This document shows, piece by piece, positions 1 to 64,000 of a DNA stretch of 64,000 nucleotides (position 1 is the stretch's first letter; the number at the start of each line of letters is the position of its first letter). The DNA comes from Alcaligenes faecalis (GTDB taxonomy: Bacteria > Pseudomonadota > Gammaproteobacteria > Burkholderiales > Burkholderiaceae_B). The notes under the pieces were generated by a model, which was given only the letters and a program-made list of their open reading frames with translations, searched no databases and was not told the origin of the DNA. The translations under genes were made by a program, and so were the position numbers. Location of the stretch: contig NZ_CP031747.1 in assembly GCF_005311025.1 (NCBI RefSeq), positions 2,292,954 through 2,356,953 on the forward strand, in the 5' to 3' direction.

Positions 1-743
1 CCCAGACGTTGGCCCACATCAATTGCATCTGGCGGCGCCAGGCGGCATGAAAATGCCGCGACCGCCAAACCGGCAGAGACCGCCGCCATCACGGCCGCAT
101 GGCCACCGCCCACAAACACTTCATTCCACTCAATCCCGGCAGTGCTTAACGCGTGTGTCGCAATATCCCGCACGCCACAGCAGGGAGCCAGGGCGGCCAG
201 CCGTAAAGGTTTGCCTTCTTGCTGATGAAAGCAGGGTGCCGCAAACCAGGCAAAGTGTTCAGGCCCCAGGTCCTCTCCGTCACGGCGATGATCCTCCTGG
301 CGCACGATGACGGCATCCAGCTCTCCCTTGTCAAAATCTTCCAGCAAGCGATGCGAGCTTTCCAGGCGAACTTCAATCGTCAGGGCAGGGTCTCGTTCAT
401 TCAAACGGGACAACAAAGTAGGGACTTCCGGCCCGGCAACGTGCTGGGCAATTCCCAAACGAAAGCGGCGGCAATCGCAGAGCAGGGCGGCTCTGGCGCG
501 GTCGTGTGCAGCAATGAATTCCCGTGCGGGATTAATGAAAACCGTACCTTGAGCAGACAGCCGTACCAGCCTTGGAGTGCGTTCGATCAGCTTGTAACCC
601 AGGCGCTCTTCCAGGCGTTTCAGCTTCACGCTGATCGCGCCTTGTGTGGTGCCCAAGGCTTCTGCGGCTTTGGTAAAGCTTTGGAACTCGGCAATGCTCA
701 CAAAAGCTTGTACGGATTCCACATCCAGAACAGGGCGGCTCAT
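1..743 (-). CDS. LysR-family transcriptional regulator (3' end cut by window edge)
   Basis: Reading the minus strand from an ATG at 743 gives an open frame that runs off the left edge, about 247 residues. The N-terminus has the LysR winged helix-turn-helix (residues 5-65, with FTKAAEALGTTQGAISVKLKRLEE) and the rest fits the periplasmic-binding-like effector domain. The last third of that domain lies outside the window. It is divergent from the MFS exporter at 915, so it probably controls that pump; the shared intergenic region is 171 bases. The effector is unknown. Confidence 0.85.
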   Translation of the reverse strand, partial: MSRPVLDVESVQAFVSIAEFQSFTKAAEALGTTQGAISVKLKRLEERLGYKLIERTPRLVRLSAQGTVFINPAREFIAAHDRARAALLCDCRRFRLGIAQHVAGPEVPTLLSRLNERDPALTIEVRLESSHRLLEDFDKGELDAVIVRQEDHRRDGEDLGPEHFAWFAAPCFHQQEGKPLRLAALAPCCGVRDIATHALSTAGIEWNEVFVGGGHAAVMAAVSAGLAVAAFSCRLAPPDAIDVGQRL

Positions 744-914
744 GATCTATCCATATTTGTTGTTTCTGATATGCCCGATCATAGCATTGATGAATGGCTG
801 GCCCGTCCCTACTATCTCTCCTGACTGAGCGGTCCCGAGCTTTTGGGTTTTGGTGTCCGCACTTTGGCTCGCCGGGACGGCGACGTGTATTGACGACTTT
901 TTGGAAAGATAACG

Positions 915-2456
915 ATGACTCCCTCTATCTCGAGTCAGGGCCGCTACGCCTTGGCTGCCGTGTGCTTGTCAGCCTTGATGCTGGGCCTGGAGATCTCCAG
1001 CGTGCCGCCGATTTTATCCACCATAGAACAGGTCATGGGGGCCAGTTTCCGGCAACTGCAATGGGTGATGGCAGCCTACACCATTGCCATGACGACCATT
1101 CTGATGGGGGTAGGCACTTTGGCGGATCGCTACGGCCGCAAGCGCATTTTTACGATCGGGATTGTGGCGTTCGGGATCACTTCCCTGGTGTGCGGACTGA
1201 CGGAAAGTGCTGCTGTTCTGATTGGCGCACGTTTTCTGCAAGGCTTGAGCGCTGCCATGATGCTGATCTGCCAGATCGCGATTTTGTCGAACCAGTTTCG
1301 GGACGGACAACAGCGTGGCAAGGCCTTTGCGTGGTGGGGTGTGGTCTTTGGTGCCGGGCTGGGTTTTGGGCCTATTGTGGGTGGCCTGATTCTGACTCTG
1401 GCCAGCTGGGAATGGGTGTTTTTGATTCACGCCGTACTGGCCATTATTACCTTGCTGCTGGCGCGCGCTGGCGTACAGGAGTCGCGTGATCCGGGCGCCA
1501 GCACCTTGGACGTAGCCGGTATTGCCACCTTGTCCTTGGCCGTGTTTTGCCTGGTGCTGTTTGTCACTCAGGGGCCGGTGCTGGGCTTTGCCAGCCTGCC
1601 AGCCTTGAGCATTATTACCCTGTCCGTCCTTAGCCTGATTGCCTTTGTAATCGTGGAGCAGCGCAGTGTTAGGCCCATGCTGGAGTTCTCCGTATTTCGT
1701 ATCCGCAGTTTCTCCGGTGCCTTGTTGGGCTCGATGGGGCAGAACTTCAGCTTCTGGCCCTTCATCATCTATTTGCCCATCTACTTTCATGTGGGGCTGG
1801 GGTATGACAGTGTGCAAACTGGCCTGGCCTTGTTGGCGTACACCTTGCCGACCTTGTTTGTGCCTCCGTTTGCCGAGCGTCTGGCACAGCGTTGGCAGCC
1901 GGGTGGAGTCATTACGCTAGGTCTGTTCTTGATTGGCCTGGGCTTTGTAGTGATGAAGATAGGCAGTGTTTCCGACCAACCGGGCTGGCTGATTCTGCCA
2001 GGCTGTGTGCTGGCCGGGATTGGTCTGGGCATGGCCAATACTACGACCACCAATGTAATTACCGCCTCGGTGTCGGCTGAACGCGCCGGTATGGCGTCGG
2101 GGGCGGATACCAGTGCCCGCATGATCTCCCTGGCCTTCAATATTGCCGTGATGGGCTTTGTTCTGGTGCAAGGCATCATGAGTGATCTGCGTGCTCGCCT
2201 GGGTATTTCTGTTGATGGCGAACTGCGTCATCTGGCTGAAAAAGTAGCCTCTGGCGACATCAATATCGTGTCGCAAAGTAGCGCCTTGCTGGCGAATGCC
2301 GCCGATCCTGTCGAGGCGGTTCATGCAGCCCTGATTGTCGGTTTTGGCTGGGTCATGGTGTATGGTGCGCTAACTGCCTTTGCTTTGGCTGCCTTAAGTC
2401 ATCTGGTGTTTGGTTCCGCCAGGAAGAGTGCACAGGCGTGTTGCAGTCCTGGATAG
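915..2456 (+). CDS. MFS drug-efflux transporter, DHA2 (14-segment) type
   Basis: This 513-residue membrane protein has the length and hydrophobic pattern of the EmrB/QacA (DHA2) group, with about 14 membrane segments. Residues near 60-80 carry the MFS motif A loop (GTLADRYGRKRIF). The C-motif typical of antiporters is suggested by the glycine-rich segment around residue 145 (GAGLGFGPIVGG). The start ATG is preceded by a purine-rich site at 903-908. It lies divergent from a LysR gene and ends at a strong terminator, so it is probably a single-gene unit exporting a toxic compound by proton antiport. The substrate cannot be told from sequence. Confidence 0.85.
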   Translation: MTPSISSQGRYALAAVCLSALMLGLEISSVPPILSTIEQVMGASFRQLQWVMAAYTIAMTTILMGVGTLADRYGRKRIFTIGIVAFGITSLVCGLTESAAVLIGARFLQGLSAAMMLICQIAILSNQFRDGQQRGKAFAWWGVVFGAGLGFGPIVGGLILTLASWEWVFLIHAVLAIITLLLARAGVQESRDPGASTLDVAGIATLSLAVFCLVLFVTQGPVLGFASLPALSIITLSVLSLIAFVIVEQRSVRPMLEFSVFRIRSFSGALLGSMGQNFSFWPFIIYLPIYFHVGLGYDSVQTGLALLAYTLPTLFVPPFAERLAQRWQPGGVITLGLFLIGLGFVVMKIGSVSDQPGWLILPGCVLAGIGLGMANTTTTNVITASVSAERAGMASGADTSARMISLAFNIAVMGFVLVQGIMSDLRARLGISVDGELRHLAEKVASGDINIVSQSSALLANAADPVEAVHAALIVGFGWVMVYGALTAFALAALSHLVFGSARKSAQACCSPG

Positions 2457-2465
2457 GGGCAGGCA

Positions 2466-2500
2466 CAAAAAAGCCGGGCACATGAGCCCGGCTTTTTCTT
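2466..2500. terminator. Rho-independent terminator between converging genes
   Basis: The arms AAAAAGCCGGGC and GCCCGGCTTTTT surround a four-base loop and give T runs on both strands. It can end both the MFS gene at 915-2456 and the tctBA transcript from the other side. Confidence 0.9.
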
Positions 2501-2563
2501 ATGGAAGCTGCGGTAAAAGCAATGCGTTTAGCCTATCCCCCATGACTAGTGGTTGCCAGCGCT

Positions 2564-4084
2564 TCAAGCCTTGGCCAGGGCTCCCAGCTTCTTCTGGCTG
2601 TTCGAGCGCCAGAACGAGTAGCTCAGTCCCAGCATCAGCAAGATGCACGCAATGATAAAGACCATGCTGATCGGGCGCTCCAGGAAGATCATCGGATCAC
2701 CACGCGAGAGCAGCAGGGCGCGGCGGAAGTTTTCTTCTACCATCGGTCCCAAGACAAAGCCCAGCAGCAAGGGGGCCGCCTCAAAGCGCAGGCGCATGAA
2801 GAAGTAACCCAGCACCCCAAACAGCAGCACGATATTCACATCGAACAGGTTGTTGTTGGTGCTATATACACCCACGCACACAAAGAACAGGGCAGCGGGG
2901 TACAGGTACTTGAAGGGCACGGACAGCAGGCGCACCCACATGCCGATCAAGGGCAGGTTCAGCACCAGCAGCAGGATGTTGCCCACCCAGAAACTGGCGA
3001 TCAGGCCCCAGAACATATCGGCATGCTCGACCACCATTTGCGGGCCAGGCTGGATGCCGTGAATGATCAGCGCGCCCAGCATCAAGGCCATGACCGGGTC
3101 GCCGGGAATACCCAGGCTCAGGGTAGGAATGAAGCTGGTCTGGGTAGAGGCACTGGTGGCGGCTTCGGGCGAAGCAATGCCCTCAATCGCACCACGTCCA
3201 AAGCGCTCGGGGTTCTTGGCAACTTTCTTTTCCGTGGCGTAGGCAATGAAAGACGCAATGGTCGGGCCAGTGCCGGGCAGAATCCCGAAAGCCGCACCAA
3301 TCGCAGTACCGCGCACCAGAGCGCCTTTGGATTGCTTGATATCGCCTTTTTCCGGACGCAGGGAACGGGTGGAGACTTTACCAATGGCCTTGGTGTGGCC
3401 GCTATTGATCCGGTTGATGTTCTTGAGAAAGTCCGCAATACCGAACAGGCCCATGGCCAGCGCCACAATCTGCAAGCCGTCCTGCAGTTCCGGAATATTG
3501 AAGTCAAAGCGCGATACACCACTGTTCACATCCGTACCGACCACGCCAAAGATCAAACCCATGACGACCATGGCCACGCCTTTGATGGCAGAACCTTTGG
3601 CCAGTGTGGCGCCGGCCAGCAGGCCCAGCATCATCATGGAAAAGTATTCAGCCGGGCCGAATTTGAAGGCAATATCGACCAGCGCGGGCGAGAACAGAAT
3701 CATGGCCAGAATGCCGATGGTGGCTCCAAAAAAGGAGGACAACATCAACATGAACAGGGCCGATCCGGCCTTGCCGTTGCGGGCCATGGGGTTGCCGTCC
3801 AGACACGCCACCGCGTGCGAGGCGGTACCGGGCAGATTTAGCATGATGGAAGTAATACCGCCACCGTACTGGGAGCCATAGTAAATACCGGCCAACATAA
3901 TCAGGGCGGCGGTCGGGGTCATGGCGTAGGTCAGGGGCAGCAGGATGGAGATGGCTGCCAGCACACCCATGCCGGGCAGCACCCCGATCAGGTTCCCCAT
4001 GAACACGCCAAACACGGCCCACATCAGGTTGTCCAGTTGAAAGGCAACGCTAAAGCCGTGCATCAGGTTAGATAGAATTTCCAT
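2564..4084 (-). CDS. tctA: TctA-type permease, tripartite tricarboxylate transporter large subunit
   Basis: This 506-residue protein is the large membrane subunit of a tripartite tricarboxylate transporter, which moves tricarboxylates or other organic acids using ion gradients. It has the family hallmarks: the glycine-proline-rich segments GNLIGVLPGMG (about 30-40) and GTGPTIASFIAYATEKK, and about 11-12 membrane segments. It lies three bases downstream of tctB in the usual tctB-tctA order. No gene for the periplasmic binding protein TctC is present next to it, so the permease must work with a distant TctC or with one of the many orphan Bug proteins typical of Alcaligenaceae. Confidence 0.93.
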   Translation of the reverse strand: MEILSNLMHGFSVAFQLDNLMWAVFGVFMGNLIGVLPGMGVLAAISILLPLTYAMTPTAALIMLAGIYYGSQYGGGITSIMLNLPGTASHAVACLDGNPMARNGKAGSALFMLMLSSFFGATIGILAMILFSPALVDIAFKFGPAEYFSMMMLGLLAGATLAKGSAIKGVAMVVMGLIFGVVGTDVNSGVSRFDFNIPELQDGLQIVALAMGLFGIADFLKNINRINSGHTKAIGKVSTRSLRPEKGDIKQSKGALVRGTAIGAAFGILPGTGPTIASFIAYATEKKVAKNPERFGRGAIEGIASPEAATSASTQTSFIPTLSLGIPGDPVMALMLGALIIHGIQPGPQMVVEHADMFWGLIASFWVGNILLLVLNLPLIGMWVRLLSVPFKYLYPAALFFVCVGVYSTNNNLFDVNIVLLFGVLGYFFMRLRFEAAPLLLGFVLGPMVEENFRRALLLSRGDPMIFLERPISMVFIIACILLMLGLSYSFWRSNSQKKLGALAKA

Positions 4085-4087
4085 GGC

Positions 4088-4537
4088 TTAGCCCCAAGTG
4101 AACAGGGGGAATTGCAGCTCCAGCCCCCAGGAGAAAATAACCACACCCAGCAGCGTCACGAAAATGGACAGCAGCAGGGCGGTGAGCCAGGAATGTTCCT
4201 TGTCGCCCATGGCAGAGATGAACACCAGGGCAAAGGTGGCGGGAACCAGTCCGCCGTAGCGACCCAGAATAATGAAGGCGATGATGCCACCCACAATCGC
4301 CATCCAGCCACGCCATTGCGGCGGGCCGTAGTCCTCCTCCTGCTCATCGTCGTGCGCGGCGGTCTCTACAAACAGGTACAGAGCGCCCAGCACAATCATC
4401 ACGATGCCCAGCAGAAACGGGAAGTAGCCCGGTCCCATGCGGGCCATGGTGCCCAAGGAGTATTTCTGTCCCATCAGGACGGTAAATACGCCTACTCCCA
4501 CCATCAGGCCGGCTGAATAATATTTTTGTCTGCTCAT
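4088..4537 (-). CDS. tctB: TctB-type small subunit of tripartite tricarboxylate transporter
   Basis: This is a four-segment membrane protein of 149 residues with the TctB pattern: a hydrophobic hairpin with MGPGYFPFLLG near the N-terminus and two further segments near the C-terminus. A longer start at 4549 is possible, but the AGGAGA just before 4537 acts as a ribosome-binding site for the second ATG, so I chose 4537. It is co-transcribed with tctA. Confidence 0.88.
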   Translation of the reverse strand: MSRQKYYSAGLMVGVGVFTVLMGQKYSLGTMARMGPGYFPFLLGIVMIVLGALYLFVETAAHDDEQEEDYGPPQWRGWMAIVGGIIAFIILGRYGGLVPATFALVFISAMGDKEHSWLTALLLSIFVTLLGVVIFSWGLELQFPLFTWG

Positions 4538-4684
4538 GAATCTCCTCATTCCCCTAAAGCAAGCATGATTTTTATAAACCCTGAAAAAGAGCGATTAAAA
4601 ATGAGGCTAGCTTAGCGGAGCAGGAGAGGGCTTAGGGTGACAGTTTCATTACCTTTTGGTCATGTTTGAATGGCTTGGTAAGGC

Positions 4685-6043
4685 TTAAACAGGCAGCACA
4701 ATGGTGACTTTCAAGCCGGATACTCCTTTGGAGAAAATCAGCTCACCTCGGTGCAATTCAATAATGGCGGCAACGCTGGTTAATCCCAATCCAAATCCTT
4801 CACTATCATTATTGAATCTATAAAAATACTTGCCTACGTTTTCATATTCGCTTTCTGGTAATCCCGGGCCATCATCTTCCACAATGATGGAGACTTTATT
4901 GTCAAAGCGCTTTTTAATTTCTACGCTGGCATGGGAATGGGCGTATTTAACAGCGTTATCCACCAGATTGGCTAAAGCACTGGCTAATAAATTGCTGTCG
5001 CCATTAATAATGACTCTGTCGATTTTCTTTTTCTGCAGCGTGACGCCCTTTTCTTCAGCGAAAAAGCTGTACAAGTCCAGAACGTCTTCGGCAATCACTT
5101 CCAGATCGCAGGCCTTGAAGTTCTGTCTTTGCACACCGGCATTCAGCTCGGCAATTTGTAGCAGCTTGCCCAGCAGCACGCTCAGGTTCTCTACTTCTTC
5201 AATCGCGTCTTGCTGTGCTTCCCGGACATGCGGGGGGACGCCGGGCAGATTCTGGGTCTCGCGCAGCTTGCCAACGATGCGGGTAAGCGGGGTGCGGATA
5301 TTGTGGGCCACGGTATCGGAGATATGCCGCGCGCCTTGCATCAGGCTCTCGATTTTGTCCAGCATGCGGTTGATGTCGTGGTGGATCAGACCAAAGACGT
5401 CCTCGCTCTCGGAGGTGATGCGCTTGGAAATATCCCCCGCACCCACCTGTTCCGTCAGCAGGCGGATGCGGCCCACACGGTATTTCAGCTCATTGCTAAA
5501 GACATAGGCGCCCAGAATTACCAGCATCAAGGCCAGGATCATGGAGGTGACGATGATGCGGCTAAGCATGGCACGCAGCTCGATCAAGGTGCCCAGCTCG
5601 TGGCCGACCACCAGGGTTTCGCCGCCGGACAGTTTGGTGACGCGGACATTGCCTTCGGATAGCGCGTCGATATGCTTGATCTGCACTTCCACCACTTGTC
5701 GTTCTGGCAGGTTGTTCAGGCCGGGGATCTCGCTGATATTGCCCACCAGGGTGTGATTGAATTCGTCCAGCAGCAGATAGATTTCCTGGCCCGAATCAAT
5801 CCGGTCCGATAGGGTCAGCTCGATCATGCGCAGGATCTCTTCGCGCCCGCCGACTTCGTAGGCAATGCTAAGCCGCTGTACGGCGACGTTGATTTGCCGC
5901 AGGTGCTCGTCGCGCAAGGCTCCAAACACCTGAACGTAGAAGAAGCCGATTAAAAACAGCGTGGTGAAGATGGCCAGGATGCTGTAGTTCAAGGTCAGCC
6001 GGAAGGAGGTGGACTCCCACAGGCGTTTGATGAAATCAATCAT
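4685..6043 (-). CDS. Sensor histidine kinase, OmpR-partner type
   Basis: This 452-residue kinase has an N-terminal membrane segment (about 15-35), a periplasmic domain of about 130 residues, a second membrane segment (about 160-185), HAMP, HisKA and HATPase domains. The catalytic parts are visible: N box NLVDNAVKYA, G1 DDGPGLP and G2 GFGLGLTSV. The phosphorylated histidine lies in VAHNIRTPLTR; the residue after it is Asn where Glu or Asp is usual, which could alter phosphatase activity. The gene overlaps its response regulator by eight bases. It is next to tctBA, as in TctDE-regulated systems, but the link is inferred from position only. Confidence 0.9.
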   Translation of the reverse strand: MIDFIKRLWESTSFRLTLNYSILAIFTTLFLIGFFYVQVFGALRDEHLRQINVAVQRLSIAYEVGGREEILRMIELTLSDRIDSGQEIYLLLDEFNHTLVGNISEIPGLNNLPERQVVEVQIKHIDALSEGNVRVTKLSGGETLVVGHELGTLIELRAMLSRIIVTSMILALMLVILGAYVFSNELKYRVGRIRLLTEQVGAGDISKRITSESEDVFGLIHHDINRMLDKIESLMQGARHISDTVAHNIRTPLTRIVGKLRETQNLPGVPPHVREAQQDAIEEVENLSVLLGKLLQIAELNAGVQRQNFKACDLEVIAEDVLDLYSFFAEEKGVTLQKKKIDRVIINGDSNLLASALANLVDNAVKYAHSHASVEIKKRFDNKVSIIVEDDGPGLPESEYENVGKYFYRFNNDSEGFGLGLTSVAAIIELHRGELIFSKGVSGLKVTIVLPV

Positions 6044-6755
6044 CGCAGCGCTTTAGCTTGAAACCGTCGATGCTGTCCTTGTCGCTAAGTACATAGCCAC
6101 GGCCACGCACGGTATGGATCAGGGGAGTGGCGCCTTCCTTGTCCACCTTGCGCCGCAAACGACTGACCAGCACATCAATCACATTGGATTGCGGGTCGAA
6201 GTTATAGCCCCAGACCACTTCCAGCAGCATGGTGCGGGTAACGATCTTGTGGCTGTTCATCAGCAGGTAGGACAGCAGCTTGATTTCGCGAGGTTGTAGT
6301 TCCAGCACCTCGTCGCCACGGGAGATTTTCTGGTTGCGGATATTCATGACCAGATCATCCACCTGCAGATTCTTGATTTCTGCATTGTCACTGCTGCGGC
6401 GTATCAGGGCGTGCAGGCGGGCGGCCAATTCCTGAAAGGAAAAGGGCTTGATTAAATAATCATCGCCACCGGCTTTCAAACCATCAACTTTATCGTCCAC
6501 ACCGGATAAGGCACTTAATACCAGTACGGGGACTTTTTTACCTAAAGATCGCAAAGTAAAAAGAATAGACAGGCCATCGACATTATTGGGAAGCATGCGA
6601 TCAAGAATAATCACATCCCATACGTCTTTCATGGCATTTTCCAAACCGGAAACGCCATCATGACTGGTTACCACCGAATAGCCCAGCTCGGATAAGCCAT
6701 TCACTAAATACCGGGCATTTTCCCGGTCGTCTTCAATCAGTAAGCAATTCCACAT
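6036..6755 (-). CDS. OmpR/PhoB-family response regulator
   Basis: The receiver domain (about residues 1-115) shows the acidic pair IEDD, the phospho-acceptor Asp in VIILDRMLP and the conserved Lys in LIKPF. The C-terminal winged helix contains LQPREIKLLSYLL and the recognition segment NVIDVLVSRLRRKVD. I chose the ATG at 6755 because the receiver fold starts there; an upstream in-frame ATG at 6815 would add 20 residues without family similarity. It is the partner of the overlapping kinase and may control tctBA or envelope genes. Confidence 0.9.
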   Translation of the reverse strand: MWNCLLIEDDRENARYLVNGLSELGYSVVTSHDGVSGLENAMKDVWDVIILDRMLPNNVDGLSILFTLRSLGKKVPVLVLSALSGVDDKVDGLKAGGDDYLIKPFSFQELAARLHALIRRSSDNAEIKNLQVDDLVMNIRNQKISRGDEVLELQPREIKLLSYLLMNSHKIVTRTMLLEVVWGYNFDPQSNVIDVLVSRLRRKVDKEGATPLIHTVRGRGYVLSDKDSIDGFKLKRCDD

Positions 6756-7056
6756 TTGGCTTCTCGGAGATTTATGAAGTGGCAGACTCATCCATTCCAG
6801 GAATGGATTGATCAAAAAGGCTAATGCCGACTATGAGGTGAACATGACAAAACGGTAATGTTTGATGTCAGGAAATATAAATATTGATTCATCCTGTTAA
6901 CACCGTCATGTGCTCTGAATTATAGGAGTAATTAGTCAGCACATTATTCTAATAAAAATCTCAGGGCTGTCGGGCTGGAAATCCAGAAATGCGCCGGAAA
7001 TTGTCTGGGATGCTTGTCTGGTGGCTAAAGCGTCTGTCCGGGAAGGAGGGGGCGGG
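6756..7056. other. AT-rich intergenic region
   Basis: About 300 bases upstream of the two-component pair are clearly richer in A and T than the genes around them. The region should carry the promoter of the response-regulator operon on the minus strand. I see no gene and no clear terminator in it. Confidence 0.4.
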
Positions 7057-8055
7057 TCAGGTTCTGGACTGCCGACTGGCACCGGGAGCCTGTCCTTTCA
7101 GACGCTTGTAGGCCCGGCTGAACGCCGCCTGTGAGGTATAGCCCAAACGCTGGGCAATCGTTTCAATAGGCAGTTTTTCCTGACTCAGCCATTGGCTGGC
7201 CAGACCCATGCGTAATTCTGTGGCGTAACGCAGTGGAGACATGCCCAAGGTGGCCTGAAAGCGTTGGGCAAAGACGGAACGAGACAGGTGAGATTGTGCT
7301 GCCAACTCTGCCACTGTCCATTCGTAGCCAGGTTGGCGGTGCAGGGCCAGAATGGAACGTGCCAAGCGAGGATCGCGCAAGGCAGCCACCAGGCCGGAAG
7401 CATTGCCGCAGCCGGATTCAATCCAGCCGCGAACAATCATGGCGGCCGCCACTTCGGCCAAGCGAGCCATGATGTCGGCATAGCCAATCCGGCCCGCGCA
7501 GATTTCCCCTTTCATGGAATCCAGAATGGGCAGCAGGCCAGGATAGTTTTGGGCCCCAGTATTGGCAATCATGGCGCTGGGCATGAGTTTGCCCAGTCCG
7601 TGCATGCCGCCCAGATCAAACTCCATGCAACCGTAGAACAAAATTGCGCTAGGGGTGGGGTAGGAACTAGGGCATGTGCTGACACCGCTGACGGCTTGTC
7701 CCAGTGGAGCGGCCTCAAAGCTGTCTATGTGTTGAACCGAGACTTCTTCTTTGGAGAGAATTTGATGGCTTTCACCTTGCGGTAGAAACACGGTGCTGCC
7801 TGCTGAAAGCTTGTGAATCGTGCCATCACGGGTACGTAGAAATGCCGAACCTACAGCCAGAAAGTGAAAGTAGGCATGACCGGGTCGTTCTTCAAAACCC
7901 AGCCCAAAATGAGGCCCAGTTTGAATCCGGCGGTATTGCACCCCACGCAAGCGCATACCGGTCAGCAGTTCACTGATCAGGTCGGAGGACAGGGCGAATT
8001 GTTCTTGCTCGGTCATGTTCGGCGTTTCGATCAAATTTTCAAGACTGATCATCAT
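7057..8055 (-). CDS. AraC-family regulator with cupin sensor domain
   Basis: This 332-residue protein has an N-terminal cupin-like sensor of the AraC-binding 6 type (about 35-210, ending in a CMEFDLGG-type strand) and a C-terminal double helix-turn-helix (about 225-325, with HLSRSVFAQRFQATLGMSPLRYATELRM and AFSRAYKR). It is divergent from the MFS gene at 8117, a very common arrangement in which the regulator senses a small molecule and controls the exporter. The effector is unknown. Confidence 0.88.
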   Translation of the reverse strand: MMISLENLIETPNMTEQEQFALSSDLISELLTGMRLRGVQYRRIQTGPHFGLGFEERPGHAYFHFLAVGSAFLRTRDGTIHKLSAGSTVFLPQGESHQILSKEEVSVQHIDSFEAAPLGQAVSGVSTCPSSYPTPSAILFYGCMEFDLGGMHGLGKLMPSAMIANTGAQNYPGLLPILDSMKGEICAGRIGYADIMARLAEVAAAMIVRGWIESGCGNASGLVAALRDPRLARSILALHRQPGYEWTVAELAAQSHLSRSVFAQRFQATLGMSPLRYATELRMGLASQWLSQEKLPIETIAQRLGYTSQAAFSRAYKRLKGQAPGASRQSRT

Positions 8056-8116
8056 AGATCATCCGGTTTCTGATCTCTAGACTGGGAGCTGTTTTTGTTT
8101 CTCCAGGGAAGTAGCG

Positions 8117-9334
8117 ATGAGTCGTGATGTATGTAATGCCAGTTTGCGGGCCCCGGTCATGGAACCTGCCTGGGTGGCTGTATTTTCATTGGCCATGGGT
8201 GTGTTTGGTTTGTTGACGGCGGAGTATTTGCCCGCCAGCTTGCTGACACCGATGGCCGTAGATTTGGGTGTATCGGAAGGCTTGGCAGGGCAGGCCGTCA
8301 CAGTAACGGCGGTGGTCGCTTTGTTTTCGGGCCTGCTGGTTCCAGCGCTGACCCGTCGTTTTGACCGGCGTAATGTGTTGCTTGGTTTTACGCTGCTGAT
8401 GATTGCATCGAACTTGCTGGTGGCGCTGTCCTCCAGCCTGACAGTGTTGCTCTTGATGCGGGTCTTGCTGGGGATTGCCCTGGGCGGCTTTTGGAGCATG
8501 GCGGCAGCCGTTGCCATGCGTTTGGTGCCGAACACATTAGTGCCGCGTGCCTTGTCGATTATTTTTAGCGGGATTGCCGTGGGGACGGTGGTTTCGGTCC
8601 CTTTAGGCAGTTATCTGGGGGGCCTGTTCGGCTGGCGCAGCGCGTTCTTTGCGGCAGCGGCGGTTGGTGTTTTGACCTTGGTGTTTCAGTGGCTGACCTT
8701 GCCCAGCATGGCACCGCGTCAGCATGCACGCACTGCAATGGTACTGGATTTGCTGCGCAGGCCCGGTATTGCGATCGGTATGTTTGCCTGTGTGCTGGCC
8801 CATGGGGGGCAGTTTGTCCTGTTCACCTTTATTCGTCCGGCGCTGGAAGGTTTTGCCTCTATTGATATGGATGGCTTGGCCTTGATGCTTCTGGGCTTCG
8901 GACTGGCGAATTTCGTAGGCACCTTGTTGGCGGGCTGGCTGATGGAACGCAGCTTGCGGGTGACTTTGGTCGTGATGCCCGCCTTGGTGGGTTTGGCGGC
9001 CTGGGGCATGGTCTGGCTGCCGGTGCACAATATGGGCTTGATGTGGCTGGTGGCGTTATGGGGACTGGCTTTCGGAGGGGTGCCAGTGGCCTGGTCCAAT
9101 TGGGTGGCCAGCGCCATGCCCGATCAGGTGGAAGTGGCAGGCGGCATGGTGGTGGCGGCGGTGCAGTCCTCGATTGCTGCGGGGGCGGCAGTGGGTGGCT
9201 TCATGTTCGGCCTGGGCGGTGTTCCTATGGTGTTCCTCACGGGTGGGAGCGTGATGTTGTTTGCTGCGCTTTTGATTGCTTTACGGGTTACAGCGGATTG
9301 GCCGGCCTACCCCAGTGGGGAGCGGGCGCATTAA
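8117..9334 (+). CDS. MFS transporter, DHA1 (12-segment) type
   Basis: This 405-residue protein has about 12 membrane segments and the opening AVFSLAMGVFGLLTAEYLPASLLTP, which is typical of the NepI/AraJ-like DHA1 exporters for nucleosides, sugars or drugs. The motif-A-like loop is PALTRRFDRRNVLLG. It is divergent from the AraC regulator at 7057 and ends at a hairpin shared with thiD. Export of a small organic molecule is inferred from the family. Confidence 0.85.
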   Translation: MSRDVCNASLRAPVMEPAWVAVFSLAMGVFGLLTAEYLPASLLTPMAVDLGVSEGLAGQAVTVTAVVALFSGLLVPALTRRFDRRNVLLGFTLLMIASNLLVALSSSLTVLLLMRVLLGIALGGFWSMAAAVAMRLVPNTLVPRALSIIFSGIAVGTVVSVPLGSYLGGLFGWRSAFFAAAAVGVLTLVFQWLTLPSMAPRQHARTAMVLDLLRRPGIAIGMFACVLAHGGQFVLFTFIRPALEGFASIDMDGLALMLLGFGLANFVGTLLAGWLMERSLRVTLVVMPALVGLAAWGMVWLPVHNMGLMWLVALWGLAFGGVPVAWSNWVASAMPDQVEVAGGMVVAAVQSSIAAGAAVGGFMFGLGGVPMVFLTGGSVMLFAALLIALRVTADWPAYPSGERAH

Positions 9335-9355
9335 AAGGGGAGCCTGGGCCAGAGA

Positions 9356-9409
9356 GCCGGGCCGATTTGATGTGCTGCGGTCCACAGGTTGAAATCGGCC
9401 TGGCTTTTG
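9356..9409. terminator. Hairpin between converging MFS and thiD genes
   Basis: The arms GCCGGGCCGATTT (9357-9369) and AAATCGGCCTGGC (9393-9405) pair with one mismatch, followed by TTTT on the plus strand. It probably acts as the terminator of the MFS gene. Confidence 0.6.
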
Positions 9410-9412
9410 AGT

Positions 9413-10237
9413 TCAAGATGTTTTGAGGGGTTCCAGCTTTGGCCACAAAGCATGGAAGTGATGGACCGGACCTTGCCCCAGGCCGATCTGCAATTGGTCA
9501 GCCGCGGCCAAAGCTCCATTCAAGTATTCCTTGGCCAAGCCTACCGCAGCCGGCACGCTGCGGCCCGGTAGCAGGGCAGCAATGGCGGAGGACAGCGAAC
9601 AGCCCGTGCCATGCGTGTTGCGTGTCGGGATGCGAGGCGACTGAAAAACATGGCTTTGCCCCTGGCCTTGCAGCAAATCCACACTGTCCGGGCCATCCAG
9701 ATGACCGCCCTTGAGCAGCACCCACTCAGGGCCCAGCAAGCACAGTTCGCTTAAGGTGCTGTGCATCTCTTGCAGCGAGGCGGGTTCCGGTTTGTGCAGC
9801 AGATCGCCCGCTTCGGGCAAGTTGGGGGTAAGCAGGGTACACATGGGCAGCAGCTTGTCGCGCACGATGGACACGGCTTCGGGGCTGAGCAAACGATCCC
9901 CGCTTTTGGCGACCATGACCGGGTCCAGCACAATCGGGCAGTCCAGACCGTGATGGTGCAGGCGGTCTGCAATTGCTTCCGCAATCCCTGCAGTGGCGAT
10001 CATGCCGATCTTGATGGCATCCACGCGCACATCCTCAAACACCGCATCCAACTGGTCCGCCACAAAGTCCGGCTCTAGCGCCACAAAACGCCGCACACCC
10101 TGGGTGTTTTGCGCGACCACGGCGGTAATCACGCTCATGCCGTAAGCGCCCAAGGCATACATGGCTTTCAGATCAGCCTGAATACCGGCACCGCTGGTCG
10201 GGTCCGTGCCCGCAATACTCAAGACATTGGGAATCAT
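9413..10237 (-). CDS. thiD: Hydroxymethylpyrimidine/phosphomethylpyrimidine kinase
   Basis: This 274-residue ribokinase-fold enzyme phosphorylates HMP and HMP-P to HMP-PP in thiamine synthesis. It shows the family opening [22 protein letters not shown], the segment [14 protein letters not shown], and the C-terminal anion-hole and catalytic region [19 protein letters not shown] with the catalytic Asp replaced in the usual DxxGTGC position by HGTGC as in ThiD proteins. It overlaps the upstream NUDIX gene by four bases (ATGA) and the pair lies downstream of a TPP riboswitch, so it is repressed when thiamine diphosphate is plentiful. Confidence 0.95.
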
Positions 10238-10707
10238 GCTTGGCCTGCTTGATCTTGAGTGGCAGCCAATGCCAGTGCCCGACGGGCAACTCGGACTACA
10301 TCAAAGCTGTGTGCCACATCCAGACTGTCCAGCTCCGCATTGCTGAACCAGCGCGCGTCCAGCGCATCATCGCCCGCTTGTGGCTCGCCTTGCTGCCAGC
10401 GGAACAGCACGGCAATCAGAATGAAATGCGAATAGGCCAAAGGTGTGGCGCTGGGTTCGCGGTCAAATACATCCAGCGCATCAAAGATCTGCATGGCCTG
10501 GCCTTGTACGCCGGTTTCTTCGGCCAGTTCCCGGTGGGCCGCCGCCATGATGGTTTCGCCCGCGCGAATCTTGCCGCCGGGAAAGGCCCAACGTCCTGCA
10601 TCGGGCCTATTGGCGCGGCGTATCAGCAAAATCCGGTCTTGATGGATGACGGCAGCCAGGGTGGCGGCAACCGGGCCGACGGGGGAGGGAGAGTGGTCAG
10701 AAGACAA
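10234..10707 (-). CDS. NUDIX hydrolase co-transcribed with thiD
   Basis: This 157-residue protein carries the NUDIX box GGKIRAGETIMAAAHRELAEETG (about 45-67), with the REXXEE metal-binding core. By similarity of the surrounding segments it belongs to the ADP-ribose pyrophosphatase-like group. The start appears to be a TTG at 10707 with AGGAG seven to eleven bases upstream. The gene lies between a TPP riboswitch and thiD, so it could act on a thiamine-related pyrophosphate; that is an inference from position. Confidence 0.85.
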   Translation of the reverse strand: MSSDHSPSPVGPVAATLAAVIHQDRILLIRRANRPDAGRWAFPGGKIRAGETIMAAAHRELAEETGVQGQAMQIFDALDVFDREPSATPLAYSHFILIAVLFRWQQGEPQAGDDALDARWFSNAELDSLDVAHSFDVVRVARRALALAATQDQAGQA

Positions 10708-10763
10708 GATAGCAACTCCTAGTCAAGGATAGCCATCCGGCAGCAAGCGTCGAGCAGGTACAG

Positions 10764-10863
10764 ACCCGTCCCTTCGCCGGCATGACCCGGATCAGGTTCA
10801 ACGGGTCACTGCGGTGCAATCTGCTCGGGCAGTTTCTCAGCCTGCTCGCCAGGCTCCCCTCGG
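10764..10863 (-). ncRNA. TPP (THI-element) riboswitch
   Basis: On the minus strand the leader reads GGGGAGCC, then GCTGAGA, then TTGAACCTGATCCGGGTCAT and GCGAAGGGA, which are the conserved parts of the thiamine-diphosphate aptamer in the right order and spacing. It lies 50-150 bases upstream of the NUDIX-thiD operon. I see no clear Rho-independent terminator after the aptamer, so control of ribosome binding at AGGAG is the more likely mode. Confidence 0.95.
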
Positions 10864-10869
10864 TGAAAA

Positions 10870-10891
10870 GACCGTTTCTGTAAAAACGGTC
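10870..10891 (-). promoter_or_regulatory. 5' hairpin and putative -10 site of the riboswitch leader
   Basis: A perfect hairpin with arms GACCGTTT and AAACGGTC lies just 5' of the aptamer on the transcript. A TATACT match to the -10 box lies at 10898-10903 on the minus strand, which would start transcription just before the hairpin. No good -35 box is visible. The hairpin may stabilise the leader RNA. Confidence 0.4.
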
Positions 10892-11002
10892 TGGGCGAGT
10901 ATACCTGTCTTCGTACCCAGACATGGCAGGCGGGTGCATGCTTTGGGTATCATCTGAATGGCATTACGATTTCGTTTGACGCAACTATGAAAGGCTTCGA
11001 CT

Positions 11003-11935
11003 ATGGCTCGCCCTGACCTGAATTTATTGTTCGCACTGGATGCCTTGCTGGAGGAGGGCAGCGTCATGGGAGCGGCACGGCGCATGAATCTGAGCCCGCC
11101 TGCCATGAGTCGAACCTTGAGCCGCATTCGGGAGACGCTGGGTGATCCCGTGTTTGTGCAAGTGGGGCGCAAGCTGTTGCCTACACCCAGAGCCTATGCC
11201 TTGCGCGAACAAGTGCGGGCGGCGGTGGAGCAGGCGACTCAGGTGTTAAGTTCCAATACCGAGATTGATCTGCTGTCCCTGGAGCGCAGTTTCAATGTGC
11301 GTGCGACGGACGAATTTGTGAATGTGCATCTGGGCCATTTGCTGGAGGCCATGGCCAAGGAAATGCCCAAAGCCATGCTGCGCCTGTCTCCCGAAGAGGA
11401 CGATATGGATGACGATGCCTTGCGTAGTGGCCGTATTGATCTGTTTATCAGCGCCTCACGCAAGCTGGCGCCGGATATTCACGTACAGCCCTTGTTCACG
11501 ACGCATTTTGTGGGTGTCGCGCGGGAGCACCATCCTATCTTCGACAAAGATATTTCGCTGGAACGCTTTGTGCGCTGGGACCATATCAATGTGTCACGGC
11601 GGGGCAAGGGCCGATCCAACCTGGACGCCTTGTTGCAAGCCAGTGGCTTGCAGCGCAATGTGGCCTTGGTGGTGTCCAATCCCTACACCGCGCTGTTTGC
11701 CTTGCATGACTCCGATCTTTTGCTGCCGCTACCCAAGCATCTGGCAAGCAGTGCCAAAGCGGCGGGCTTGGCGATCCGAGTGTTTGATTTGCCTGTGCCC
11801 ATGGAGACAGCCATGTTGGTGCAGGCCTGGCACATGCGCCTGCAGACAGATCCGGCCCACCAATGGTTACGCACGACCATCCATCGCTTGTGTACCGAGG
11901 ACGATGCGCAGACGGCCAAACGCAGCAAGCTGTAA
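11003..11935 (+). CDS. LysR-family regulator upstream of efflux operon
   Basis: This 310-residue LysR protein has the NodD/LeuO-like opening with the DNA-binding segment GSVMGAARRMNLSPPAMSRTLSRIRE (about 20-45) and a full effector domain. It lies just upstream of, and in the same direction as, the tripartite FUSC efflux operon at 12052, so it is a good candidate for its activator, like AaeR for aaeXAB. The inducer would be an aromatic carboxylic acid if the analogy holds. Confidence 0.88.
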   Translation: MARPDLNLLFALDALLEEGSVMGAARRMNLSPPAMSRTLSRIRETLGDPVFVQVGRKLLPTPRAYALREQVRAAVEQATQVLSSNTEIDLLSLERSFNVRATDEFVNVHLGHLLEAMAKEMPKAMLRLSPEEDDMDDDALRSGRIDLFISASRKLAPDIHVQPLFTTHFVGVAREHHPIFDKDISLERFVRWDHINVSRRGKGRSNLDALLQASGLQRNVALVVSNPYTALFALHDSDLLLPLPKHLASSAKAAGLAIRVFDLPVPMETAMLVQAWHMRLQTDPAHQWLRTTIHRLCTEDDAQTAKRSKL

Positions 11936-11949
11936 TTTAAATTGGTTTT

Positions 11950-11970
11950 CAAGTGCGTTTCACGCACTTG
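11950..11970. promoter_or_regulatory. Perfect palindrome between LysR gene and FUSC operon
   Basis: CAAGTGCGT and ACGCACTTG form a 9-bp inverted repeat with a three-base spacer, 14 bases after the LysR stop. It has no following T run, so it could be an operator or an RNA hairpin. A second imperfect repeat AGTGA...TCACT follows at 11971-11992. Both lie upstream of the efflux operon start. Confidence 0.4.
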
Positions 11971-12051
11971 AGTGAGTGCAATAAATTCACTTTTCGGACG
12001 CATTGGGGACTTTTATAGTGATTTTCATTCATCACTGTAAAGAGTCCTCTT

Positions 12052-14157
12052 GTGTCGTCTGCCAGTCCCTCACCGCAGTCTGCCTCCGGGCTGAAAGCCT
12101 TTCTTGTTCGGATGGGTCTGGCCCTCAGTTCCGTGGATATCACCAGCCCTCGTGCAGGCTACATCCTGCGTTCCATTCTGGCCGCGTGGCTGGCCTTGTC
12201 AGTAGCCTATTTGCTGGATCTGCATGCGCCTTTTTCTGCCGCATCCAGCGTGCTACTGGTGATCAATCCGGTGCAAGGCGCGGTGATAGGCAAGGGAACC
12301 TGGCGGGTGCTGGGAACCCTGGTCGGAATGCTGGCCGCCTTTGTGTTGATGAGTGCCTTCGGGCAGGAACCTTGGCTGTTCTTGCTGGGCTTTGCGTTCT
12401 GGCTGGGCCTGTGTGTGATGGCAATGGGTTTGCTGCGCCACTACAAGTCTTACGGGGCGGCCTTGGCAGGTTATACGGTTGGCCTGGCGGTATACGGCGC
12501 CATGGGGCAAGCGCAACTGAGCTTTGATCATGTTGTTGGGCGGGGTTCCTCGGTGCTGGTGGGCGTGCTGTGCCTGGGCGTGGTGTCTGCCTTGTTCAGT
12601 ACCCGCAGCGTACGCAGTCGCTTGCAGGCCCAGTTATTGCGCCTGGCCTCGGAAACAGCCCGTGTACTGGCGGGCAGACAAGCGGCCCTTCATGCGTGCA
12701 AGACGGCAGAGAGTGAGCAGGAGCGTGTACGGCATCAATTGATGATGGATGTGTACGGGGCGGATGATTTGTTGTCGGTTGGCAAGGCGGAGTCTGCCGA
12801 TTTGGCCGCCCGGGCAACCGCTTTGCGGCATGCCATTGCCTGCCTGTTTTCCGCCATGTTGGGGGGCGCGGGCCCGCTTCCGCAAACCTTGACACCCATG
12901 CCCGTCCTGGCGGCCTTGCGGCAAGAATGGGAGCAGGCCTGGAAGCAGGCTGCCCAACTGGTTTCACAGGGCCCGGACGGCTTGGAGCGGGCCAGTGCCG
13001 TGCTGATGCCGCTGCGTGCCCGCTTGCAGGAAATCTTGAATACCGGTCCTTTGGAGCGCCTGGCAGAACCGGCTCCGTTTCTGATTGCCGGGGATCGTCT
13101 GATTGAGCAGCTGGATGATTATCTGGCGGCCCTGGATAGCTTGCGTGCTCTGTATCGTTTGCCCACGCAAAGCACATATCCCGCCATTCCTTTTTATCGG
13201 GATATTTCGCTGGCACTGGAAAACGGGGTTCGCGCCATGCTGACGGTGCTCTTGGGGGGCACATTCTGGATTCTGACGGGCTGGACGGACGGCAATATGA
13301 TGCTAGCCGGTCTGGCGGCAGCCTGCGCCTTGTTGTCCCCGGCACCCAATCCTCCTGCGGCGGCGATGGCGTTTATCAAGGGCATTGCGCTTTCGATTGT
13401 GGCGGCCTTTTTATGCACCTTTGTGGTCCTGCCTTTGATCGAAGGCTTGCCACTGCTGCTGATTGTGCTGGCGCTGTTCTGGTTACCCGCCATTTATGCC
13501 ACCACGGTGCCCAAATACGCCATGGTCGGTGTGGCCTATCTGGTGTCGTTTACGACCTTGGCAGCGCCATCCAACCCCATGCACTACGACTTCGAACTGT
13601 TCGTGAATGGTTCTGTGGCCTGGTTGCTGTGCACTTTCTTTACCTTGCTGGGTTTTCAGCTGTTTTGGCCTCGCAAACTGAGTCGGGATCTAAGCCGTCT
13701 GCAAATGCGTATTCGCGCCAACAGTCTGGCGGTTCTGCGGGGCAAACGTTTCCAACCGCAGATCTGGCGCTGGCGACAGCAACATCGCCTTGCGCAATTG
13801 GGAGCCGGATTAAAGGCGCAGCCTGCGCAAATGCAGCAAGCCTTGTCGCAGGCTCTGGACAGCGTGCATCTGGGTTGGGAACTGCTGCGCTTGCAGTCGT
13901 ATGTACGACAAGCCCAGGTGCCTGCCCATGTGTCCCAGCCCCTGAAAACTACCTTGCGTCATATGGCTCGCCGGGCTGATCAACCCCGTTTGGCAGCGCG
14001 CCATGCCCGGCGTCTTGCTCAGGCCGTGCAGTGCCGGGACGCTGAGCCGCAACATGATGGCCTGCGTCTGGCTGCTGTGCTGCTGGATATTGCGATGCTG
14101 CTGGAGCGCCACCCGGCGTCTGTTTCCCTTCAATCAGGAAGTGCTGTTCATGCTTAG
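12052..14157 (+). CDS. FUSC-family inner-membrane efflux protein (AaeB-like)
   Basis: This 701-residue protein has two blocks of about five to six membrane segments (about 30-180 and 390-540) each followed by a large soluble region, the layout of the fusaric acid resistance/AaeB family. The start is a GTG at 12052. It heads an operon with DUF1656, HlyD and outer-membrane factor genes, so it is the energy-coupled inner-membrane part of a tripartite pump that exports aromatic carboxylic acids such as p-hydroxybenzoate or fusaric acid. The substrate is inferred from the family. Confidence 0.88.
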   Translation: MSSASPSPQSASGLKAFLVRMGLALSSVDITSPRAGYILRSILAAWLALSVAYLLDLHAPFSAASSVLLVINPVQGAVIGKGTWRVLGTLVGMLAAFVLMSAFGQEPWLFLLGFAFWLGLCVMAMGLLRHYKSYGAALAGYTVGLAVYGAMGQAQLSFDHVVGRGSSVLVGVLCLGVVSALFSTRSVRSRLQAQLLRLASETARVLAGRQAALHACKTAESEQERVRHQLMMDVYGADDLLSVGKAESADLAARATALRHAIACLFSAMLGGAGPLPQTLTPMPVLAALRQEWEQAWKQAAQLVSQGPDGLERASAVLMPLRARLQEILNTGPLERLAEPAPFLIAGDRLIEQLDDYLAALDSLRALYRLPTQSTYPAIPFYRDISLALENGVRAMLTVLLGGTFWILTGWTDGNMMLAGLAAACALLSPAPNPPAAAMAFIKGIALSIVAAFLCTFVVLPLIEGLPLLLIVLALFWLPAIYATTVPKYAMVGVAYLVSFTTLAAPSNPMHYDFELFVNGSVAWLLCTFFTLLGFQLFWPRKLSRDLSRLQMRIRANSLAVLRGKRFQPQIWRWRQQHRLAQLGAGLKAQPAQMQQALSQALDSVHLGWELLRLQSYVRQAQVPAHVSQPLKTTLRHMARRADQPRLAARHARRLAQAVQCRDAEPQHDGLRLAAVLLDIAMLLERHPASVSLQSGSAVHA

Positions 14158-14344
14158 TGAAGTTGCCCTGGCGGGCATGTATGTCCCGCCTTTTTTTGTC
14201 TACGTCTGCCTGGCGGTGCCTATTTATCTAGGGTTGCGTTACGTGCTGGTGCGCACGGGAGTGTTGCGCCATGTTTGGCACCCGGCCTTGTTTGAGTTTG
14301 CCTTGTCCTTGTCCCTTGTCTCGGCCTTGATTCTGTATGTCTAA
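14150..14344 (+). CDS. DUF1656 small membrane protein (AaeX-like)
   Basis: This 64-residue protein starts MLSEVALAGMYVPPFFVYV and has two membrane segments, which is the AaeX/DUF1656 pattern found in nearly all FUSC efflux operons. It overlaps the FUSC stop by eight bases and the next gene by eight bases, so translation is coupled. Its exact role in the pump is not known. The ATG at 14150 is chosen because family members begin at this methionine. Confidence 0.9.
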   Translation: MLSEVALAGMYVPPFFVYVCLAVPIYLGLRYVLVRTGVLRHVWHPALFEFALSLSLVSALILYV

Positions 14345-15266
14345 ATTTCCTGCTTTGATCAAGCCAGTCAGCCGGTTTGTGCTGACGGCCTTCTTGCTGT
14401 TGATAACAGCCTATTTGCTGATGGCTTTGTGGAACGCCTATGTGCGGGCGCCCTGGACGCGGGATGGCCGGGTCAGCGCACAAATTGTGCGTATCGCGCC
14501 CGAGGTCTCGGGGACGGTGCGGGAGATGGCGGTTACTGATAATCAGCGGGTTCACAAGGGGGATGTCTTGTATCGCCTGGACCCGGCGCGTTTTCAGCTG
14601 GCGCTGGAGCAGGCGCAGTCCGAACTGGCGGCGGCAACAGCCATCCTGAACCAGAGGGCGGCAGAGGCCAAACGCCGTCGCGGTATGGAAAGCCTGCTGC
14701 CTGCTGAAGAAATCCAGCAAGCTCAGCACGCAGTGCGTATTGCCCAGGCCGAGCAGCGCAGCCGGCAATTGGTTGTGGACGCGGCCAAGCTGGACCTGGA
14801 GCGTTCGGTGCTGTACGCGCCTGTTGATGGTTATGTGACTCGCCTGCGTTTGAACGCGGGTGATTATGCGGTGGCGGGGCAGGCCAATATGGCTTTGCTG
14901 GATGCCCATAGTTTCTGGATGACGGGCTATTTTGAGGAAACCAAGCTGCAGGGTATTGAGCCGGGAGCTGAGGCTCGTATTCGTTTGATGGGCTATGAAG
15001 GCTTGATAGCCGGCCATGTCAGCAGCATCGGGCGCGGTATTACTGATGCCAATCAGCAAGCGGATGCGCAGGGCTTGCCCAGCGTGGAGCCCAACTTCAG
15101 CTGGATTCGTTTAGCGCAACGGATTCCGGTACGGGTGGAGTTTGATGATTTGCCGGCGGATGTGCTGTTGGCGGCCGGGATGACAGGCAGTGTGGCTGTC
15201 GGCCCCGCGCTGGGTGCGGGCAGTGCACAAGGCCGCATCAGCTCCTTTTTGCAGCGCTGGCTTTAA
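14337..15266 (+). CDS. HlyD/EmrA-type periplasmic adaptor (AaeA-like)
   Basis: This 309-residue membrane fusion protein has one N-terminal membrane segment (about 10-35), a barrel-sandwich lipoyl domain with RVSAQIVRIAPEVSGTVREM, a short alpha-helical hairpin (about 95-150) and the beta-barrel region with DYAVAGQ. It links the FUSC subunit to the outer-membrane channel encoded ten bases downstream. Length and layout match AaeA (about 310 residues). Confidence 0.9.
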   Translation: MSKFPALIKPVSRFVLTAFLLLITAYLLMALWNAYVRAPWTRDGRVSAQIVRIAPEVSGTVREMAVTDNQRVHKGDVLYRLDPARFQLALEQAQSELAAATAILNQRAAEAKRRRGMESLLPAEEIQQAQHAVRIAQAEQRSRQLVVDAAKLDLERSVLYAPVDGYVTRLRLNAGDYAVAGQANMALLDAHSFWMTGYFEETKLQGIEPGAEARIRLMGYEGLIAGHVSSIGRGITDANQQADAQGLPSVEPNFSWIRLAQRIPVRVEFDDLPADVLLAAGMTGSVAVGPALGAGSAQGRISSFLQRWL

Positions 15267-15275
15267 GAGGCAGGT

Positions 15276-16709
15276 ATGGATAATTTTTTGATGCCTGAAC
15301 GTCACCGCGCACGCCGCTTTTTACCCTATGTGGTGCTGCTCCTGAGTTTGTCAGCTTGCACGACGGTAGGCCCGGATTATGTGGAGCCCAAACAGCCGCT
15401 TCCTGCGACGTGGCTACATGAACAAACAGGCTTTGCCAGGCAGGATCAGGACAGCTTGCGTCGCTGGTGGCAGCAATTCCAGGACCCGACGCTGGATGCG
15501 CTGGTGGAAAGAGCGTTGAGCCGTAATCAGGATCTGAATATTGCTGTGGCTCGTTTGAAGCAGGCCAAGGCGGAACGCGGCCAGATTGCAGCCGATCTTG
15601 GCCCCCAGGTATCAGCCGGGGCGTCGGGGCAGGCGCGCCGCAATAGTAAAGCTCTGGACTCGCCACCTGGAGGGGAGTTACGAAATTGGCAGTTGGGGCT
15701 GGATGTCAGTTGGGAGCTGGATTTGTTTGGTGGCACTCGCCGGGCGATAGAGGCCGCCGATGCCGGTATTGAAGCGTTGGCGCAGGACCACGGTGCTTTG
15801 CAGGTCAGCTTGATTGCCGAGTTGGTCAGCCATTACGCCGGTTTGCGGGCGACGCAAAGACGGCTGGATATTGCCAGGGACAATGTGCGCAATCTGCGCG
15901 ATACCGAACAGTTGGTGGAGCAATCCCGACGTCGCGGGTTGGCTCGTCAGTCTGAACTTTTGCAGGCCAGAGCCGAGCGTGAAATGGCACAGGCGCAGCT
16001 CCCGATACTGGAAGCCGACATTGCCCGTTTCAGTCATGGCATTGGTGTGTTGGCGGGCGGCTTTCCGGGCGACTGGCATGCGGTTCTGACGCAACCCGCG
16101 CCTGCCTTGCCCGTGCCGCCGCAATTGCCCGCGTTCCTGCCCTCGGATCTGATTCGCTCCCGGCCAGACTTGCGAGCAGATGAACGGCGTTTGGCTGCGG
16201 CCACGGCGCATATAGGTCAAGCCCAGGCACAACGCTTTCCGACGTTCCGGATTCCCTTGGGAATAGGGACTGCCGTCAGCGTGATTCACGACATCTTTTC
16301 CAGTGCCAGTCTGTTGTGGGCGGCAGGGCTGCAAGCGGAGCACAGCTTGTACGATGGTGGCCTTGCGCAATCGGGCATCGAAGCGGCACAAGCGAAGGCG
16401 CAAGCCGCTGAACTGATTTATGAGCGTGATGTGCATCTGGCTTTGCGGGAGGTGGAAGATGCCTTGACCTCTCTGCATAGCCAGGTACAACGTCAGAAGT
16501 CTTTGCAGGCCGCACTGCTCGATAGCGAACAGGCTTTGGAGCACGCGACGCAACTGTATAAAGCAGGCTTAAGCGCCTACTTGCCGATCCTGGTGGCACA
16601 GCGTAGCGCCAATCAGGCACGAGATGCCTTGACGCTTAGCCAGTGGGACGAGGTATTGGCTGCCATTGCTCTGTATAAATCCCTGGGAGCAGGCTGGCAG
16701 GAAAGCTGA
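15276..16709 (+). CDS. NodT-family outer-membrane efflux lipoprotein
   Basis: This 477-residue TolC-like channel is a lipoprotein: the signal peptide ends in the lipobox LSLSACTTVGPDY with Cys about 28. Two outer-membrane efflux repeats follow (about 70-260 and 285-470), rich in long coiled helices. It is the fourth and last gene of the efflux operon and supplies the outer-membrane duct, which enteric aaeXAB operons lack. Confidence 0.92.
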   Translation: MDNFLMPERHRARRFLPYVVLLLSLSACTTVGPDYVEPKQPLPATWLHEQTGFARQDQDSLRRWWQQFQDPTLDALVERALSRNQDLNIAVARLKQAKAERGQIAADLGPQVSAGASGQARRNSKALDSPPGGELRNWQLGLDVSWELDLFGGTRRAIEAADAGIEALAQDHGALQVSLIAELVSHYAGLRATQRRLDIARDNVRNLRDTEQLVEQSRRRGLARQSELLQARAEREMAQAQLPILEADIARFSHGIGVLAGGFPGDWHAVLTQPAPALPVPPQLPAFLPSDLIRSRPDLRADERRLAAATAHIGQAQAQRFPTFRIPLGIGTAVSVIHDIFSSASLLWAAGLQAEHSLYDGGLAQSGIEAAQAKAQAAELIYERDVHLALREVEDALTSLHSQVQRQKSLQAALLDSEQALEHATQLYKAGLSAYLPILVAQRSANQARDALTLSQWDEVLAAIALYKSLGAGWQES

Positions 16710-16724
16710 GACGCAGCAATCGGA

Positions 16725-17114
16725 TTACAGCTCCCCCGTCAAAAACTGCGCTCGTCCACGCCCGAAGGACCAGTCTGCATCGCTGTTCTCGACCAGAGCA
16801 ATGATCAGATCATTTGGCGAGACGCCACAGTTCTGCTCCAGCCGCTCTGCCAGCAAACGGTAGAACTGAATTTTTTGATTCTCGCTGCGGGGGCGGGACA
16901 CGATGTGCAGCAGTACCACCTTGTCGCTACGCGGATAGCCCAGGCCGGTGTCTTCCAGTATCAGCTCGCCGGGACGATGCTGGGTCACGCACTGGTAGCG
17001 GTCGCTGGCGGGAACATCAAAGGCTTGCACCATGGCTTGATGCGCGGTGTCCAGCAGCAGGCGCAGCTCTTTGTCGTTGCGGCCTTGAATCAGATCAAAT
17101 TTCAGTAGTGGCAT
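16725..17114 (-). CDS. Tautomerase-superfamily protein
   Basis: This 129-residue protein starts M-PLLKFDLIQGR, leaving Pro as the N-terminal catalytic base after removal of Met, which is the defining feature of the 4-oxalocrotonate tautomerase/MSAD superfamily. The length is that of the fused two-unit form (cis-CaaD or MSAD-like). The substrate is unknown. It lies six bases downstream of the globin-like gene and is probably co-transcribed with it. Confidence 0.85.
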   Translation of the reverse strand: MPLLKFDLIQGRNDKELRLLLDTAHQAMVQAFDVPASDRYQCVTQHRPGELILEDTGLGYPRSDKVVLLHIVSRPRSENQKIQFYRLLAERLEQNCGVSPNDLIIALVENSDADWSFGRGRAQFLTGEL

Positions 17115-17120
17115 GATGGT

Positions 17121-17498
17121 TCATTCTTGATTGGGGCTGCGGTCTGCAAGGCCGCCGGAAGTGATAGCCATATCGTCGTAAATCAGACGTTCGGCTTCGA
17201 TTAGCAAATTCGATAACTGTTGATAGGCGGCGACCCATCCATCTATGAGCTCGTTGCTTGTCATCCTCGCGATCAGCTCTTCGCGTATGGCTTGCAGCTG
17301 GCAAGTGCTCATCATTGGGTCATGCTCGGGCTGGAACTGTCGAGCGAGGTGATTGTTGGCGATCTGGCTGGCCAAGGGGCTCATCGGTGGGGAGTCGCGC
17401 AGTATCAATTCATAAAAATAGGTGGTCAGGGCTTTGTCGCCGCTTGCCAGCAGCGGGGCAGCGGTCTTGATGATGTCGCGTTGAGCGTCCGTCACCAT
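17121..17498 (-). CDS. Globin-like protein resembling a shortened flavohemoglobin heme domain
   Basis: About 125 residues align by eye with the globin domain of flavohemoglobin: an N-terminal DIIKTAAPLLASGDKALTTYFYELILRD, then a jump to the proximal-histidine region SQIANNHLARQF, then a C-terminal helix DGWVAAYQQLSNLLIEAERLIYDD. About 25-40 residues that normally form the C-D-E region, including the distal pocket, are missing, and there is no FAD/NAD reductase domain. It may be a minimal globin sensor or a decayed gene. The ATG at 17498 has no good ribosome-binding site; a TTG at 17507 is the alternative. A 20-codon ORF ends just upstream. Confidence 0.55.
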   Translation of the reverse strand: MVTDAQRDIIKTAAPLLASGDKALTTYFYELILRDSPPMSPLASQIANNHLARQFQPEHDPMMSTCQLQAIREELIARMTSNELIDGWVAAYQQLSNLLIEAERLIYDDMAITSGGLADRSPNQE

Positions 17499-17503
17499 AA
17501 GAT

Positions 17504-17566
17504 TCAAAAGCCGGGCAAGACGTGGCTTTTTTTACAGTGTTCAAGATAGACAGCTGGGCGAGTCAT
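17504..17566 (-). CDS. 20-codon upstream ORF (possible leader peptide)
   Basis: An ATG at 17566 preceded by AGGAGA nine bases upstream opens a 20-codon frame (MTRPAVYLEHCKKSHVLPGF) that stops six bases before the ATG of the globin-like gene. The good ribosome-binding site here and its absence in front of the globin-like gene suggest translational coupling. No family is recognised. Confidence 0.4.
   Translation of the reverse strand: MTRPAVYLEHCKKSHVLPGF
17509..17535 (+). terminator. Terminator-like hairpin inside the upstream ORF
   Basis: AAAAGCC and GGCTTTT pair around an 11-base loop and are followed by T residues on the plus strand; on the minus strand the hairpin overlaps the end of the 20-codon ORF. 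It could stop antisense transcription or work as an attenuator-like structure for the globin-like gene. Confidence 0.4.
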
Positions 17567-17633
17567 GGTTTCAGTCTCCTGGTTTGAGGGCGGGATAGCA
17601 GGGCTATCGATAGGGAAGATAGAAGACTGATTG

Positions 17634-17877
17634 GATCAAGTAAAATGATGAATAATGATTATATGAATCACTAATAATGATAAAAAAGCGATTCATGTAG
17701 GCGAGGCCTGGATGAGCCTGCGGTTTCTTGCGAACGATCAGCGGGTGTTACTTGTTGCCCTTGGATGGCTTGATGATGAAGGTTGCACGCCTGTCGCTTG
17801 GCGTTCTGAGAAGAACTTTCTGTTTATCAATCACTAAAAAAGATTTTATTAATCAGTATTCATCATTTTACTTGATC
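17634..17877. repeat. 28-bp inverted repeat pair in a divergent intergenic region
   Basis: The segments 17634-17661 and 17850-17877 are reverse complements of each other at 27 of 28 positions; each contains ATTCATCATTTTACTTGATC read outward. They flank 188 bases that hold a small ORF. Each faces one of the two divergent units: the globin-like gene on the left and the cytochrome b561 gene on the right. They could be a shared operator duplicated in front of both units, or the ends of a small mobile element. I saw no convincing target duplication. Confidence 0.75.
17712..17837 (+). CDS. Small ORF of 41 codons between the inverted repeats
   Basis: The ATG at 17712 opens MSLRFLANDQRVLLVALGWL and continues to a stop at 17835-17837. 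Base composition in the ORF is closer to the surrounding genes than to the AT-rich repeat arms. There is no clear ribosome-binding site beyond the weak GAGGCC at 17703-17708. No family is recognised, and it may be a gene remnant. Confidence 0.25.
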   Translation: MSLRFLANDQRVLLVALGWLDDEGCTPVAWRSEKNFLFINH

Positions 17878-18090
17878 TGTTGCTGCGCCTATCGTCAGGG
17901 CTTCTAAACGACGGTTCTTGGCACAGCCAAGGCTCTGAGGCCACTGTGACACAGGCCCAGGCCTGCAGGCGACAAGGTGACTGCCGACACTGGCCGCTTG
18001 TACCTGTTGGGCAAGTGGCTCACGACGTATCACTCTTGGTATTGCACTGTAGAGGACTTGCCCCCCGGTGACCTTTTCAAGGAGCTAATC

Positions 18091-18636
18091 ATGCAATTGC
18101 GAGACAACGGACTCAGGTTCTCGCCCATCACTATTGTGCTGCACTGGCTTGTAGCGGCCTTGCTGTTTTCCATTCTGGGCTTGGGGGTGGCCCTGGCCCA
18201 AAGCCCCGGCGATGTGCGATTGGTGCAGCTGCAAAATCTGCTGGGGACGCTGCTGTTCCTGATTTCCATCTACCGCTTCTGGGCGCGGGTGACTTCTTTT
18301 CACCCCTTGCCGGTGGGCTCGCCCAACCCGGTGGAAGTAATAGTGGCCCGCTCCGTGGCGACAGCCCTGGCCTTGGCGATGGTGCTGCTGCCCGTCGCCG
18401 TCTGGCTATCCCGTGCGGCGGCTGGCGTGGCGGTGGAGTTGCCCGGTGGCCTGGCGTTACCGACCGTGATCAGCCCGAATGAGCAGGTCAAAGCCGTGGT
18501 TGATGTGCTGTTCAATATTGGCGCCACAGCCTTTTTGGCAGGGCTGGCCTTGCACCTTTTCGGGGCATTCAAGAATCATTTTGTACTGAAGAATCTGGCC
18601 TTGCGTCGCATCTTGGGCAAACAGGTGGAGTTGTAA
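18091..18636 (+). CDS. Cytochrome b561-family membrane protein
   Basis: This 181-residue protein has four membrane segments and histidines placed to hold heme b: RFSPITIVLHWLVAALLFS in the first segment and ALHLFGAFKNHF in the last. It matches the bacterial b561 (YceJ/CybB) family of membrane electron carriers that accept electrons from quinol. AAGGAG at 18079-18084 supports the ATG at 18091. It is three bases upstream of the nitronate monooxygenase gene and thus in one unit with it. Confidence 0.88.
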   Translation: MQLRDNGLRFSPITIVLHWLVAALLFSILGLGVALAQSPGDVRLVQLQNLLGTLLFLISIYRFWARVTSFHPLPVGSPNPVEVIVARSVATALALAMVLLPVAVWLSRAAAGVAVELPGGLALPTVISPNEQVKAVVDVLFNIGATAFLAGLALHLFGAFKNHFVLKNLALRRILGKQVEL

Positions 18637-18639
18637 ATC

Positions 18640-19572
18640 ATGAGCGAAGCAAATCGAGACTTTGCGGGCAATGTCATCACGCAGATGTGCGGAGTGCAGT
18701 ACCCGATTTTTCTGGCAGGCATGGCCGCTATTTCCGGGCCGCAACTGGTGGCGGCGGTAGCGAATGCGGGCGGGATGGGCGTGTTGGGCGGCTTGCGCCT
18801 GGCACCTTTGATGCTGCGTAAATGGCTGCGCGAAACCAGGGCACTGACGGACCAGCCTTTCGGGGTGAATGTAGTGCCGCAGTTTGGTGGCCCGGAGGTG
18901 TTCGAGGCTCAGTTTCAAGTGATCTTGCAGGAGCGGCCTCGCATCCTGTCGCTGTTCTATGCCGAGGACTATTCCGCCGACATGATTCCCCGCGCCAAAG
19001 ACGCCGGCATGATTGTGATGGTGCAAACCGGCACGGTGGCTCTGGCTCGTAAAGCGATTGCGCATGGGGCCGACATTATCGTCGCCCAAGGCAGTGAGGC
19101 TGGTGGCCATCTGAATCGCGGCACCATTGGCCTGATGTCTTTACTACCCGCGATTCTGGACTGTGCGCAAGGTCGTCCCGTACTGGCGGCAGGCGGGATT
19201 ACGACCCGCCAGGATGTCAGGGCGGCCATGAGCCTGGGGGCTTCCGGCGTATTGGTGGGCACGGCCTTTCTGGCCAGCAAGGAGTCCAACGCGCATCCGC
19301 TCTACAAGCAAAAGATTCTGGAAGCCAGCACGGACGATACGGAATATCGCACCGGCTATTCTTTTGGCTGGACGTACGGCACGCCGCATCGGGTGATTCC
19401 CAACCGCGACAAGTGGAATGTGCTGCGTTTGGTTGGGGGTGGGGTGCGGGCAATTGATAAGGACAGAATGGCCAGGAAACTGTCTTTGTATGCCGGTCAG
19501 GGCGTGGGCAAGATCCACAGCATTGTGCCTGCGGCAGAGCGGGTCGAGGAGCTGGTTTTGGGCTTGTCCTGA
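18640..19572 (+). CDS. Nitronate monooxygenase-family flavoprotein
   Basis: This 310-residue FMN-dependent TIM barrel shows the NMO/2-nitropropane dioxygenase motifs: QYPIFLAGMAAISGPQLVAAVANAGGMG near the N-terminus, AQGSEAGGHLNRG with the candidate catalytic His, and the phosphate-binding segment GASGVLVGTAFL. It would oxidise alkyl nitronates to carbonyls and nitrite, or reduce enoyl substrates as FabK does. Its neighbours are cytochrome b561 and a divergent globin-like gene. Confidence 0.88.
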   Translation: MSEANRDFAGNVITQMCGVQYPIFLAGMAAISGPQLVAAVANAGGMGVLGGLRLAPLMLRKWLRETRALTDQPFGVNVVPQFGGPEVFEAQFQVILQERPRILSLFYAEDYSADMIPRAKDAGMIVMVQTGTVALARKAIAHGADIIVAQGSEAGGHLNRGTIGLMSLLPAILDCAQGRPVLAAGGITTRQDVRAAMSLGASGVLVGTAFLASKESNAHPLYKQKILEASTDDTEYRTGYSFGWTYGTPHRVIPNRDKWNVLRLVGGGVRAIDKDRMARKLSLYAGQGVGKIHSIVPAAERVEELVLGLS

Positions 19573-19629
19573 CGCTTTACTGCGGCATAGCCTGTGCGGA
19601 GCGGCTGGACAGACCCACAGGCTGACCGG

Positions 19630-20544
19630 TCAACTCAACAGTGCGGCTTCGCCTTGATCCAGTTTCGGTAATTGGGCGAACTGCGCTTGAGCCAGGGCCA
19701 CAAAGCTGCGCAGGGCCGAGCCAGGATTGGCATCAGCACGACGGATAAACACGGTTTTTACCCGCGCAACGTCAGGTGGCAGTTCGTGGCATTGCACGGG
19801 CAGGCGCAAGCTGCTGTTCTGGGCGACCGCTTTGGGCAGCAAGGTAATGCCCATGCCCGAGGCTACGCAGGACAGAATGCCGTCCAGTGTGCCCATTTCC
19901 ATGATCTGGTTGGGCACCAGCCCAGCCTGATAAAACCAGTGTTCCAGCGTAGAGCGGTAAAAGCAGCCGGTTCTAAAGACCAGTACGGTTTGTTGGGGAA
20001 TTTTTTCAATCAGGGCAGGCAGGGATTCCACCGCCTTGCTGCTGACCAGCACCAGTTCTTCTTCAAACACTTCTTCTTGAGTCAGGGCGGCGTTTTGATG
20101 AAAGCCACCGACAAACGCACCATCGAGCTGGTGGGTCTCAATGGCCTTGATCAGCTCGGCCGTGGTCCCGGTTTGCAAGGACAACTGAACCTGGGGATAG
20201 CGTTCGCGGTATTGGGTCAAAACCTGGGGCAGACGGATGGCGGCCGTGGTCTCCATGGAGCCCAGACGCAGCAGACCGCTGGGAGTGCCGGTGTCTTGCA
20301 GGGCGGCACGGCTTTCTTCGGTCAGTTGCAAGATACGGCGGGCGTAGGCCAGAAAGGTATGGCCAGCCGGAGTCAGTAACACACCACTTTTCTGGCGTAT
20401 GAACAATGGCTGTTCCAGTTCGGCCTCCAGCTCTTTGATGCGCATGGTGACGTTCGATTGCACGGTGTGCACCTTCTGGGCAGCGGCAGTAAAGCTGCCA
20501 TGCTCTGCAACCGCACAAAAAATCTGTAATTGGCGCATTTCCAT
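19630..20544 (-). CDS. LysR-family regulator
   Basis: The protein opens MEMRQLQIFCAVAEHGSFTAAAQKVHTVQSNVTMRIKELE, a standard LysR winged helix, followed by a full effector domain, about 305 residues. Start codons at 20589 and 20553 are also possible; I took the one giving the usual LysR length before the first helix. It converges on the nitronate monooxygenase gene. No target is evident from the context. Confidence 0.86.
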   Translation of the reverse strand: MEMRQLQIFCAVAEHGSFTAAAQKVHTVQSNVTMRIKELEAELEQPLFIRQKSGVLLTPAGHTFLAYARRILQLTEESRAALQDTGTPSGLLRLGSMETTAAIRLPQVLTQYRERYPQVQLSLQTGTTAELIKAIETHQLDGAFVGGFHQNAALTQEEVFEEELVLVSSKAVESLPALIEKIPQQTVLVFRTGCFYRSTLEHWFYQAGLVPNQIMEMGTLDGILSCVASGMGITLLPKAVAQNSSLRLPVQCHELPPDVARVKTVFIRRADANPGSALRSFVALAQAQFAQLPKLDQGEAALLS

Positions 20545-20634
20545 CTCGGTCATCCCATGTCTGAAAGTGATGCGTGGATTATTACTCAATCACTTTATGG
20601 CATTCCTGATGAGTCGTAAAGCGGTTTGAGGGGC

Positions 20635-21423
20635 TTACAGTTGATTGCGGTAGTTCGCCGGGGTGTGACCAAAGCTGCGCCGAAACAGGCTGATAAAGGC
20701 GCTGGGGCTGGAATAACCCAGATCGTAGGCAATGGTAGCGACCGGCACACCGGCTGCCAGCATCTCCAGGGAGCGCATCAGGCGGGCGCGTTGACGCCAG
20801 GCGGTGAAGTTAAAGCCGGTTTCTGTCACGAAACGGCGGCTTAAAGTGCGCAGGCTGACCGCCGCCCAGTCGGCCCAATGTTCCATGCCCTGATTGTTGC
20901 TGGGGTCGGCAATCAGGGCGCGGGCAATGCGTTGCAAACGCGGGTCCTGGGGGAGCGGGAGCCCAAAAGGTTCGATGGGCAGACTGCGGATTTCGTCCAG
21001 AATGACGGAGGCAATATGAGCCTGGGCTTGGGGCAAGGGCGCGGCGGGAATCAAATCCCAGGAGCAGGCGCGCAGCACGGCTTCACGCAGCAGGCCGGAG
21101 GTGCGCAAGGTGCAGGCCTGGGAAGGCAGATCGGCGCAGGCCGCTTCGTCTATATAGACGCTCCAGCCATGAAAAGGGCCATGCGATTGGCCCGAGTGCA
21201 GGACGTGCGGCGGCAGCCAGACGGCATGGATGGCAGGTACTACCCAAACGGCGTCCTCCACTCCAACGGAAAGCAGGCCGCGCAGGGAGCCGAACAACTG
21301 CCCGCGAGCGTGTTGATGGGGGCGCGAGGACAGCTCCGAGTCATGGTTGCCGGTGACGGCGAACAGGACGGGGTGCTCGGGAAAGTTCAGAAAATCATGC
21401 AAACCAATCTTGCGTTCAGGCAT
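20635..21423 (-). CDS. AraC-family regulator, cupin plus HTH
   Basis: This 262-residue protein has an N-terminal cupin (about 25-110, with HQHARGQLFGSLRGLLSVG and PPHVLHSG) and a C-terminal AraC domain (about 165-260, with RTLSRRFVTETGFNFTAWRQRARL and SPSAFISLFRRSFGHTP). This is the compact AraC/YdeC-like layout often linked to efflux genes. It is divergent from the small unknown gene at 21517. Confidence 0.87.
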   Translation of the reverse strand: MPERKIGLHDFLNFPEHPVLFAVTGNHDSELSSRPHQHARGQLFGSLRGLLSVGVEDAVWVVPAIHAVWLPPHVLHSGQSHGPFHGWSVYIDEAACADLPSQACTLRTSGLLREAVLRACSWDLIPAAPLPQAQAHIASVILDEIRSLPIEPFGLPLPQDPRLQRIARALIADPSNNQGMEHWADWAAVSLRTLSRRFVTETGFNFTAWRQRARLMRSLEMLAAGVPVATIAYDLGYSSPSAFISLFRRSFGHTPANYRNQL

Positions 21424-21516
21424 GGCGTAATTTTGTTATCTATTGACCGATATAGTGTACAGCTGCCAAAACCTTTCTGCTTACACTGAAAACCTTGATG
21501 AATAAAGGAGTGACAC

Positions 21517-21771
21517 ATGCAAGCCCATGACATTCTTCCCGATCACGCCAGTGAAGTTCAGATTGATGGCACCACCATTCGCAAAGGCACGGTAGGCGCG
21601 TTTCTGGCTAATGCTGCTGCCTTGCGCCAGCCTGATGTCAGCGACGCTCAACGCCAGCGCGCCTTGAACGATATTGTGGCGGCCTTGCCGGCTCTGAAAG
21701 CACTAGGTTTGTTTGATGCCTTGGAGATTCGAGATCCCCAACTGCGCGATTTTGTGGAGTCCAGACTGTGA
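21517..21771 (+). CDS. Conserved-looking small protein, function unknown
   Basis: This 84-residue acidic soluble protein starts MQAHDILPDHASEVQIDGTT. AAGGAG lies eight bases upstream of the ATG, so expression is likely. The middle contains a helical stretch ending RQRALNDIVAALPALKALGLFD. I do not recognise the family. It lies divergent from the AraC regulator at 20635 and upstream of a second unknown gene. Confidence 0.65.
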   Translation: MQAHDILPDHASEVQIDGTTIRKGTVGAFLANAAALRQPDVSDAQRQRALNDIVAALPALKALGLFDALEIRDPQLRDFVESRL

Positions 21772-21927
21772 TGAGAGGTGAAGGCGCAACGGTTCGACCG
21801 TATTTGTTGCGCGATACCGCTTGGCTGTATTTACCTAGCGGCTTGATGCATGCTTTCGGAAGCCCTCCGCATCTGGGCGTGCGCCGCTTCGATGTTGGCT
21901 GTCTTTATTGATGGCAAGGAGCCGCTT

Positions 21928-22314
21928 ATGCAAGTTGATGACACGCAGTTTCCATTGGTGTTTCTAAGAGAACACAGCTCGCAGCAAACGCCGCAACAGG
22001 CGCAGGATCAATTGGAGGCCTTGTTGAATCGGGGCCAACGCTTTGTCTTGCTGACTGACAGGTTGGGCGGTGGGGACCATGCCCATGAGGAAAGCCACGA
22101 GGATCGCAAGCAACGCGCCTTGTTCTTCAAGCAGAACAAGCAGCGCTTGAAGGATTTGTGCGCTGGCATGGTAGTGATCAACAAGGGGCGGGCCATTCCT
22201 GCTGCAGCACGCCTGGCACAGCAGACCTTGGGCCGGGTGCTGGGCCTGCAATTCAGCTTTGTCGTTGATGAAGGCGAAGCCAGGCTTGAGGCCAGTCGGT
22301 TACTGGCCCGTTAA
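21928..22314 (+). CDS. Small soluble protein, function unknown
   Basis: This 128-residue protein starts at the ATG preceded by AAGGAG at 21914-21919; a longer frame from 21850 has no such site. It begins MQVDDTQFPLVFLRE, has a charged helical middle (EESHEDRKQRALFFKQNKQR) and an alpha/beta look overall, with a strand-like FVLLTD and a strand-like AGMVVIN. The fold may be like that of STAS-type regulators, but I cannot name a family. It ends at a strong terminator. Confidence 0.6.
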   Translation: MQVDDTQFPLVFLREHSSQQTPQQAQDQLEALLNRGQRFVLLTDRLGGGDHAHEESHEDRKQRALFFKQNKQRLKDLCAGMVVINKGRAIPAAARLAQQTLGRVLGLQFSFVVDEGEARLEASRLLAR

Positions 22315-22366
22315 ATTGCGGGCGGCATGGCTGCCAGAAAGAGGGTATTCGATCAACAGAGGGACC

Positions 22367-22395
22367 ACAGGCCGTGTGATGCGGCCTGTTTTTTT
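22367..22395 (+). terminator. Rho-independent terminator
   Basis: ACAGGCCG and CGGCCTGT form a perfect 8-bp stem with a 7-base loop followed by seven T residues. It ends the unit of the unknown genes at 21517-22314. Confidence 0.9.
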
Positions 22396-22474
22396 GTGCG
22401 CTAAGGCAGACAGCGCTGGAGCGGGAGAGAGCTGAGCGCAGATTTTTATTTCCAGTTGCAGATTTATCTATAAA

Positions 22475-22489
22475 ATATACACCGTATAT
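22475..22489. promoter_or_regulatory. Palindromic operator candidate before the RibD-like/TetR pair
   Basis: ATATAC-ACC-GTATAT is a perfect inverted repeat 14 bases before the ATG at 22504, within an AT-rich promoter region. The downstream operon encodes a TetR regulator, which fits autoregulation through this site. Confidence 0.5.
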
Positions 22490-22503
22490 ATATAGGGTAG
22501 ATC

Positions 22504-23040
22504 ATGAGCACTGCACACGTTTTCATCGGAACCAGCCTGGACGGATTCATCGCCAAACCGGACGGCGACATTGCCTGGTTACTGGAGCGCAGCGATCCTG
22601 CGGAAGATCACGGCTATATGGCTTTTATTGCGGACAAGGATGCGGTGGTCATGGGACGTGGGACGTACGAGAAAGTCCTGACTTTTGACGTCTGGCCTTA
22701 CCAGCTGCCTGTGGTGGTCTTGTCCAGACAACTGGCCGACACGTCGGTTCCTGAGCATCTGCAAGGCAAAGTCCGTTTCTCCCGCCAGACTCCCGAGCAA
22801 CTGATGGAGCAATTGGCAGCAGAAAATCTGCAACGTATTTATGTAGACGGCGGCCAGCTTATCCAGTCCTTCTTGCGGGCTGGTCTGGTGCACGAGATGA
22901 TTCTTTCCACCATGCCGGTTCTTATTGGTGAAGGCCGCCGACTGTTTGGCGATGTGAATCAGGATATGGATTGGCGTTTGCTCTCCAGCCAGAGCTTTCC
23001 TTCCGGCTTGGTACAGTCTCGTTATCAGTTCAAGTCATGA
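22504..23040 (+). CDS. RibD C-terminal/dihydrofolate-reductase-like oxidoreductase
   Basis: This 178-residue protein has the YyaP/YwjB-type DHFR-like fold: HVFIGTSLDGFIAKPDGDIAWL at the start, VVMGRGTYEKV for NADPH binding, IYVDGGQLIQSFLRAGLVHEMILS near the C-terminus. Such proteins are presumed NADPH-dependent reductases of unclear substrate. The stop overlaps the ATG of the TetR gene by four bases, so the two are one operon. Confidence 0.88.
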   Translation: MSTAHVFIGTSLDGFIAKPDGDIAWLLERSDPAEDHGYMAFIADKDAVVMGRGTYEKVLTFDVWPYQLPVVVLSRQLADTSVPEHLQGKVRFSRQTPEQLMEQLAAENLQRIYVDGGQLIQSFLRAGLVHEMILSTMPVLIGEGRRLFGDVNQDMDWRLLSSQSFPSGLVQSRYQFKS

Positions 23041-23579
23041 GCCGGGGGCGAGGACGTCCGGCTGGAGGTGCCGGCCTGACATTGGACGATATTCTGAACG
23101 CTGGGCTGGCGCTTCTGGACGAGGGCGGTGAGCAAGGTTTGAGTATGCGTGCTTTGGCGGCCCGTCTGGGCGTGACCCCCATGAGTCTGTACAACCACGT
23201 GCCGGATCGGGCAGGCTTGTTGCGCGTCTTGTCCGACCGGGTGTATGCCCAGGTGCTGCAAGGTCTGGATGAGCAGGAAGGCTCGGAACTGCGCCGGATT
23301 TTGCTGCGCTATCACCAGGCGGTTAGCCGTCATCCGCATTTGACCGTGGCCATCTTCAGCGATCCAGCTGCCTTTGCCGGGGTGACGCAGGAGATTACCC
23401 AGCGCTTGCGTAGCTTACTGGCGGACTGCACCGAGGAGCCGGAACTATGGCTGGGCATCTTGATCGACCATGCCCATGGTAGCGGTCTGCCTGCTTCTAT
23501 TACGAAAGATGAAGCGGCACAGCGTGTTTATGAGCAGGCTTTGGATCGCTTGTTGATGGCGCTGAATGGTACGGCTTGA
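23037..23579 (+). CDS. TetR-family regulator
   Basis: The 180-residue protein has a TetR DNA-binding domain (about 15-65, with SMRALAARLGVTPMSLYNHVPDRAGLLRVL) and a TetR_C-type ligand domain. The ATG at 23037 overlaps the upstream stop; longer in-frame starts lie inside the reductase gene. Its last codons are part of the first unit of a 38-bp tandem repeat. It probably represses its own operon through the palindrome at 22475. Confidence 0.87.
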   Translation: MSRGRGRPAGGAGLTLDDILNAGLALLDEGGEQGLSMRALAARLGVTPMSLYNHVPDRAGLLRVLSDRVYAQVLQGLDEQEGSELRRILLRYHQAVSRHPHLTVAIFSDPAAFAGVTQEITQRLRSLLADCTEEPELWLGILIDHAHGSGLPASITKDEAAQRVYEQALDRLLMALNGTA

Positions 23580-23724
23580 ACCTGATTCGCCTGGATAGTC
23601 ACGATGGTATGGCTTGATTCAGATTTGCCTGCTTAGCCATGATAGTGCGGCTTGATTCTGATTTGCCGCGCTATTTACGATGACGCGACTTGATTCTGAT
23701 TCGTCAGGTCAGTCACGAAAAAGC
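23573..23724. repeat. Four tandem copies of a 38-bp repeat
   Basis: Units start at 23573, 23611, 23649 and 23687, each exactly 38 bases. The core GGCTTGATTCTGATTTGCC is shared with a few changes per copy, and the second halves are looser (a common AT-rich piece with TACGATG or CACGATG). The first unit contains the end and stop codon of the TetR gene, and the last runs into a terminator. No spacers of unrelated sequence are present, so it is not a CRISPR array. Confidence 0.85.
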
Positions 23725-23747
23725 AGGGGCCCTTCCTGCTTTTTTTA
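23718..23747. terminator. Rho-independent terminator between converging TetR genes
   Basis: AAAAAGCAGG and CCTGCTTTTTTT pair around a seven-base loop with T runs on both strands, so it can serve both converging TetR genes. Its T run overlaps the last codons of the minus-strand gene. Confidence 0.85.
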
Positions 23748-24350
23748 TGCCGTGCCTTTTACTGCTGCACCCTGCAAGAACAACTGGGTCATGTCCTCGA
23801 ATTCCTGATGCAAGGACAGCTCGGGCTGATTCAGCCAGCGCAGCATGGCTCCGAAGTACAGGTGATGAAACCAGTGGGCCAGTTGCTCGGGGCTTAGTGA
23901 CGGATTCAACTCCCCCGAGTCTTGGGCTAAGGCAATCAATGCCTGCCAGGTTTGAGTGATGTCACTGTCCTTGCTGGCTGTGCCTGTATTCAGCAATTGA
24001 TGGCGCAGATAGGCTCTCAAGAACTCTGGGTGTTCGGTGCACCAGTCTGCCGAGGCACGCAGAATGCACAAAGCCTGCGTCTGAAACGTAGGGCACTGAG
24101 CCACCTCATGTTGCAGATAGGCCAGATCCTGCTTTAGCTGCGCATCCACATGTAACGCCAGCACCGCCTCTTTGCTGGGGAAGTGTTTGTACAAGGTGCG
24201 CTTGGCGATATCGGCCCGGTCTGCAATCTGCTCCATGGTCACAGCCTCGTAGCCGTGCTGCTCAAACAGGGTGGCCGCTGTCTGGCGTATCTGCTCCAGC
24301 ATCAGCAGGCGTTTGCGTTCCCGGCGACCCGGATCATGGTCTGTAGTCAT
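23745..24350 (-). CDS. TetR-family regulator divergent from a glycosyltransferase
   Basis: This 201-residue protein has an N-terminal TetR domain (about 12-60, VTMEQIADRADIAKRTLYKHFPSKEAVLALH) and an all-helical C-terminal domain. It is divergent from the UGT-like glycosyltransferase at 24438, with a pair of GTATAC sites between them, so it is the likely repressor of that gene. Confidence 0.88.
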   Translation of the reverse strand: MTTDHDPGRRERKRLLMLEQIRQTAATLFEQHGYEAVTMEQIADRADIAKRTLYKHFPSKEAVLALHVDAQLKQDLAYLQHEVAQCPTFQTQALCILRASADWCTEHPEFLRAYLRHQLLNTGTASKDSDITQTWQALIALAQDSGELNPSLSPEQLAHWFHHLYFGAMLRWLNQPELSLHQEFEDMTQLFLQGAAVKGTA

Positions 24351-24362
24351 GTTAGTTTAAAA

Positions 24363-24389
24363 AAGTATACGAATTGCATAAGTATACGA
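24363..24389. promoter_or_regulatory. Paired operator candidate between TetR and glycosyltransferase genes
   Basis: The decamer AAGTATACGA occurs at 24363-24372 and again at 24380-24389, a 17-base period, and each copy has the self-complementary core GTATAC. This spacing, under two helix turns, suits two TetR dimers bound side by side. Confidence 0.5.
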
Positions 24390-24437
24390 CGTGCAATATT
24401 ATGATGCCATTGCTGTTATCGCTCTCAAGGCCAGATC

Positions 24438-25667
24438 ATGAAATTTGCGCTTGTGACTTATGGTACCGAGGGGGATGTACGTCCGCTTGCCACCTTGGCG
24501 GCGGGTTTGATGGCATCGGGGCACGAAGTCTGCCTGTTGGCGGACGGTGGTACTTTAAGCTCTGCTCGAACCTTGGGTGTGCCATGTCTGCCTCTGGCCG
24601 GTGATATACGGCAGGCCCTGATGCCTGGGCAGATTCTGTCCAGTGCGGTGCAGGAAAAGGGCGGTTTTCAACAAACGGCCAAGGCGCTGTCGGCGATTGC
24701 CAATGTCAACACACCCGCTTGGATGCAAACCGTGCTGGATGCCAGCGAGGGTTGTGACGCGATTATCGTTTCGGGTCTGGCCGCTTTTGTGGGGCTGTCC
24801 GTGGCAGAGCGTCGCGGCATTAAGGCCATTGGTACCGGGCTGATACCCATCACTCCCACCGCTGCCTTTTCCTCTCCCTTCTTGCCACCGACCAAGGTGC
24901 CGCGCTTTTTGAACAAACGCAGTCATGAGTGGGTAAATGCGCTACTGTGGCGGGCGTTCAAGCGAGTTACCAATCAGGCTCGGCAACAAATCTGTGGGCT
25001 GCCCGCCCAGAACAAGGTCTGGTCCGACCATCCCATGTTGTACGGTGTCTCTCCCAGCTTGCTGGCTCCGCCCAGGGACTGGCCAGACAATGCGCGCTTG
25101 TGTGGTCAGTGGATCATGCCGTCTGGGGGCTGGACGATGGATGCGGAGCTGGAAGCTTTTCTGGCAGCGGGGGAGGCACCGATTTATATAGGTTTTGGCA
25201 GTATGGCCGGGTTTGATCGCGCGCACTTTATCCAGATGATGATTGAAGCCATGCAAGGTCGCCGCGTGGTGTTCAGCCCCGGTTGGAGTGGTATGCAAGA
25301 GGCGGTCTTGCCAGACAATTTCTTCAAGGTGGGCGAGGTGCCGCATCAGCATTTATTCCCCCGCATGTCCCTTGTTATCCACCATGGCGGCTCGGGAACC
25401 ACGCATTCAGCCGCCAGAGCGGGTGTGCCGTCCATTGTTTTGCCCTTTGCCGGTGATCAGTTTTTTTGGGCGCACAGGCTGGCGTTGTTGGGTGTGGCGC
25501 CGGAGCCTTTATCGGGCAAACGGGTCAATAGTGCTCAGCTGAAAGCGGCTTTGGCCTTTGTTCAGCAAGACGATGTGCGGGCACGTGCTCAACACATCGC
25601 GCAGGATATGGAGCAGGAAGATGGGGTGGCGGTGGCTGTTGCGACGATCGAAGCCTTGATGCGCTAG
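24438..25667 (+). CDS. UGT/MGT-type glycosyltransferase (GT1, GT-B fold)
   Basis: This 409-residue protein opens MKFALVTYGTEGDVRPLATLAAGL, as in sterol and macrolide glucosyltransferases, and carries the C-terminal donor-binding signature HHGGSGTTHSAARAGVPSIV and FAGDQFFWA. It would transfer a sugar from a nucleotide sugar to a hydrophobic small molecule. The TetR regulator divergent from it suggests induction by its acceptor, so detoxification by glycosylation is the most likely role; synthesis of a glycolipid is an alternative. Confidence 0.88.
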   Translation: MKFALVTYGTEGDVRPLATLAAGLMASGHEVCLLADGGTLSSARTLGVPCLPLAGDIRQALMPGQILSSAVQEKGGFQQTAKALSAIANVNTPAWMQTVLDASEGCDAIIVSGLAAFVGLSVAERRGIKAIGTGLIPITPTAAFSSPFLPPTKVPRFLNKRSHEWVNALLWRAFKRVTNQARQQICGLPAQNKVWSDHPMLYGVSPSLLAPPRDWPDNARLCGQWIMPSGGWTMDAELEAFLAAGEAPIYIGFGSMAGFDRAHFIQMMIEAMQGRRVVFSPGWSGMQEAVLPDNFFKVGEVPHQHLFPRMSLVIHHGGSGTTHSAARAGVPSIVLPFAGDQFFWAHRLALLGVAPEPLSGKRVNSAQLKAALAFVQQDDVRARAQHIAQDMEQEDGVAVAVATIEALMR

Positions 25668-25687
25668 TCTGCGATAGGTTTGTCAGA

Positions 25688-25714
25688 AAAAGCTGGGGTA
25701 AAGCCCCAGCAAGT
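25688..25714 (-). terminator. Rho-independent terminator
   Basis: GCTGGGG and CCCCAGC enclose a short loop; on the minus strand the stem is followed by TTTTT, ending the GST-VOC unit. On the plus strand a weaker T run may end the glycosyltransferase transcript. Confidence 0.8.
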
Positions 25715-25760
25715 TTTGGATATTTGCCGGGGCTGGAATGGATCTACGTTGTGGACCAAG

Positions 25761-26171
25761 CTAGGCCGCCAGAATCTCGTTAAATTCCAGCACATTCAAA
25801 TCCGGGTCGCGGATAAAGCAGACCATGCGACGGCCATGCCCCATCATTACCGGGCCTTCACTGACGCGAATATTCTCCCGCGCCAGCCAACTCAGCAACT
25901 CGTCCATGCTGTCGATAATGAAGGCGGCATGGGTGTAGCCGGGCCGCTTCACAGGTGCATCCAGCAATACATTGCCTTCCTCTGCGGCCAAGCCGTTATA
26001 GATCAAGTGAATACGCATTCCGTTGGCATGAACCAGGCCGCAAGCTTTGGCTTGAGGCGCAAACTCGTCGGGGTCGCGCAGAAAACCCAGCTTGGCGTAA
26101 AAGGCCTCTGCAATGTCCAGGTCCGTTACCCGTATGCCTATATGGTCCAGTTCCAGTTTGTTGAAGTTCAT
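25761..26171 (-). CDS. VOC-superfamily (glyoxalase-fold) protein
   Basis: This 136-residue protein has two beta-alpha-beta-beta-beta units with the metal-ligand positions of the family: LDHIGIRVTDLDIAEAFYAKLGF, then THAAFIID, and the last Glu in DPDLNVLEFNEI. The ATG at 26171 is chosen over a TTG at 26189. It follows a glutathione S-transferase gene in the same direction, which fits lactoylglutathione-lyase-like or fosfomycin-type detoxification. The substrate is unknown. Confidence 0.85.
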   Translation of the reverse strand: MNFNKLELDHIGIRVTDLDIAEAFYAKLGFLRDPDEFAPQAKACGLVHANGMRIHLIYNGLAAEEGNVLLDAPVKRPGYTHAAFIIDSMDELLSWLARENIRVSEGPVMMGHGRRMVCFIRDPDLNVLEFNEILAA

Positions 26172-26198
26172 GATGTATTTCTGCTCCAAGGGCGTCCG

Positions 26199-26813
26199 TC
26201 AGGCTTGTAGCCCGGCGCGGGTTTTCTGAAAGGGAATAAAGCCGGGCAAGGCCTCGATCTGGCGTAGCCAACTTTGAACGCAGGGGTAGCTGGACAAATC
26301 CACATTGCCTTCGGGGGCGCGTTCTACATAGCTGTACAGGGCAATGTCCGCAATCGTGGGCTCTTCTGTTCCGGTAATCCAGCGCTGGTCTTTCAGGCTG
26401 TGTTCCAGGGTCGCCAAGGTGGCATGGGCGCGAGTAATCACTTCTTCAGGGTTGAAGTTGGCGCCAAACACAGTCACCAATCGAGCTGCACAAGCGCCGT
26501 AGGCAATCTTGCCTGCGGCCACAGACAGCCAGCGTTGTACTTGCGCTTCCTGATAGGGATCGCTGGGCAGCCAGTGCGAGGGTCCGATCTTGCGGGCGAT
26601 ATAGACCAGAATTGCCAGCGAGTCGGCAATGATCCGGCCATCGTCATCCAGCACGGGAATTTCCCCAAAAGCATTCAAGGCTAGAAATTCTGCTCGCTTG
26701 TGCGCTTTGGCCGCCATGTCGACCTCGATCAACTCATGGGGCAAGCCGCTTAAAGACAGAAACAGGGCGGCGCGATGGGCGTGCCCGGACAGGGCGTAGT
26801 GATAGAGCTTCAT
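26199..26813 (-). CDS. Glutathione S-transferase
   Basis: This 204-residue protein has the thioredoxin-like N-terminal domain ([21 protein letters not shown], with the cis-Pro segment [23 protein letters not shown]) and an all-helical C-terminal domain with [17 protein letters not shown]. It conjugates glutathione to electrophiles. It is divergent from a LysR regulator at 26935 and upstream of the VOC gene. Confidence 0.92.
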
Positions 26814-26934
26814 GGCAGTTCACCAGTCATAAACAAGAGGTATTCATTCTGCTTTCTATGGCAGTACGAAACAATCGCCTAGAATTGCACTTCATTATTG
26901 CTATTCTTGAGCATAGTCTTTAAAGGCGGGGCGC

Positions 26935-27816
26935 ATGGACAGGCTGAAAACACTACGTACTTTTATCTGTGTGGCAGAGCAGGCCAGCTTTGCTGAAGCC
27001 GGGCGGCGCATGAATATGTCGCCCACTACGGTGTCGCGCACCATCGCGGCGCTGGAGGCCAGCTTGGGCGTGCAATTGCTGATGCGCACCACGCGCAGCG
27101 TGCGGCTGACGGAAGAGGGCAGCCTGTTTCTGGAGCGTTGTCGGGCGGGAATCGCCCAGATCGATCAGGCCGTGGAAAGCGTGCAGGGGAGTCGTTCTGA
27201 GCCCAGCGGTACCCTGACGGTAACGGCCCCGGTCATGTTCGGAAAAATGTATGTGATGCCGGTGGTTTTGGAGTTGTTGCGCCTGTATCCGCAATTGCAA
27301 ATCCGCCTGATCCTGCGCGACAGCTTGGTGCGATTGGTGGAGGAAGGGATTGACATAGCGGTCCGCATTGCCGACTTGCCGGACAGCTCCTTGCATGTGG
27401 TGCCGGTCGGAGAAGTTCGACGTGTTTTCAGCGCCAGTCCCGAGTATCTGGTGCGTAAAGGCCGACCGGCTTCATTGGTAGATTTACGGCATCACGATTT
27501 GATTTGGGTCGAGGATGAAGGCGGGCCGCATCGCGGTTGGGGGCTGGACGAAGTGCGCCGTGTGGGTGGTGTACCGCGCCTGTCTGTCAGCCATGTAGAT
27601 GCGGCAATTGCCGCAGCGGTGGATGGTCTGGGTGTGTTGCGCACCTTGTCTTACCAGGTAGCGGGCGAGATAGAGGCAGGGCGGCTGGTGCCTTTGCTGC
27701 GCGATGATGAGGCGCCTGCCTTGCCGGTGTCTTTACTGTTTGAAGGCGGGCGCAAACATCATCCCAATGTTCGCGCCTTTATTGAGGCCACCAAACGTTT
27801 TATGAAGCCGTTCTGA
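26935..27816 (+). CDS. LysR-family regulator (DsdC/PA0191-like group)
   Basis: This 293-residue protein opens MDRLKTLRTFICVAEQASFAEAGRRMNMSPTTVSRTIAALEASLGVQLLMRTTRSVRLTE in several short pieces typical of the large LysR subgroup that controls oxidoreductase and GST genes. It is divergent from the GST-VOC unit and is its probable regulator. Confidence 0.9.
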   Translation: MDRLKTLRTFICVAEQASFAEAGRRMNMSPTTVSRTIAALEASLGVQLLMRTTRSVRLTEEGSLFLERCRAGIAQIDQAVESVQGSRSEPSGTLTVTAPVMFGKMYVMPVVLELLRLYPQLQIRLILRDSLVRLVEEGIDIAVRIADLPDSSLHVVPVGEVRRVFSASPEYLVRKGRPASLVDLRHHDLIWVEDEGGPHRGWGLDEVRRVGGVPRLSVSHVDAAIAAAVDGLGVLRTLSYQVAGEIEAGRLVPLLRDDEAPALPVSLLFEGGRKHHPNVRAFIEATKRFMKPF

Positions 27817-27832
27817 TTCCGGGACGCCGGGT

Positions 27833-29455
27833 TTAGTTGGCTTGCAAATCCAGCGTGCTATCCAGGTGTATGCGTTCAAAGTCTGAAATCAGCACCTGAA
27901 TACGAATATTCCAGCTGGCCAGATGCGGCAGCTCGACATTACTCACTTCCCATTGATCCTGTCGCGTGAGTTCCGCCGGAAAGGTAATGGACTCCACCCC
28001 GGCTTGCGGGTTGCTGAAAATCACCTCCACTTCTTGAGCCTTCAGGGGACTGAAATCCGGCTCGTATAAAGAGACGGTCAGAATGGCGGGGTGCTGGGTG
28101 GAGGCCGGGATGTACAACAGATCTGCCATACCGGCTTCGGTATGAATATGGCTGGAAACGCTGGGTGGAACTAGTTGGGCCAGGGCGCGCGGGGGCGGGG
28201 TGAAGCGCCATAATGCGGCCACGGCCAGGATCAGCACCGCCAACACATATTCCAGACGAACCACACGTCGCAGAGCCTGTCGGGCATCGCTACGCTGTTG
28301 CAAGACGGCTTGAGTCAGACGATAGCGGTTGTAGGCTCCCAAACCCAGCAAGAGCAGGACCAGAATCAGCTTGGCACTGAGCACTTGTCCATATCGGCTT
28401 TCCCAGAGCGAAGCGAGTTGATCGAATTGCACGTAGATCAGCGCGGCTCCGCTCAGGACCAGAACCAGCAGGACAGCGGGAATCCAGCGCGAGAACAGCG
28501 TCAGCAAGCGGGAGTCCTGAGCATGCTGAAGTGCATAAACCAAAGGCAGGAAGGAACCAATCCACAGTGTCAGCGCCACGACATGCAGCCAGACACTGGG
28601 CCGAGATAGCCAGACGGGATCTGCTGTGCTGGCATGTCCGCTGGACGCCAGGGAAGCTCCCAGAAGAATCAGCGCCAAAGCAGCCAGCCATTTCTGGCTA
28701 GCGGAGTGTGTCGCTTTCCAGGATAAGGCGGCACAGGCCAGAGCTAGCCAGCCCAGCAGCACCGCCAGGCCCATGGAGGTCGATGCAGCCGTTTGCCAGG
28801 CGGCCGTGCCGAACAGGGCGGACAGAGGCAAGTCCAAGGCATCGACACCCACCAAGCCCAGGTTCAGCAATAAGGCGACGGCCCCTAAAGTCAGCATGCG
28901 TGGCGCGATATGAGCTTGACTCGCTGATGTGTTGTTTGATGCTGGAGCCAGGGCGCGGTAGACCACCCAAGCTATCCCCGTAAACAGGCCCACATAGCCC
29001 AGAAGTCGGGCAAGCCAGATCAGTCCATTTCTGAGGGGATTGCTGTGGGTGCTGTCCACCAGATTTGAGCTGGGCGCCCCAATGGAAAACGTCAGCGTTC
29101 CGCCTACGGGATGGCCGTCAGCAGAAATAACCCGCCAGCTCAGCCCGTACGTGCCTTCGGTTTCCATGGGCGGCAAGGCCAGTTCCAGTCGCTGGTCTTG
29201 TGTCAGAACGTCCTCCAGCTCCTTGGAGGAACCATCCGGACGAATCAACTTCATCAGCAAGGGCGATACGGTCTCATTGAAACTCAGGCTGGCTGTACTG
29301 GGAGCCTGGGCCAGCACCGTGCCGCTATCGGGTTTGCTGGCGACCAAGGAGGCATGGGCATACAGCACCGGCGCCCAGGCCAGCAACGGCAAGGCAAGCA
29401 GTAGCACGAGCAGTGGGTGGCAAGCTGCCTGCCTACGCAGGGTATGCATTTGCAT
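27833..29455 (-). CDS. CopC-CopD fusion, copper import/resistance protein
   Basis: This 540-residue protein is a fusion. After a signal peptide the CopC domain starts at HASLVASKPDSGTVL (about 32-125) with the N-terminal His used for copper binding, and contains WRVISADGHPVGG. The CopD part follows with about eight membrane segments (about 150-430) and a C-terminal periplasmic domain that resembles the YtkA-like fold. CopCD is thought to carry copper across the periplasm and inner membrane. It ends an operon with DUF1775 and DUF2946 genes, the usual copper set. Confidence 0.9.
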   Translation of the reverse strand: MQMHTLRRQAACHPLLVLLLALPLLAWAPVLYAHASLVASKPDSGTVLAQAPSTASLSFNETVSPLLMKLIRPDGSSKELEDVLTQDQRLELALPPMETEGTYGLSWRVISADGHPVGGTLTFSIGAPSSNLVDSTHSNPLRNGLIWLARLLGYVGLFTGIAWVVYRALAPASNNTSASQAHIAPRMLTLGAVALLLNLGLVGVDALDLPLSALFGTAAWQTAASTSMGLAVLLGWLALACAALSWKATHSASQKWLAALALILLGASLASSGHASTADPVWLSRPSVWLHVVALTLWIGSFLPLVYALQHAQDSRLLTLFSRWIPAVLLVLVLSGAALIYVQFDQLASLWESRYGQVLSAKLILVLLLLGLGAYNRYRLTQAVLQQRSDARQALRRVVRLEYVLAVLILAVAALWRFTPPPRALAQLVPPSVSSHIHTEAGMADLLYIPASTQHPAILTVSLYEPDFSPLKAQEVEVIFSNPQAGVESITFPAELTRQDQWEVSNVELPHLASWNIRIQVLISDFERIHLDSTLDLQAN

Positions 29456-29468
29456 AAGATCTCCTTCA

Positions 29469-29492
29469 GGCTGATGCCCAAAGGCATCAGCC
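29469..29492 (-). terminator. Strong intercistronic hairpin
   Basis: GGCTGATGCC-CAAA-GGCATCAGCC is a perfect 10-bp stem with a four-base loop between the DUF1775 gene and copCD. It lacks a T run, so it is more likely an mRNA-stability or partial-attenuation element than a full terminator. Confidence 0.5.
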
Positions 29493-29502
29493 GCCTGGGT
29501 GT

Positions 29503-30039
29503 TTAAGGCTTGGGCAAGAGTTGCAGCGCAGGAGCAGGGGCGTCGGAATGGTCAGCCGCTTCCTTGGTGCCCGGAGCTGCTTGATCAATCCAGCGCTCCA
29601 CGCCTTGTTCGCATTCCTGAACAACCGGGAAGTAGAGCGTGCTATTGGGCTTGAGCTCATCGGCCAGGTAGCTGATGAACACGAACTCGTCATAGTGCTC
29701 GTCCTGCAAAGGGCCGCCAGCCCAGACCACTTCCTGAACACCGGAACTGACCTTGGCACCCCAACGCGTGTAAGCCTGCTTGTAGTCACCTTTTACTGTT
29801 TCCAGAGTCCAGCCTGCTTTGGGTTGTGGTTTGACACCGACCACACCTTCAGGAATACGGACACGGATTTTGGTGGTGGCAGAGCCTTTGCAGCCATGCG
29901 GTACGGACAGAACCGCCTTGTAGCTGCTGCCCACCGGGGCTTGCTTGGTTTGCAGGGAAACGTGTGCCACAGCGGAAGAGGCGAACAGCACAGCAGCCAT
30001 GCCCAGAGTGGCACGGAAAGACGTAGAAGAAATCGACAT
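29503..30039 (-). CDS. YcnI/DUF1775-family periplasmic copper-binding protein
   Basis: This 178-residue protein has a signal peptide ending AVA followed by HVSLQTKQAPVGSSY; the exposed N-terminal His is the known copper ligand of the YcnI family. The domain includes GSATTKIRVRIPEGVVGVKPQPKAGW, the family core. It is upstream of copCD and presumably hands copper to, or takes it from, that protein in the periplasm. Confidence 0.9.
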   Translation of the reverse strand: MSISSTSFRATLGMAAVLFASSAVAHVSLQTKQAPVGSSYKAVLSVPHGCKGSATTKIRVRIPEGVVGVKPQPKAGWTLETVKGDYKQAYTRWGAKVSSGVQEVVWAGGPLQDEHYDEFVFISYLADELKPNSTLYFPVVQECEQGVERWIDQAAPGTKEAADHSDAPAPALQLLPKP

Positions 30040-30090
30040 TGAAAACCTCGGCTAGATAAAAAAGAGAAACCGTCAAAGGACGGGAACACA

Positions 30091-30516
30091 TCAAGCGAGG
30101 AATAAAGGCGGGGCGCGTGAACCTAAAGGAGGGCCTTGTGCCGGCAGCGGTGGCAGGGTTTGATTGCTCTGGGCTAACAAAACCGGCCGGTACCTGATCA
30201 GGCTGATCAGAACAGGCGCATCCAGGGTCGGCAACAAGGCGGGGGAGGCCGCGATACCAAAGGGGCAGTCCTGTTGATTGTGATGCGTATCGGAATCCGC
30301 CTGGCCATCCTGGCCGACCAGATCAATCCAGAGCGTATTGGCAGCATTGCCAGCCGTACAGAAGGTAATGGCAAAGCCATTGTCTTGTCCTGAGCGGGTA
30401 GGCATGTAGCCTGCCGGGACGATGGCGCGACAGACGTAGGTCAGCAGAGCCAGGCAAAACAGAAGTTGCCAAACTCGGATTTCGCGGGAAACGAAACGGG
30501 GACCCAGGGCGCGCAT
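30091..30516 (-). CDS. DUF2946-type membrane-anchored protein of copper operon
   Basis: This 141-residue protein has one N-terminal membrane segment, the PAGYMPTR piece that is typical of DUF2946, a Cys/His-poor middle with FCTAGN and HHNQQDCPFG, and the C-terminal GSRAPP motif. DUF2946 proteins often accompany copper or heme-copper genes. The function is not known. It is the first gene of the DUF2946-DUF1775-copCD unit. Confidence 0.75.
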   Translation of the reverse strand: MRALGPRFVSREIRVWQLLFCLALLTYVCRAIVPAGYMPTRSGQDNGFAITFCTAGNAANTLWIDLVGQDGQADSDTHHNQQDCPFGIAASPALLPTLDAPVLISLIRYRPVLLAQSNQTLPPLPAQGPPLGSRAPPLFLA

Positions 30517-30683
30517 GCGGAAAAGTATATTACAAAAGTGGGGGCCGACTGATGAGGCATTCGCCAGTTATCTGGCACCAAACTACACGTGGATCTTGAT
30601 CTTGATCTGGCTGGTTTATCTTTGTCTTTGTTCCTGATCCTGCCGCCCACCTTGGTATTAGTGCTGCTTCTGACTTGGCAGTT

Positions 30684-31091
30684 TCACTCCCTACGTTTCT
30701 TTATTGCAGCCACCGCCACCTGGGTCGCCACCGTCAAGGGTTCTGGCAGTTGATCCAATGTAAACCAGTCCATGCCGCTGTGCTTTTCAGGCTCCTGCAC
30801 CACGGCCTGGCCGGTGAAGGATTTGACCAAATAAACTGGCGCCACCCAGTGCTCGCCCTTGTCGGCATCAATCTGGTTCACATTGACCAGTAGCTCCAGA
30901 GTCTCCAAACGCAAACCCACTTCTTCCATAATCTCCCGTGTAACGGCTTGCTCCAGGGTTTCCAGCCAGTCCACTTTGCCGCCCGGTATCCCCCAGTGCT
31001 CAGCTTCTGGTGCACGCACACGCTTGAGCAGCAGGATTTTGTCGTTTTGCATAATGACTGCACCGCAGCCAACTCGTATGGTTTCGTCCAT
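30684..31091 (-). CDS. NUDIX hydrolase, MutT-like
   Basis: This 135-residue protein has the NUDIX box GGKVDWLETLEQAVTREIMEEVG (about 38-60) and a short MutT-like fold. It probably hydrolyses a nucleoside diphosphate derivative; related proteins act as CTP or dNTP pyrophosphatases. It appears to be a single-gene unit. Confidence 0.87.
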   Translation of the reverse strand: MDETIRVGCGAVIMQNDKILLLKRVRAPEAEHWGIPGGKVDWLETLEQAVTREIMEEVGLRLETLELLVNVNQIDADKGEHWVAPVYLVKSFTGQAVVQEPEKHSGMDWFTLDQLPEPLTVATQVAVAAIKKRRE

Positions 31092-31146
31092 GTCTACATC
31101 TCTAGTTTTTAAAAGGGCGTCAAGTGGCCTCGAGCGTCAATGACAC

Positions 31147-31179
31147 ATAAAAAAAGCCGCGAACATAGTGGGCGGCTTT
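31147..31179 (-). terminator. Rho-independent terminator after the GST gene
   Basis: AAAGCCGC and GCGGCTTT form an 8-bp stem; on the minus strand it is followed by a run of T residues, ending the GST gene at 31203. Confidence 0.88.
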
Positions 31180-31202
31180 GGTCAGCTAAGGCAAAGTACC
31201 GC

Positions 31203-31823
31203 TTAAGGGAAACCGGCACATTGCTTTATAAAGGCAGGCCGCGCGGCCAGGCGGTGGTAGTAGTCTTCGACTGCCTTGAGTACCGGGCGATCAAACGGCG
31301 TATTCAGCCAGCGGTGAATGGACAGGCCCAGAATGATATCGGCCAGGGTGAATTCCGTTCCGGCGGCATAGGCCTGGGTCTGCGCCAAGTGTTTTTCCAA
31401 AATTCCCATTACCTGGGTCCAGGCAGCCAAGGATGCCTGAACCTGTGCGGCGTCCTGATGCTTGGGCGATTGACGCACCAAACTCCAGAACGCATATGTC
31501 CAGGTCGGGTTCAGCTCGGAGGCCTGCCAGTCCAGCCACTGATCCACCTTGGCTCTTTGCCAGGCATCTTGCGGATACAAGGCCGTCGGTGCCTGGCGGT
31601 TGGCCAGATAACGCACAATGGTATGGGATTCCCACAGCACACGTTCCCCATCCAGCAGGACGGGGATTTTTGCGTTGGGGTTCAGCGCACGGAATTCGTC
31701 CGTGTTGACGTCCTTGAAGCCTATGCCCCAATCCTGCCGCTCAAATTCCAGATTCAGCTCCGCGCAGGTCCACATGACTTTGCGTACATTGATGGAGGAT
31801 TCTCTGCCAAGAATAGTCAGCAT
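31203..31823 (-). CDS. Glutathione S-transferase
   Basis: This 206-residue protein begins MLTILGRESSINVRKVMWTCAELNLEFER, contains the cis-Pro and ESHTIVRYLANR elements of the glutathione-binding domain, and ends in the helical domain with FTLADIILGLSIHRW. Ser in RESSIN is the likely catalytic residue (theta or YfcG-like group). It lies in the same direction as the ClpP-like gene 21 bases upstream. Confidence 0.92.
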   Translation of the reverse strand: MLTILGRESSINVRKVMWTCAELNLEFERQDWGIGFKDVNTDEFRALNPNAKIPVLLDGERVLWESHTIVRYLANRQAPTALYPQDAWQRAKVDQWLDWQASELNPTWTYAFWSLVRQSPKHQDAAQVQASLAAWTQVMGILEKHLAQTQAYAAGTEFTLADIILGLSIHRWLNTPFDRPVLKAVEDYYHRLAARPAFIKQCAGFP

Positions 31824-31844
31824 GATGGGGCCCTCAAATGGTCA

Positions 31845-32447
31845 TTACTTGCTGGCAGGCAGCAGTTCGTCACGGCGTTCGATAATGCGTGAGATCAGGC
31901 CATATTCAATGGCTTCCTCGGCACTCATCCATTTGTCGCGCTCGATATCGTCACGCACACGCTCGATAGGCTGGCCGGTTTCACGGGCAATTACCTGGGC
32001 GATACGTTCACGCGCTTTCATGATTTCCTGGGCTTGAATGGCCATATCGCTGGCCTGACCACCGGCGCCACCGCTGGGTTGGTGAATCAGAAAACGGGTT
32101 TGAGGCAGGCACACACGACGCTCGCGGGCGGCACCCAGGAACAGGTGGGTAGCAGCACTGCCCACCCAGCCGGTACCCACCATGGTGACGGGCGAGGAAA
32201 TAAAACGCACCACATCATGGATGGCATCGCCCGATTCCAGGTGACCACCCGGCGAGGACACGATCATGGTGATAGGGGCGGTGGATTCGGCATCCAGCGC
32301 CAGCAGCTTGCGCACGGTTTCCGAGGCGAGCTTATCCGTGATGGCGCCAAAGACCAGCACAGTACGGGCGCGGAAGGCTTTTTCTTCCAGAAAGGCGCTG
32401 TCTTGAGGGCTGGTATCAGAGCGAGTTTCTTTTTCTTGGCCAAGCAT
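31845..32447 (-). CDS. ClpP-like protease subunit
   Basis: This 200-residue protein has the ClpP serine-protease fold: ITMIVSSPGGHLESGDAIHDV for the substrate strand, the catalytic Ser in GTGWVGSAATHLFLG, the His in FLIHQPSGGAGG and the Asp in IERDKWMSAEEAIEYGL. The Ser neighbourhood differs from the usual GQAASMGA of housekeeping ClpP, so it is probably a second, specialised copy. The ATG at 32447 has GGAG seven bases upstream; the longer frame to 32603 lacks support. No clpX or clpA is next to it. Confidence 0.88.
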   Translation of the reverse strand: MLGQEKETRSDTSPQDSAFLEEKAFRARTVLVFGAITDKLASETVRKLLALDAESTAPITMIVSSPGGHLESGDAIHDVVRFISSPVTMVGTGWVGSAATHLFLGAARERRVCLPQTRFLIHQPSGGAGGQASDMAIQAQEIMKARERIAQVIARETGQPIERVRDDIERDKWMSAEEAIEYGLISRIIERRDELLPASK

Positions 32448-32901
32448 GGGGAAAGACTCCAAGGGATAAGTATTCTGTCTGCTAAGGAAAATCGATTGCT
32501 CGACTATATCCCGACTGATGGTCAACCGGGCTTTCACTTGGCAATTTTTGTGGTTTTTTTTGTCCGCGCTGGGGGCGCAATAGGGCGCAACGCAAGCAGA
32601 CAAAGCAAATGCAGGGCGGTCTGCCCCGCAAGTTCATATAGTCTCATGCTTGTTAAGTGTTTGATCCAGGGAATAAGACCTTATCGCCCTGTCTCCTGGA
32701 GCAGCATCACGGGAAGGGCTGATCTACACGCGGCCGCTGGGCCTTGAGACCTGCCACAGAACCCCGATACCTCATTGAAAACGCTTCTTTCAACAGTGGC
32801 ACGACGCTCCCTGTCACTAAAAAAGATACCTGTCGCTTCAGGCGCTTGATGCTAAAAAGGGACGGCACCCGATCAGCCGCCGAGGTCGAAGAAGTCCTTG
32901 C
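32448..32901. other. Intergenic region without a visible gene
   Basis: About 450 bases separate the ClpP-like gene from the end of the Slam gene. The part nearest 32448 should carry the ClpP promoter. I see no supported ORF, RNA gene or clear terminator in the rest. Confidence 0.4.
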
Positions 32902-34389
32902 TTAAAAACGCTTTTCCAGCTTCAGCGCGACTTCGGTTTGCTTGTATTTGAAAGCCCAGTCGATATTGCTGTTGTTGAAAGTGTGCTTCACATACAAATT
33001 GGGTGTAATGCCTTTGAACGCAAAGCGCGGCATGCCTACGTTCAGGATATAAATCTGCTGACGGTCCTTGCGCAGCCCGCCCAGGAACAAGTCCTCGGCA
33101 TCGTGACGGGTCTGCCGGTACAGGGCCGTGGCATTGATATTGAAACCCGCATCAAAGGCCCTGTAAATTCCCAGGTTTGCCATATAGCTGCGGCTTTGCG
33201 CGGTTTGCTGAGACTGCAGATTACGGGTGTAATTCAGGCCCCCGTAGACCACGGTTTTGGCATCAATCAGATACGAGCCGTACAAGCCTATCTGGTTCTC
33301 TTTGACGCCTTCAAAGTACTGCCGTAAATCGCCTTTGTAGGACAGGCTCTTGTGCTGGGCATTCACGCCTACTTGCAGCCTGTCGCTAAGATTGTGCTTC
33401 CAGTCCACGCGCCCGCCCCAGGACTGATAGCTGGTGCGACGGTTGGTGTAATTGTTCTCGAACAAGGGCGTAATCGACAGATCGTTTTTAGCGTCCTGAT
33501 AGTTGTAGCCCGCGTAAATAATGCTGGTGTTGTCGCTGTAATAAATATTCTTGGGCTCGGCTTCCTTGTGCTTGTCGTACAGATTGCCGTAGCTCAGGCC
33601 GCGCAGTAGTAGGTTGTGGTTGCCGCTTAGCTGGAAACGCCGGTTCAAGGTCAGGTCGTAGACCATGGCGGTGGATTTGACCGGGTCCGGCATCTTGCGC
33701 ACTGACGGAAAGCACCCAAAGAAATAGCAGGTAAAGAAGGTGTCTTGCTGGCCGTTTTCTTTGTTGATATTGCTGTTGTAGCCCAAGCCAATCGAGGCGG
33801 AACCGTGCCAGGCATTGCGGTCCTGCAAGGCACCCTGGAAGCCTTCAATTACGGGCCGTACTTCATCAGGAATACCGGCAGAGGAAATCTGGCTGAACAG
33901 CTCCTTGGCTTCGCTGGATTGATAGTCCTCGAACAACAGGCGGGCCAGTTCCAGCTTGACGCGCATCATATTGGGATCGCTTTCCTGAGCCTGGCGCAGC
34001 TTGCTGATCGCCAGGCTGTGATTGTCTTTGCTACGGGCCACCATCCCTTGAGCCATCAGCACCAGGGCAGGGTTGTGGCCGGGCAGCTCCTGATATTTTT
34101 CTACAAACTGATCCACCTTGGCCCACTGCTGCAGATTGATGGCGACATAAATGGCCGGTTCCAGATCGGTCAGCGTGGCATCGACGCTATAGGTTGTGCC
34201 GTTGATGGTGATCAGGGCCGACGGGTCCACATCGGGCGGGGTTTCTTCCACTAAATGGGAGCGTTCGCGTTCGTTCAGATTGCGGTCGATTTGATTCAGA
34301 AGTCGGCGCGTATCGTCGTCGTTGGCTTGCACCGCGCTGGATGCCATGGCCAGCAGCAGGCACAAAAGGGGAAGGGCTCGCCCATGCAT
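32902..34389 (-). CDS. Slam-type (type XI) outer-membrane translocator
   Basis: This 495-residue protein has a signal peptide ending AVQA, an N-terminal TPR region (about 70-190, with LAISKLRQAQESDPNMMRVKLELARLLFE) and a C-terminal 14-strand barrel (about 205-495) starting WHGSASIGLGYNSNIN and ending KLEKRF with the terminal Phe of outer-membrane proteins. This is the Slam (DUF560) layout. Slam proteins move surface lipoproteins or soluble haemophores across the outer membrane. The gene directly upstream encodes a hemophilin-like protein, the expected cargo. Confidence 0.88.
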   Translation of the reverse strand: MHGRALPLLCLLLAMASSAVQANDDDTRRLLNQIDRNLNERERSHLVEETPPDVDPSALITINGTTYSVDATLTDLEPAIYVAINLQQWAKVDQFVEKYQELPGHNPALVLMAQGMVARSKDNHSLAISKLRQAQESDPNMMRVKLELARLLFEDYQSSEAKELFSQISSAGIPDEVRPVIEGFQGALQDRNAWHGSASIGLGYNSNINKENGQQDTFFTCYFFGCFPSVRKMPDPVKSTAMVYDLTLNRRFQLSGNHNLLLRGLSYGNLYDKHKEAEPKNIYYSDNTSIIYAGYNYQDAKNDLSITPLFENNYTNRRTSYQSWGGRVDWKHNLSDRLQVGVNAQHKSLSYKGDLRQYFEGVKENQIGLYGSYLIDAKTVVYGGLNYTRNLQSQQTAQSRSYMANLGIYRAFDAGFNINATALYRQTRHDAEDLFLGGLRKDRQQIYILNVGMPRFAFKGITPNLYVKHTFNNSNIDWAFKYKQTEVALKLEKRF

Positions 34390-34438
34390 GAATGAAAACC
34401 TTGCAAGAAAAAGGGGAGATGGACGCAGGGTCCGGAGA

Positions 34439-34471
34439 GAAAGGGGATCGAGCGTGTCGATCCCTTTTTCT
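34439..34471 (-). terminator. Intercistronic hairpin between hemophilin-like and Slam genes
   Basis: AAGGGGATCGA and TCGATCCCTTTTT pair around a short loop. On the minus strand the stem is followed by CTTTCTC, a weak T tract, so some transcripts could continue into the Slam gene. This would give more cargo than translocator. Confidence 0.6.
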
Positions 34472-34503
34472 TATGGCAAAACTAGCGTGTTGTCAGAGGC
34501 GGA

Positions 34504-35379
34504 TTACTGCTTGGCACCGCCGAAGGCCATGTCTTTAGTGCCACCAGGGGTGTTGTAGTAAATACCAGCCAGCGCATCAGCGGCAGCGCCGTAGAACTGA
34601 CCGCGGATTTTGGAAGAATCGGCAAGATCTTGGGCGAAGGTACCGTTGGAGCTAATGGTTGTGCCATTGAAGAGTACGGTGCCGACCAAGCCTGTCAACG
34701 TACCTGAGCCGCCAGCGTAGTTAGCGGTCAGGGTACCTTTGGAGATACCAGCCTGGGTGCCGGGGTTGTATTGGTTGACACCTACAACGTCGTACTTGGC
34801 ATTGACCAGGTTAGGCATGGCTGTGGTTGGGTTTTCGCCGGTGTAGAACACCGTGCGGTCAGCATGGCTCAGGTTCAGATCCGTGCTGCTTGCTGGGGGT
34901 GTGCCGGCTATGCGGGGAGCCCACTCACCAAAATACACTTCCTGGCCGGAAACCTTGGCAACTACTTCGCCACCGAAGTGGGGGTAGCCTGGCAGAGGAT
35001 TGTTCAGTTGGCGATAGGCGTAAATTTGAGTGCCTGCTCCTACACCGCTGGTGATGGTATGGCGCCATGTTTCAGCAATGTTTGTTCCTAACGGCATTTG
35101 AATATATCCATTGCCATCAGAACCACCCAGCACTTGATTGGTTTGCCAAAGAGGACCGCTTTTGAAGCTCACCACTCCTGATTGTTTGGTGGCGTCATAA
35201 GGGTCAGTACCTGGCATGGAGATACCAGCTTCGCCCTGAGCCATCATCGTGGACGGCTTATCCGCCACTACAAATGCTTTCGAGGAGCCACCCGCGACGG
35301 GGGCAGCGAAGCTGCTGGCGGAGGCCAGCAGGAAAGCCGAAACAATAGCCAGTTTTTGTACATTCAGACTTGCTTTCAT
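34504..35379 (-). CDS. Secreted hemophilin-like (Slam-dependent) heme-binding protein
   Basis: This 291-residue protein has a cleavable signal peptide ending SSFA-AP and no lipobox Cys, so it is soluble. The N-terminal half includes VYFGEWAPR and DRTVFYTGEN. The C-terminal part has the eight-strand barrel pattern of the TbpB-like/hemophilin handle, with KGTLTANYAGG...GTLTG and the final GQFYGAAADALAGIYYN. This layout fits HphA-type haemophores exported by Slam. Its neighbours, a Slam and a large TonB receptor, complete the system. GGAG before the ATG at 35379 supports that start. Heme as ligand is inferred from the family. Confidence 0.78.
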   Translation of the reverse strand: MKASLNVQKLAIVSAFLLASASSFAAPVAGGSSKAFVVADKPSTMMAQGEAGISMPGTDPYDATKQSGVVSFKSGPLWQTNQVLGGSDGNGYIQMPLGTNIAETWRHTITSGVGAGTQIYAYRQLNNPLPGYPHFGGEVVAKVSGQEVYFGEWAPRIAGTPPASSTDLNLSHADRTVFYTGENPTTAMPNLVNAKYDVVGVNQYNPGTQAGISKGTLTANYAGGSGTLTGLVGTVLFNGTTISSNGTFAQDLADSSKIRGQFYGAAADALAGIYYNTPGGTKDMAFGGAKQ

Positions 35380-35443
35380 TACGAACTCCATTAAGTGAAG
35401 AAAAAGGGCGTTTTTACGAAAACGACCAAAAAAACCGATTAAC

Positions 35444-38400
35444 TTAAAAACGTGCTGTCATACCGACGCGTACCGTTCGTCCGGGGGCCGGCATGGAGGT
35501 GCGGGCCATAGGGTCCAGGTAGTACTGATTAGTTAGATTGCTGATCGCCACGTCCACATTCAGGTTTTTCTGTACCTGATAGCTGGCGTAGGCATCGAAG
35601 ACCAAAATGGGGTTCCAGTAGTTCGTTCTGTTAAATGCCCAGCCAAGGCCACCAAAATGCCCTTCATCTTTGTTTTTCGCAGCGCTGTGATACACCGCAC
35701 GTGCTCCGAGCAGTAGTTTCTTTTCCAGCAGGCGTGCACCGACATCCAGATTCAGGGAGTACTGCGGTTGCAGGCTGGTTCTGGCAAAGGTGCGAGGGAA
35801 GCCGCCATCAACGCAGGCAGGTATGCGGTCGCTTCCTGCGGCTCCAGGGATGGGCATAAACGTCTGGGCGTAATCGGCGTCGCATAGCTGCTGCTTCAAG
35901 CGGTATGTGCCGCCAAAGTTGGCAAAGTATTTACCGCTATCCACGCGAGCTTGCAGTTCAATACCGGACATCTTTTTCTCGTCAAACTGCACGGTATTGA
36001 AGTCCCAGTCTCGGTCTATATAGTCTTTGATCCGGTTGTTGAAGTAATTGATTTTGATGTCTGCATATTCCAGACTTGGAAAGTAGCTGCTTAGATTGTG
36101 GACATAGCCGATTTCCCAGTTGTAGGCATGCTCAGGACGATTAGCGGTTCCGGTCGAGCGCTTGCTGCCGCCAGCCAAGGCCATGGAGGACTCGAACAGG
36201 CTTGGAAAACGTACAAATTCGTTGTATCGGGCATAAAGACGAATATCGTCTGTAATGAAGGCTGTCAGCCCGATGTGGGGAACCCATGCATGGTCTTTTT
36301 GTTTTTTAGGTTCTTCCCATTTATTGGATATTTCAGATTCGTCTTGGTAAACAGGTTTGCGATTGCTTATCGAGGCAATGTATTTGTCTACTGTGCCCTT
36401 TTGTCCCTGCGCATCGGTGACTTGCTCTGTTGAGTCAATTTCTCCATTGGTAAAGGGGTTATTGGCAGTAAAACCTTTGTGACTTTCTCCAGAGGGAACA
36501 AAAACCGTTTCTTCGATATAGCGATAGCCGTTGATTTTTCCTTCATGGAATGTATTACCTAATATTTCTTCAAATGTTTTTTTGCTTGTATGCCCGAAGA
36601 CGGCCTCTAGTAGACTTGGATCTAAGTCAGAAATGAACTGCCAGTTTTCTTCATATTGCTTGTAAATGGGCAATGTTTTTTCAATGATTTGGCCTTCGTA
36701 ATCAGCAACTTCTTGATTGCTCATTAAGCGCTGAACCTGGTAGTTATAGCCTTTCAGGGCAGGCTGAATAGCCCAGTCCTTATGCTGCTGACTACGCATC
36801 TCGGCCAGCTTGTCGTCGTACGACCAGTAGTCGCTATAGCGTGCGCCAGCATTCACTTGCAGCCAGTCCACAGGCCGCCAGTCGAAGTTAAAACCAAAAT
36901 TCCATTGCTGGCGGGTGCCTGAACGAGGCCCCATGTGGTTCACGCCCCAGGTCAATTCATTCAGGTTCTCGAGCTTCTCCGAAGCATCATGCTGCTTGAG
37001 TTTTTCTCGGGTGAAATCAGCGAACAAGCCCAGGTCCAGAGTTGGGTGCAATGTCATGGCGTTGCTGATGTTCAGCCCGCTACGCCTATGGTCAGTAATT
37101 TGCAAAGCTCTGGGGACGATGTTGAAGCGCCCATCTGTATTGGGGAGCTTTTCTGGGGCGGTAGGAGGTACCCAAGCGCATTCAGAGCCGTTTGTGCCCA
37201 GGACATGGCAATTTGTGTAGTTGTCCCAGTCACCATCGCGTCCGTTGTTCAAGCCCTGGCCTTGAATCCCATAAATGATGTCGCCATTCTGATGACGCTC
37301 ACTATCGCTTTGGGTAATCCAGGCTCCGGCCTTCAAGTTGATGAAACGACTGCCTTCGGGATTCCAGGAGTAGTTCAGGTTCCAGGTGTCTTGTTTGACC
37401 TTGCTATATGGGTTTTCGGTTTGGAGGATATTTTTTTCACCATAGCCATCCAGGGCATGGATTGCCCAGACCACGTTCCATGGCACGTTTTCGCCAAAGG
37501 TATGGTTGCTGCGCATGTAGCTCATATCAATGGCTTGATCGTGAGGTAGGCGCAAAGTGCCTTTCAGCAGCGTGGTTTCCAGTTCGCTGGATGTGTTCAG
37601 AACTTCCTCACCAGGACGGTAGTACTTGGCGATGTAGCTCACTCTGGGGAAGGAGTACGACGGGTTGTAGTCGCTATTTGCGTCCTCTTGCCAGGTGTCG
37701 TTCTCGTACTTGTCACTACCTTTCTTACCGCTGTAATAGTTGCCGCGACTGCGGTAGCTGTATGCGGCGAGCAGATCAAAATTTTCTTGCTGTGTGGCGA
37801 TGGCCAGGCGATAGGAGTGGTCTTCAAAATTGAAGTTCTTGCCGCTATTTCCGACTTTCGGCATACGGTCTGGCGAGATGTTGTCAGGTAGAACAACACC
37901 ATTCGTGCCACCTTTATGAAAGGTTGCTCCCGGAATATCGCGATAGTCCTTTCCGAAAATCCCAAAAGCCCGCTCATTCGGCTTGGTCGAGTTTGTCGCT
38001 GTCTCCGCCTTCAGCTCAATCCCGAAGGTCTCGCCCGGTTTGACAATATCTTCAACCTGCAGCGTGCGGATCTGCACCGATCCGCCAATCCCGCTAGCTC
38101 CCGACGTTGCCGACACGCCTTTTTCCACCAGAATGCTGCTGATCATATTGGGATCAACATAGTTGCGGTTGGCCACCCCGGCCGGTCCCAGCCAGACTGA
38201 TGTTGCCTGTTCCGTGCCGTCAATCGTCAGGGGAATTCGGCCTTCACCCTGGATACCGCGAATGTTCGGGTCCAGCGCGCCGCTATTGCGCGAGTCCCCC
38301 GCATACACACCGTTCAGGCCCTTGAATAAATCCCCCACGGAGCTGCCCTTGTACAGCTCGATTTCTTCCTTGCCGGCGTACACATTGGAGACGTCTTTCT

Positions 38401-38629
38401 CGAATACATCGGTTTTGCCGGCCTCATCGCGGGTTTCACGTACGACGGTAATAGTGTCCAGACGAGTGGCTCTGTCCGTGTCTTCCCGGCTCTCGTCCTG
38501 ACGGAAGGAGGGTGGGGCGCTGCCCACGCTTTGGGCCTGTGTCTGCCCGGCCCAGGAGGCCAGAATCAAGGCATACACCAGCGGCTTGAGCGCGTGTTTT
38601 TTTGTGTAGGGTGAAAGGGTAGCGGACAT
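35444..38629 (-). CDS. Large TonB-dependent receptor, hemophilin-receptor (HphR)-like
   Basis: This 1061-residue outer-membrane receptor has a signal peptide ending QTQA, a TonB-box-like segment LDTITVV (about 60), a plug (about 85-200, with LDPNIRGIQGEGRIPLTIDGTEQ and SGIGGSVQIRTL) and a 22-strand barrel ending RVGMTARF. It is about 300 residues longer than usual siderophore receptors, owing to long extracellular loops, as in receptors that dock a protein ligand. It sits directly upstream of the hemophilin-like and Slam genes and has a Fur-like box in its promoter, so it probably takes heme from the secreted protein. Confidence 0.85.
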   Translation of the reverse strand: MSATLSPYTKKHALKPLVYALILASWAGQTQAQSVGSAPPSFRQDESREDTDRATRLDTITVVRETRDEAGKTDVFEKDVSNVYAGKEEIELYKGSSVGDLFKGLNGVYAGDSRNSGALDPNIRGIQGEGRIPLTIDGTEQATSVWLGPAGVANRNYVDPNMISSILVEKGVSATSGASGIGGSVQIRTLQVEDIVKPGETFGIELKAETATNSTKPNERAFGIFGKDYRDIPGATFHKGGTNGVVLPDNISPDRMPKVGNSGKNFNFEDHSYRLAIATQQENFDLLAAYSYRSRGNYYSGKKGSDKYENDTWQEDANSDYNPSYSFPRVSYIAKYYRPGEEVLNTSSELETTLLKGTLRLPHDQAIDMSYMRSNHTFGENVPWNVVWAIHALDGYGEKNILQTENPYSKVKQDTWNLNYSWNPEGSRFINLKAGAWITQSDSERHQNGDIIYGIQGQGLNNGRDGDWDNYTNCHVLGTNGSECAWVPPTAPEKLPNTDGRFNIVPRALQITDHRRSGLNISNAMTLHPTLDLGLFADFTREKLKQHDASEKLENLNELTWGVNHMGPRSGTRQQWNFGFNFDWRPVDWLQVNAGARYSDYWSYDDKLAEMRSQQHKDWAIQPALKGYNYQVQRLMSNQEVADYEGQIIEKTLPIYKQYEENWQFISDLDPSLLEAVFGHTSKKTFEEILGNTFHEGKINGYRYIEETVFVPSGESHKGFTANNPFTNGEIDSTEQVTDAQGQKGTVDKYIASISNRKPVYQDESEISNKWEEPKKQKDHAWVPHIGLTAFITDDIRLYARYNEFVRFPSLFESSMALAGGSKRSTGTANRPEHAYNWEIGYVHNLSSYFPSLEYADIKINYFNNRIKDYIDRDWDFNTVQFDEKKMSGIELQARVDSGKYFANFGGTYRLKQQLCDADYAQTFMPIPGAAGSDRIPACVDGGFPRTFARTSLQPQYSLNLDVGARLLEKKLLLGARAVYHSAAKNKDEGHFGGLGWAFNRTNYWNPILVFDAYASYQVQKNLNVDVAISNLTNQYYLDPMARTSMPAPGRTVRVGMTARF

Positions 38630-38749
38630 AAAACGAACCAGGGCTCCGTGCGAAAAATAACAATCTGTCGTGAGGAAATACTTCCCGTTTGCTGGCCAGG
38701 CTCACCCCTTGTCTCAAAAGGTGAGGAAAGGCACGGGGATATTATTCAC

Positions 38750-38768
38750 ATTAATGAGAATAGTTATC
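38750..38768. promoter_or_regulatory. Fur-box candidate upstream of the TonB receptor
   Basis: The 19 bases match the Fur consensus GATAATGATAATCATTATC at 14 positions (core TTAATGAGAATAGTTATC). It lies about 120 bases before the receptor start, and would make the receptor-hemophilin-Slam unit iron-repressed. Confidence 0.6.
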
Positions 38769-38900
38769 ACTTAGATTGATATGCAGGACGGAGCAATTCC
38801 TATGCAGGACCGGAAATCCGCTGCAATTGCAGGAATTTGTCAAAGCAGAAGGGGAACTTTTCAGGGAGAGGGCCGCAGGGGGCGGCCCGAAAGAAGGGTG

Positions 38901-38922
38901 GGCCTCTATGAATGCAGAGGCC
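38901..38922 (-). terminator. Hairpin after the AraC regulator gene
   Basis: GGCCTCT and AGAGGCC form a 7-bp stem 24 bases after the minus-strand AraC stop. A second GC-rich hairpin (GGGCCGC...GCGGCCC) follows at 38869-38888. T runs are poor, so termination strength is uncertain. Confidence 0.45.
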
Positions 38923-38945
38923 GAAAACAGCGGAAATACAAAGGT

Positions 38946-39926
38946 TTAGGCGCGCTTGTTGCCAAAAATGGATTTGGGCGAGCGGCCAAAGTAGCGCGTA
39001 AAGGCGACGGAAAAATTATTGGGGTATTTGTAGCCGACTTGCCAAGCGGTCTGGGCCACTTGTTGGCCGGACTCCAGCAAGGTATAGGCTTTGCGCATAC
39101 GCAGTTCAAGCAGCAGGCCGATAGGCGTGTTGTCGTACAGATAGCGAAAACCTTCTTTAAGTTTGTGCTCGTTAATGCCTACCGTCGTGGCCAGATACTC
39201 CACCGTGATTTGCTGGTCCAGTTGCGAGCTGAGCAAATCGCGTGCTCGCTCGACCCGTTGAATATCATCCACCGACAGCGGGGCGCTGTTGGGGGCGTCG
39301 GGTGGGGCCAGGCGGTTGAACTGCTCGGCCAGCAAGCTGAGTGCATGGATTTGCAGGTTCAGCCTGTGGTGATGAATGGGCTGCTCCGGGGTGCACGGCT
39401 GCATATAGCGTGCCAGTGCCGCCGCATGGGCCATGGTGGCCTGGCTGCTGGCATGAAAGGACAGACGGTGCAGTCCCACGCAATCCATCAACTGGGTGGC
39501 GCGTTCCGGGCCCACGTATTTGTTCAAGGCCGCCTCGCTGATGACCAGCCGTAATTGCGATACGGATTGGTCCTCTTGATAGTGGCGTTCCCCCCGCAGG
39601 GATCGAAAAGCCGTCACCGTGGTATGGCCTGCCTTGAACAGCAGATCTGAGCTCTCCCGACCCTGATAGGCCGACTGTCCTTGCAGACCCACCGTCACCA
39701 CAATGACACGGCCCGCGTGCGGGCCGTTGCTCTCTTCAACCAGCGATCGGCTGGGGTGATAGTGCAAGCGGCCCAACAAGAACCCTTGTTCCAGTTCCAC
39801 GCATTCGGAATAGCAGTGGCCCAGTTCTTCGGGTAGTTGCAGCCGGACTCGGCCATCGCTCAGAGCGCGGCATGACCTGGGTTCATCCGTGGTTAAGCGA
39901 TAGCCAAATTTGCGCGTGTTCATCAT
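38946..39926 (-). CDS. PchR-like AraC-family activator of metallophore genes
   Basis: This 326-residue protein has a long N-terminal sensor domain and the C-terminal AraC domain of the PchR/PdtC group: ITVEYLATTVGINEHKLKEGFRYLYDNTPIGLLLELRM and the final FSVAFTRYFGRSPKSI. Members bind a metal-siderophore complex and activate uptake and synthesis genes. It lies between the heme receptor unit and the thiocarboxylate cluster and is divergent from the latter with a Fur-like box between, so it is the best candidate for the positive regulator of that cluster. Confidence 0.85.
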   Translation of the reverse strand: MMNTRKFGYRLTTDEPRSCRALSDGRVRLQLPEELGHCYSECVELEQGFLLGRLHYHPSRSLVEESNGPHAGRVIVVTVGLQGQSAYQGRESSDLLFKAGHTTVTAFRSLRGERHYQEDQSVSQLRLVISEAALNKYVGPERATQLMDCVGLHRLSFHASSQATMAHAAALARYMQPCTPEQPIHHHRLNLQIHALSLLAEQFNRLAPPDAPNSAPLSVDDIQRVERARDLLSSQLDQQITVEYLATTVGINEHKLKEGFRYLYDNTPIGLLLELRMRKAYTLLESGQQVAQTAWQVGYKYPNNFSVAFTRYFGRSPKSIFGNKRA

Positions 39927-39982
39927 TTCTCCTGCTAAAAGCGCCTCGCATATGAATTGCTCCGTTCAGCATAGATCTTAAT

Positions 39983-40001
39983 GCAAATAATTCTCATTAA
40001 A
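39983..40001. promoter_or_regulatory. Fur-box candidate in the divergent AraC/methyltransferase promoter
   Basis: The segment with AATAATTCTCATTAA matches the 19-base Fur consensus at 12 positions and has the ATTCTCATT core typical of Fur sites. It lies between the AraC gene and the methyltransferase gene and could repress both directions under iron sufficiency. Confidence 0.55.
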
Positions 40002-40068
40002 TATATATCATTTCTAGCTGTGATGGCAGAGGGAAGGGCCATTGTGGAATTCACGGAGGTAAAAAACA

Positions 40069-41133
40069 GTGCTGGATCGATCGCTAGGAGAAGTCGTTTT
40101 GTCGGAGCAATTGCTGGAGTCGCATGCTCTGCAAGCCTGTTGGGACGCGCAATTGGCGGGTTTAAGTGCAGATGCCTTGAACCTGGCTTTGGGGTATGGC
40201 GTGTTTGCGCATCTGGATCAGTTTATCGCTGCGGAGGAACTTGCGCTTGTGCTCAAGTGGGACGCCGACAACACCGCCTACCTGCTGGAGTTGCTGTGGA
40301 GTCTGGAGCTGCTGGAGTGTCAGTGGACCTGTCCGCGACGCTATCGCAGCCTGCCGCAAACGGCGCGTTATCTGAATCCGGGTTCGGCGCAATACTGTGG
40401 CGATGCCTTGCTGTTTCGGCATGGTGTCTTGCGTCAGGTGGGCAATCAGCTCGATGAGCTGCTGCGTAATGGCAAATCGCCTCCAGCGGATCCGGCATTG
40501 ATTCAGCAAGGCTGGGCAGCGGCGGCACGTTCACAAATTGCCCAGGAACAAACGGCGGTGACGGCCGAGGTGGCCTGTGAGATTTTTGGAGCCGTGCCGG
40601 AGTTCTGGCAGGCGCAACGTCTGCTGGATTTGGGTGGTGGGCCAGGACTGGTAGCCATCGCCTTGGCGCAACAGCAGCAGGACTTGAATGCCGTGGTGTT
40701 CGAGTACAAAGCGGCGGCTGCTGTCGCTCAGCAAAAAATTCTTGATGCGGGTCTGGAGGCCCGTGTCAGCACCTTGGCCGGTGATCTGCTGGTGGACGAT
40801 TTCGGGGCGGATTATGACCTGATCTGGTGCTCTTCCGTGCTGCATTTTGTACCGGATATTCCTGCTTTGCTGGCCCGTCTGTATCGCGCGCTGCGCCCCG
40901 GTGGGGTGCTGGTGTGCTGTCACGCCGAAGTGCATACCGAGGTCAGCAAGGCCAAACGGATTTTGCATTACTACCTGCATATGCGCATGCAAGGCCGCCA
41001 TGTGCTGCCGGAAGGGCAGTTGGCCCAGTTGCTGGAACAAGCCGGATTTGATGATGTTCAGCAGTTTGATGAGGTGCGCTTTCCGGTTGCGCCCGTCACT
41101 GCATTGATTGCGCGCAAGGCGTGCAAAGGGTGA
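40069..41133 (+). CDS. SAM-dependent methyltransferase (O-methyltransferase family 2-like)
   Basis: This 354-residue protein has an N-terminal helical dimerisation domain (about 1-155) and a Rossmann SAM domain with motif I LLDLGGGPGLVAIALAQ (about 184-200), an acidic residue after the second strand, and LIWCSSVLHFVPDIPALLARLYRALRPGGVLV. The start is a GTG with GGAGG at 40055-40059. It is the first gene on the plus side of the metallophore cluster and probably methylates an oxygen, sulfur or carboxyl group of the product or of an inactivated by-product. Similar methyltransferases occur in the pdt and qbs clusters. Confidence 0.85.
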   Translation: MLDRSLGEVVLSEQLLESHALQACWDAQLAGLSADALNLALGYGVFAHLDQFIAAEELALVLKWDADNTAYLLELLWSLELLECQWTCPRRYRSLPQTARYLNPGSAQYCGDALLFRHGVLRQVGNQLDELLRNGKSPPADPALIQQGWAAAARSQIAQEQTAVTAEVACEIFGAVPEFWQAQRLLDLGGGPGLVAIALAQQQQDLNAVVFEYKAAAAVAQQKILDAGLEARVSTLAGDLLVDDFGADYDLIWCSSVLHFVPDIPALLARLYRALRPGGVLVCCHAEVHTEVSKAKRILHYYLHMRMQGRHVLPEGQLAQLLEQAGFDDVQQFDEVRFPVAPVTALIARKACKG

Positions 41134-42374
41134 TGAGAATGAAGACGTGGAAAGCATGGGGGGCGCAACTGCTGTTTGGCTGGATGAATCTGGTGCTGGC
41201 TGTCCCCAGTATTTACCTGATGCTGGGTATGCCCCTGGTGATGCGACAGCATGGCTGGTCCGGCACCGAGATAGGTTTGTTCCAGCTGGCGGCCTTGCCC
41301 GCCATTTTCAAGCTGGTGCTGGCCATGCCGGTGCAGCGTGTCCGCCTGGGTGGCGGACATTTTGTGCATTGGCTGTGGTTGATGGCGGTCTTGTTGTTGG
41401 CTTTGTATGTAGGCATAGGCCGCGAGAATCTGATTGATCAGCGGACCCTGCTGTTTGCCCTGACCTTTGCCATCAGCATTGTGGCGACCTGGATGGACAT
41501 CCCCTTGAATGCCTTGGCGGTGCAATACCTGCCGCGTGACGAGCAGTTGCGTGCAGGCAGTATTCGTTCTGCCGCCTTGTTTCTGGGCGCGATCGTCGGG
41601 GCGGGGGTGATGGTGCTGGTGCAGGCCCGTTGGGGTTGGCAGGCACCGTTTGTCTTGATGGGCCTGGGGCTGGTGATTGGTTGTTTGCCCTTTGTCTTTT
41701 TGCGTTCCAAAGCCGGTTTGCAAGCGGCTGAGACTGAGCAGGCAACGCCCGGTTTTGTTGCCGATTGGGTCAGCTTCTTCGGGCAGGAAGGGGCCAAGCA
41801 GTGGACCAGCCTGCTACTGACCAGCTTCCCCTTTATTGGCGCTGTCTGGTTCTACTTGAAACCCTTGATGCTGGACCAGGGCATGCCTTTGGAAGAGGTG
41901 GCCTGGACGGTCGGGATTGCCGGTGGCATTACCGGTGCCGTGTTCAGCCTGATTGGCGGACGTTTGGCGTCATTTCTGGGTGCCGCGCGTGCCATTCCGA
42001 TTTATCTGCTGGCGGCCTTGCTGTCTCTGATTCTGTTGATGGTTTCCGTCTGGGCCAAGCTGGGGCCGGTGTGGCTGATCAGCAGCGCCCTGTTGATTGC
42101 GGCCAGCATGGGGGCTGTGTCCGCATTGCTTTTTGGGCTGACCATGTTCTTTACCCGTAGACAGCGCAATGCATCGGACTACGGTTTGCAGTCGACCATC
42201 TTCACCTTGGCCCGTATGGCCGTTCCCATTGTCGCCGGCATCGTGCTGGACCGTTTCGGTCAGGTTGTCATGCTGGGCGTGCTCACCTTGGGTGTTCTGT
42301 TCGCCTTTGTACTGGCTTGGCGCGTTCGCCACAGCGTCGGTGCCAGCACCGAAGTTTTGCTGCGTAGCCAGTAA
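41133..42374 (+). CDS. MFS permease, RhtX/FptX/AmpG-like
   Basis: This protein of about 413 residues has about 12 membrane segments and opens WGAQLLFGWMNLVLAVPSIYLMLGMPLVMR, in the style of the peptide-acetyl-CoA group that includes AmpG and the siderophore importers RhtX and FptX. The ATG at 41133 overlaps the methyltransferase stop (TGATG). Position in a metallophore cluster suggests import of the metal-loaded compound across the inner membrane, though export is possible. A strong terminator follows 13 bases after the stop. Confidence 0.82.
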   Translation: MRMKTWKAWGAQLLFGWMNLVLAVPSIYLMLGMPLVMRQHGWSGTEIGLFQLAALPAIFKLVLAMPVQRVRLGGGHFVHWLWLMAVLLLALYVGIGRENLIDQRTLLFALTFAISIVATWMDIPLNALAVQYLPRDEQLRAGSIRSAALFLGAIVGAGVMVLVQARWGWQAPFVLMGLGLVIGCLPFVFLRSKAGLQAAETEQATPGFVADWVSFFGQEGAKQWTSLLLTSFPFIGAVWFYLKPLMLDQGMPLEEVAWTVGIAGGITGAVFSLIGGRLASFLGAARAIPIYLLAALLSLILLMVSVWAKLGPVWLISSALLIAASMGAVSALLFGLTMFFTRRQRNASDYGLQSTIFTLARMAVPIVAGIVLDRFGQVVMLGVLTLGVLFAFVLAWRVRHSVGASTEVLLRSQ

Positions 42375-42387
42375 GTCAGGGTCTGAA

Positions 42388-42418
42388 AACGCCAGCGTGT
42401 GCAGGTTGCGCTGGCGTT
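42388..42418 (+). terminator. Rho-independent terminator inside the metallophore cluster
   Basis: AACGCCAGCG and CGCTGGCGTT form a perfect 10-bp stem with an 11-base loop, followed by CATCGTTTTTG. It separates the methyltransferase-MFS unit from the MoeZ unit. Confidence 0.8.
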
Positions 42419-42489
42419 CATCGTTTTTGCTCCGTTTCGCATAGAAATTAGAACCCAAAGGCTATTGTGTCATTTTCAGTCATATTTGA

Positions 42490-42510
42490 GAATAAGTCTT
42501 GTTCTTATTC
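42490..42510. promoter_or_regulatory. Palindrome in the MoeZ promoter region
   Basis: GAATAAG-N7-CTTATTC is a perfect inverted repeat 25 bases before the ATG at 42535, overlapping an AT-rich promoter-like stretch. It could bind the PchR-like regulator, Fur or another repressor. Confidence 0.45.
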
Positions 42511-42534
42511 ATATGTATTTAACCAGGAGTCATT

Positions 42535-43707
42535 ATGACCTTGCCCCCATTAGTTGAGCCCGGTGAGCCTTTAAGCCGCGAAGAGGTTAACCGTTATAGC
42601 CGTCACCTCTTGATTCCCAATGTGGGCATGGAAGGCCAGCGCCGCATCAAAAATGCCAAAGTGCTGGTTATCGGGGCAGGGGGGCTGGGTTCGCCCACCT
42701 TGCTGTACTTGGCCGCAGCCGGGGTGGGCACACTGGGCATCATCGACTTTGACCGGGTGGATGAATCCAATCTGCAGCGCCAGATCATTCACACCGTAGA
42801 CAGCATTGACGAGCTGAAAGTGGAAAGCGCCAAGCGTGCGATTCACAAGCTCAACCCCCATATCAAGGTAGAAACGTATACCGACAGGTTGGAACCTGAC
42901 ATGGCGGTCGAGCTGTTCTCGCGCTACGACCTGATTCTGGATGGCACCGACAACTTTGCGACCCGCTATCTGGTCAATGATGCGTGCATGCTGGCCGATA
43001 AACCCTATGTCTGGGGTTCGATCTTCCGCTTTGAAGGCCAGGTCGCGGTGTTCTGGGAAAACGCGCCCGGTGGCATAGGTTTGAACTACCGCGACCTGTA
43101 CCCCGAGCCCCCACCGCCCGAGCTGGCTCCGTCTTGCGCGCAGGGCGGTGTGTTTGGTGTCTTGTGCGCCTCGATTGCCTCCATCATGTCCACCGAAGCC
43201 ATCAAGCTGATTACCGGCATTGGCGATCCTTTGATCGGCCGCCTGATCGCTTATGACGCACTGGATATGTGCTACCGCGAACTGCCCATCCGCCGCCTGC
43301 CCAATCGCAAGCCCGTGACCGAGCTGGGCGATTACCAAACCTTCTGCGGCCTGAATCCACCGGCTGATGCCATGGCCATCCCCGTGCCTGTCATGACTGT
43401 GCTGGAGCTGAAAGAACGGCTGGACCAAGAGCAGGCCCCTGTCCTGGTGGACGTGCGCGATCCCAATGAATGGGAAATCGTGAATATTCCTGGCGCGATT
43501 CTGATGCCCAAATCGCCCACCGTCGCCGCCGAGATTCTGGCTGCCTTTGGTCCGAATGCGGATCTGGTGATTTCGTGCCGCTCCGGTGCGCGTTCCAGGA
43601 CCGTGTGCGAAGAGCTGATCAAGTTGAAGGCCCCCAAGGTGCGCAATCTGGAAGGCGGCGTGCTGGCTTGGGTGGAGCAGGTCGCTCCCGAATTGGCGTC
43701 TTACTAA
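42535..43707 (+). CDS. MoeZ/MoeB-like E1 activating enzyme with rhodanese domain
   Basis: This 390-residue protein activates the C-terminal Gly-Gly of a ubiquitin-like carrier by adenylation and then transfers sulfur to it. The E1 domain (about 15-260) has the ATP site VIGAGGLGSPTLLYLAAAGVG, DFDRVDESNLQRQ and the Cys-containing SCAQGGVFGVL. The zinc Cys pairs of E. coli MoeB are absent (NYRDLYPEP replaces CxxC), as in MoeZ. The C-terminal rhodanese domain (about 280-385) has the active-site loop SCRSGARS. It is followed by JAMM and MoaD-like genes, the PdtF/QbsC arrangement. Confidence 0.92.
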   Translation: MTLPPLVEPGEPLSREEVNRYSRHLLIPNVGMEGQRRIKNAKVLVIGAGGLGSPTLLYLAAAGVGTLGIIDFDRVDESNLQRQIIHTVDSIDELKVESAKRAIHKLNPHIKVETYTDRLEPDMAVELFSRYDLILDGTDNFATRYLVNDACMLADKPYVWGSIFRFEGQVAVFWENAPGGIGLNYRDLYPEPPPPELAPSCAQGGVFGVLCASIASIMSTEAIKLITGIGDPLIGRLIAYDALDMCYRELPIRRLPNRKPVTELGDYQTFCGLNPPADAMAIPVPVMTVLELKERLDQEQAPVLVDVRDPNEWEIVNIPGAILMPKSPTVAAEILAAFGPNADLVISCRSGARSRTVCEELIKLKAPKVRNLEGGVLAWVEQVAPELASY

Positions 43708-43726
43708 GTTCGGGAGGAAGCACATC

Positions 43727-44134
43727 ATGGCCTTGCAGATTCGTCGTTCTGCTCTGGAGCAAGTTCTGAATCATGCCAAGCAGGATCACCCCATTGAGGC
43801 ATGCGGACTGATTGCCGCCCAGGAGGGCTCGCTGGTGGCCGAACGCGTGCTGCCCATGCAAAACCGGGCGGCCTCGGAGGTGTTTTATCAGTTCGATTCG
43901 CGCGAGCAATTTCAGGTCTACCGCCGTCTGGATGAGGACGATCAGGAGTGCTGCGTGATCTATCACTCTCATACCGCCAGCCAGGCTTTCCCGAGCAAGG
44001 ATGACATTGATTTTGCGGGCCATCCCGAACTGCATTACTTGATCGTGTCCACCTGGGATCAGGCCACCGTGCCGGTTCGATCCTTCCGGATTATCGACGG
44101 CGGTGTGACCGAAGAAACCATCGTGATTGTCTAG
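43727..44134 (+). CDS. JAMM/MPN+ metalloprotease (PdtG/QbsD/Mec+-like)
   Basis: This 135-residue protein is a minimal prokaryotic JAMM isopeptidase. The zinc motif is complete: Glu in PIEACGLIA (about 24) and HSHTASQAFPSKDDID, which fits the HxH-x7-S-x2-D pattern. In thioquinolobactin synthesis the corresponding enzyme trims the C-terminus of the sulfur carrier. The carrier encoded next door already ends in Gly-Gly, so here the protease may free the carrier from an adduct. It lies 19 bases after the MoeZ gene. Confidence 0.92.
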   Translation: MALQIRRSALEQVLNHAKQDHPIEACGLIAAQEGSLVAERVLPMQNRAASEVFYQFDSREQFQVYRRLDEDDQECCVIYHSHTASQAFPSKDDIDFAGHPELHYLIVSTWDQATVPVRSFRIIDGGVTEETIVIV

Positions 44135-44207
44135 GGAGCAGCGTCGCTCCCCCAAGGGGGCGTGCGTCCCGGCTGTTGGAAACCACTATTTCAAAGGAGT
44201 TTTAAAC

Positions 44208-44480
44208 ATGTCCATTTCAGTCTCTATCCCGACCTTGCTGCGTCCACTGACGAACGGCGAGAAGAAAGTCCAGGCCCAGGGCGCTTCGGTAGGCGAAGTG
44301 ATCGAGCATCTTGAAGGCCAGTTTCCCGGCATCAAGGTGCGCCTGATGAGCGGCGAAGACCTGCACCGTTTCGTGAACATTTACGTGAACGAAGAGGACA
44401 TCCGTTTCAGCGATGGTCTGAAAACCGCCACCCGCGCTGGCGACAGCCTGACCGTACTGCCTGCCGTAGCAGGGGGCTAA
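44208..44480 (+). CDS. MoaD/ThiS-like ubiquitin-fold sulfur carrier
   Basis: This 90-residue beta-grasp protein ends LPAVAGG, with the Gly-Gly that is adenylated and converted to a thiocarboxylate. The ATG at 44208 follows AAGGAG; an upstream in-frame start would add 27 unlikely residues. It sits between the JAMM and CaiB-like genes. It should donate sulfur to an activated acyl group in making a thiocarboxylic acid, as PdtH and QbsE do. Confidence 0.92.
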   Translation: MSISVSIPTLLRPLTNGEKKVQAQGASVGEVIEHLEGQFPGIKVRLMSGEDLHRFVNIYVNEEDIRFSDGLKTATRAGDSLTVLPAVAGG

Positions 44481-44563
44481 GACCATCTGGTCTGGATTTT
44501 CATGGTGCAAGTGCTGGTTTCTGCAATCAGCACTTGGCGTGCGCATCACTCTGGTTTGGAACT

Positions 44564-46381
44564 ATGTCTGAATTACTACATGGCTGCGGATTACGTTGGC
44601 AGATGGGCTCACAGCCCCCGTATTGGCCGGGCTTGCCTGCTGCCTTGAGCCGTCAGGCTCGATTGCTGGGTTTATCTGAACAAGGACAATCCGCAGGCCA
44701 TCAAGACGAAGCAGCATTCAGCCTGTATTCGCCTGATTTTGGAACGATTAGCACGCATCTGGAAACCGAGGCGGGCGGCATGACGCAAGCCGCGATCAGC
44801 GAGCTGAGCATGCAGGCTGCCAGCGGTATCTTGTCCGTGCATGGACGCTCCAGTGGGCTTTCGGGCACGCTGGGCCTGGATTATCTGGCCGTGCTCAGTT
44901 CAGCCATGACCCTGCAAGCGACCTTGGCGGCGGCCTTGGGCCAATTGCGCGGCGGGCGTTTCTCTACGGTGTCGGTTTCGCCCTTGGGCTGCGGCCTGCT
45001 CAGTATCGGGCAGTATCTGGCCGGGGCAACGGCGGCTCAAGATCCCGAACAGTTATTGGCGGGTAGTTACGATCCCGGCTTGCGGCCCCCCTTTGTTTCG
45101 CAAGACGGCGTGGTCTTTGAACTGGAAACCTTGGACCCGCGACCCTGGCGCGCCTTTTGGGAAGCAGTGGGCGTACCGGCCGATCTGGCCGGTCAGGCCT
45201 GGAAAGCATTTCTGCTGCGCTATGCCAAAGCGGTGTGCCCCATGCCCGCGGCGTGTTTAAGTAGTCTGCAAGCCCTGAACTTTGCCCGTTTACAGGAACT
45301 GGCCTTGCAGACCGGCATGGCCATCTTGCCGGTACGTACACCGGCTCAACGCCAGAGCGATAGTGATTACGCGGCCTTGGCCGGTCTGTGGCAGCATCAG
45401 ATTCATGCCGCGCCCGGCTCATTGAGCACCTTGCCGTCCAAGGCCGATTTGCCCCTGCGTGGTTTGCGGGTGGTGGAGTCCTGCCGTCGGATTCAAGGGC
45501 CTATTGCCGGTCACTTGCTGGCGCTGCTGGGGGCGGAGGTGATTCGTCTGGAACCGCCCGGTGGCGATCCCTTGCGCGCCATGCCGCCGTGCGTGGATGG
45601 CTGCTCGGTGCGCTTTGATGCGCTTAATCAATTCAAGACGGTGCAGGAAGTGGACATCAAATCGGCTCAAGGCCGCCAGGCCATTTACGAGCTGGTGAGC
45701 GAGTCCGATGTGTTTCTGCATAACTGGGCGCCGGGCAAGGCGGCCGAGCTGCAACTGGATGCCCAGGACTTGCACGCGGTGCGCCCGGATCTGGTCTACG
45801 CCTATGCGGGCGGTTGGGGTCAGGAGCAAGTGGACGCGCCGGGGACGGACTTCACGGTGCAAGCCTGGTCGGGTATTGCTCACACCATTTCTCAAACCTC
45901 GGATGCACGGGGCGGGTCGTTGTTTACGGTGCTGGATGTGCTGGGCGGGGTGATGGCCGCGCTGGGTATCAGTGCCGCCTTGCTGCGCCGGGGCCTGAGC
46001 GGGTCGGGCTTGCGGGTAGACAGCTCCTTGTTGGCCACGGCCGATCATCTGGCCCAGGCCGTTTCTCCCATCAGTAAAACTGGCGTGTCGGCGGTGTTCC
46101 AGACGGGCGAGGGCTTCATCGTCATCGACTGCCAGGATCAAACGCATCTGCATGCCCTGGCCGGGTGGCTGAATGTGTCGCCCGATGCTGTCTGGACGGT
46201 CTTGCCGGATCGTCTTCTGTCCCAGTCTGCCCGTAGCCTGGAAACGCAACTGGATGTGCTGGGCATACCGGCCCGCCGCGTCCATAGCAATCTGGCGCAA
46301 CTGCGTGCTGATCCATGCCTGGCGTCCCATTTCCATGACAAGGGCTATTCGTCTGTTAATTCTCCCTGGAGGTTTTTATGA
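44564..46381 (+). CDS. Two-part CaiB/BaiF-type CoA-transferase family protein
   Basis: This 605-residue protein is longer than usual family III CoA-transferases (about 400). The C-terminal part (about 300-605) is a recognisable CaiB/BaiF domain with LRGLRVVESCRRIQGPIAGHLLALLGAEVIRLEPPGGDP, NWAPGK and DAPGTDFTVQAWSG, where the Asp matches the catalytic position. The N-terminal part (about 1-250) looks like a second, diverged copy. It probably moves or holds an acyl-CoA or acyl thioester for the cluster. The gene overlaps the AMP-ligase gene by four bases. Confidence 0.82.
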   Translation: MSELLHGCGLRWQMGSQPPYWPGLPAALSRQARLLGLSEQGQSAGHQDEAAFSLYSPDFGTISTHLETEAGGMTQAAISELSMQAASGILSVHGRSSGLSGTLGLDYLAVLSSAMTLQATLAAALGQLRGGRFSTVSVSPLGCGLLSIGQYLAGATAAQDPEQLLAGSYDPGLRPPFVSQDGVVFELETLDPRPWRAFWEAVGVPADLAGQAWKAFLLRYAKAVCPMPAACLSSLQALNFARLQELALQTGMAILPVRTPAQRQSDSDYAALAGLWQHQIHAAPGSLSTLPSKADLPLRGLRVVESCRRIQGPIAGHLLALLGAEVIRLEPPGGDPLRAMPPCVDGCSVRFDALNQFKTVQEVDIKSAQGRQAIYELVSESDVFLHNWAPGKAAELQLDAQDLHAVRPDLVYAYAGGWGQEQVDAPGTDFTVQAWSGIAHTISQTSDARGGSLFTVLDVLGGVMAALGISAALLRRGLSGSGLRVDSSLLATADHLAQAVSPISKTGVSAVFQTGEGFIVIDCQDQTHLHALAGWLNVSPDAVWTVLPDRLLSQSARSLETQLDVLGIPARRVHSNLAQLRADPCLASHFHDKGYSSVNSPWRFL

Positions 46382-48039
46382 ATCACGCTGGCATCATCGA
46401 TCTGGTCCCTGCGTCATTGCGCCAACGCTGGATAGAGGACGGTACCTACCCGAACAAGCCGGTCTTTACGCTGTTCGCGGAAAAAGCCCAGGCTCATCCG
46501 GACAAACTGGCGGTGCTCTCGCCGCAAGGCAATATCAGCTATAGCGCCTTGATGGACGCGGCTCTGCGTCTGGCAGGCAGCTTGCGTCGGGCAGGGATTA
46601 TGGCGGGAGACGTGGTGGCGTATCAGCTCAGCAACCATTGGGTGTGCTGCGCCATTGACCTGGCCGCCGCGGCTTTGGGGGCGATTGTTGCGCCTTTCCC
46701 ACCCGGACGGGGCAAGCTGGATATTCAGTCGCTGGTGCGTCGTTGCGATGCACGGGCGGTGATTGTGCCGCATGAATATGCAGGCATTGATTTGTGCGAA
46801 GTGATCGAGTCCTTGCGACCTACGCTGTTGTCCTTACGTGTCCTGATTGTGCAAGGCCCATCGCGTCCGGGCTGGATGACTTTGGATTCCCTGTTCGAGG
46901 GCGAACCCCTGGCCTTGTCCGAATTGCCGGTGGTGTCTCCCAATTCGCCAGTGCGTTTGCTGGTGTCTTCGGGCACCGAGTCCGAGCCCAAGCTGGTGGC
47001 CTATTCGCATAATGCGCTGGTGGGTGGGCGGGGCCGATTCCTGCAACGCATTTCCCCTAATGATGTGGAGTTCCGGGGCATGTATCTGGTGCCGCTGGGT
47101 TCTTCATTTGGCTCTACGGCCACCTTCGGTGTGCTGTGCTGGTTGGGGGGTTCTTTGGTGGTCTTGCCCAAGTTTGATGTGCCTAGCGCGATTGCCGCCA
47201 TCAATGCCTTCAAACCCAGCTTTATTTTGGGCGTGCCCACCATGTTCCAGCGTATTGCGGCAGCGCCTGAGCTGGAGAAGGCCGATAAAGCCAGCTTGCG
47301 CGGCTTGATTGTGGGTGGTTCAGTGATTGATGAAGCCACGGTGCGTCGTTGCGTGGAAGCGTTTGATTGCGGCTTTATCAGTCTGTACGGTTCGGCCGAT
47401 GGGGTGAACTGCCACAACACGCTGGACGATCCCATCGACGTGGTCTTGAGCAGTGTGGGGACCCCTAATCCGCAAGTGTGCGAGATCCGCCTGATTGATG
47501 ACGAGGGTGCCGAAGTGCCGCAAGGCGAGGTAGGCGAAATTACCGCTCGTGGTCCCTTGAGCCCCATGCAATATGTGAACGCCCCGGAATTGGATGCCCA
47601 GTATCGGGACGAACAGGGTTGGGTGAAAACGGGCGATCTGGGTTACATCAATGCCCAAGGGCAGTTGGTACTGGCGGGTCGCAAGAAAGACATCATCATT
47701 CGTGGTGGCGCGAACATCAGCCCGGTGCAAATTGAAGGCCTGGTCATGGCTCACCCGGATGTAGTCACTGTGGCTTGCGTGCCGGTTCCCGACGCGGATC
47801 TGGGCCAGCGTATTTGCTTGTGCGTGACGGTGCGTGAAGGCGTGCCACGTTTCTCCCTGAAAGAGATTACCGACTTCTTGCGTGAGCAGGGTCTCGAAGT
47901 GAACAAGCTGCCGGAGTATCTGCGCTTTTACCGCAGCCTGCCGCTGACGCCTGCAGGCAAGATCGACAAGCGCGCCTTGGCTGCTGATGCTGCTGCATTG
48001 GGCTCTGGGGCCAAGACTGCAGCGGGGATAGCAGCATGA
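46378..48039 (+). CDS. AMP-forming acyl/aryl-acid ligase
   Basis: This 553-residue member of the acyl-adenylate family has the P-loop LLVSSGTESEPKLVAYSH (about 202-219), the motif WVKTGDLGYI, the hinge GRKKDIIIRGGANISP and the catalytic Lys in PLTPAGKIDKRAL. It would adenylate a carboxylic acid such as a pyridine or quinoline carboxylate so that sulfur from the carrier can replace AMP. PdtJ and QbsL perform the corresponding step in their pathways. Both ends overlap neighbouring genes by four bases. Confidence 0.88.
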   Translation: MNHAGIIDLVPASLRQRWIEDGTYPNKPVFTLFAEKAQAHPDKLAVLSPQGNISYSALMDAALRLAGSLRRAGIMAGDVVAYQLSNHWVCCAIDLAAAALGAIVAPFPPGRGKLDIQSLVRRCDARAVIVPHEYAGIDLCEVIESLRPTLLSLRVLIVQGPSRPGWMTLDSLFEGEPLALSELPVVSPNSPVRLLVSSGTESEPKLVAYSHNALVGGRGRFLQRISPNDVEFRGMYLVPLGSSFGSTATFGVLCWLGGSLVVLPKFDVPSAIAAINAFKPSFILGVPTMFQRIAAAPELEKADKASLRGLIVGGSVIDEATVRRCVEAFDCGFISLYGSADGVNCHNTLDDPIDVVLSSVGTPNPQVCEIRLIDDEGAEVPQGEVGEITARGPLSPMQYVNAPELDAQYRDEQGWVKTGDLGYINAQGQLVLAGRKKDIIIRGGANISPVQIEGLVMAHPDVVTVACVPVPDADLGQRICLCVTVREGVPRFSLKEITDFLREQGLEVNKLPEYLRFYRSLPLTPAGKIDKRALAADAAALGSGAKTAAGIAA

Positions 48040-49229
48040 ATCACCTTGCCATTTCCAGCGCGGCCTTGAGCCGCAAGCTGCGGCAGTTTGTGGATACCGA
48101 GATCATCCCCAACGAGGGCATTCTGGCCCAGGGGGATAATCTGGCCCGCGAGCTGACTCTGGACCTGACACGTCGTGCTCAACAGGCGGGTTTGTTCGGC
48201 AGTTTCTACCCCATGCATCGTGGTGGTCGGATCGCCAGTTTGGTCGAATACTTGCCTGTGGCTGAACAGGAAGGGCGCTCCGAATATGGTCCCGGCATTT
48301 TCGGGGCAGATGCCACGCTGGATGCGTATATGTTGAGCCATCATGGCTCGGCCAGCGTCAAACAGCGCTTTCTGACGCCCTTGCTCAAGGGGGATGCAGT
48401 GTCCAGCTATGCCATGTCCGAGCCGGACAGCATTGGTTCGATTCCGGCCACCATGCAATGTCAGGCTCGCCTGAAAGACGGGCAATGGCATGTGAATGGC
48501 CGCAAGTGGTTTATTTGTCGGGCGCAACAGGCCAGCTTCGCGACCGTGGTGGCGCGCAGCGCGGACGGCCCCGTGAATGAGTCCTTGTCCATGGTGATCG
48601 TGCCCACGGATGCGGCGGGCTTTAAAGTTGTGCGCCCCTTGCCCTTGCTGGGGCGTTATCAGGGGCAGAACGAGCTGCTGTTCAACAATGTGACCGTGCC
48701 GGAGGACTATGTTCTGGGTAGCGCCGGGCAGGGCATTGCCCTGATGCAAAAGCGCCTGGCCTTGGGGCGTATCTTGCGATCCGTGCAATGGCTGGGCTTG
48801 GCGCAACGCAGCTTTGAAATCATGTGCGAGCGCATTCACTCGGAGCGCGGAGAACTGGCCCGTCTGGCGGACAAGCAACTGGTTCGGGCGCGGGTCTATC
48901 AGGTGTACCGGGCCATTACCTCGGCCCGTTGCTTGCTGCGTGAAGCGGCTGTCAAGTTCGACGCGGGTTTGCCCAATGCGGTGGAGGTGAATGTGGCCAA
49001 GCTGGCGGCGTCGGATGCGGTCAGCGAGGCGGCAGATTCCGCTATCCAGATCATGGGGGCCGAAGGGCTGGCGGATTGGAGTCCCTTGTCTGGCATCTAC
49101 CGGGCAGCACGTACCACGCATATTCTGGATGGGGCGGACGACGCCTTGATCAGTACCGTTGGCAAGCACTTGCTGCAAGCCCACTACGCCACACAAGAGA
49201 TGGCAGATATGAACAAGGCAGTCGCATGA
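48036..49229 (+). CDS. Acyl-CoA dehydrogenase-family flavoprotein
   Basis: This 397-residue protein has the acyl-CoA dehydrogenase fold: helical N-terminal domain with ADATLDAYMLSHHGS, the middle beta-domain with YAMSEPDSIGSIPATMQCQARL and WHVNGRKWFICRA, and the C-terminal helices ending MGAEGLADWSPLSGIYRAARTTHILDG. In this cluster it may oxidise or aromatise the ring of the product precursor, for instance a dihydropyridine. That step is inferred. The stop overlaps the MFS start. Confidence 0.88.
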   Translation: MNHLAISSAALSRKLRQFVDTEIIPNEGILAQGDNLARELTLDLTRRAQQAGLFGSFYPMHRGGRIASLVEYLPVAEQEGRSEYGPGIFGADATLDAYMLSHHGSASVKQRFLTPLLKGDAVSSYAMSEPDSIGSIPATMQCQARLKDGQWHVNGRKWFICRAQQASFATVVARSADGPVNESLSMVIVPTDAAGFKVVRPLPLLGRYQGQNELLFNNVTVPEDYVLGSAGQGIALMQKRLALGRILRSVQWLGLAQRSFEIMCERIHSERGELARLADKQLVRARVYQVYRAITSARCLLREAAVKFDAGLPNAVEVNVAKLAASDAVSEAADSAIQIMGAEGLADWSPLSGIYRAARTTHILDGADDALISTVGKHLLQAHYATQEMADMNKAVA

Positions 49230-50416
49230 TGCTATCGACACGGGCAAGTCGTTCACCCTGGGTGCTGGCCAGTTTGATGACTCTGGCGATGGGCATGCCC
49301 ATGATGGTGTTTTACGCCATCGGCGTGCTGGGTCCGCAAATCATTCAGGATCTGGGCATCTCGCGCGAGCAACTGGGGTGGTTAACCACCAGCACCTTTG
49401 GGCTGGCTGCCTTGCTTTCGCCGTGGGCGGGGGCCTTGGTGCAGCGCATGGGCAATCGGCACGGTTTGTTTTTGCTGTTCCTGCTGGTGGCCATGTCCTT
49501 TAGCCTGATTGCGGTGTTGCCGGGTTTCTGGGGTGTGCTGACGGCCTTGCTCTTGTGCGGCCTGGCGCAGTCCTTGGCCAACCCGGTGACCAATCAGGTC
49601 ATTGCCCAGTTGGTACCGGCAGAGCGCAAGGCGGGGCTGGTTGGTATCAAGCAGTCCGGCGTGCAGGCTTCGGCCTTGCTGGCCGGTCTGGTCCTACCCA
49701 CCCTGGCCTACAAATTGGGGTGGCGGGGGGCGTTTGTGGTGTGGGTACCGGCCATGCTGTGCCTGTCCTACTTTGCCCTGCAGCTTTTGCCAGCCAGAGC
49801 CAGCACCGCAGCCGGCAGCATGTCCTGGCGCTTGCCATGGCCCAGCCAACAACTTTGGCTGTTAATGGCCATTCAGCTGTGCGCGGGTCTGGTGCTGTCG
49901 TCCTTCATCACTTTTCTGGGCGTATTTGCGCAGCAACTGGGCGTGTCGCCGTACTGGATAGGGATGCTGGTCAGTGGCTTTGGGGTGATGGGGATTGTGT
50001 CTCGAGTGCTCTTGACGCCTATCGCTGCCCGCTTTGGGGATGAAACCTTGTTGCTGGGCATCCTGTTTGTCATCCCGATTGTGGCCTTGTTGCTGATGAT
50101 GATGGCCGCGCCGGACAGGCTCTGGCCCCTGGGAGCCGGGGTGTTGGCCATTGGCCTGACCCTGGTTGCCACCAATGCCATTGCCATGAGCATGTTGCTG
50201 CGGGATGCCCGTTTTGGGGCGCCGGCTCGTACCGCAGGGCTGTTGTCCGTCGGGTTCTTTGGCGGCTTTGCCTTTGGTCCGCCACTGTTTGGTGTGCTGC
50301 TGCGCTCGCCCGAAGGCTTTGCCGCTGCCTGGCCTTTCCTGATGGGTATTCTGGTATGCGCCAGCTTGTTGTGCCTGATTTTGTACCAGGTTCGTCGCAT
50401 GGCGAAAGGGGAATGA
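49226..50416 (+). CDS. MFS transporter of the metallophore cluster
   Basis: This protein of about 396 residues has about 12 membrane segments, with GPQIIQDLGISREQLGWLTTSTFGLAALLSPWAGALVQRMGNR at the N-terminus in the CynX/NarK-like style. The ATGATG at 49226 overlaps the previous stop. It follows biosynthetic genes directly, so it is a good candidate for the exporter of the finished compound, complementing the putative importer at 41133. Confidence 0.82.
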   Translation: MMLSTRASRSPWVLASLMTLAMGMPMMVFYAIGVLGPQIIQDLGISREQLGWLTTSTFGLAALLSPWAGALVQRMGNRHGLFLLFLLVAMSFSLIAVLPGFWGVLTALLLCGLAQSLANPVTNQVIAQLVPAERKAGLVGIKQSGVQASALLAGLVLPTLAYKLGWRGAFVVWVPAMLCLSYFALQLLPARASTAAGSMSWRLPWPSQQLWLLMAIQLCAGLVLSSFITFLGVFAQQLGVSPYWIGMLVSGFGVMGIVSRVLLTPIAARFGDETLLLGILFVIPIVALLLMMMAAPDRLWPLGAGVLAIGLTLVATNAIAMSMLLRDARFGAPARTAGLLSVGFFGGFAFGPPLFGVLLRSPEGFAAAWPFLMGILVCASLLCLILYQVRRMAKGE

Positions 50417-50420
50417 TGGA

Positions 50421-51430
50421 ATGTCTGTAGAGGTATTGGGATCAGCCAGCATCGAGTCCATTTTTGCGAATATGGACCAGGTTGCAGAACAATGTGGAGA
50501 GCAGTTTCCCTTGTTCAGACAGTCCTCGTCCGAGCAATGGACCTTGTCGCGACGTGGCTCCTGGTTAGGGGGCTTCTGGGCGGGCTTGTGGTGGCGACGC
50601 GCCCTGATCAGCGGTCAGGAGCAGGATAGGGAGCAGGCGCTGAACTGGAGTCAGAAGCTGCAAGTCTGGCTGGAAGAGCCCAGCATCAATCGAAGCTTTG
50701 TGTTCTGGTATGGCTCCGGCCTGGGCAGCATCTGGCATGGGGATAGAGAGGCCGAAGCCCATGTCGATCAGGCTGCTGATGCCTCCAGTATTTCTGGCCT
50801 TGGGTTCCAGGATGGGGCGAGGCGGGCAATCACATGGTGAATGTGGTCTCTGGCTCCACGCTTTTAGTGCTGGATGCGCAGGGTGGGCCGGTGGCGCGTC
50901 AGTTTGGGCAATGGCATGTGGATGCCTGCCTGCGTTATCTGCAAAAACGCAGCGGAGCCTGGCGCGATACGGTCTTGTTGCGCGGGAATGATGTGTTGGC
51001 CGAGCTGGGCGCTGAAACCTGGCAACGAGGGCAGGCTTGGGCCATGTTGGGCATGGCAACCGCAACGCGCTTGTATGACAGAAAGTCCTATGCTCAAGCA
51101 GCCCTGAATGCCTGCCGATATTGGCACGAGCGTTGGGGGAGATTTGCGCATGGCTTTTTGACACAGGAGTCCCCACTAAGTCCGGTAGACCGTTCAGCCT
51201 GGGCGATTGCTTCTTTGGCTATGTATGAGCTGTCGCAGATTCTGCCGGAACAACAATGGCTGCACGAGCAATCGCGCTTGTATCTGGATGCCTTGCTGAC
51301 CCCTGAGTTAAGTGAAACAGGGCGTTTTGTGGGACATCTTTACAAAGTTGCGCCGGGGCAGTCTGAACTGGTGGAATCGGCCTGCGCCAGCTTCTTTTTG
51401 CTGGAGGCTTTGTTGGCGCATTCGGCTTGA
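50421..51430 (+). pseudogene. Frameshifted six-hairpin glycosidase-like gene
   Basis: Two frames encode one protein. The first (50421-50840) has LSRRGSWLGGFWAGLWWRRAL and SFVFWYGSGLGSIWHGD, resembling the (alpha/alpha)6 barrel of unsaturated glucuronyl hydrolases. The second frame, which starts about 50822, has GNHMVNVVSG, WQRGQAWAMLGMATATRLYD and PVDRSAWAIASLAMYELS, the rest of the same fold. One base is missing near the G runs at 50813-50827. Joined, it would be about 336 residues. It could be a true null allele, a sequencing error or a programmed shift. Its role in the metallophore cluster is unknown. Confidence 0.7.
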
Positions 51431-51457
51431 AGATAGGCCATAGACAGCTTGCTTGCT

Positions 51458-51477
51458 CCCCTTGAATGCTCAAGGGG
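51458..51477 (+). terminator. Hairpin after the metallophore cluster
   Basis: CCCCTTGA and TCAAGGGG form an 8-bp stem with a four-base loop 28 bases after the last stop of the cluster. There is no T run, so it is at most a weak terminator. Confidence 0.4.
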
Positions 51478-51567
51478 GCGGCTCTATCGGTATGATGTGC
51501 GCTTGAGTGTTCTTGATGGCCTTTCAATGCAGGAAAGCATCAAACACAAGGAGCGGGTTTTCATCCT

Positions 51568-52029
51568 ATGGCAGCCGTAAAAGAACAAACTTCTATACAG
51601 ATCCGATCCGCCATTCAGGCAGATTATGAAGGCTTGCTGGCCCTTGACACGGTAGCGTCGCAGGAGCCCGATCGCGCCTTGCAGATTCAGGACTGGATTG
51701 GGCAATCGCAGTGCTATGTGGCTGAACGGAAAGGCGTCTTGCTGGGCTATGGCGTCTTGAATTACCACTTCTTTGGCCACGGCTTTGTCGAGATGCTGAT
51801 GGTGGGGGAGTCTGGTCGGGGGCAGGGCATTGGCTCGGCTTTGCTGCGATATTTCCGGCAGATTAGTCAGACAGAAAAGCTGTTTTCTTCTACCAACCAA
51901 TCCAATCAGGCCATGCATGGCATGTTTCAGAAATTGGGCTTTCGACGTAGCGGCGTGATTGAAAATCTGGATGAAGGCGACCCGGAGATTGTGTACGTTT
52001 CTCTGGCTAATTCAGAGCCAGAAGCATAG
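51568..52029 (+). CDS. GNAT-family N-acetyltransferase
   Basis: This 153-residue protein has the GNAT fold: EMLMVGESGRGQGIGSALLRYFRQ for acetyl-CoA binding (the R/Q-x-x-G-x-G/A loop) and AMHGMFQKLGFRRSGVIENLDEGDPEIVYV at the C-terminus. It transfers an acetyl group to an amine; the substrate is unknown. It is a separate unit ended by a hairpin at 52074. Confidence 0.88.
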   Translation: MAAVKEQTSIQIRSAIQADYEGLLALDTVASQEPDRALQIQDWIGQSQCYVAERKGVLLGYGVLNYHFFGHGFVEMLMVGESGRGQGIGSALLRYFRQISQTEKLFSSTNQSNQAMHGMFQKLGFRRSGVIENLDEGDPEIVYVSLANSEPEA

Positions 52030-52073
52030 GGGCCAAGGCAGACTTGCTGAATTGAATGCCAGTATTTTGTATT

Positions 52074-52118
52074 GCAAAAAGCAGGCCAAAACACAGAAAT
52101 GGTTGTGGCCTGCTTTGC
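52074..52118. terminator. Bidirectional terminator
   Basis: AAAAAGCAGGCCA and TGGCCTGCTTTGC pair around a 17-base loop. It lies between the converging GNAT and DsrE-family genes. Confidence 0.7.
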
Positions 52119-52136
52119 ATTTGACGATGCAGCTTA

Positions 52137-52514
52137 TCAGGAGATCTGCAAAGAGCCTGTTGCGCCCATCAGCAGGTCGATCACATCCGGCGCGGTAATG
52201 ATTTCAAAGCGTGGGTCCATCTGCTCGGCGCTCAGGCCGTTATGCAGCATGCAGGACTTGCACACGGCCACGCGTCCACCTTGCTCCAGGTACTTCTTCA
52301 ACAGCTCTGCTGCCGGTTCAAAGGGGGCGCCAATACTGATGGGGTCGGCGGCACCGGGTACACCCAGCGCGACTCCTTCAGCCATCAGAATCAGGCAGGC
52401 GCTATGTCCCTTCTGAACCGCATTGACAGCCATGGTCAGGGCCACGGTTACTTTGTCGGGATTGCCCTGGGCATGGAACAGCGTCGATACAAAAGCAGCG
52501 GGTTTAGGCATCAC
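52137..52514 (-). CDS. DsrE-family protein
   Basis: This 125-residue protein has the DsrE/F-like alpha/beta fold with two cysteines in VAVCKSCMLHNGL, the position of the active cysteine of sulfur-transfer DsrE proteins, and the opening AAFVSTLFHAQGNPDKVTVALTMA. It likely carries persulfide sulfur. It follows an AhpD-like gene and lies across from a BigR-type ArsR regulator. Confidence 0.82.
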   Translation of the reverse strand: MMPKPAAFVSTLFHAQGNPDKVTVALTMAVNAVQKGHSACLILMAEGVALGVPGAADPISIGAPFEPAAELLKKYLEQGGRVAVCKSCMLHNGLSAEQMDPRFEIITAPDVIDLLMGATGSLQIS

Positions 52515-52523
52515 AATTCTCCT

Positions 52524-52575
52524 TGTTTCGGTTCAAGACTTGAATTCATTGTTTCGGTTCAAGACTTGAATTCAT
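52524..52575. repeat. Perfect 26-bp tandem duplication at the end of the AhpD-like gene
   Basis: Positions 52524-52549 and 52550-52575 are identical; the unit contains TTCAAGACTTGAATTCAT. The second copy covers the stop and last codons of the AhpD-like gene at 52559, and the first lies just downstream. It looks like a recent slippage duplication. Confidence 0.95.
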
Positions 52576-52903
52576 TGAATGCGGCAACGGCATTGGCCGC
52601 GTACATCACGGATGGACCACCGCCCATATAGATCGCAACCCCCAAGGCTTCATGTACTTCTTCCAGATTGGCTCCCATCTGCGCCAAGGCCTTGCTATGA
52701 AAGCCTATGCAGCCCTCGCAATGGGTGGCTACGCCAATTGCCAAGGCTATCAATTCTTTGGTTTTGGCATCGAGGGCGCCGCCTGTCATGGCGGCCTTGC
52801 CCAGATCTCCAAACCCTTTCATCACGTCGGCTTGGGTCTGACGTAGCTGCGCCAGATTGCTGGAAATGCCTTGGGTCAGTTGCTTGTAGCTAGTTTCACT
52901 CAT
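52559..52903 (-). CDS. AhpD-like carboxymuconolactone-decarboxylase-family protein
   Basis: This 114-residue protein has the AhpD-type signature CEGCIGFHSKAL with the CxxC redox pair and downstream His, and the helix AKTKELIALAIGVATH. Such proteins act as small peroxidase or thiol-reductase units. The ATG at 52903 has AGGAG upstream; the longer frame to 52933 does not. It is followed by the DsrE gene and is divergent from the ArsR gene. Confidence 0.88.
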   Translation of the reverse strand: MSETSYKQLTQGISSNLAQLRQTQADVMKGFGDLGKAAMTGGALDAKTKELIALAIGVATHCEGCIGFHSKALAQMGANLEEVHEALGVAIYMGGGPSVMYAANAVAAFNEFKS

Positions 52904-52960
52904 GCATGACTCCTGTCGTATTAACAAAAGCAAAGGAATACTGAAATTGTTGACTGCATT

Positions 52961-52980
52961 AATTCAGTATATGCTAAATT
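52961..52980. promoter_or_regulatory. Imperfect AT-rich palindrome, ArsR operator candidate
   Basis: The 20 bases read almost the same on both strands (16 of 20), with AATT ends and a TATATG centre. The site lies between the AhpD-like and ArsR genes, 42 bases before the ArsR start, as expected for a BigR-like operator. Confidence 0.5.
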
Positions 52981-53022
52981 AAGATTTATCTAAATTAATG
53001 CGCAAGAAAAGCTGGATAAACC

Positions 53023-53334
53023 ATGATCCAAAGCAAATCCGACATCGAGCTGTTGCAAGAGAGCGCTGATCAAGCGGCCGCTTTGTTGCAGGCGGTGGGC
53101 AATCCCAAACGCTTGGTGATTCTGTGTCTCTTGATTCAGCAAGGCGAGATGAGTGTGGGAGCACTGAACGAGATGGTGGCGTTAAGCCCCTCGGCCCTGT
53201 CGCAGCATTTGGCGCGCATGCGCCAGGAAGGTTTGGTCAGCTACCGGCGCGAGGCGCAAACCCTGTATTACCGCATTGAGGACCCGAATGTCGCCACCTT
53301 GATTGGCACCTTGAAAGATATTTTCTGTCCCTGA
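53023..53334 (+). CDS. ArsR-family repressor, BigR/SqrR-like
   Basis: This 103-residue winged-helix protein has LQAVGNPKRLVILCLLIQQGEMSVGALNEMVALSPSALSQHLARMRQEGLVSYRREAQTLYYRI in several standard pieces, the second being the recognition helix. Cysteines stand at about 43 (ILCLL) and 102 (IFCP), the two places used by BigR and SqrR to sense persulfide. Its neighbours (DsrE, AhpD-like, DUF2892) fit a reactive-sulfur response. The regulated step is inferred. Confidence 0.85.
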   Translation: MIQSKSDIELLQESADQAAALLQAVGNPKRLVILCLLIQQGEMSVGALNEMVALSPSALSQHLARMRQEGLVSYRREAQTLYYRIEDPNVATLIGTLKDIFCP

Positions 53335-53421
53335 GCCTGATGGCATCAGGGGCGGGGCGCATCGCCTGCAGGCCATCGCCCGACCCGTTTTCCCCTTGCT
53401 TCTTTGTTAAAAGGATTCGCC

Positions 53422-53619
53422 ATGAAAAGCAATGTAGGTGGTTTGGATCGTATTGCTCGTATCGTTGTGGGTGTGGTGCTGATTGCGCTGGCAGTCACGA
53501 ACGTCATCGGCTGGTGGGGGTGGCTGGGCCTGATTCCTCTGATCACGGGGCTGGTCGGTTTTTGCCCGCTGTACCCCATGCTGGGCCTGAGCACCTGCCC
53601 GCTGAAAAAGCGTCAATAG
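53422..53619 (+). CDS. DUF2892 inner-membrane protein
   Basis: This 65-residue protein has MKSNVGGLDRIARIVVGVVL then two membrane segments and a C-terminal CPLYPMLGLSTCPLKK, the DUF2892 pattern found as the membrane part of E. coli YgaP. It lies after a BigR/YgaV-like ArsR gene, as ygaP follows ygaV, but has no rhodanese domain. The ATG at 53422 is the family start. Confidence 0.88.
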   Translation: MKSNVGGLDRIARIVVGVVLIALAVTNVIGWWGWLGLIPLITGLVGFCPLYPMLGLSTCPLKKRQ

Positions 53620-53663
53620 ATCACTCGCTATGGCCTAGTAGCGGGGCATTCCCGCCTGCTCCT

Positions 53664-53697
53664 TGAAAAGGTTCCTTGTGCTCAAGGAGCCTTTTTA
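53664..53697 (+). terminator. Rho-independent terminator
   Basis: AAAAGG-tt-CCTTG and CAAGG-ag-CCTTTTT pair with one internal loop and end in a T run. It closes the ArsR-DUF2892 unit. Confidence 0.85.
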
Positions 53698-53816
53698 TCG
53701 CCTGAAAACTCGCCTTGGCCAACGGATGCGTGGCGGCCAAAGCAAGGCGTTTGGCTGGCCTTTTCGCCAATGTATGATACAAATCTGTTCAATGTGGACA
53801 TTGTTTAGGTGTATTT

Positions 53817-54365
53817 ATGTCTGGCAACAACGCTGACACGGGCAAGAGCAAAAAGATTCTGATCATTGCTGGCCCGAACGGGGCAGGCAAGACGACGTTT
53901 GCGCGCTCTTTCCTCCCGGCCGAGGCGGAGGTGCTGCGCTTTATCAATGCAGATCTGATTGCTGCAGGTTTGTCGCCTTTTGCGCCAGAAAGCGCGGCCA
54001 TCAAAGCGGGTCGTTTGATGCTGGATGAATTGAAAGAAGCGGTTCGCCTGGGCGAGAGCTTCGCGCTGGAAACGACCTTGTCTGGCCAAGGCTATGTGCG
54101 CCATATTGAAAAATGGCAGGCGCAGGGCTATCGCGTCAGCTTGTATTTTTTAAGTCTGCCCGATGCGGATATGGCGATCGCGCGAGTGGCAGAACGGGTA
54201 CGTCAGGGTGGCCATAACATCCCTGAGCCCGTCATTCGTCGCCGCTTTGCGGCTGGCATGAAGAACTTCCTGCATCATTATCGGGATACCGTGGATGATT
54301 GGGTTTTGTACGATAACGCAGGCAGTGTGCCAGTCCTGTTGGAGTGGGGAGAGAAAGATGAATAA
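53817..54365 (+). CDS. Zeta-toxin-like P-loop kinase
   Basis: This 182-residue protein has the Walker A motif IIAGPNGAGKTTFARSF (about 16-32), the zeta-toxin strand FALETTLSGQGYVRHIEKWQAQGYRVSLYFL and the arginine finger-like VIRRRFAAGM. Zeta/PezT toxins phosphorylate UDP-GlcNAc and block wall synthesis; this compact version is typical of proteobacterial zeta-like proteins. It overlaps a small gene by eight bases, which may encode the antitoxin in reversed order. Confidence 0.85.
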   Translation: MSGNNADTGKSKKILIIAGPNGAGKTTFARSFLPAEAEVLRFINADLIAAGLSPFAPESAAIKAGRLMLDELKEAVRLGESFALETTLSGQGYVRHIEKWQAQGYRVSLYFLSLPDADMAIARVAERVRQGGHNIPEPVIRRRFAAGMKNFLHHYRDTVDDWVLYDNAGSVPVLLEWGEKDE

Positions 54366-54546
54366 AGAAGATATTTCCAAAGCAAAAAACCCGGACTTGC
54401 GGGCTTCGTTGGCCGCCTTGGAGCGTGCAGCGCAGTCGGCACGTTTTGTGGCCATGCAAACCAATACCTCGGTGGTCTTGGTAGAGAACGGCAAGATGAT
54501 CAAGCTCTCGGCAGAGCAACTGCGGCAGGAAGTCTGCAAGAGTTGA
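54358..54546 (+). CDS. Small protein overlapping the zeta-like gene, possible antitoxin
   Basis: This 62-residue charged protein starts MNKEDISKAKNPDLRASLAA; the overlap with the upstream stop means the two are translated together. The first half is helical and the end (TSVVLVENGKMIKLSAEQL) has strands. Similar short genes follow zeta-like kinases in other proteobacteria, by my recollection. The antitoxin role is inferred from position only. Confidence 0.7.
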   Translation: MNKEDISKAKNPDLRASLAALERAAQSARFVAMQTNTSVVLVENGKMIKLSAEQLRQEVCKS

Positions 54547-54767
54547 TGACGCTGGGCTGCGATCGCGGTCCTGGCCTGCTCGCGTCGTACTTTTGTTGCT
54601 GCTGAATAGCTGGTGTTGTGAGGGACTCAAGAGGGCGATGGGTCTTGTAGACAGGCCTGAGATGGCCGCATGAATATCCGTATAGCGCATGGAATCAGCC
54701 AGAAAGCAGGCTGGCAGACTAAGTAGTTACTCCAATCTGCCAGACATCCTTGTCGTCGAGATTGGCT

Positions 54768-55604
54768 TCAGACCATGCCCGCATCATGCTCCCTATCAGG
54801 GTACTGGCTCAAAGTCGCCAAAAACTCCGAAGGCGGATAAGCAAAGGTCTTTTTAAAGGCTACTGAATAAGCGCTCAAACTTTCATAGCCACTTTCCAGC
54901 GCCGCCTGCGTGATGGACCTGCCTTGCAGCAGAAACTGGATCGAGGCCATCAAGCGCATCTGTTGCCGCCATTTCCCCAGATTCATCCCCGTGCTTTTCA
55001 GAAAGCGCCGATGCAAGGTTTTCGGCGTCAAGGCGTATTGCTGCGCCACCTCATCCATCGTTTTTTGCTGGGCTGGCGAGCGCACCAGGTCTTCGCAAAT
55101 CCGTCGCATCAATTCCTCTTGCGGCCAGGGCAAATGAAAAGGCAGGGGATGCAGCACGCGCAACTCTTCTATCAATAGCTGTCCCAGTAAGGCGTCTCGT
55201 AACGGTGGGTTCTCTTGCGGAATCACCCGCACCAGTGCTGCAATCAATTCACGCACCAGTGGTGTGACATGGATCACGCAATCGTGGTCCGGTAATTGTG
55301 CGGCCAGAATTTCATCAATAAATAAACCATGCACATTCACGGCGGTGGTGGCATTGAGCTGATGCGGCACGCCGGGTCGCAACCAGACGGCGGTGGTCGG
55401 GGGCACCAGCCACTGGCCGGTGTCGGCCTGTACCAGCAGCACCCCTTCCGTGGCATACAAAAGATGCCCCCGGTGGTGGCGATGGCGGGGCACTTCATGG
55501 CCGGCAGGGTAATGCTCGATTACCCCGCTGACCAGCAAGGGCGAGGTATCGGAGTGAGACAAGTCCAGTGCTCGCCCACCGCGTTCAGGGGATGCGTAGC
55601 CCAT
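54768..55604 (-). CDS. AraC-family regulator with cupin domain
   Basis: This 278-residue protein has an N-terminal cupin (about 30-100: PRHRHHRGHLLYATEGVLLVQ and RPGVPHQL) and a C-terminal AraC domain (LTPKTLHRRFLKSTGMNLGKWRQQMRLM and AYSVAFKKTFAYPPSEF). It is divergent from the leuA leader, but such regulators usually control efflux genes elsewhere, so a link with leucine is doubtful. Confidence 0.87.
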   Translation of the reverse strand: MGYASPERGGRALDLSHSDTSPLLVSGVIEHYPAGHEVPRHRHHRGHLLYATEGVLLVQADTGQWLVPPTTAVWLRPGVPHQLNATTAVNVHGLFIDEILAAQLPDHDCVIHVTPLVRELIAALVRVIPQENPPLRDALLGQLLIEELRVLHPLPFHLPWPQEELMRRICEDLVRSPAQQKTMDEVAQQYALTPKTLHRRFLKSTGMNLGKWRQQMRLMASIQFLLQGRSITQAALESGYESLSAYSVAFKKTFAYPPSEFLATLSQYPDREHDAGMV

Positions 55605-55720
55605 ATTCAGAAATGTCCAAAAAAATAAAACAAATGACTATTTTTTGATAGAAGGCCAAGTGTCTTGCAGTCTAAAGTGCTTTTATCGTCTTCATCAAGC
55701 ACTTTGGGATTGAACCTGTC

Positions 55721-55834
55721 GTGACTCATTTGCACTTGCTATCGCTAGGCCTACTAGCCCTGACATCCGGTCGGGGTCCGTACGCCTGTGTGTGCGAATG
55801 GTCCTATCCTGGTTTCCCCAGACCCCGACTGTAG
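55721..55834 (+). CDS. Leucine-rich leader peptide of leuA
   Basis: A GTG-started frame of 37 codons begins (M)THLHLLSLGLLALTSGRG and ends PGFPRPRL. Seven of the first 14 codons are Leu, four of them the rarer CTA, plus two more Leu later counted at the end. It lies 55 bases before leuA and overlaps a 10-bp hairpin. This is the pattern of an amino-acid attenuator, in which ribosome stalling at Leu codons reports leucine shortage. No good ribosome-binding site is seen for the GTG, so the exact start is uncertain. Confidence 0.65.
   Translation: MTHLHLLSLGLLALTSGRGPYACVCEWSYPGFPRPRL
55769..55830 (+). promoter_or_regulatory. Attenuator-type hairpin in the leuA leader
   Basis: GGTCGGGGTC and GACCCCGACT can pair over 10 bases with one G-T pair, across the second half of the leader peptide. 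A further stem TAGGGAA/TTCCCTA lies at 55848-55876, just before leuA. No T run follows either, so control may act on translation or Rho rather than on an intrinsic terminator. Confidence 0.5.
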
Positions 55835-55889
55835 CCAGCTCCTTGGAGTAGGGAAGCCAGGCATGTCATTCCCTATATTCGAGGTTCCC

Positions 55890-57560
55890 ATGCTGACTGA
55901 TCCTTCCCACAAATACCGTCCCTTTCCTGTCGTCAATTTGCCCGATCGCCAGTGGCCGCAGCGCACCCTGAGCCAAGCGCCCGTGTGGCTGTCTACCGAT
56001 TTGCGCGACGGCAACCAGGCCCTGTTTGAACCCATGAATCGCGACCGTAAATTGCGTCTGTTTCAGGAGCTAGTCCGTATTGGCTTCAAGGAAATCGAGG
56101 TGGGTTTTCCGTCTGCCTCGCAAACCGATTTTGATATCGTCCGGCAACTGATTGACGAGGGCATGATCCCGAACGACGTCACGCCTATGGTCATCACCCA
56201 ACTGCGTGAGGATTTGATCGAAACCACGGTACGCAGCGTGGCGGGTGCGCGTCGTGTGATTGTGCATTTCTACAATGCGATTGCTCCTGCTTTCCGGGAA
56301 ATCGTCTTCAAGATGGAGGTGCCGCAAATCATCGAGATGGTGCGTCACCATGTGGAGGTGTTCAAGCGCCTGACGGCCAAGCACCCGGAAACGGAGTGGG
56401 TGCTGCAATACTCACCTGAAACGTTCTGCATGGCAGAGCTGGAGGTGTCGCTGGCTGTCTGCAATGCGGCTATTGATGCCTGGGACGCGGGTCCAGCGCG
56501 GCCCATGATTATCAATTTGCCCACCACGGTGGAAGTGACGACAGCGAACGTCTTTGCTGATCAGATTGAATGGATGGATCGCCATTTGAATAGGCGCGAA
56601 CATATCGTTCTGTCGGTACACCCGCATAATGATCGCGGAACGGGCGTTGCTTGCGCTGAACAAGCCATGCTGGCCGGCGCACAGCGTGTCGAGGGGTGTC
56701 TGTTTGGCAATGGCGAGCGCAGTGGCAATCTGGATGTGGTGACCTTGGCCCTGAATCTGTATACCCAGGGTATCTCTCCGAATCTGGATTTCTCTGACAT
56801 CTCGGCAGTAGCGCGTATCGCGGAAGAGGCCACGTCCTTGCCCATTCACCCACGTCACCCGTATGTGGGCGATCTGGTCTTTACCGCCTTTTCCGGTTCC
56901 CATCAGGACGCGATTGCCAAGGGCTTTGCGGTGCAGAAAGAAGATGCCCCCTGGCGTGTACCTTATCTGCCAGTCGACCCCAAGGATTTGGGCCGCACCT
57001 ACGACAGTATCGTGCGTGTCAACAGCCAGTCCGGCAAAGGAGGCATCGCTTTTCTGCTGCAACGCGACTACGGCATTGTGATGCCGCGCCGCATGCAGGT
57101 GGAGTTCAGTGCCATTGTTCAGCAGATTGCCGATTCCAGCGAAACGGAGCTGAACAGCCAGCAGATTTGGGAACTGTTTGAGACCACCTATCTGCAAGCC
57201 AATCAGCGCCAGGGGAACAACAGCTACCGAGCACATCGCCTGTTCGATGAGGCACAAGGGCAGCAGGGCATAGAGCTGCAATGCGTCAATGCCAATGGCG
57301 AGACTGAAATCTATACCGGAACGGGCAATGGCCCGATTGCGGCGACAGTGGCGGCCTTGAACCTGCCTTTGCGTATCGATAGTTACGAGGAGCGCAGCCT
57401 GGGTTCAGGAGCGGACGCTTGCGCGATGGCGATTGTGGAAGCGGTCATGCCCGGTGTGCCTGGTTCGAAATTTGGTGTGGGCAAGCACGCGAATATCATT
57501 ACGGCCAGTGTGATGGCGGTGATGAATGCGGCGGCACGTTTTGAGGAGGTCGAGGCTTAA
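55890..57560 (+). CDS. leuA: 2-isopropylmalate synthase, type 2
   Basis: This 556-residue enzyme makes the first step of leucine synthesis from acetyl-CoA and 2-oxoisovalerate. The TIM barrel (about 25-320) has LSTDLRDGNQALFEPM with the catalytic Arg-Asp and SVHPHNDRGTGVACAEQAMLAGAQRVEGCLFGNGERSGN with the metal-binding His pair. The C-terminal regulatory domain (about 425-556) is present, so leucine feedback is expected. The long type-2 length and start MLTDPSHKYRPFP match beta- and actinobacterial LeuA. The leader peptide upstream suggests attenuation. Confidence 0.95.
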   Translation: MLTDPSHKYRPFPVVNLPDRQWPQRTLSQAPVWLSTDLRDGNQALFEPMNRDRKLRLFQELVRIGFKEIEVGFPSASQTDFDIVRQLIDEGMIPNDVTPMVITQLREDLIETTVRSVAGARRVIVHFYNAIAPAFREIVFKMEVPQIIEMVRHHVEVFKRLTAKHPETEWVLQYSPETFCMAELEVSLAVCNAAIDAWDAGPARPMIINLPTTVEVTTANVFADQIEWMDRHLNRREHIVLSVHPHNDRGTGVACAEQAMLAGAQRVEGCLFGNGERSGNLDVVTLALNLYTQGISPNLDFSDISAVARIAEEATSLPIHPRHPYVGDLVFTAFSGSHQDAIAKGFAVQKEDAPWRVPYLPVDPKDLGRTYDSIVRVNSQSGKGGIAFLLQRDYGIVMPRRMQVEFSAIVQQIADSSETELNSQQIWELFETTYLQANQRQGNNSYRAHRLFDEAQGQQGIELQCVNANGETEIYTGTGNGPIAATVAALNLPLRIDSYEERSLGSGADACAMAIVEAVMPGVPGSKFGVGKHANIITASVMAVMNAAARFEEVEA

Positions 57561-57577
57561 GCAGCCATCAAGCTGCG

Positions 57578-57626
57578 GTGGGCCGCGCTAGCTTCTGTGT
57601 GTAACACAACAGCGCGGGCCACTTTT
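57578..57626 (+). terminator. Terminator of leuA
   Basis: GTGGGCCGCGCT and AGCGCGGGCCAC pair over 12 bases with one mismatch and are followed by TTTT. It lies 18 bases after the leuA stop. Confidence 0.75.
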
Positions 57627-57755
57627 GACGGCTAAGTGGCTCTGAGTCAGGGGGCGACTCTGCTTGAAGACTGCTTCACATAGCGAGCGGATAAAACCAC
57701 ATTCACGTCCCTGGCTTACGAAAAACGGACACTCTTTACATTCAAGTAAATGCGA

Positions 57756-58226
57756 TCAAGCAGGCAGTTCGTCTTTTTGATCAACATTCTTGTCTGTGGG
57801 CAGGTCTAGATTCACCACCTGGCTTAACCAGCGTGCCACCACCTTCAGTTCATCCTCCGTAAAGCCGTCGGATAGTTGCTGATTCAAGTCCTGCAAGGTT
57901 GATTTGGCCTTGATGCTGGCTTCTTCTCCGGCGGGAGTCAGCGTCAGGCAAATCTTGCGTGTATCCACATCGTCCGTCAGGCGTTGAATCAGGCCTGCTG
58001 CCTGCATGCGCTTGGACAATCCTGTAATTGCAGCCGGAGCCACTTGCAAGGCGCTGGCTGCTTCTCCCACCGTGACCGAGCCTTGAGAGCGAATCAAGAA
58101 CAGCATGCCAACTTGGGCCGCGCTGATATCTGTCCATGCCGAGGGCTGCTTCTGAATCCAGCGCTGCAAAGCCTTGTGGGCATGGTTCAACAAAAAGACA
58201 AAACGTGGCTGTGATTTCTGGCTCAT
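57756..58226 (-). CDS. MarR-family regulator
   Basis: This 156-residue winged-helix protein has SQGSVTVGEAASALQVAPAAITGLSKRMQAAGLIQRLTDDVDTRKICLTLTPAGEE in standard MarR order, including the beta-wing DDVDTR. It is 33 bases downstream of the alpha/beta-hydrolase gene and probably represses that operon by binding the repeat at 59154. The ligand is unknown. Confidence 0.88.
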   Translation of the reverse strand: MSQKSQPRFVFLLNHAHKALQRWIQKQPSAWTDISAAQVGMLFLIRSQGSVTVGEAASALQVAPAAITGLSKRMQAAGLIQRLTDDVDTRKICLTLTPAGEEASIKAKSTLQDLNQQLSDGFTEDELKVVARWLSQVVNLDLPTDKNVDQKDELPA

Positions 58227-58259
58227 TGTGGCGATGGCTGAATAGATATCGGTTAGACG

Positions 58260-59135
58260 TCAGGAATTCGATGCGGGGCCGGATTCGCTTTGTGCGATCA
58301 GCCAGTCGACCACTATAGGCCAAAGTGCCTCGGCGTTGCGTTTACGAAAGAAGCCCATGTGACCAATATGCGCCAAACCCAGCTGCTTGTGCTCCAGTTG
58401 ATGCCTTTCTATACGGGCCTTGCCTAGTGGTTCCAACAGCCTGGAAATAGCTCGCGGATTGGCCCAGGGGTCATCATCAAAACCCAGAACCAGCAAGGGA
58501 ATATCGACCTGGCTAGCGCGTTGTTTGGCATCCAGCTGTGGATCGTCATAAAAATAATGGGGCTTTTGCGTCCAGCGGCTCCATTGCTGCATGACGCCAC
58601 GTGGAAGGTCCTCGCCAAAGCCCAAACGCCGGGTCGGCATATAGCCGTAAAGGCCGCACAGTACGGGAGTAAGTACCCGCATGATCAGCCCCACCCGAAA
58701 GCGCTCCATGGGCTTTTCAATTAAAGCGGTAACCCCCGCATGTGACGCAATCATCACGGCAGCTTTCACGGAGCGAGTCGCGGGGGAGATAGCAATCGCA
58801 TGGCCGCCAACGCTATGACCAACAGCCAACATGGGCAAGCCGTTAAAACGATGGGCGACCCAGTCTGTGACGTAAACCGCATCCTCCAGCATCCACTCGG
58901 ACATGGAAACATCGCATTGGCGTATATCCTTCTGACGAGATCGGCCTATACCCCGGTAGTCGTAGCTCAGAACAATGAATCCCAGGCTGTTCAGATGTTC
59001 TGCAAAAGGACGATAGAAATCCTGTGGGACGCCGGTGGCGGGGTGAATGATGATGGACGCTTTGGCATCAGGAGCTGGCCATAAGGTCGCGCTGATCGGG
59101 TCTTTTCCAGCCTGCTGAATCGTCACCTGTTGCAT
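58260..59135 (-). CDS. Alpha/beta hydrolase
   Basis: This 291-residue protein has the nucleophile elbow AVGHSVGGHAIA (Ser about 107), VLSYDYRGIGRS near the oxyanion hole, VLGFDDDPWANPR for the acid residue and AHIGHMGFFRKR for the catalytic His. It resembles the YheT/serine aminopeptidase-like esterases. The substrate is not evident. It forms an operon with a MarR regulator. Confidence 0.88.
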   Translation of the reverse strand: MQQVTIQQAGKDPISATLWPAPDAKASIIIHPATGVPQDFYRPFAEHLNSLGFIVLSYDYRGIGRSRQKDIRQCDVSMSEWMLEDAVYVTDWVAHRFNGLPMLAVGHSVGGHAIAISPATRSVKAAVMIASHAGVTALIEKPMERFRVGLIMRVLTPVLCGLYGYMPTRRLGFGEDLPRGVMQQWSRWTQKPHYFYDDPQLDAKQRASQVDIPLLVLGFDDDPWANPRAISRLLEPLGKARIERHQLEHKQLGLAHIGHMGFFRKRNAEALWPIVVDWLIAQSESGPASNS

Positions 59136-59153
59136 GCTTGTCTCTAATTTTAG

Positions 59154-59165
59154 TTAACGTGTTAA
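59154..59165. promoter_or_regulatory. Inverted repeat, MarR operator candidate
   Basis: TTAAC-GT-GTTAA lies 19 bases before the hydrolase start on the minus strand. It is an inverted repeat of the AT-rich kind bound by MarR dimers. Confidence 0.5.
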
Positions 59166-59242
59166 TGATATTAGAGTGGCTTCAGAAGTGAGTCAATCCG
59201 GGCCCAAAGGGGAAGGGGGTTGTTAGTGACGACAGTCAGACC

Positions 59243-60115
59243 TTACATTTCAGCGACCAACCCCTTGATCGCCTCGATATACCAAGCCTGATCGTTCATC
59301 CTGTGCGTCAAGATAATCGGTGAAGTCGCCTGCGGTTCTTCGATCAAGCGGTAGTGCAGATCGTTGCGCAGACGAGCCGAGGTTGGGATCAAGCACAAGC
59401 CAGAATCGGCAGCCACCAATCCCAAGGCCGCTTGAATTTCCCCGGCCTCATAAACTTCGGCCGGGCGCACGCTGTGATCGTGCAGCAGGTGCAGAACGTG
59501 GTCTGCGAAGCTGGGTCTGGGTTCTTTGGGATACACAATCAGCTTTTGGCCTTGCACTTTTTTCAGGCTCAATGGCTTGTCTGAATTGGCCAGATCCGAG
59601 CTGGGGGGAATGGCCAGGGCCAGTTGTTCTTCCCGCAACACCGTTCTTTGCACCGACGCATCATTCAGTCGTATCCGTCCGAACCCCACATCAATCCGTC
59701 CTGACTTCAAGGCTTCCAGCTGCTGCATGGAGGTGAGCTCCACCGTTTGCATATCCACTTCCGGATATTGATGGCGCAGCTTGCGCATCAAAGCGGGCAG
59801 GCCGCCGTACAGGGTAGAAGCCACAAAGCCTATCGACAGAGTTTGTCGTTGGTGCAGTCCGATTTGCCGTGTCGTATGCACCAGTTGATCGACCCGGCTC
59901 AAGATCTGCAAGGCCTGCTCATAAAATACCCGTCCGGCTTCGGTCAGCCGCAAGGGGCGGTTATTGCGCAGCAACAGTGTGACGCCCAGCTCCTCTTCCA
60001 GCAATTGGATCTGTCGGCTAAGCGGGGGCTGGGCCATGTGCAGGCGCTCCGAAGCCCGAGTGAAGTTGCGGGTTTCGGCAACGGCCACAAAATATTTGAG
60101 CTGACGTAGATCCAT
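59243..60115 (-). CDS. CatM/CatR-type LysR regulator of catechol genes
   Basis: This 290-residue protein opens MDLRQLKYFVAVAETRNFTRASERLHMAQPPLSRQIQLLEEELG in the typical CatM/BenM/CatR form, and the effector domain contains FVASTLYGGLPALMRKLRHQYPEV as in those cis,cis-muconate sensors. It is divergent from catB with an ATAC-N7-GTAT site between, the known arrangement of cat genes. It should activate catBA when muconate is present. Confidence 0.92.
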   Translation of the reverse strand: MDLRQLKYFVAVAETRNFTRASERLHMAQPPLSRQIQLLEEELGVTLLLRNNRPLRLTEAGRVFYEQALQILSRVDQLVHTTRQIGLHQRQTLSIGFVASTLYGGLPALMRKLRHQYPEVDMQTVELTSMQQLEALKSGRIDVGFGRIRLNDASVQRTVLREEQLALAIPPSSDLANSDKPLSLKKVQGQKLIVYPKEPRPSFADHVLHLLHDHSVRPAEVYEAGEIQAALGLVAADSGLCLIPTSARLRNDLHYRLIEEPQATSPIILTHRMNDQAWYIEAIKGLVAEM

Positions 60116-60186
60116 AAGGGAAAACCATACCTAGGCTGAATTGATGGTGTTTAGTTTCTTGATTTTTAATATTTATATCAGAAACT

Positions 60187-60201
60187 ATACTCTAAAGGTA
60201 T
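60187..60201. promoter_or_regulatory. CatM/BenM-type binding site
   Basis: ATAC-TCTAAAG-GTAT is a perfect match to the ATAC-N7-GTAT motif used by CatM and BenM. It lies 58-72 bases before the catB start and 72-86 bases before the regulator start, where a LysR recognition site is expected. Confidence 0.8.
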
Positions 60202-60258
60202 AGAACTAGACCTATTTAGTCTTGGAAATAACGGGCCTGCTTCGTGTTCAATCAAGGC

Positions 60259-61434
60259 ATGGAACACACGCGATCTTCTCAACTATTAGCAGCTCCAGCC
60301 CTGATCGAAAGGGTGGAGACTTTGCTGCTGGATCTGCCTACGATCCGTCCTCATCAATTGGCGATGACGACCATGCAAGGCCAGACTTTGATGCTGGTGC
60401 GCTTGTACTGTTCGGACGGTACGGTGGGTGTAGGCGAGGGCACGACCATTGGTGGTCTGGCCTACGGTGCCGAGTCGCCCGAAGGTATGAAGCTGGCCAT
60501 CGACACCTACTTCACTCCCTTGCTGCTGGGCGCCAATGCCAGCGCCGTGCCGGCTTTGATGGCTCGCTTGAACACGGCGATTCAGGATAACCGTTTTGCC
60601 AAGAGTGCGGTAGAAACCGCGCTGTTTGATGCCCTGGGCAAGCGCACCGGTCTGCCGGTTTCGCACCTGCTGGGTGGCCGCATGCGCGACAGCCTGCCTG
60701 TTGCCTGGACACTGGCCTCGGGTGACACCGCCAAGGATATTGATGAAGCCGAGCGCATGCTGGCGCAGGCTCGTCACCGTATTTTCAAACTCAAGATTGG
60801 TCGCCGCCCGGTAAAGGACGATGTGGCGCATGTAGCGGCTATCAAGAAAGCGATGGGTGATCGCGCCGATGTTCGCGTAGATGTGAACATGGCCTGGAGC
60901 CCCTTGCAGGCTCAGTATGGTATGGCTGGCCTTGTCGATGCCGGGTGCTCGCTGGTGGAGCAGCCAGTGCGTCGTGCTGATGCTCTGGCCGATCTGAAAG
61001 GTCGTTTCCCGATTGCCTTGATGGCCGATGAATCCCTGACCGGCCCGGCCTCTGCGTTTGCGCTGGCCCGTGATGGCGCCGCCGACGTGTTCGCGATCAA
61101 GATTGAACAGTCCGGTGGTTTGCGTGCAGGTTTGCAAGTAGCAGCGATTGCCGAAGCCGCCGGTATTGAGTTGTATGGTGGCACCATGCTGGAAGGCGCG
61201 ATCGGCACGATTGCCGCAGCCCATGTGTTTGCCACAGTGAACCAATTGCAGTGGGGCACGGAACTGTTCGGGCCCTTGCTCTTGACCGAGGAAATCCTGG
61301 CAGAGCCACTGAATTACAGCAATTTTGAATTACAGATACCTCAAGGGCCGGGTTTGGGTATCGTACTGGACGAGGATCGTGTCCAGTATTTCCGCCGCGA
61401 CAGGACACAAGTCAGTGTTGGCTCGGCTGCCTAG
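60259..61434 (+). CDS. catB: Muconate cycloisomerase
   Basis: This 391-residue enolase-superfamily enzyme converts cis,cis-muconate to muconolactone. The N-terminal cap has LDLPTIRPHQLAMTTMQGQTL; the barrel has the catalytic Lys in RIFKLKIGRRP, the metal ligands in VRVDVNMAW and ADESLTG, and the second Lys in FAIKIEQSGG, with LYGGTMLEGAIGT near the C-terminus. A GTG at 60244 is an alternative start. It is followed by catA in the same direction. Confidence 0.95.
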   Translation: MEHTRSSQLLAAPALIERVETLLLDLPTIRPHQLAMTTMQGQTLMLVRLYCSDGTVGVGEGTTIGGLAYGAESPEGMKLAIDTYFTPLLLGANASAVPALMARLNTAIQDNRFAKSAVETALFDALGKRTGLPVSHLLGGRMRDSLPVAWTLASGDTAKDIDEAERMLAQARHRIFKLKIGRRPVKDDVAHVAAIKKAMGDRADVRVDVNMAWSPLQAQYGMAGLVDAGCSLVEQPVRRADALADLKGRFPIALMADESLTGPASAFALARDGAADVFAIKIEQSGGLRAGLQVAAIAEAAGIELYGGTMLEGAIGTIAAAHVFATVNQLQWGTELFGPLLLTEEILAEPLNYSNFELQIPQGPGLGIVLDEDRVQYFRRDRTQVSVGSAA

Positions 61435-61502
61435 GCGCAATAAGAAGCCAGTCGTAGCGGCTTTGCTTGGAACACTTTTTTCAGGATATTAGGAGACACA
61501 GA

Positions 61503-62438
61503 ATGAGCGTTAAAATTTTTGACACCCCCGATGTACAAGACTTCCTGCGTTTGGCCTCTGGCCTGGATCAGCCCGGTGGCAATCCACGCGTCAAGCAGAT
61601 CATGTACCGCATCATCAGCGATCTGTTCAAGACCATTGAAGATCTGGAAATCACCAACGACGAGTACTGGGCAGCCGTGGCTTACCTGAACCGTCTGGGT
61701 ACGGCCAGCGAAGCCGGTTTGCTTTCTCCCGGTCTGGGCTTTGACCGTTTCCTGGACATGCGCATGGACGCCATGGACAAGGAACTGGGTCTGGACAACG
61801 GTACGCCACGCACCATTGAAGGTCCTTTGTACGTGTCGGGCGCTCCTGTGGCGCAAGGTTTTGTTCGCCTGGATGACGGTTCCGATACCGCTGGCGAAAC
61901 CCTGATCATGCACGGCGTCGTGGCTGGTGCGGACGGCAAGCCTATTGCGGGTGCTCAGGTTGAAGTCTGGCATGCCAATACCAAAGGCTTTTACTCGCAC
62001 TTTGACCCCACCGGCGAGCAACAGCCCTTCAATATGCGCCGCACCATCATTACCGATGAAAACGGTCGCTACAAGTTCCAGAGCATTGTGCCCAAGGGCT
62101 ACGGCTGTCCTCCGGATGGTCCTACCCAAGGCCTGCTGAACGAGCTGGGCCGCCACGGTAACCGTCCTGCGCACATTCACTTCTTTGTGACGGCTCCTGG
62201 CCACCGCAAGCTGACCACGCAGATCAATATCGACGGCGATCCGCTGGTGTACGACGACTTCGCCTACGCTACTCGCGATGGTCTGGTGCCACCGCTGACC
62301 GAGCACACGGATCCTGCCCGCATCGCTGCCGAAAACCTGGATGGTCCTTTTGCAGAGATCGTGTTTGATATTTCCTTGACCCCCTTGGTCGATGGCAAGG
62401 ACAACCAGATCGTGAATCGTCCACGTCTGGCTGCCTAA
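61503..62438 (+). CDS. catA: Catechol 1,2-dioxygenase
   Basis: This 311-residue intradiol dioxygenase cleaves catechol to cis,cis-muconate. An N-terminal helical linker domain (about 1-100) is followed by the catalytic beta-sandwich with the non-heme Fe(III) ligands Tyr in EGPLYVSG, Tyr in PKGYGCPP and His pair in RPAHIHFFV. AGGAG lies about ten bases before the ATG at 61503. It acts just before CatB in the pathway. Confidence 0.96.
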   Translation: MSVKIFDTPDVQDFLRLASGLDQPGGNPRVKQIMYRIISDLFKTIEDLEITNDEYWAAVAYLNRLGTASEAGLLSPGLGFDRFLDMRMDAMDKELGLDNGTPRTIEGPLYVSGAPVAQGFVRLDDGSDTAGETLIMHGVVAGADGKPIAGAQVEVWHANTKGFYSHFDPTGEQQPFNMRRTIITDENGRYKFQSIVPKGYGCPPDGPTQGLLNELGRHGNRPAHIHFFVTAPGHRKLTTQINIDGDPLVYDDFAYATRDGLVPPLTEHTDPARIAAENLDGPFAEIVFDISLTPLVDGKDNQIVNRPRLAA

Positions 62439-62451
62439 GTCTTGCTTCAGT

Positions 62452-62488
62452 CCAGGGCCTGTGTTTGCCAAGTCAAACCAGGCCCTGG
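62452..62488 (+). terminator. Strong hairpin between catA and the CoA-transferase genes
   Basis: CCAGGGCCTG and CAGGCCCTGG form a perfect 10-bp stem with a 17-base loop, followed a few bases later by GTTTTTG. It may end part of the catBA transcripts or set a lower level for the downstream genes. Confidence 0.6.
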
Positions 62489-62563
62489 GCTGACTTGTTT
62501 TTGCTGTGCCTGACGTAAGGGCTGAGCCCATCCGTAGCGTCAGTGCTTTATACGGAGAACGGA

Positions 62564-63259
62564 GTGATCGATAAACAGGTAAGCAGTGTTGCACAGGCTT
62601 TGCATGATGTGCAGGACGGCGCCACGATTCTGGTCGGTGGTTTTGGAACGGCTGGCATACCCACAGAGTTGATCGACGGTCTGATCGAGCAAGGTGCTCG
62701 CGACCTGACTATCGTCAACAACAATGCGGGTAATGGCGATGTGGGGCTGGCGGCTTTGCTTAAAACAGGCCGGGTTCGCAAAATTATTTGCAGCTTCCCC
62801 CGTCAGGCTGATTCCTGGGTATTTGATGACTTGTATCGCAGCGGCAAGATCGAGCTGGAGTTGGTGCCTCAAGGCAATCTGGCCGAACGATTGCGCGCCG
62901 CCGGTGCGGGTATCGGTGGCTTTTTCTGCCCGACAGGCTATGGCACAGAACTGGCCAAGGGCAAGGAAACACGTTTGATCAATGGTCGCTGGCATGTCTA
63001 TGAAGAGCCCATTCATGGAGATGTCGCCCTGATCAAGGCCGAGCGGGGGGACCGTTGGGGGAATTTGACCTACCGCATGGCGGCGCGCAACTTTGGTCCG
63101 GTCATGGCGACCGCAGCTCGTACCACCATTGCCAGTGTGTTTGAACTGGCGGAACTGGGTCAACTGGACCCCGAAACCATTGTGACGCCCGGCATTCATG
63201 TGCGTCGCGTCGTGGTGGTGCCACGCAGTCGCACAGAAGCAGGTGGGTTCAAGGCATGA
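62564..63259 (+). CDS. catI: 3-oxoadipate CoA-transferase subunit A
   Basis: This 231-residue alpha subunit of family I CoA-transferase has GATILVGGFGTAGIPTELIDGL and NNNAGNGDVGLAALLKTGRVRKIICSFPRQ, the usual CatI/PcaI segments. The start is taken as the GTG at 62564 with GGAG six bases upstream, giving MIDKQVSSVAQAL. With subunit B it moves CoA from succinyl-CoA to 3-oxoadipate. The stop overlaps the next start by four bases. Confidence 0.92.
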   Translation: MIDKQVSSVAQALHDVQDGATILVGGFGTAGIPTELIDGLIEQGARDLTIVNNNAGNGDVGLAALLKTGRVRKIICSFPRQADSWVFDDLYRSGKIELELVPQGNLAERLRAAGAGIGGFFCPTGYGTELAKGKETRLINGRWHVYEEPIHGDVALIKAERGDRWGNLTYRMAARNFGPVMATAARTTIASVFELAELGQLDPETIVTPGIHVRRVVVVPRSRTEAGGFKA

Positions 63260-63954
63260 ACGGACAGAGCATGAAGGGGGACAGCATGATGCTCAATTAT
63301 CAGCGCCGCAGTAAAGACGAATTGGCGCAGCGCGTCGCCCAGGACATCCATGACGGCGCCTATGTGAATCTGGGTATTGGCATGCCAACCCTGGTGGCCA
63401 ACCATTTGCCCGCTGGTGTGGAAGTGGTACTGCATAGCGAGAACGGTATCCTGGGCATGGGCCCGGCACCGGCCGCCGGGCAGGAAGATTACGATTTGAT
63501 CAATGCGGGCAAGCAAGCGGTGACGCTGCTGCCCGGTGGCGCGTTTTTCCATCATGCCGACAGCTTTGGCATGATGCGTGGCGGCCATCTGGATATTTGT
63601 GTGCTGGGCGCTTTCCAAGTGTCGGCAACCGGCGATCTGGCCAACTGGAGCACGGGTGAGCCCGGCGCGATTCCCGCCGTAGGCGGTGCCATGGATCTGG
63701 CCATTGGTGCCAAGCAAACCTGGGTCATGATGGATGTGCTGACCAAGCAAGGCGTCAGCAAGCTGGTTGAACAATGCAGCTACCCCTTGACCGGCCTGGC
63801 TTGCGTGAAGCGCGTATATACCGATTTGGCCACCCTGGCTTGCACGCCAGAAGGTTTGCAGCTGATTGATCTGGTGCCTGGTTTGACGCATGAAGCGCTG
63901 GAGGAAATGATTGGTTTGCCCATTGCCGCGGCAAAGCAGGGAGAGGGCCAATGA
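63256..63954 (+). CDS. catJ: 3-oxoadipate CoA-transferase subunit B
   Basis: This 232-residue beta subunit contains the catalytic Glu in HSENGILGMGP, with GAYVNLGIGMPTLVANHLP before it and GGHLDICVLGAFQV after it. It pairs with the alpha subunit encoded just upstream. The short N-terminal extension before MMLNYQRRSKDELAQRVA may mean that a later ATG is used. Confidence 0.93.
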   Translation: MNGQSMKGDSMMLNYQRRSKDELAQRVAQDIHDGAYVNLGIGMPTLVANHLPAGVEVVLHSENGILGMGPAPAAGQEDYDLINAGKQAVTLLPGGAFFHHADSFGMMRGGHLDICVLGAFQVSATGDLANWSTGEPGAIPAVGGAMDLAIGAKQTWVMMDVLTKQGVSKLVEQCSYPLTGLACVKRVYTDLATLACTPEGLQLIDLVPGLTHEALEEMIGLPIAAAKQGEGQ

Positions 63955-64000
63955 CGGTCAGCCCCAGCGCCTTGAATACCGAGCGGGGCATGTTCCGCGT
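63951..64000 (+). CDS. Next gene of the cat operon (only 16 codons in the window)
   Basis: An ATG overlaps the catJ stop by four bases and opens MTVSPSALNTERGMFR before the window ends. Position suggests another beta-ketoadipate gene, such as an enol-lactone hydrolase, muconolactone isomerase or thiolase, but 16 residues are too few to decide. Confidence 0.5.
   Translation, partial: MTVSPSALNTERGMFR

Follow-up and report, generated by a model that had tools for sequence, protein, structure and literature searches.

Gene content of the locus

Within the window, the whole 64,000-nucleotide stretch of Alcaligenes faecalis DNA that was analyzed, the open reading frames (ORFs) and Pfam matches outline one dense run of genes at 40069-51430, all on the forward strand (Table 1). 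The genes named in the preliminary description of this DNA, encoding a MoeZ-rhodanese, a JAMM protease, a sulfur carrier, a CaiB-like protein, an AMP ligase, an acyl-CoA dehydrogenase (ACAD), two MFS proteins, a methyltransferase (MT), and an AraC regulator, were all present, and the picture extends to the left of that cluster, where genes for a TonB receptor, a hemophilin-like (HphA-like) protein, and a Slam protein lie at 32902-38629. The starts of several listed ORFs appear to be placed too far upstream; the later starts given in Table 1 for MFS1, the carrier, CaiB, and MFS2, which were read from the translations on the basis of reading frame and overlap, are likelier.

Table 1. Positions of the genes and sites of the locus within the window.
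Feature	Position	Strand	Basis
Slam/SlipAM outer-membrane secretion pore, N-terminal TPR	32902-34389	-	Pfam SlipAM 4e-38, TPR_Slam 3e-22
HphA-like protein, hemophilin-like (HphA/TbpB-barrel)	34504-35391	-	PDB 8glo 6e-12, 7re4 4e-10; Pfam HphA_C 32.4 bits, cut-off 31
TonB-dependent receptor, 1061 aa, heme-receptor-like (HasR/PhuR kin)	35444-38629	-	Pfam Plug and barrel; PDB 9oaa, HasR, PhuR
Fur-box-like site	38750-38768		Intergenic, AraC to TonB; differs from a 19-base consensus at 5 positions
AraC-family regulator, probable PdtC counterpart	38946-39926	-	HTH_18; percent identities
MT, SAM-dependent, O-methyltransferase dimerisation domain	40069-41133	+	Pfam Methyltransf_23, Methyltransf_2
MFS1, probable inner-membrane importer, PdtE-like	41133-42374 (ORF listed from 41121)	+	Pfam MFS_1; position in Pseudomonas clusters
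MoeZ, E1-like adenylyltransferase and rhodanese, PdtF/QbsC type	42535-43707	+	ThiF 2.5e-77, Rhodanese 1.1e-13
JAMM metalloprotease, PdtG/QbsD type	43727-44134	+	Prok-JAB 8e-23; motif intact
ThiS/MoaD-like sulfur carrier, 90 aa, PdtH/QbsE type	44208-44480 (ORF listed from 44127)	+	ThiS 8e-16
CaiB, two-domain type III CoA-transferase, PdtI/QbsK/PtmU4 type	44564-46381 (ORF listed from 44534)	+	CoA_transf_3 6e-61, two stretches; alignment
AMP-forming acid ligase, PdtJ/QbsL/PtmA3 type	46378-48039	+	AMP-binding 7e-56
ACAD, ACAD11-like	48036-49229	+	Pfam; catalytic-Asp column kept
MFS2, probable exporter	49226-50416 (ORF listed from 49076)	+	MFS_1
Split GH88/UGL-like gene (U), first half	50421-50840	+	Single 346-aa ORF in L025
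Split GH88/UGL-like gene (U), second half	50834-51430	+	Homology to other end of L025 ORF

Catalytic signatures, checked at alignment columns with at least 95% conservation, were intact in the JAMM protein (E24, H80, H82, D93), the Gly-Gly end of the carrier, the MoeZ rhodanese (C348), CaiB (D439), and ACAD (D365). MFS1 matched the RhtX/FptX siderophore permeases weakly (37 bits vs. a cut-off of 356). The two ORFs that close the run are halves of one gene, U, which is a single ORF in the relative L025; the window has 31 bases fewer than L025 between these homologous halves, so the frame of U has been shifted. The U family matched the profile of the unsaturated glucuronyl hydrolase UGL (2ahf) at 3e-27 over most of its length, and across 23 aligned sequences the D149 column was invariant, whereas the D88 column held an invariant Arg. 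As we take D88 and D149 to be the catalytic Asp pair of GH88, U is not an ordinary member of that family. U may also be dispensable, since the fetched stretches of several clusters (L039, L040, L045, L048, L057, and L112) contain no U.

The AraC regulator is 61-64% identical to its counterparts in L097-L100 and L113-L116 and 46-48% identical to that of L117-L121. The Fur-box-like site between the regulator and the TonB gene was equaled by 5 of 1000 resampled sequences and a weak Fur-like site in the AraC-MT gap by 80 of 1000, while the MFS1-MoeZ gap held none (558 of 1000 as good).

Relationship to thiocarboxylate clusters

The carrier, E1 + rhodanese, JAB peptidase, CaiB-like, and AMP ligase genes all stand together in the window, as in the pdt/qbs-type thiocarboxylate siderophore operons listed by Iyer et al. 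2006 (row 4a; PMC1779556). The order MoeZ-JAMM-carrier-CaiB-ligase-ACAD is not a product of chance, as loci of Pseudomonas, Advenella, Ralstonia, Acidovorax, Nitrosospira, and Methylobacter have it too. Pseudomonas, Advenella, and Alcaligenes share a common pdt-type gene set and order, and the ACAD, MFS2, MFS1, and AraC genes that mark pdt alongside the core are all found in the window. The general order (regulator, receptor, MT, MFS1, X, Y, F, G, H, I, J, ACAD, MFS2, U; X and Y being a PigD/PigE-like pair) fits the gene list published for strain F113, pdtCKPELMFGHIJON with 14 locus tags (PMC3570484, PMC7415375), the mapping of letters to genes being our own assignment.

Among the fetched clusters, identity of the window ligase to Pseudomonas pdt-type ligases was 66-80%, the closest reaching 80%, vs. 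43% to the ligase of a qbs-like locus (L068). In the ligase tree the window fell within a 13-row clade (support 99/99) of Alcaligenes, Advenella, and five Pseudomonas clusters, and its A3-A5 motifs are the same in clusters with and without the PigD/PigE-like pair and different in the qbs-like ligase. The qbs-like locus has no ACAD, MFS2, or GH88-like gene, and its carrier ends in GGCF, with a Cys-Phe cap after Gly-Gly as in the QbsE carrier, vs. the bare GG of the window. Given the ligase identity and the three genes missing from the qbs-like locus, the cluster is, by its genes alone, of the pdt type (PDTC-like) and not of the qbs type. The earlier proposal of a thiocarboxylate-forming metallophore cluster related to pdt is thus supported by the comparison of loci.

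The ligase and CaiB did not have their best matches in some unrelated degradation pathway. We rejected such a pathway: of 66 loci, 50 have CaiB, ligase, and ACAD in company with the genes for sulfur transfer. Two of the 66 (L041 and L077) are contigs of one metagenome-assembled genome and maybe one cluster. The actinobacterial loci carry CaiB, ligase, and ACAD without sulfur genes nearby. Loci were found through two CaiB peptide patterns or through the ligase, so that both genes are present by construction and unlike clusters would be missed; distribution counts here refer to the loci or genomes drawn or fetched, and absences to what was fetched, except where a genome search is named. Among 369 genomes drawn from the class, only the own genome had a match at 1e-45, and a plasmid search gave two partial matches only.

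JAMM was kept in all 50 fetched carrier-bearing loci, 38 of which have a carrier with a bare Gly-Gly end, so its job is not solely the trimming of a cap; Iyer et al. 2006 termed the JAMM question "more mysterious" (PMC1779556). As the window carrier has no cap, adducts of the carrier, either with the product or misformed, are the likelier substrates of the protease, and its retention beside uncapped carriers makes the question of its substrate directly testable.

The TonB, HphA-like, and Slam genes

The Slam pore, hemophilin-like protein, and TonB receptor are encoded side by side in the window, which is the make-up of a hemophilin/Slam system. Homologues of the window Slam (53-54%) occupy the same place in L113, L114, and L116. 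The HphA-like protein has a signal-peptide-like start with no lipobox seen, and an AlphaFold2 model built from 3 sequences only reached a pLDDT of 28. The TonB receptor scored 211 bits against the TIGR01785 hemin receptor, below the cut-off of 317. The nearest solved kin of the receptor and the HphA-like protein are heme-uptake proteins, and no heme oxygenase was found among the neighboring ORFs scanned around the module.

The heme ligand of A. baumannii HphA is H106 (PMC8560813). In the window that column holds Tyr136, the rest of the clade having Tyr or Phe there, and no column of the 15 aligned clade members has His in all; without a common histidine, the known heme ligand is missing. Three more distant, unlinked copies (L169-L171) also have no His in the H106 column, so the loss is not peculiar to cluster-linked copies, and we rejected it as proof of metallophore binding.

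The TonB and HphA-like genes lie behind AraC in the window and in six Alcaligenes relatives, in which Slam is partial, the fetched stretches ending inside it. TonB-HphA-Slam stands at the same place with the biosynthesis genes in three Pseudomonas genomes, and six other Pseudomonas and two Advenella have a classical receptor at that position instead. No PdtK-type TonB receptor was present in the window or the six Alcaligenes stretches, and a search of the own genome for the classical receptor K, run without a positive control, returned nothing at E<=1e-20. Three further Pseudomonas carry Slam-HphA-TonB-AraC beside MT-MFS1; ten genes of the biosynthesis side are all absent from the 20 kb covered, and these genomes have no ligase match at 1e-100; these loci, with the module, regulator, MT, and MFS1 alone, look like uptake-only loci. 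MT was found together with MFS1 across loci, the uptake-only ones included.

A divergent arrangement with AraC-MT-MFS1 was seen in Alcaligenes and in six of the eight Pseudomonas copies of the clade. The other two (L164, L165) lie away from the K-type pdt cluster of their genome, so the module can stand alone. The L164 copy is flanked by genes for a solute-binding protein and an RNase-R-like protein, and a similar RNase-R gene adjoins the uptake-only L168 copy, which points to a separate place for the module on the Pseudomonas chromosome. HphA-like and ligase matches (18 and 10, respectively) coincided in 5 of 398 Pseudomonas genomes (P 2e-5, kinship ignored). In Alcaligenes, module and cluster were both present in 7 of 10 genomes and both absent in 3; the three genomes of the latter group have neither the leuA copy on the flank (best match 54-55%) nor the second AraC gene, which leaves no empty site to compare and does not allow clade to be told from linkage in this genus.

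Proposed function and alternative readings

We lean toward reading this as a pdt-type locus for making, exporting, sensing, and re-importing a small thiocarboxylate metallophore, most likely of the pyridine type, whose uptake at the outer membrane has switched from a classical siderophore receptor to the HphA-like/TonB/Slam module. MoeZ would adenylate the Gly-Gly end of the carrier and its rhodanese domain supply sulfur, a mechanism known for the family and for which the residues are present here. The AMP ligase would activate the precursor acid, the two-domain CaiB would pass it on, and the carrier thiocarboxylate would turn it into a thiocarboxylic acid, as known for the thioacid cassette; JAMM would act on the carrier in the manner suggested above. 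ACAD and, where intact, the GH88-like protein may prepare or aromatise the ring, and MFS2 would export the product. Gene linkage further suggests that the Slam-secreted HphA-like protein captures the metal complex and hands it over to the TonB receptor, that MFS1 moves it across the inner membrane, that AraC senses it, and that MT modifies or disarms the imported thioacid.

More tentatively, a hemophilin-type secreted protein with its Slam and TonB partners may have been re-aimed from heme to a metal-thiocarboxylate, as a protein carrier for a small-molecule metallophore that moves with the pdt regulator, MT, and permease as an uptake unit, with the biosynthesis genes (Alcaligenes, some Pseudomonas) or without them (other Pseudomonas), and with JAMM cutting a carrier adduct and doing no trimming. 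A serious competitor of the main reading, though less probable than it, keeps the biosynthesis as described and takes the module for a normal system of heme uptake, which either shares the regulator or is no more than a fellow traveler, the metallophore entering by another receptor or not being re-imported. Kinship to HasR, PhuR, and hemophilins and the RNase-R-adjacent copies in Pseudomonas speak for it, but the recurrent divergent arrangement, the presence of the two remaining copies in genomes with K-type pdt clusters, the missing common His, and the absent K match tell against it.

PDTC itself, the candidate product named in the preliminary description, may be what the cluster makes, as its gene set is of the pdt type, but the PigD/PigE-like pair and the classical receptor, both present in most of the Pseudomonas pdt-type clusters examined, are missing, and the GH88-like gene is broken. 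The product could also be a thiocarboxylate other than PDTC, which we rate as possible rather than probable. The PigD/PigE-like pair, which corresponds to PdtL/PdtM by our own reading of gene order, occurs in every Advenella (two) and Pseudomonas (five) member of the window's ligase clade. Neither gene was found in the window, where the MFS1-MoeZ gap measures 160 bases only, or in the six fetched Alcaligenes stretches, the PigD-like gene had no match in 10 Alcaligenes genomes, and the acid precursor may differ without the pair. Against this, the shared A3-A5 ligase motifs argue for one common acid, and PDTC production was reported from a Streptomyces (PMC7374359), while the Streptomyces loci here show no match to the pair.

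That the cluster is decaying in this strain, the broken GH88-like gene leaving no mature product, seems unlikely: U is split, but every other gene in the run has an open frame, six of them keep the catalytic columns that were checked, and several clusters do without U in the stretch seen. A thioquinolobactin-type (qbs) cluster is highly improbable. The F-G-H-I-J core, MT, MFS1, and AraC recur in L068, which has a K-type receptor, and the genome has a tryptophan dioxygenase, but the ligase, the carrier end, and the genes wanting in L068 all disagree. The preliminary description had argued against a quinoline from missing kynurenine-pathway genes; Pfam matching of the genes at 32902-52029 gave none for xanthurenate or kynurenine, and with that dioxygenase encoded elsewhere in the genome the argument is weaker than was claimed. 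The bare-GG carrier end, the ligase identities, and the ACAD, MFS2, and GH88-like genes are better arguments.

The pdt-type cluster is of a known kind; what the gene content suggests as new is the exchange of its receptor for a TonB/HphA-like/Slam module beside the regulator. No siderophore is known to need a secreted, Slam-dependent binding protein for its re-import, and a trio hitherto linked to heme suggests a new route of metallophore recovery. Should a thiocarboxylate metallophore be what the module takes up, the hemophilin fold would be a wider device for small-molecule capture, and heme-like receptor annotations near metallophore clusters would need rechecking. That MT stays beside the uptake genes in loci that have lost or never had the biosynthesis side hints at a step that handles or disarms the thioacid.

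Comparison with known systems

The pdt cluster of Pseudomonas (P. putida and P. kilonensis (fluorescens) F113 among others), judged through the Pseudomonas pdt-type clusters fetched, shares AraC, MT, MFS1, MoeZ, JAMM, carrier, CaiB, ligase, ACAD, MFS2, and their order with the window, and the GH88-like gene as well with its relatives; the window differs in having no PigD/PigE-like pair, no adjacent K-type receptor but the TonB/HphA-like/Slam module, and a broken U. The qbs cluster (thioquinolobactin, P. fluorescens ATCC 17400), judged through L068, has the same F-G-H-I-J core, methyltransferase, MFS1, and AraC, but a GGCF-capped carrier, a distant ligase and CaiB (38-43%), and no ACAD, MFS2, or U. 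The thioplatensimycin thioacid cassette (PtmA3/PtmU4) likewise pairs an AMP ligase with a two-domain CaiB to form a thioacid, but its sulfur-carrier genes lie outside the cluster and its product is an antibiotic, not a metallophore (PMC6006322). The A. baumannii HphA/HphR/HsmA and Xenorhabdus hrp loci (PMC8560813, PMC8406197) combine a TonB receptor, a soluble hemophilin-like protein, and Slam as the window does, whereas in the window the His ligand column holds Tyr, or Phe in some relatives, and the module is tied to the AraC-MT-MFS1 genes of a thiocarboxylate cluster.

Genomic setting of the cluster

The run of genes that the preliminary description had read as a thiocarboxylate metallophore cluster is real: comparison of ORFs and Pfam matches bore it out, with several starts corrected, and the putative product class is retained here. 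It lies in a 4.2 Mb genome consisting of a single contig, and its G+C content (58-63% at 43000-51000) stands above that of the flanking kilobases at 30000-40000 and 51000-58000 (46-57%). A copper-handling pair is found to the left of the Slam gene, several kilobases away. The Zeta_toxin-type ATPase to the right is 95-100% kept in five Alcaligenes relatives, the match in locus L027 being confined to a 21-residue remnant, and the second leuA-type copy is absent from the three Alcaligenes genomes without the cluster.

Coordinates of the features discussed (positions in the window unless a locus or contig is named)
Feature	Position	Strand	Remark
pdt-type gene cluster	40069-51430	+	
TonB/HphA-like/Slam module	32902-38629	-	
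Copper-handling pair	27833-30039	-	CopC-CopD fusion and DUF1775 gene
Small ATPase	53817-54365	+	Pfam Zeta_toxin match, 42.6 bits (cut-off 22.3)
Second leuA-type 2-isopropylmalate synthase	55788-57560	+	55% to the other copy
Tryptophan 2,3-dioxygenase gene	G000:C1:1079174-1079983 (same genome)		Outside the cluster
PigD/PigE-like pair	L105 2540-7509		Inside pdt-type clusters; orthologues in Pseudomonas and Advenella
Carrier and CaiB-like protein as one ORF	L051 9689-11902 (Nitrosospira multiformis)		Gly-Gly directly followed by the CaiB part

Among the open-access entries listed for Alcaligenes together with such compounds, none was on the cluster as far as the listings show, and co-mention of 'thiocarboxylic' and 'hemophore' in the open-access literature was confined to one general review. 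The accessible portion of the A. faecalis Mc250 genome paper names enterobactin-type genes and antiSMASH clusters, the present cluster not among them (PMC7643998).

Distribution and gene order of related loci

In a search of 200 genomes of the family, full-length relatives of the two-domain CoA-transferase (CaiB) were found beyond the source genome in six Alcaligenes (89-97%) and two Advenella (54%), so that seven of the ten Alcaligenes genomes examined carry it, the source included. A scan of named genomes yielded 46 loci from Alcaligenes, Advenella, Pseudomonas, Ralstonia, Acidovorax, nitrifiers, methanotrophs, actinobacteria, and others. The AMP-forming ligase was matched at E<=1e-100 in 18 of 398 Pseudomonas genomes, where the usual order is regulator, TonB receptor, methyltransferase (MT), putative importer (MFS1), X, Y, MoeZ, JAMM, carrier, CaiB, ligase, acyl-CoA dehydrogenase (ACAD), putative exporter (MFS2), and the GH88-like gene U. 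Over 66 distinct loci (E<=1e-20 and 60% cover, with the E limit relaxed for JAMM and the carrier; four duplicates dropped beforehand), relatives were counted for the ligase in 64, CaiB in 64, ACAD in 60, MFS2 in 58, MoeZ, JAMM, and carrier in 50 each, and U in 49, and 11 of 14 actinobacterial loci contained MFS2, U, ACAD, and CaiB (some U matches being partial) with no MoeZ, JAMM, or carrier nearby; CaiB-ligase-ACAD-MFS2-U is thus the most widely shared part. A marine Streptomyces is given as the source of isolated PDTC in the accessible part of one report (PMC7374359). An alginate-export-type porin gene lies between MFS2 and U in 12 nitrifier/methanotroph clusters (L038, L042-L044, L046, L049-L053, L055, L072).

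The genes X and Y, matched by the NCBIfam models PigD (669 bits, cut-off 950) and PigE (1430 bits, cut-off 850), respectively, stand between MFS1 and MoeZ in 15 of the 18 ligase-bearing Pseudomonas clusters. In G816 (L102) only Y is seen, at the opposite end of the cluster; for G568 and G645 (L039, L112) neither gene is seen, nor are MT, MFS1, or U, and the receptor is of a different type. Neither the window nor six Alcaligenes stretches showed X, Y, or the classical TonB receptor K, and 160 bases separate MFS1 from MoeZ in the window; searches run without a positive control returned no match for X in ten Alcaligenes genomes and none for K in the source genome at 1e-20. The ligase tree, which has 64 rows after removal of L031 as nearly identical to L030, places the window in a 13-row clade (99/99) whose other members come from Alcaligenes, Advenella, and five Pseudomonas clusters. 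Since the two Advenella and the five Pseudomonas members of this clade all have the pair, its loss in Alcaligenes is the simplest reading.

Receptor module and its proposed exchange

Left of the AraC gene are a 1061-aa TonB receptor, a hemophilin-like (HphA-like) protein, and a Slam pore, a putative uptake module. In the Pseudomonas genomes G698, G579, and G900 these three genes (TonB 47-51%, HphA-like 56-58%, Slam 53-54%) again come after AraC, arranged divergently as in the window. Six other Pseudomonas with a fetched flank (L115, L117-L121; the L118 copy in two pieces) and two Advenella have K (660-680 aa) next to AraC or MT instead. With the HphA-like profile, relatives at E<=1e-6 were detected in 10 of 398 Pseudomonas genomes, five of the 398 having the ligase as well (P 2.3e-5, kinship ignored). 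G891, G573, and G883 show Slam-HphA-TonB-AraC beside MT-MFS1, with none of MoeZ, JAMM, carrier, CaiB, ligase, ACAD, MFS2, U, X, or Y in the 20 kb covered, and are not among the 18 genomes with a ligase match. The module lies away from the genome's own K-type cluster in G570 and G870. Three further copies, those of G585 and G748 and the second one of G698, are more divergent (35-43%) and have no AraC-MT-MFS1 beside them.

In the TonB tree (18 rows, rooted at the midpoint), the receptors from Alcaligenes (seven, 100/100) and those from Pseudomonas (eight, 86/89) together make up a 15-row clade (100/100) that excludes the three distant copies. Thirteen of the 15 adjoin AraC-MT-MFS1, and the other two come from genomes that also have a K-type pdt cluster. 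The module appears in two places on the ligase tree, split by K-bearing rows (G825 and Advenella; the G960 receptor was not seen), so either the receptor types were exchanged repeatedly or both were present in the ancestor.

HphA of A. baumannii is described as binding heme through H43 and H106 in the accessible part of its report (PMC8560813); by offset they correspond to positions 33 and 96 in the chain of PDB entry 7re4, the latter of which is aligned with Tyr136 in the protein of the window. This column is His in four of five solved hemophilin-type sequences (the four whose alignment covers it) and Tyr or Phe in the other clade members. No column has His in all 15 HphA-like clade proteins, and His111 and His138 are kept only in the seven from Alcaligenes. 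Two points count against a non-heme reading: the three distant copies also have no His in the heme-ligand column, and the TonB receptor is heme-receptor-like.

Candidate roles of individual genes

Gene content and order, linkage, catalytic residues, and carrier ends are read directly from the sequences; the product class, the direction of the transporters, and the roles of JAMM, MT, ACAD, U, and the HphA-like module are proposals. In all 50 fetched loci with a carrier, a JAMM gene bearing the HxH...D motif is present too. The carrier ends exactly in Gly-Gly in 38 and has extra residues in 12, among them L051, where it continues into CaiB; the window's carrier is one more bare Gly-Gly case outside the 50. 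Trimming has been reported for QbsD, and thioacid was no longer formed once the JAMM gene was lost, the authors favouring capped carriers (PMC6006322, accessible part). Because the JAMM gene is kept beside uncapped carriers, trimming cannot be its only task. The protease may cut a carrier adduct, for which CysO/Mec+ is a precedent. The fused ORF of L051, if its sequence is right, would be a natural JAMM substrate.

MT and MFS1 were both present in 15 of 57 ligase-bearing maps and both absent in 38. The four other maps do not represent real separations of the two genes: MFS1 is present in L035 and L099, where an overlapping ORF had displaced it from the map, and the L037 and L074 maps start only at MFS1. 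As MT also occurs in the loci with uptake genes only, its probable substrate is the compound after import. ACAD resembles ACAD11 and retains the Asp at which 8v3u and 8v3v differ. U, split in the window by a frame change, has a confident predicted fold in SORT26 (pLDDT 91; 23 sequences), and its family profile matches unsaturated glucuronyl hydrolase; within the family, the D149 column is invariant and the D88 column an unvarying Arg. The GH88 substrate and dihydrodipicolinate have in common a ring double bond next to a carboxyl-bearing ring atom, from which our guess by analogy is that U might perform a hydration/dehydration step on a pyridine precursor.

Comparison with the pdt and qbs clusters

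The pdt cluster of F113 is given as pdtCKPELMFGHIJON, PSF113_2605-2618, i.e., 13 letters for 14 loci (PMC3570484, PMC7415375, accessible parts); in F113 cultures PDTC derivatives were detected and PDTC itself was not, according to the portion of the latter available (PMC7415375). In a letter-to-gene mapping of our own, K, P, E, L, M, O, and N would be the receptor, MT, MFS1, X, Y, ACAD, and MFS2, with U unlettered, an assignment that fits in number and order. The window cluster is of the pdt type rather than the qbs type. Pseudomonas MF4836 (G570) has both kinds of cluster, with one ligase at 74% to the window's and another at 43% in locus L068, which forms a very long branch of unsure position in the ligase tree. 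The L068 carrier ends GGCF, and from this cap, CF as in QbsE, and from its gene set we take the locus as qbs-like. It has the core, MT, MFS1, AraC, and a K-like receptor in common with pdt-type clusters but, unlike them, is without ACAD, MFS2, and U.
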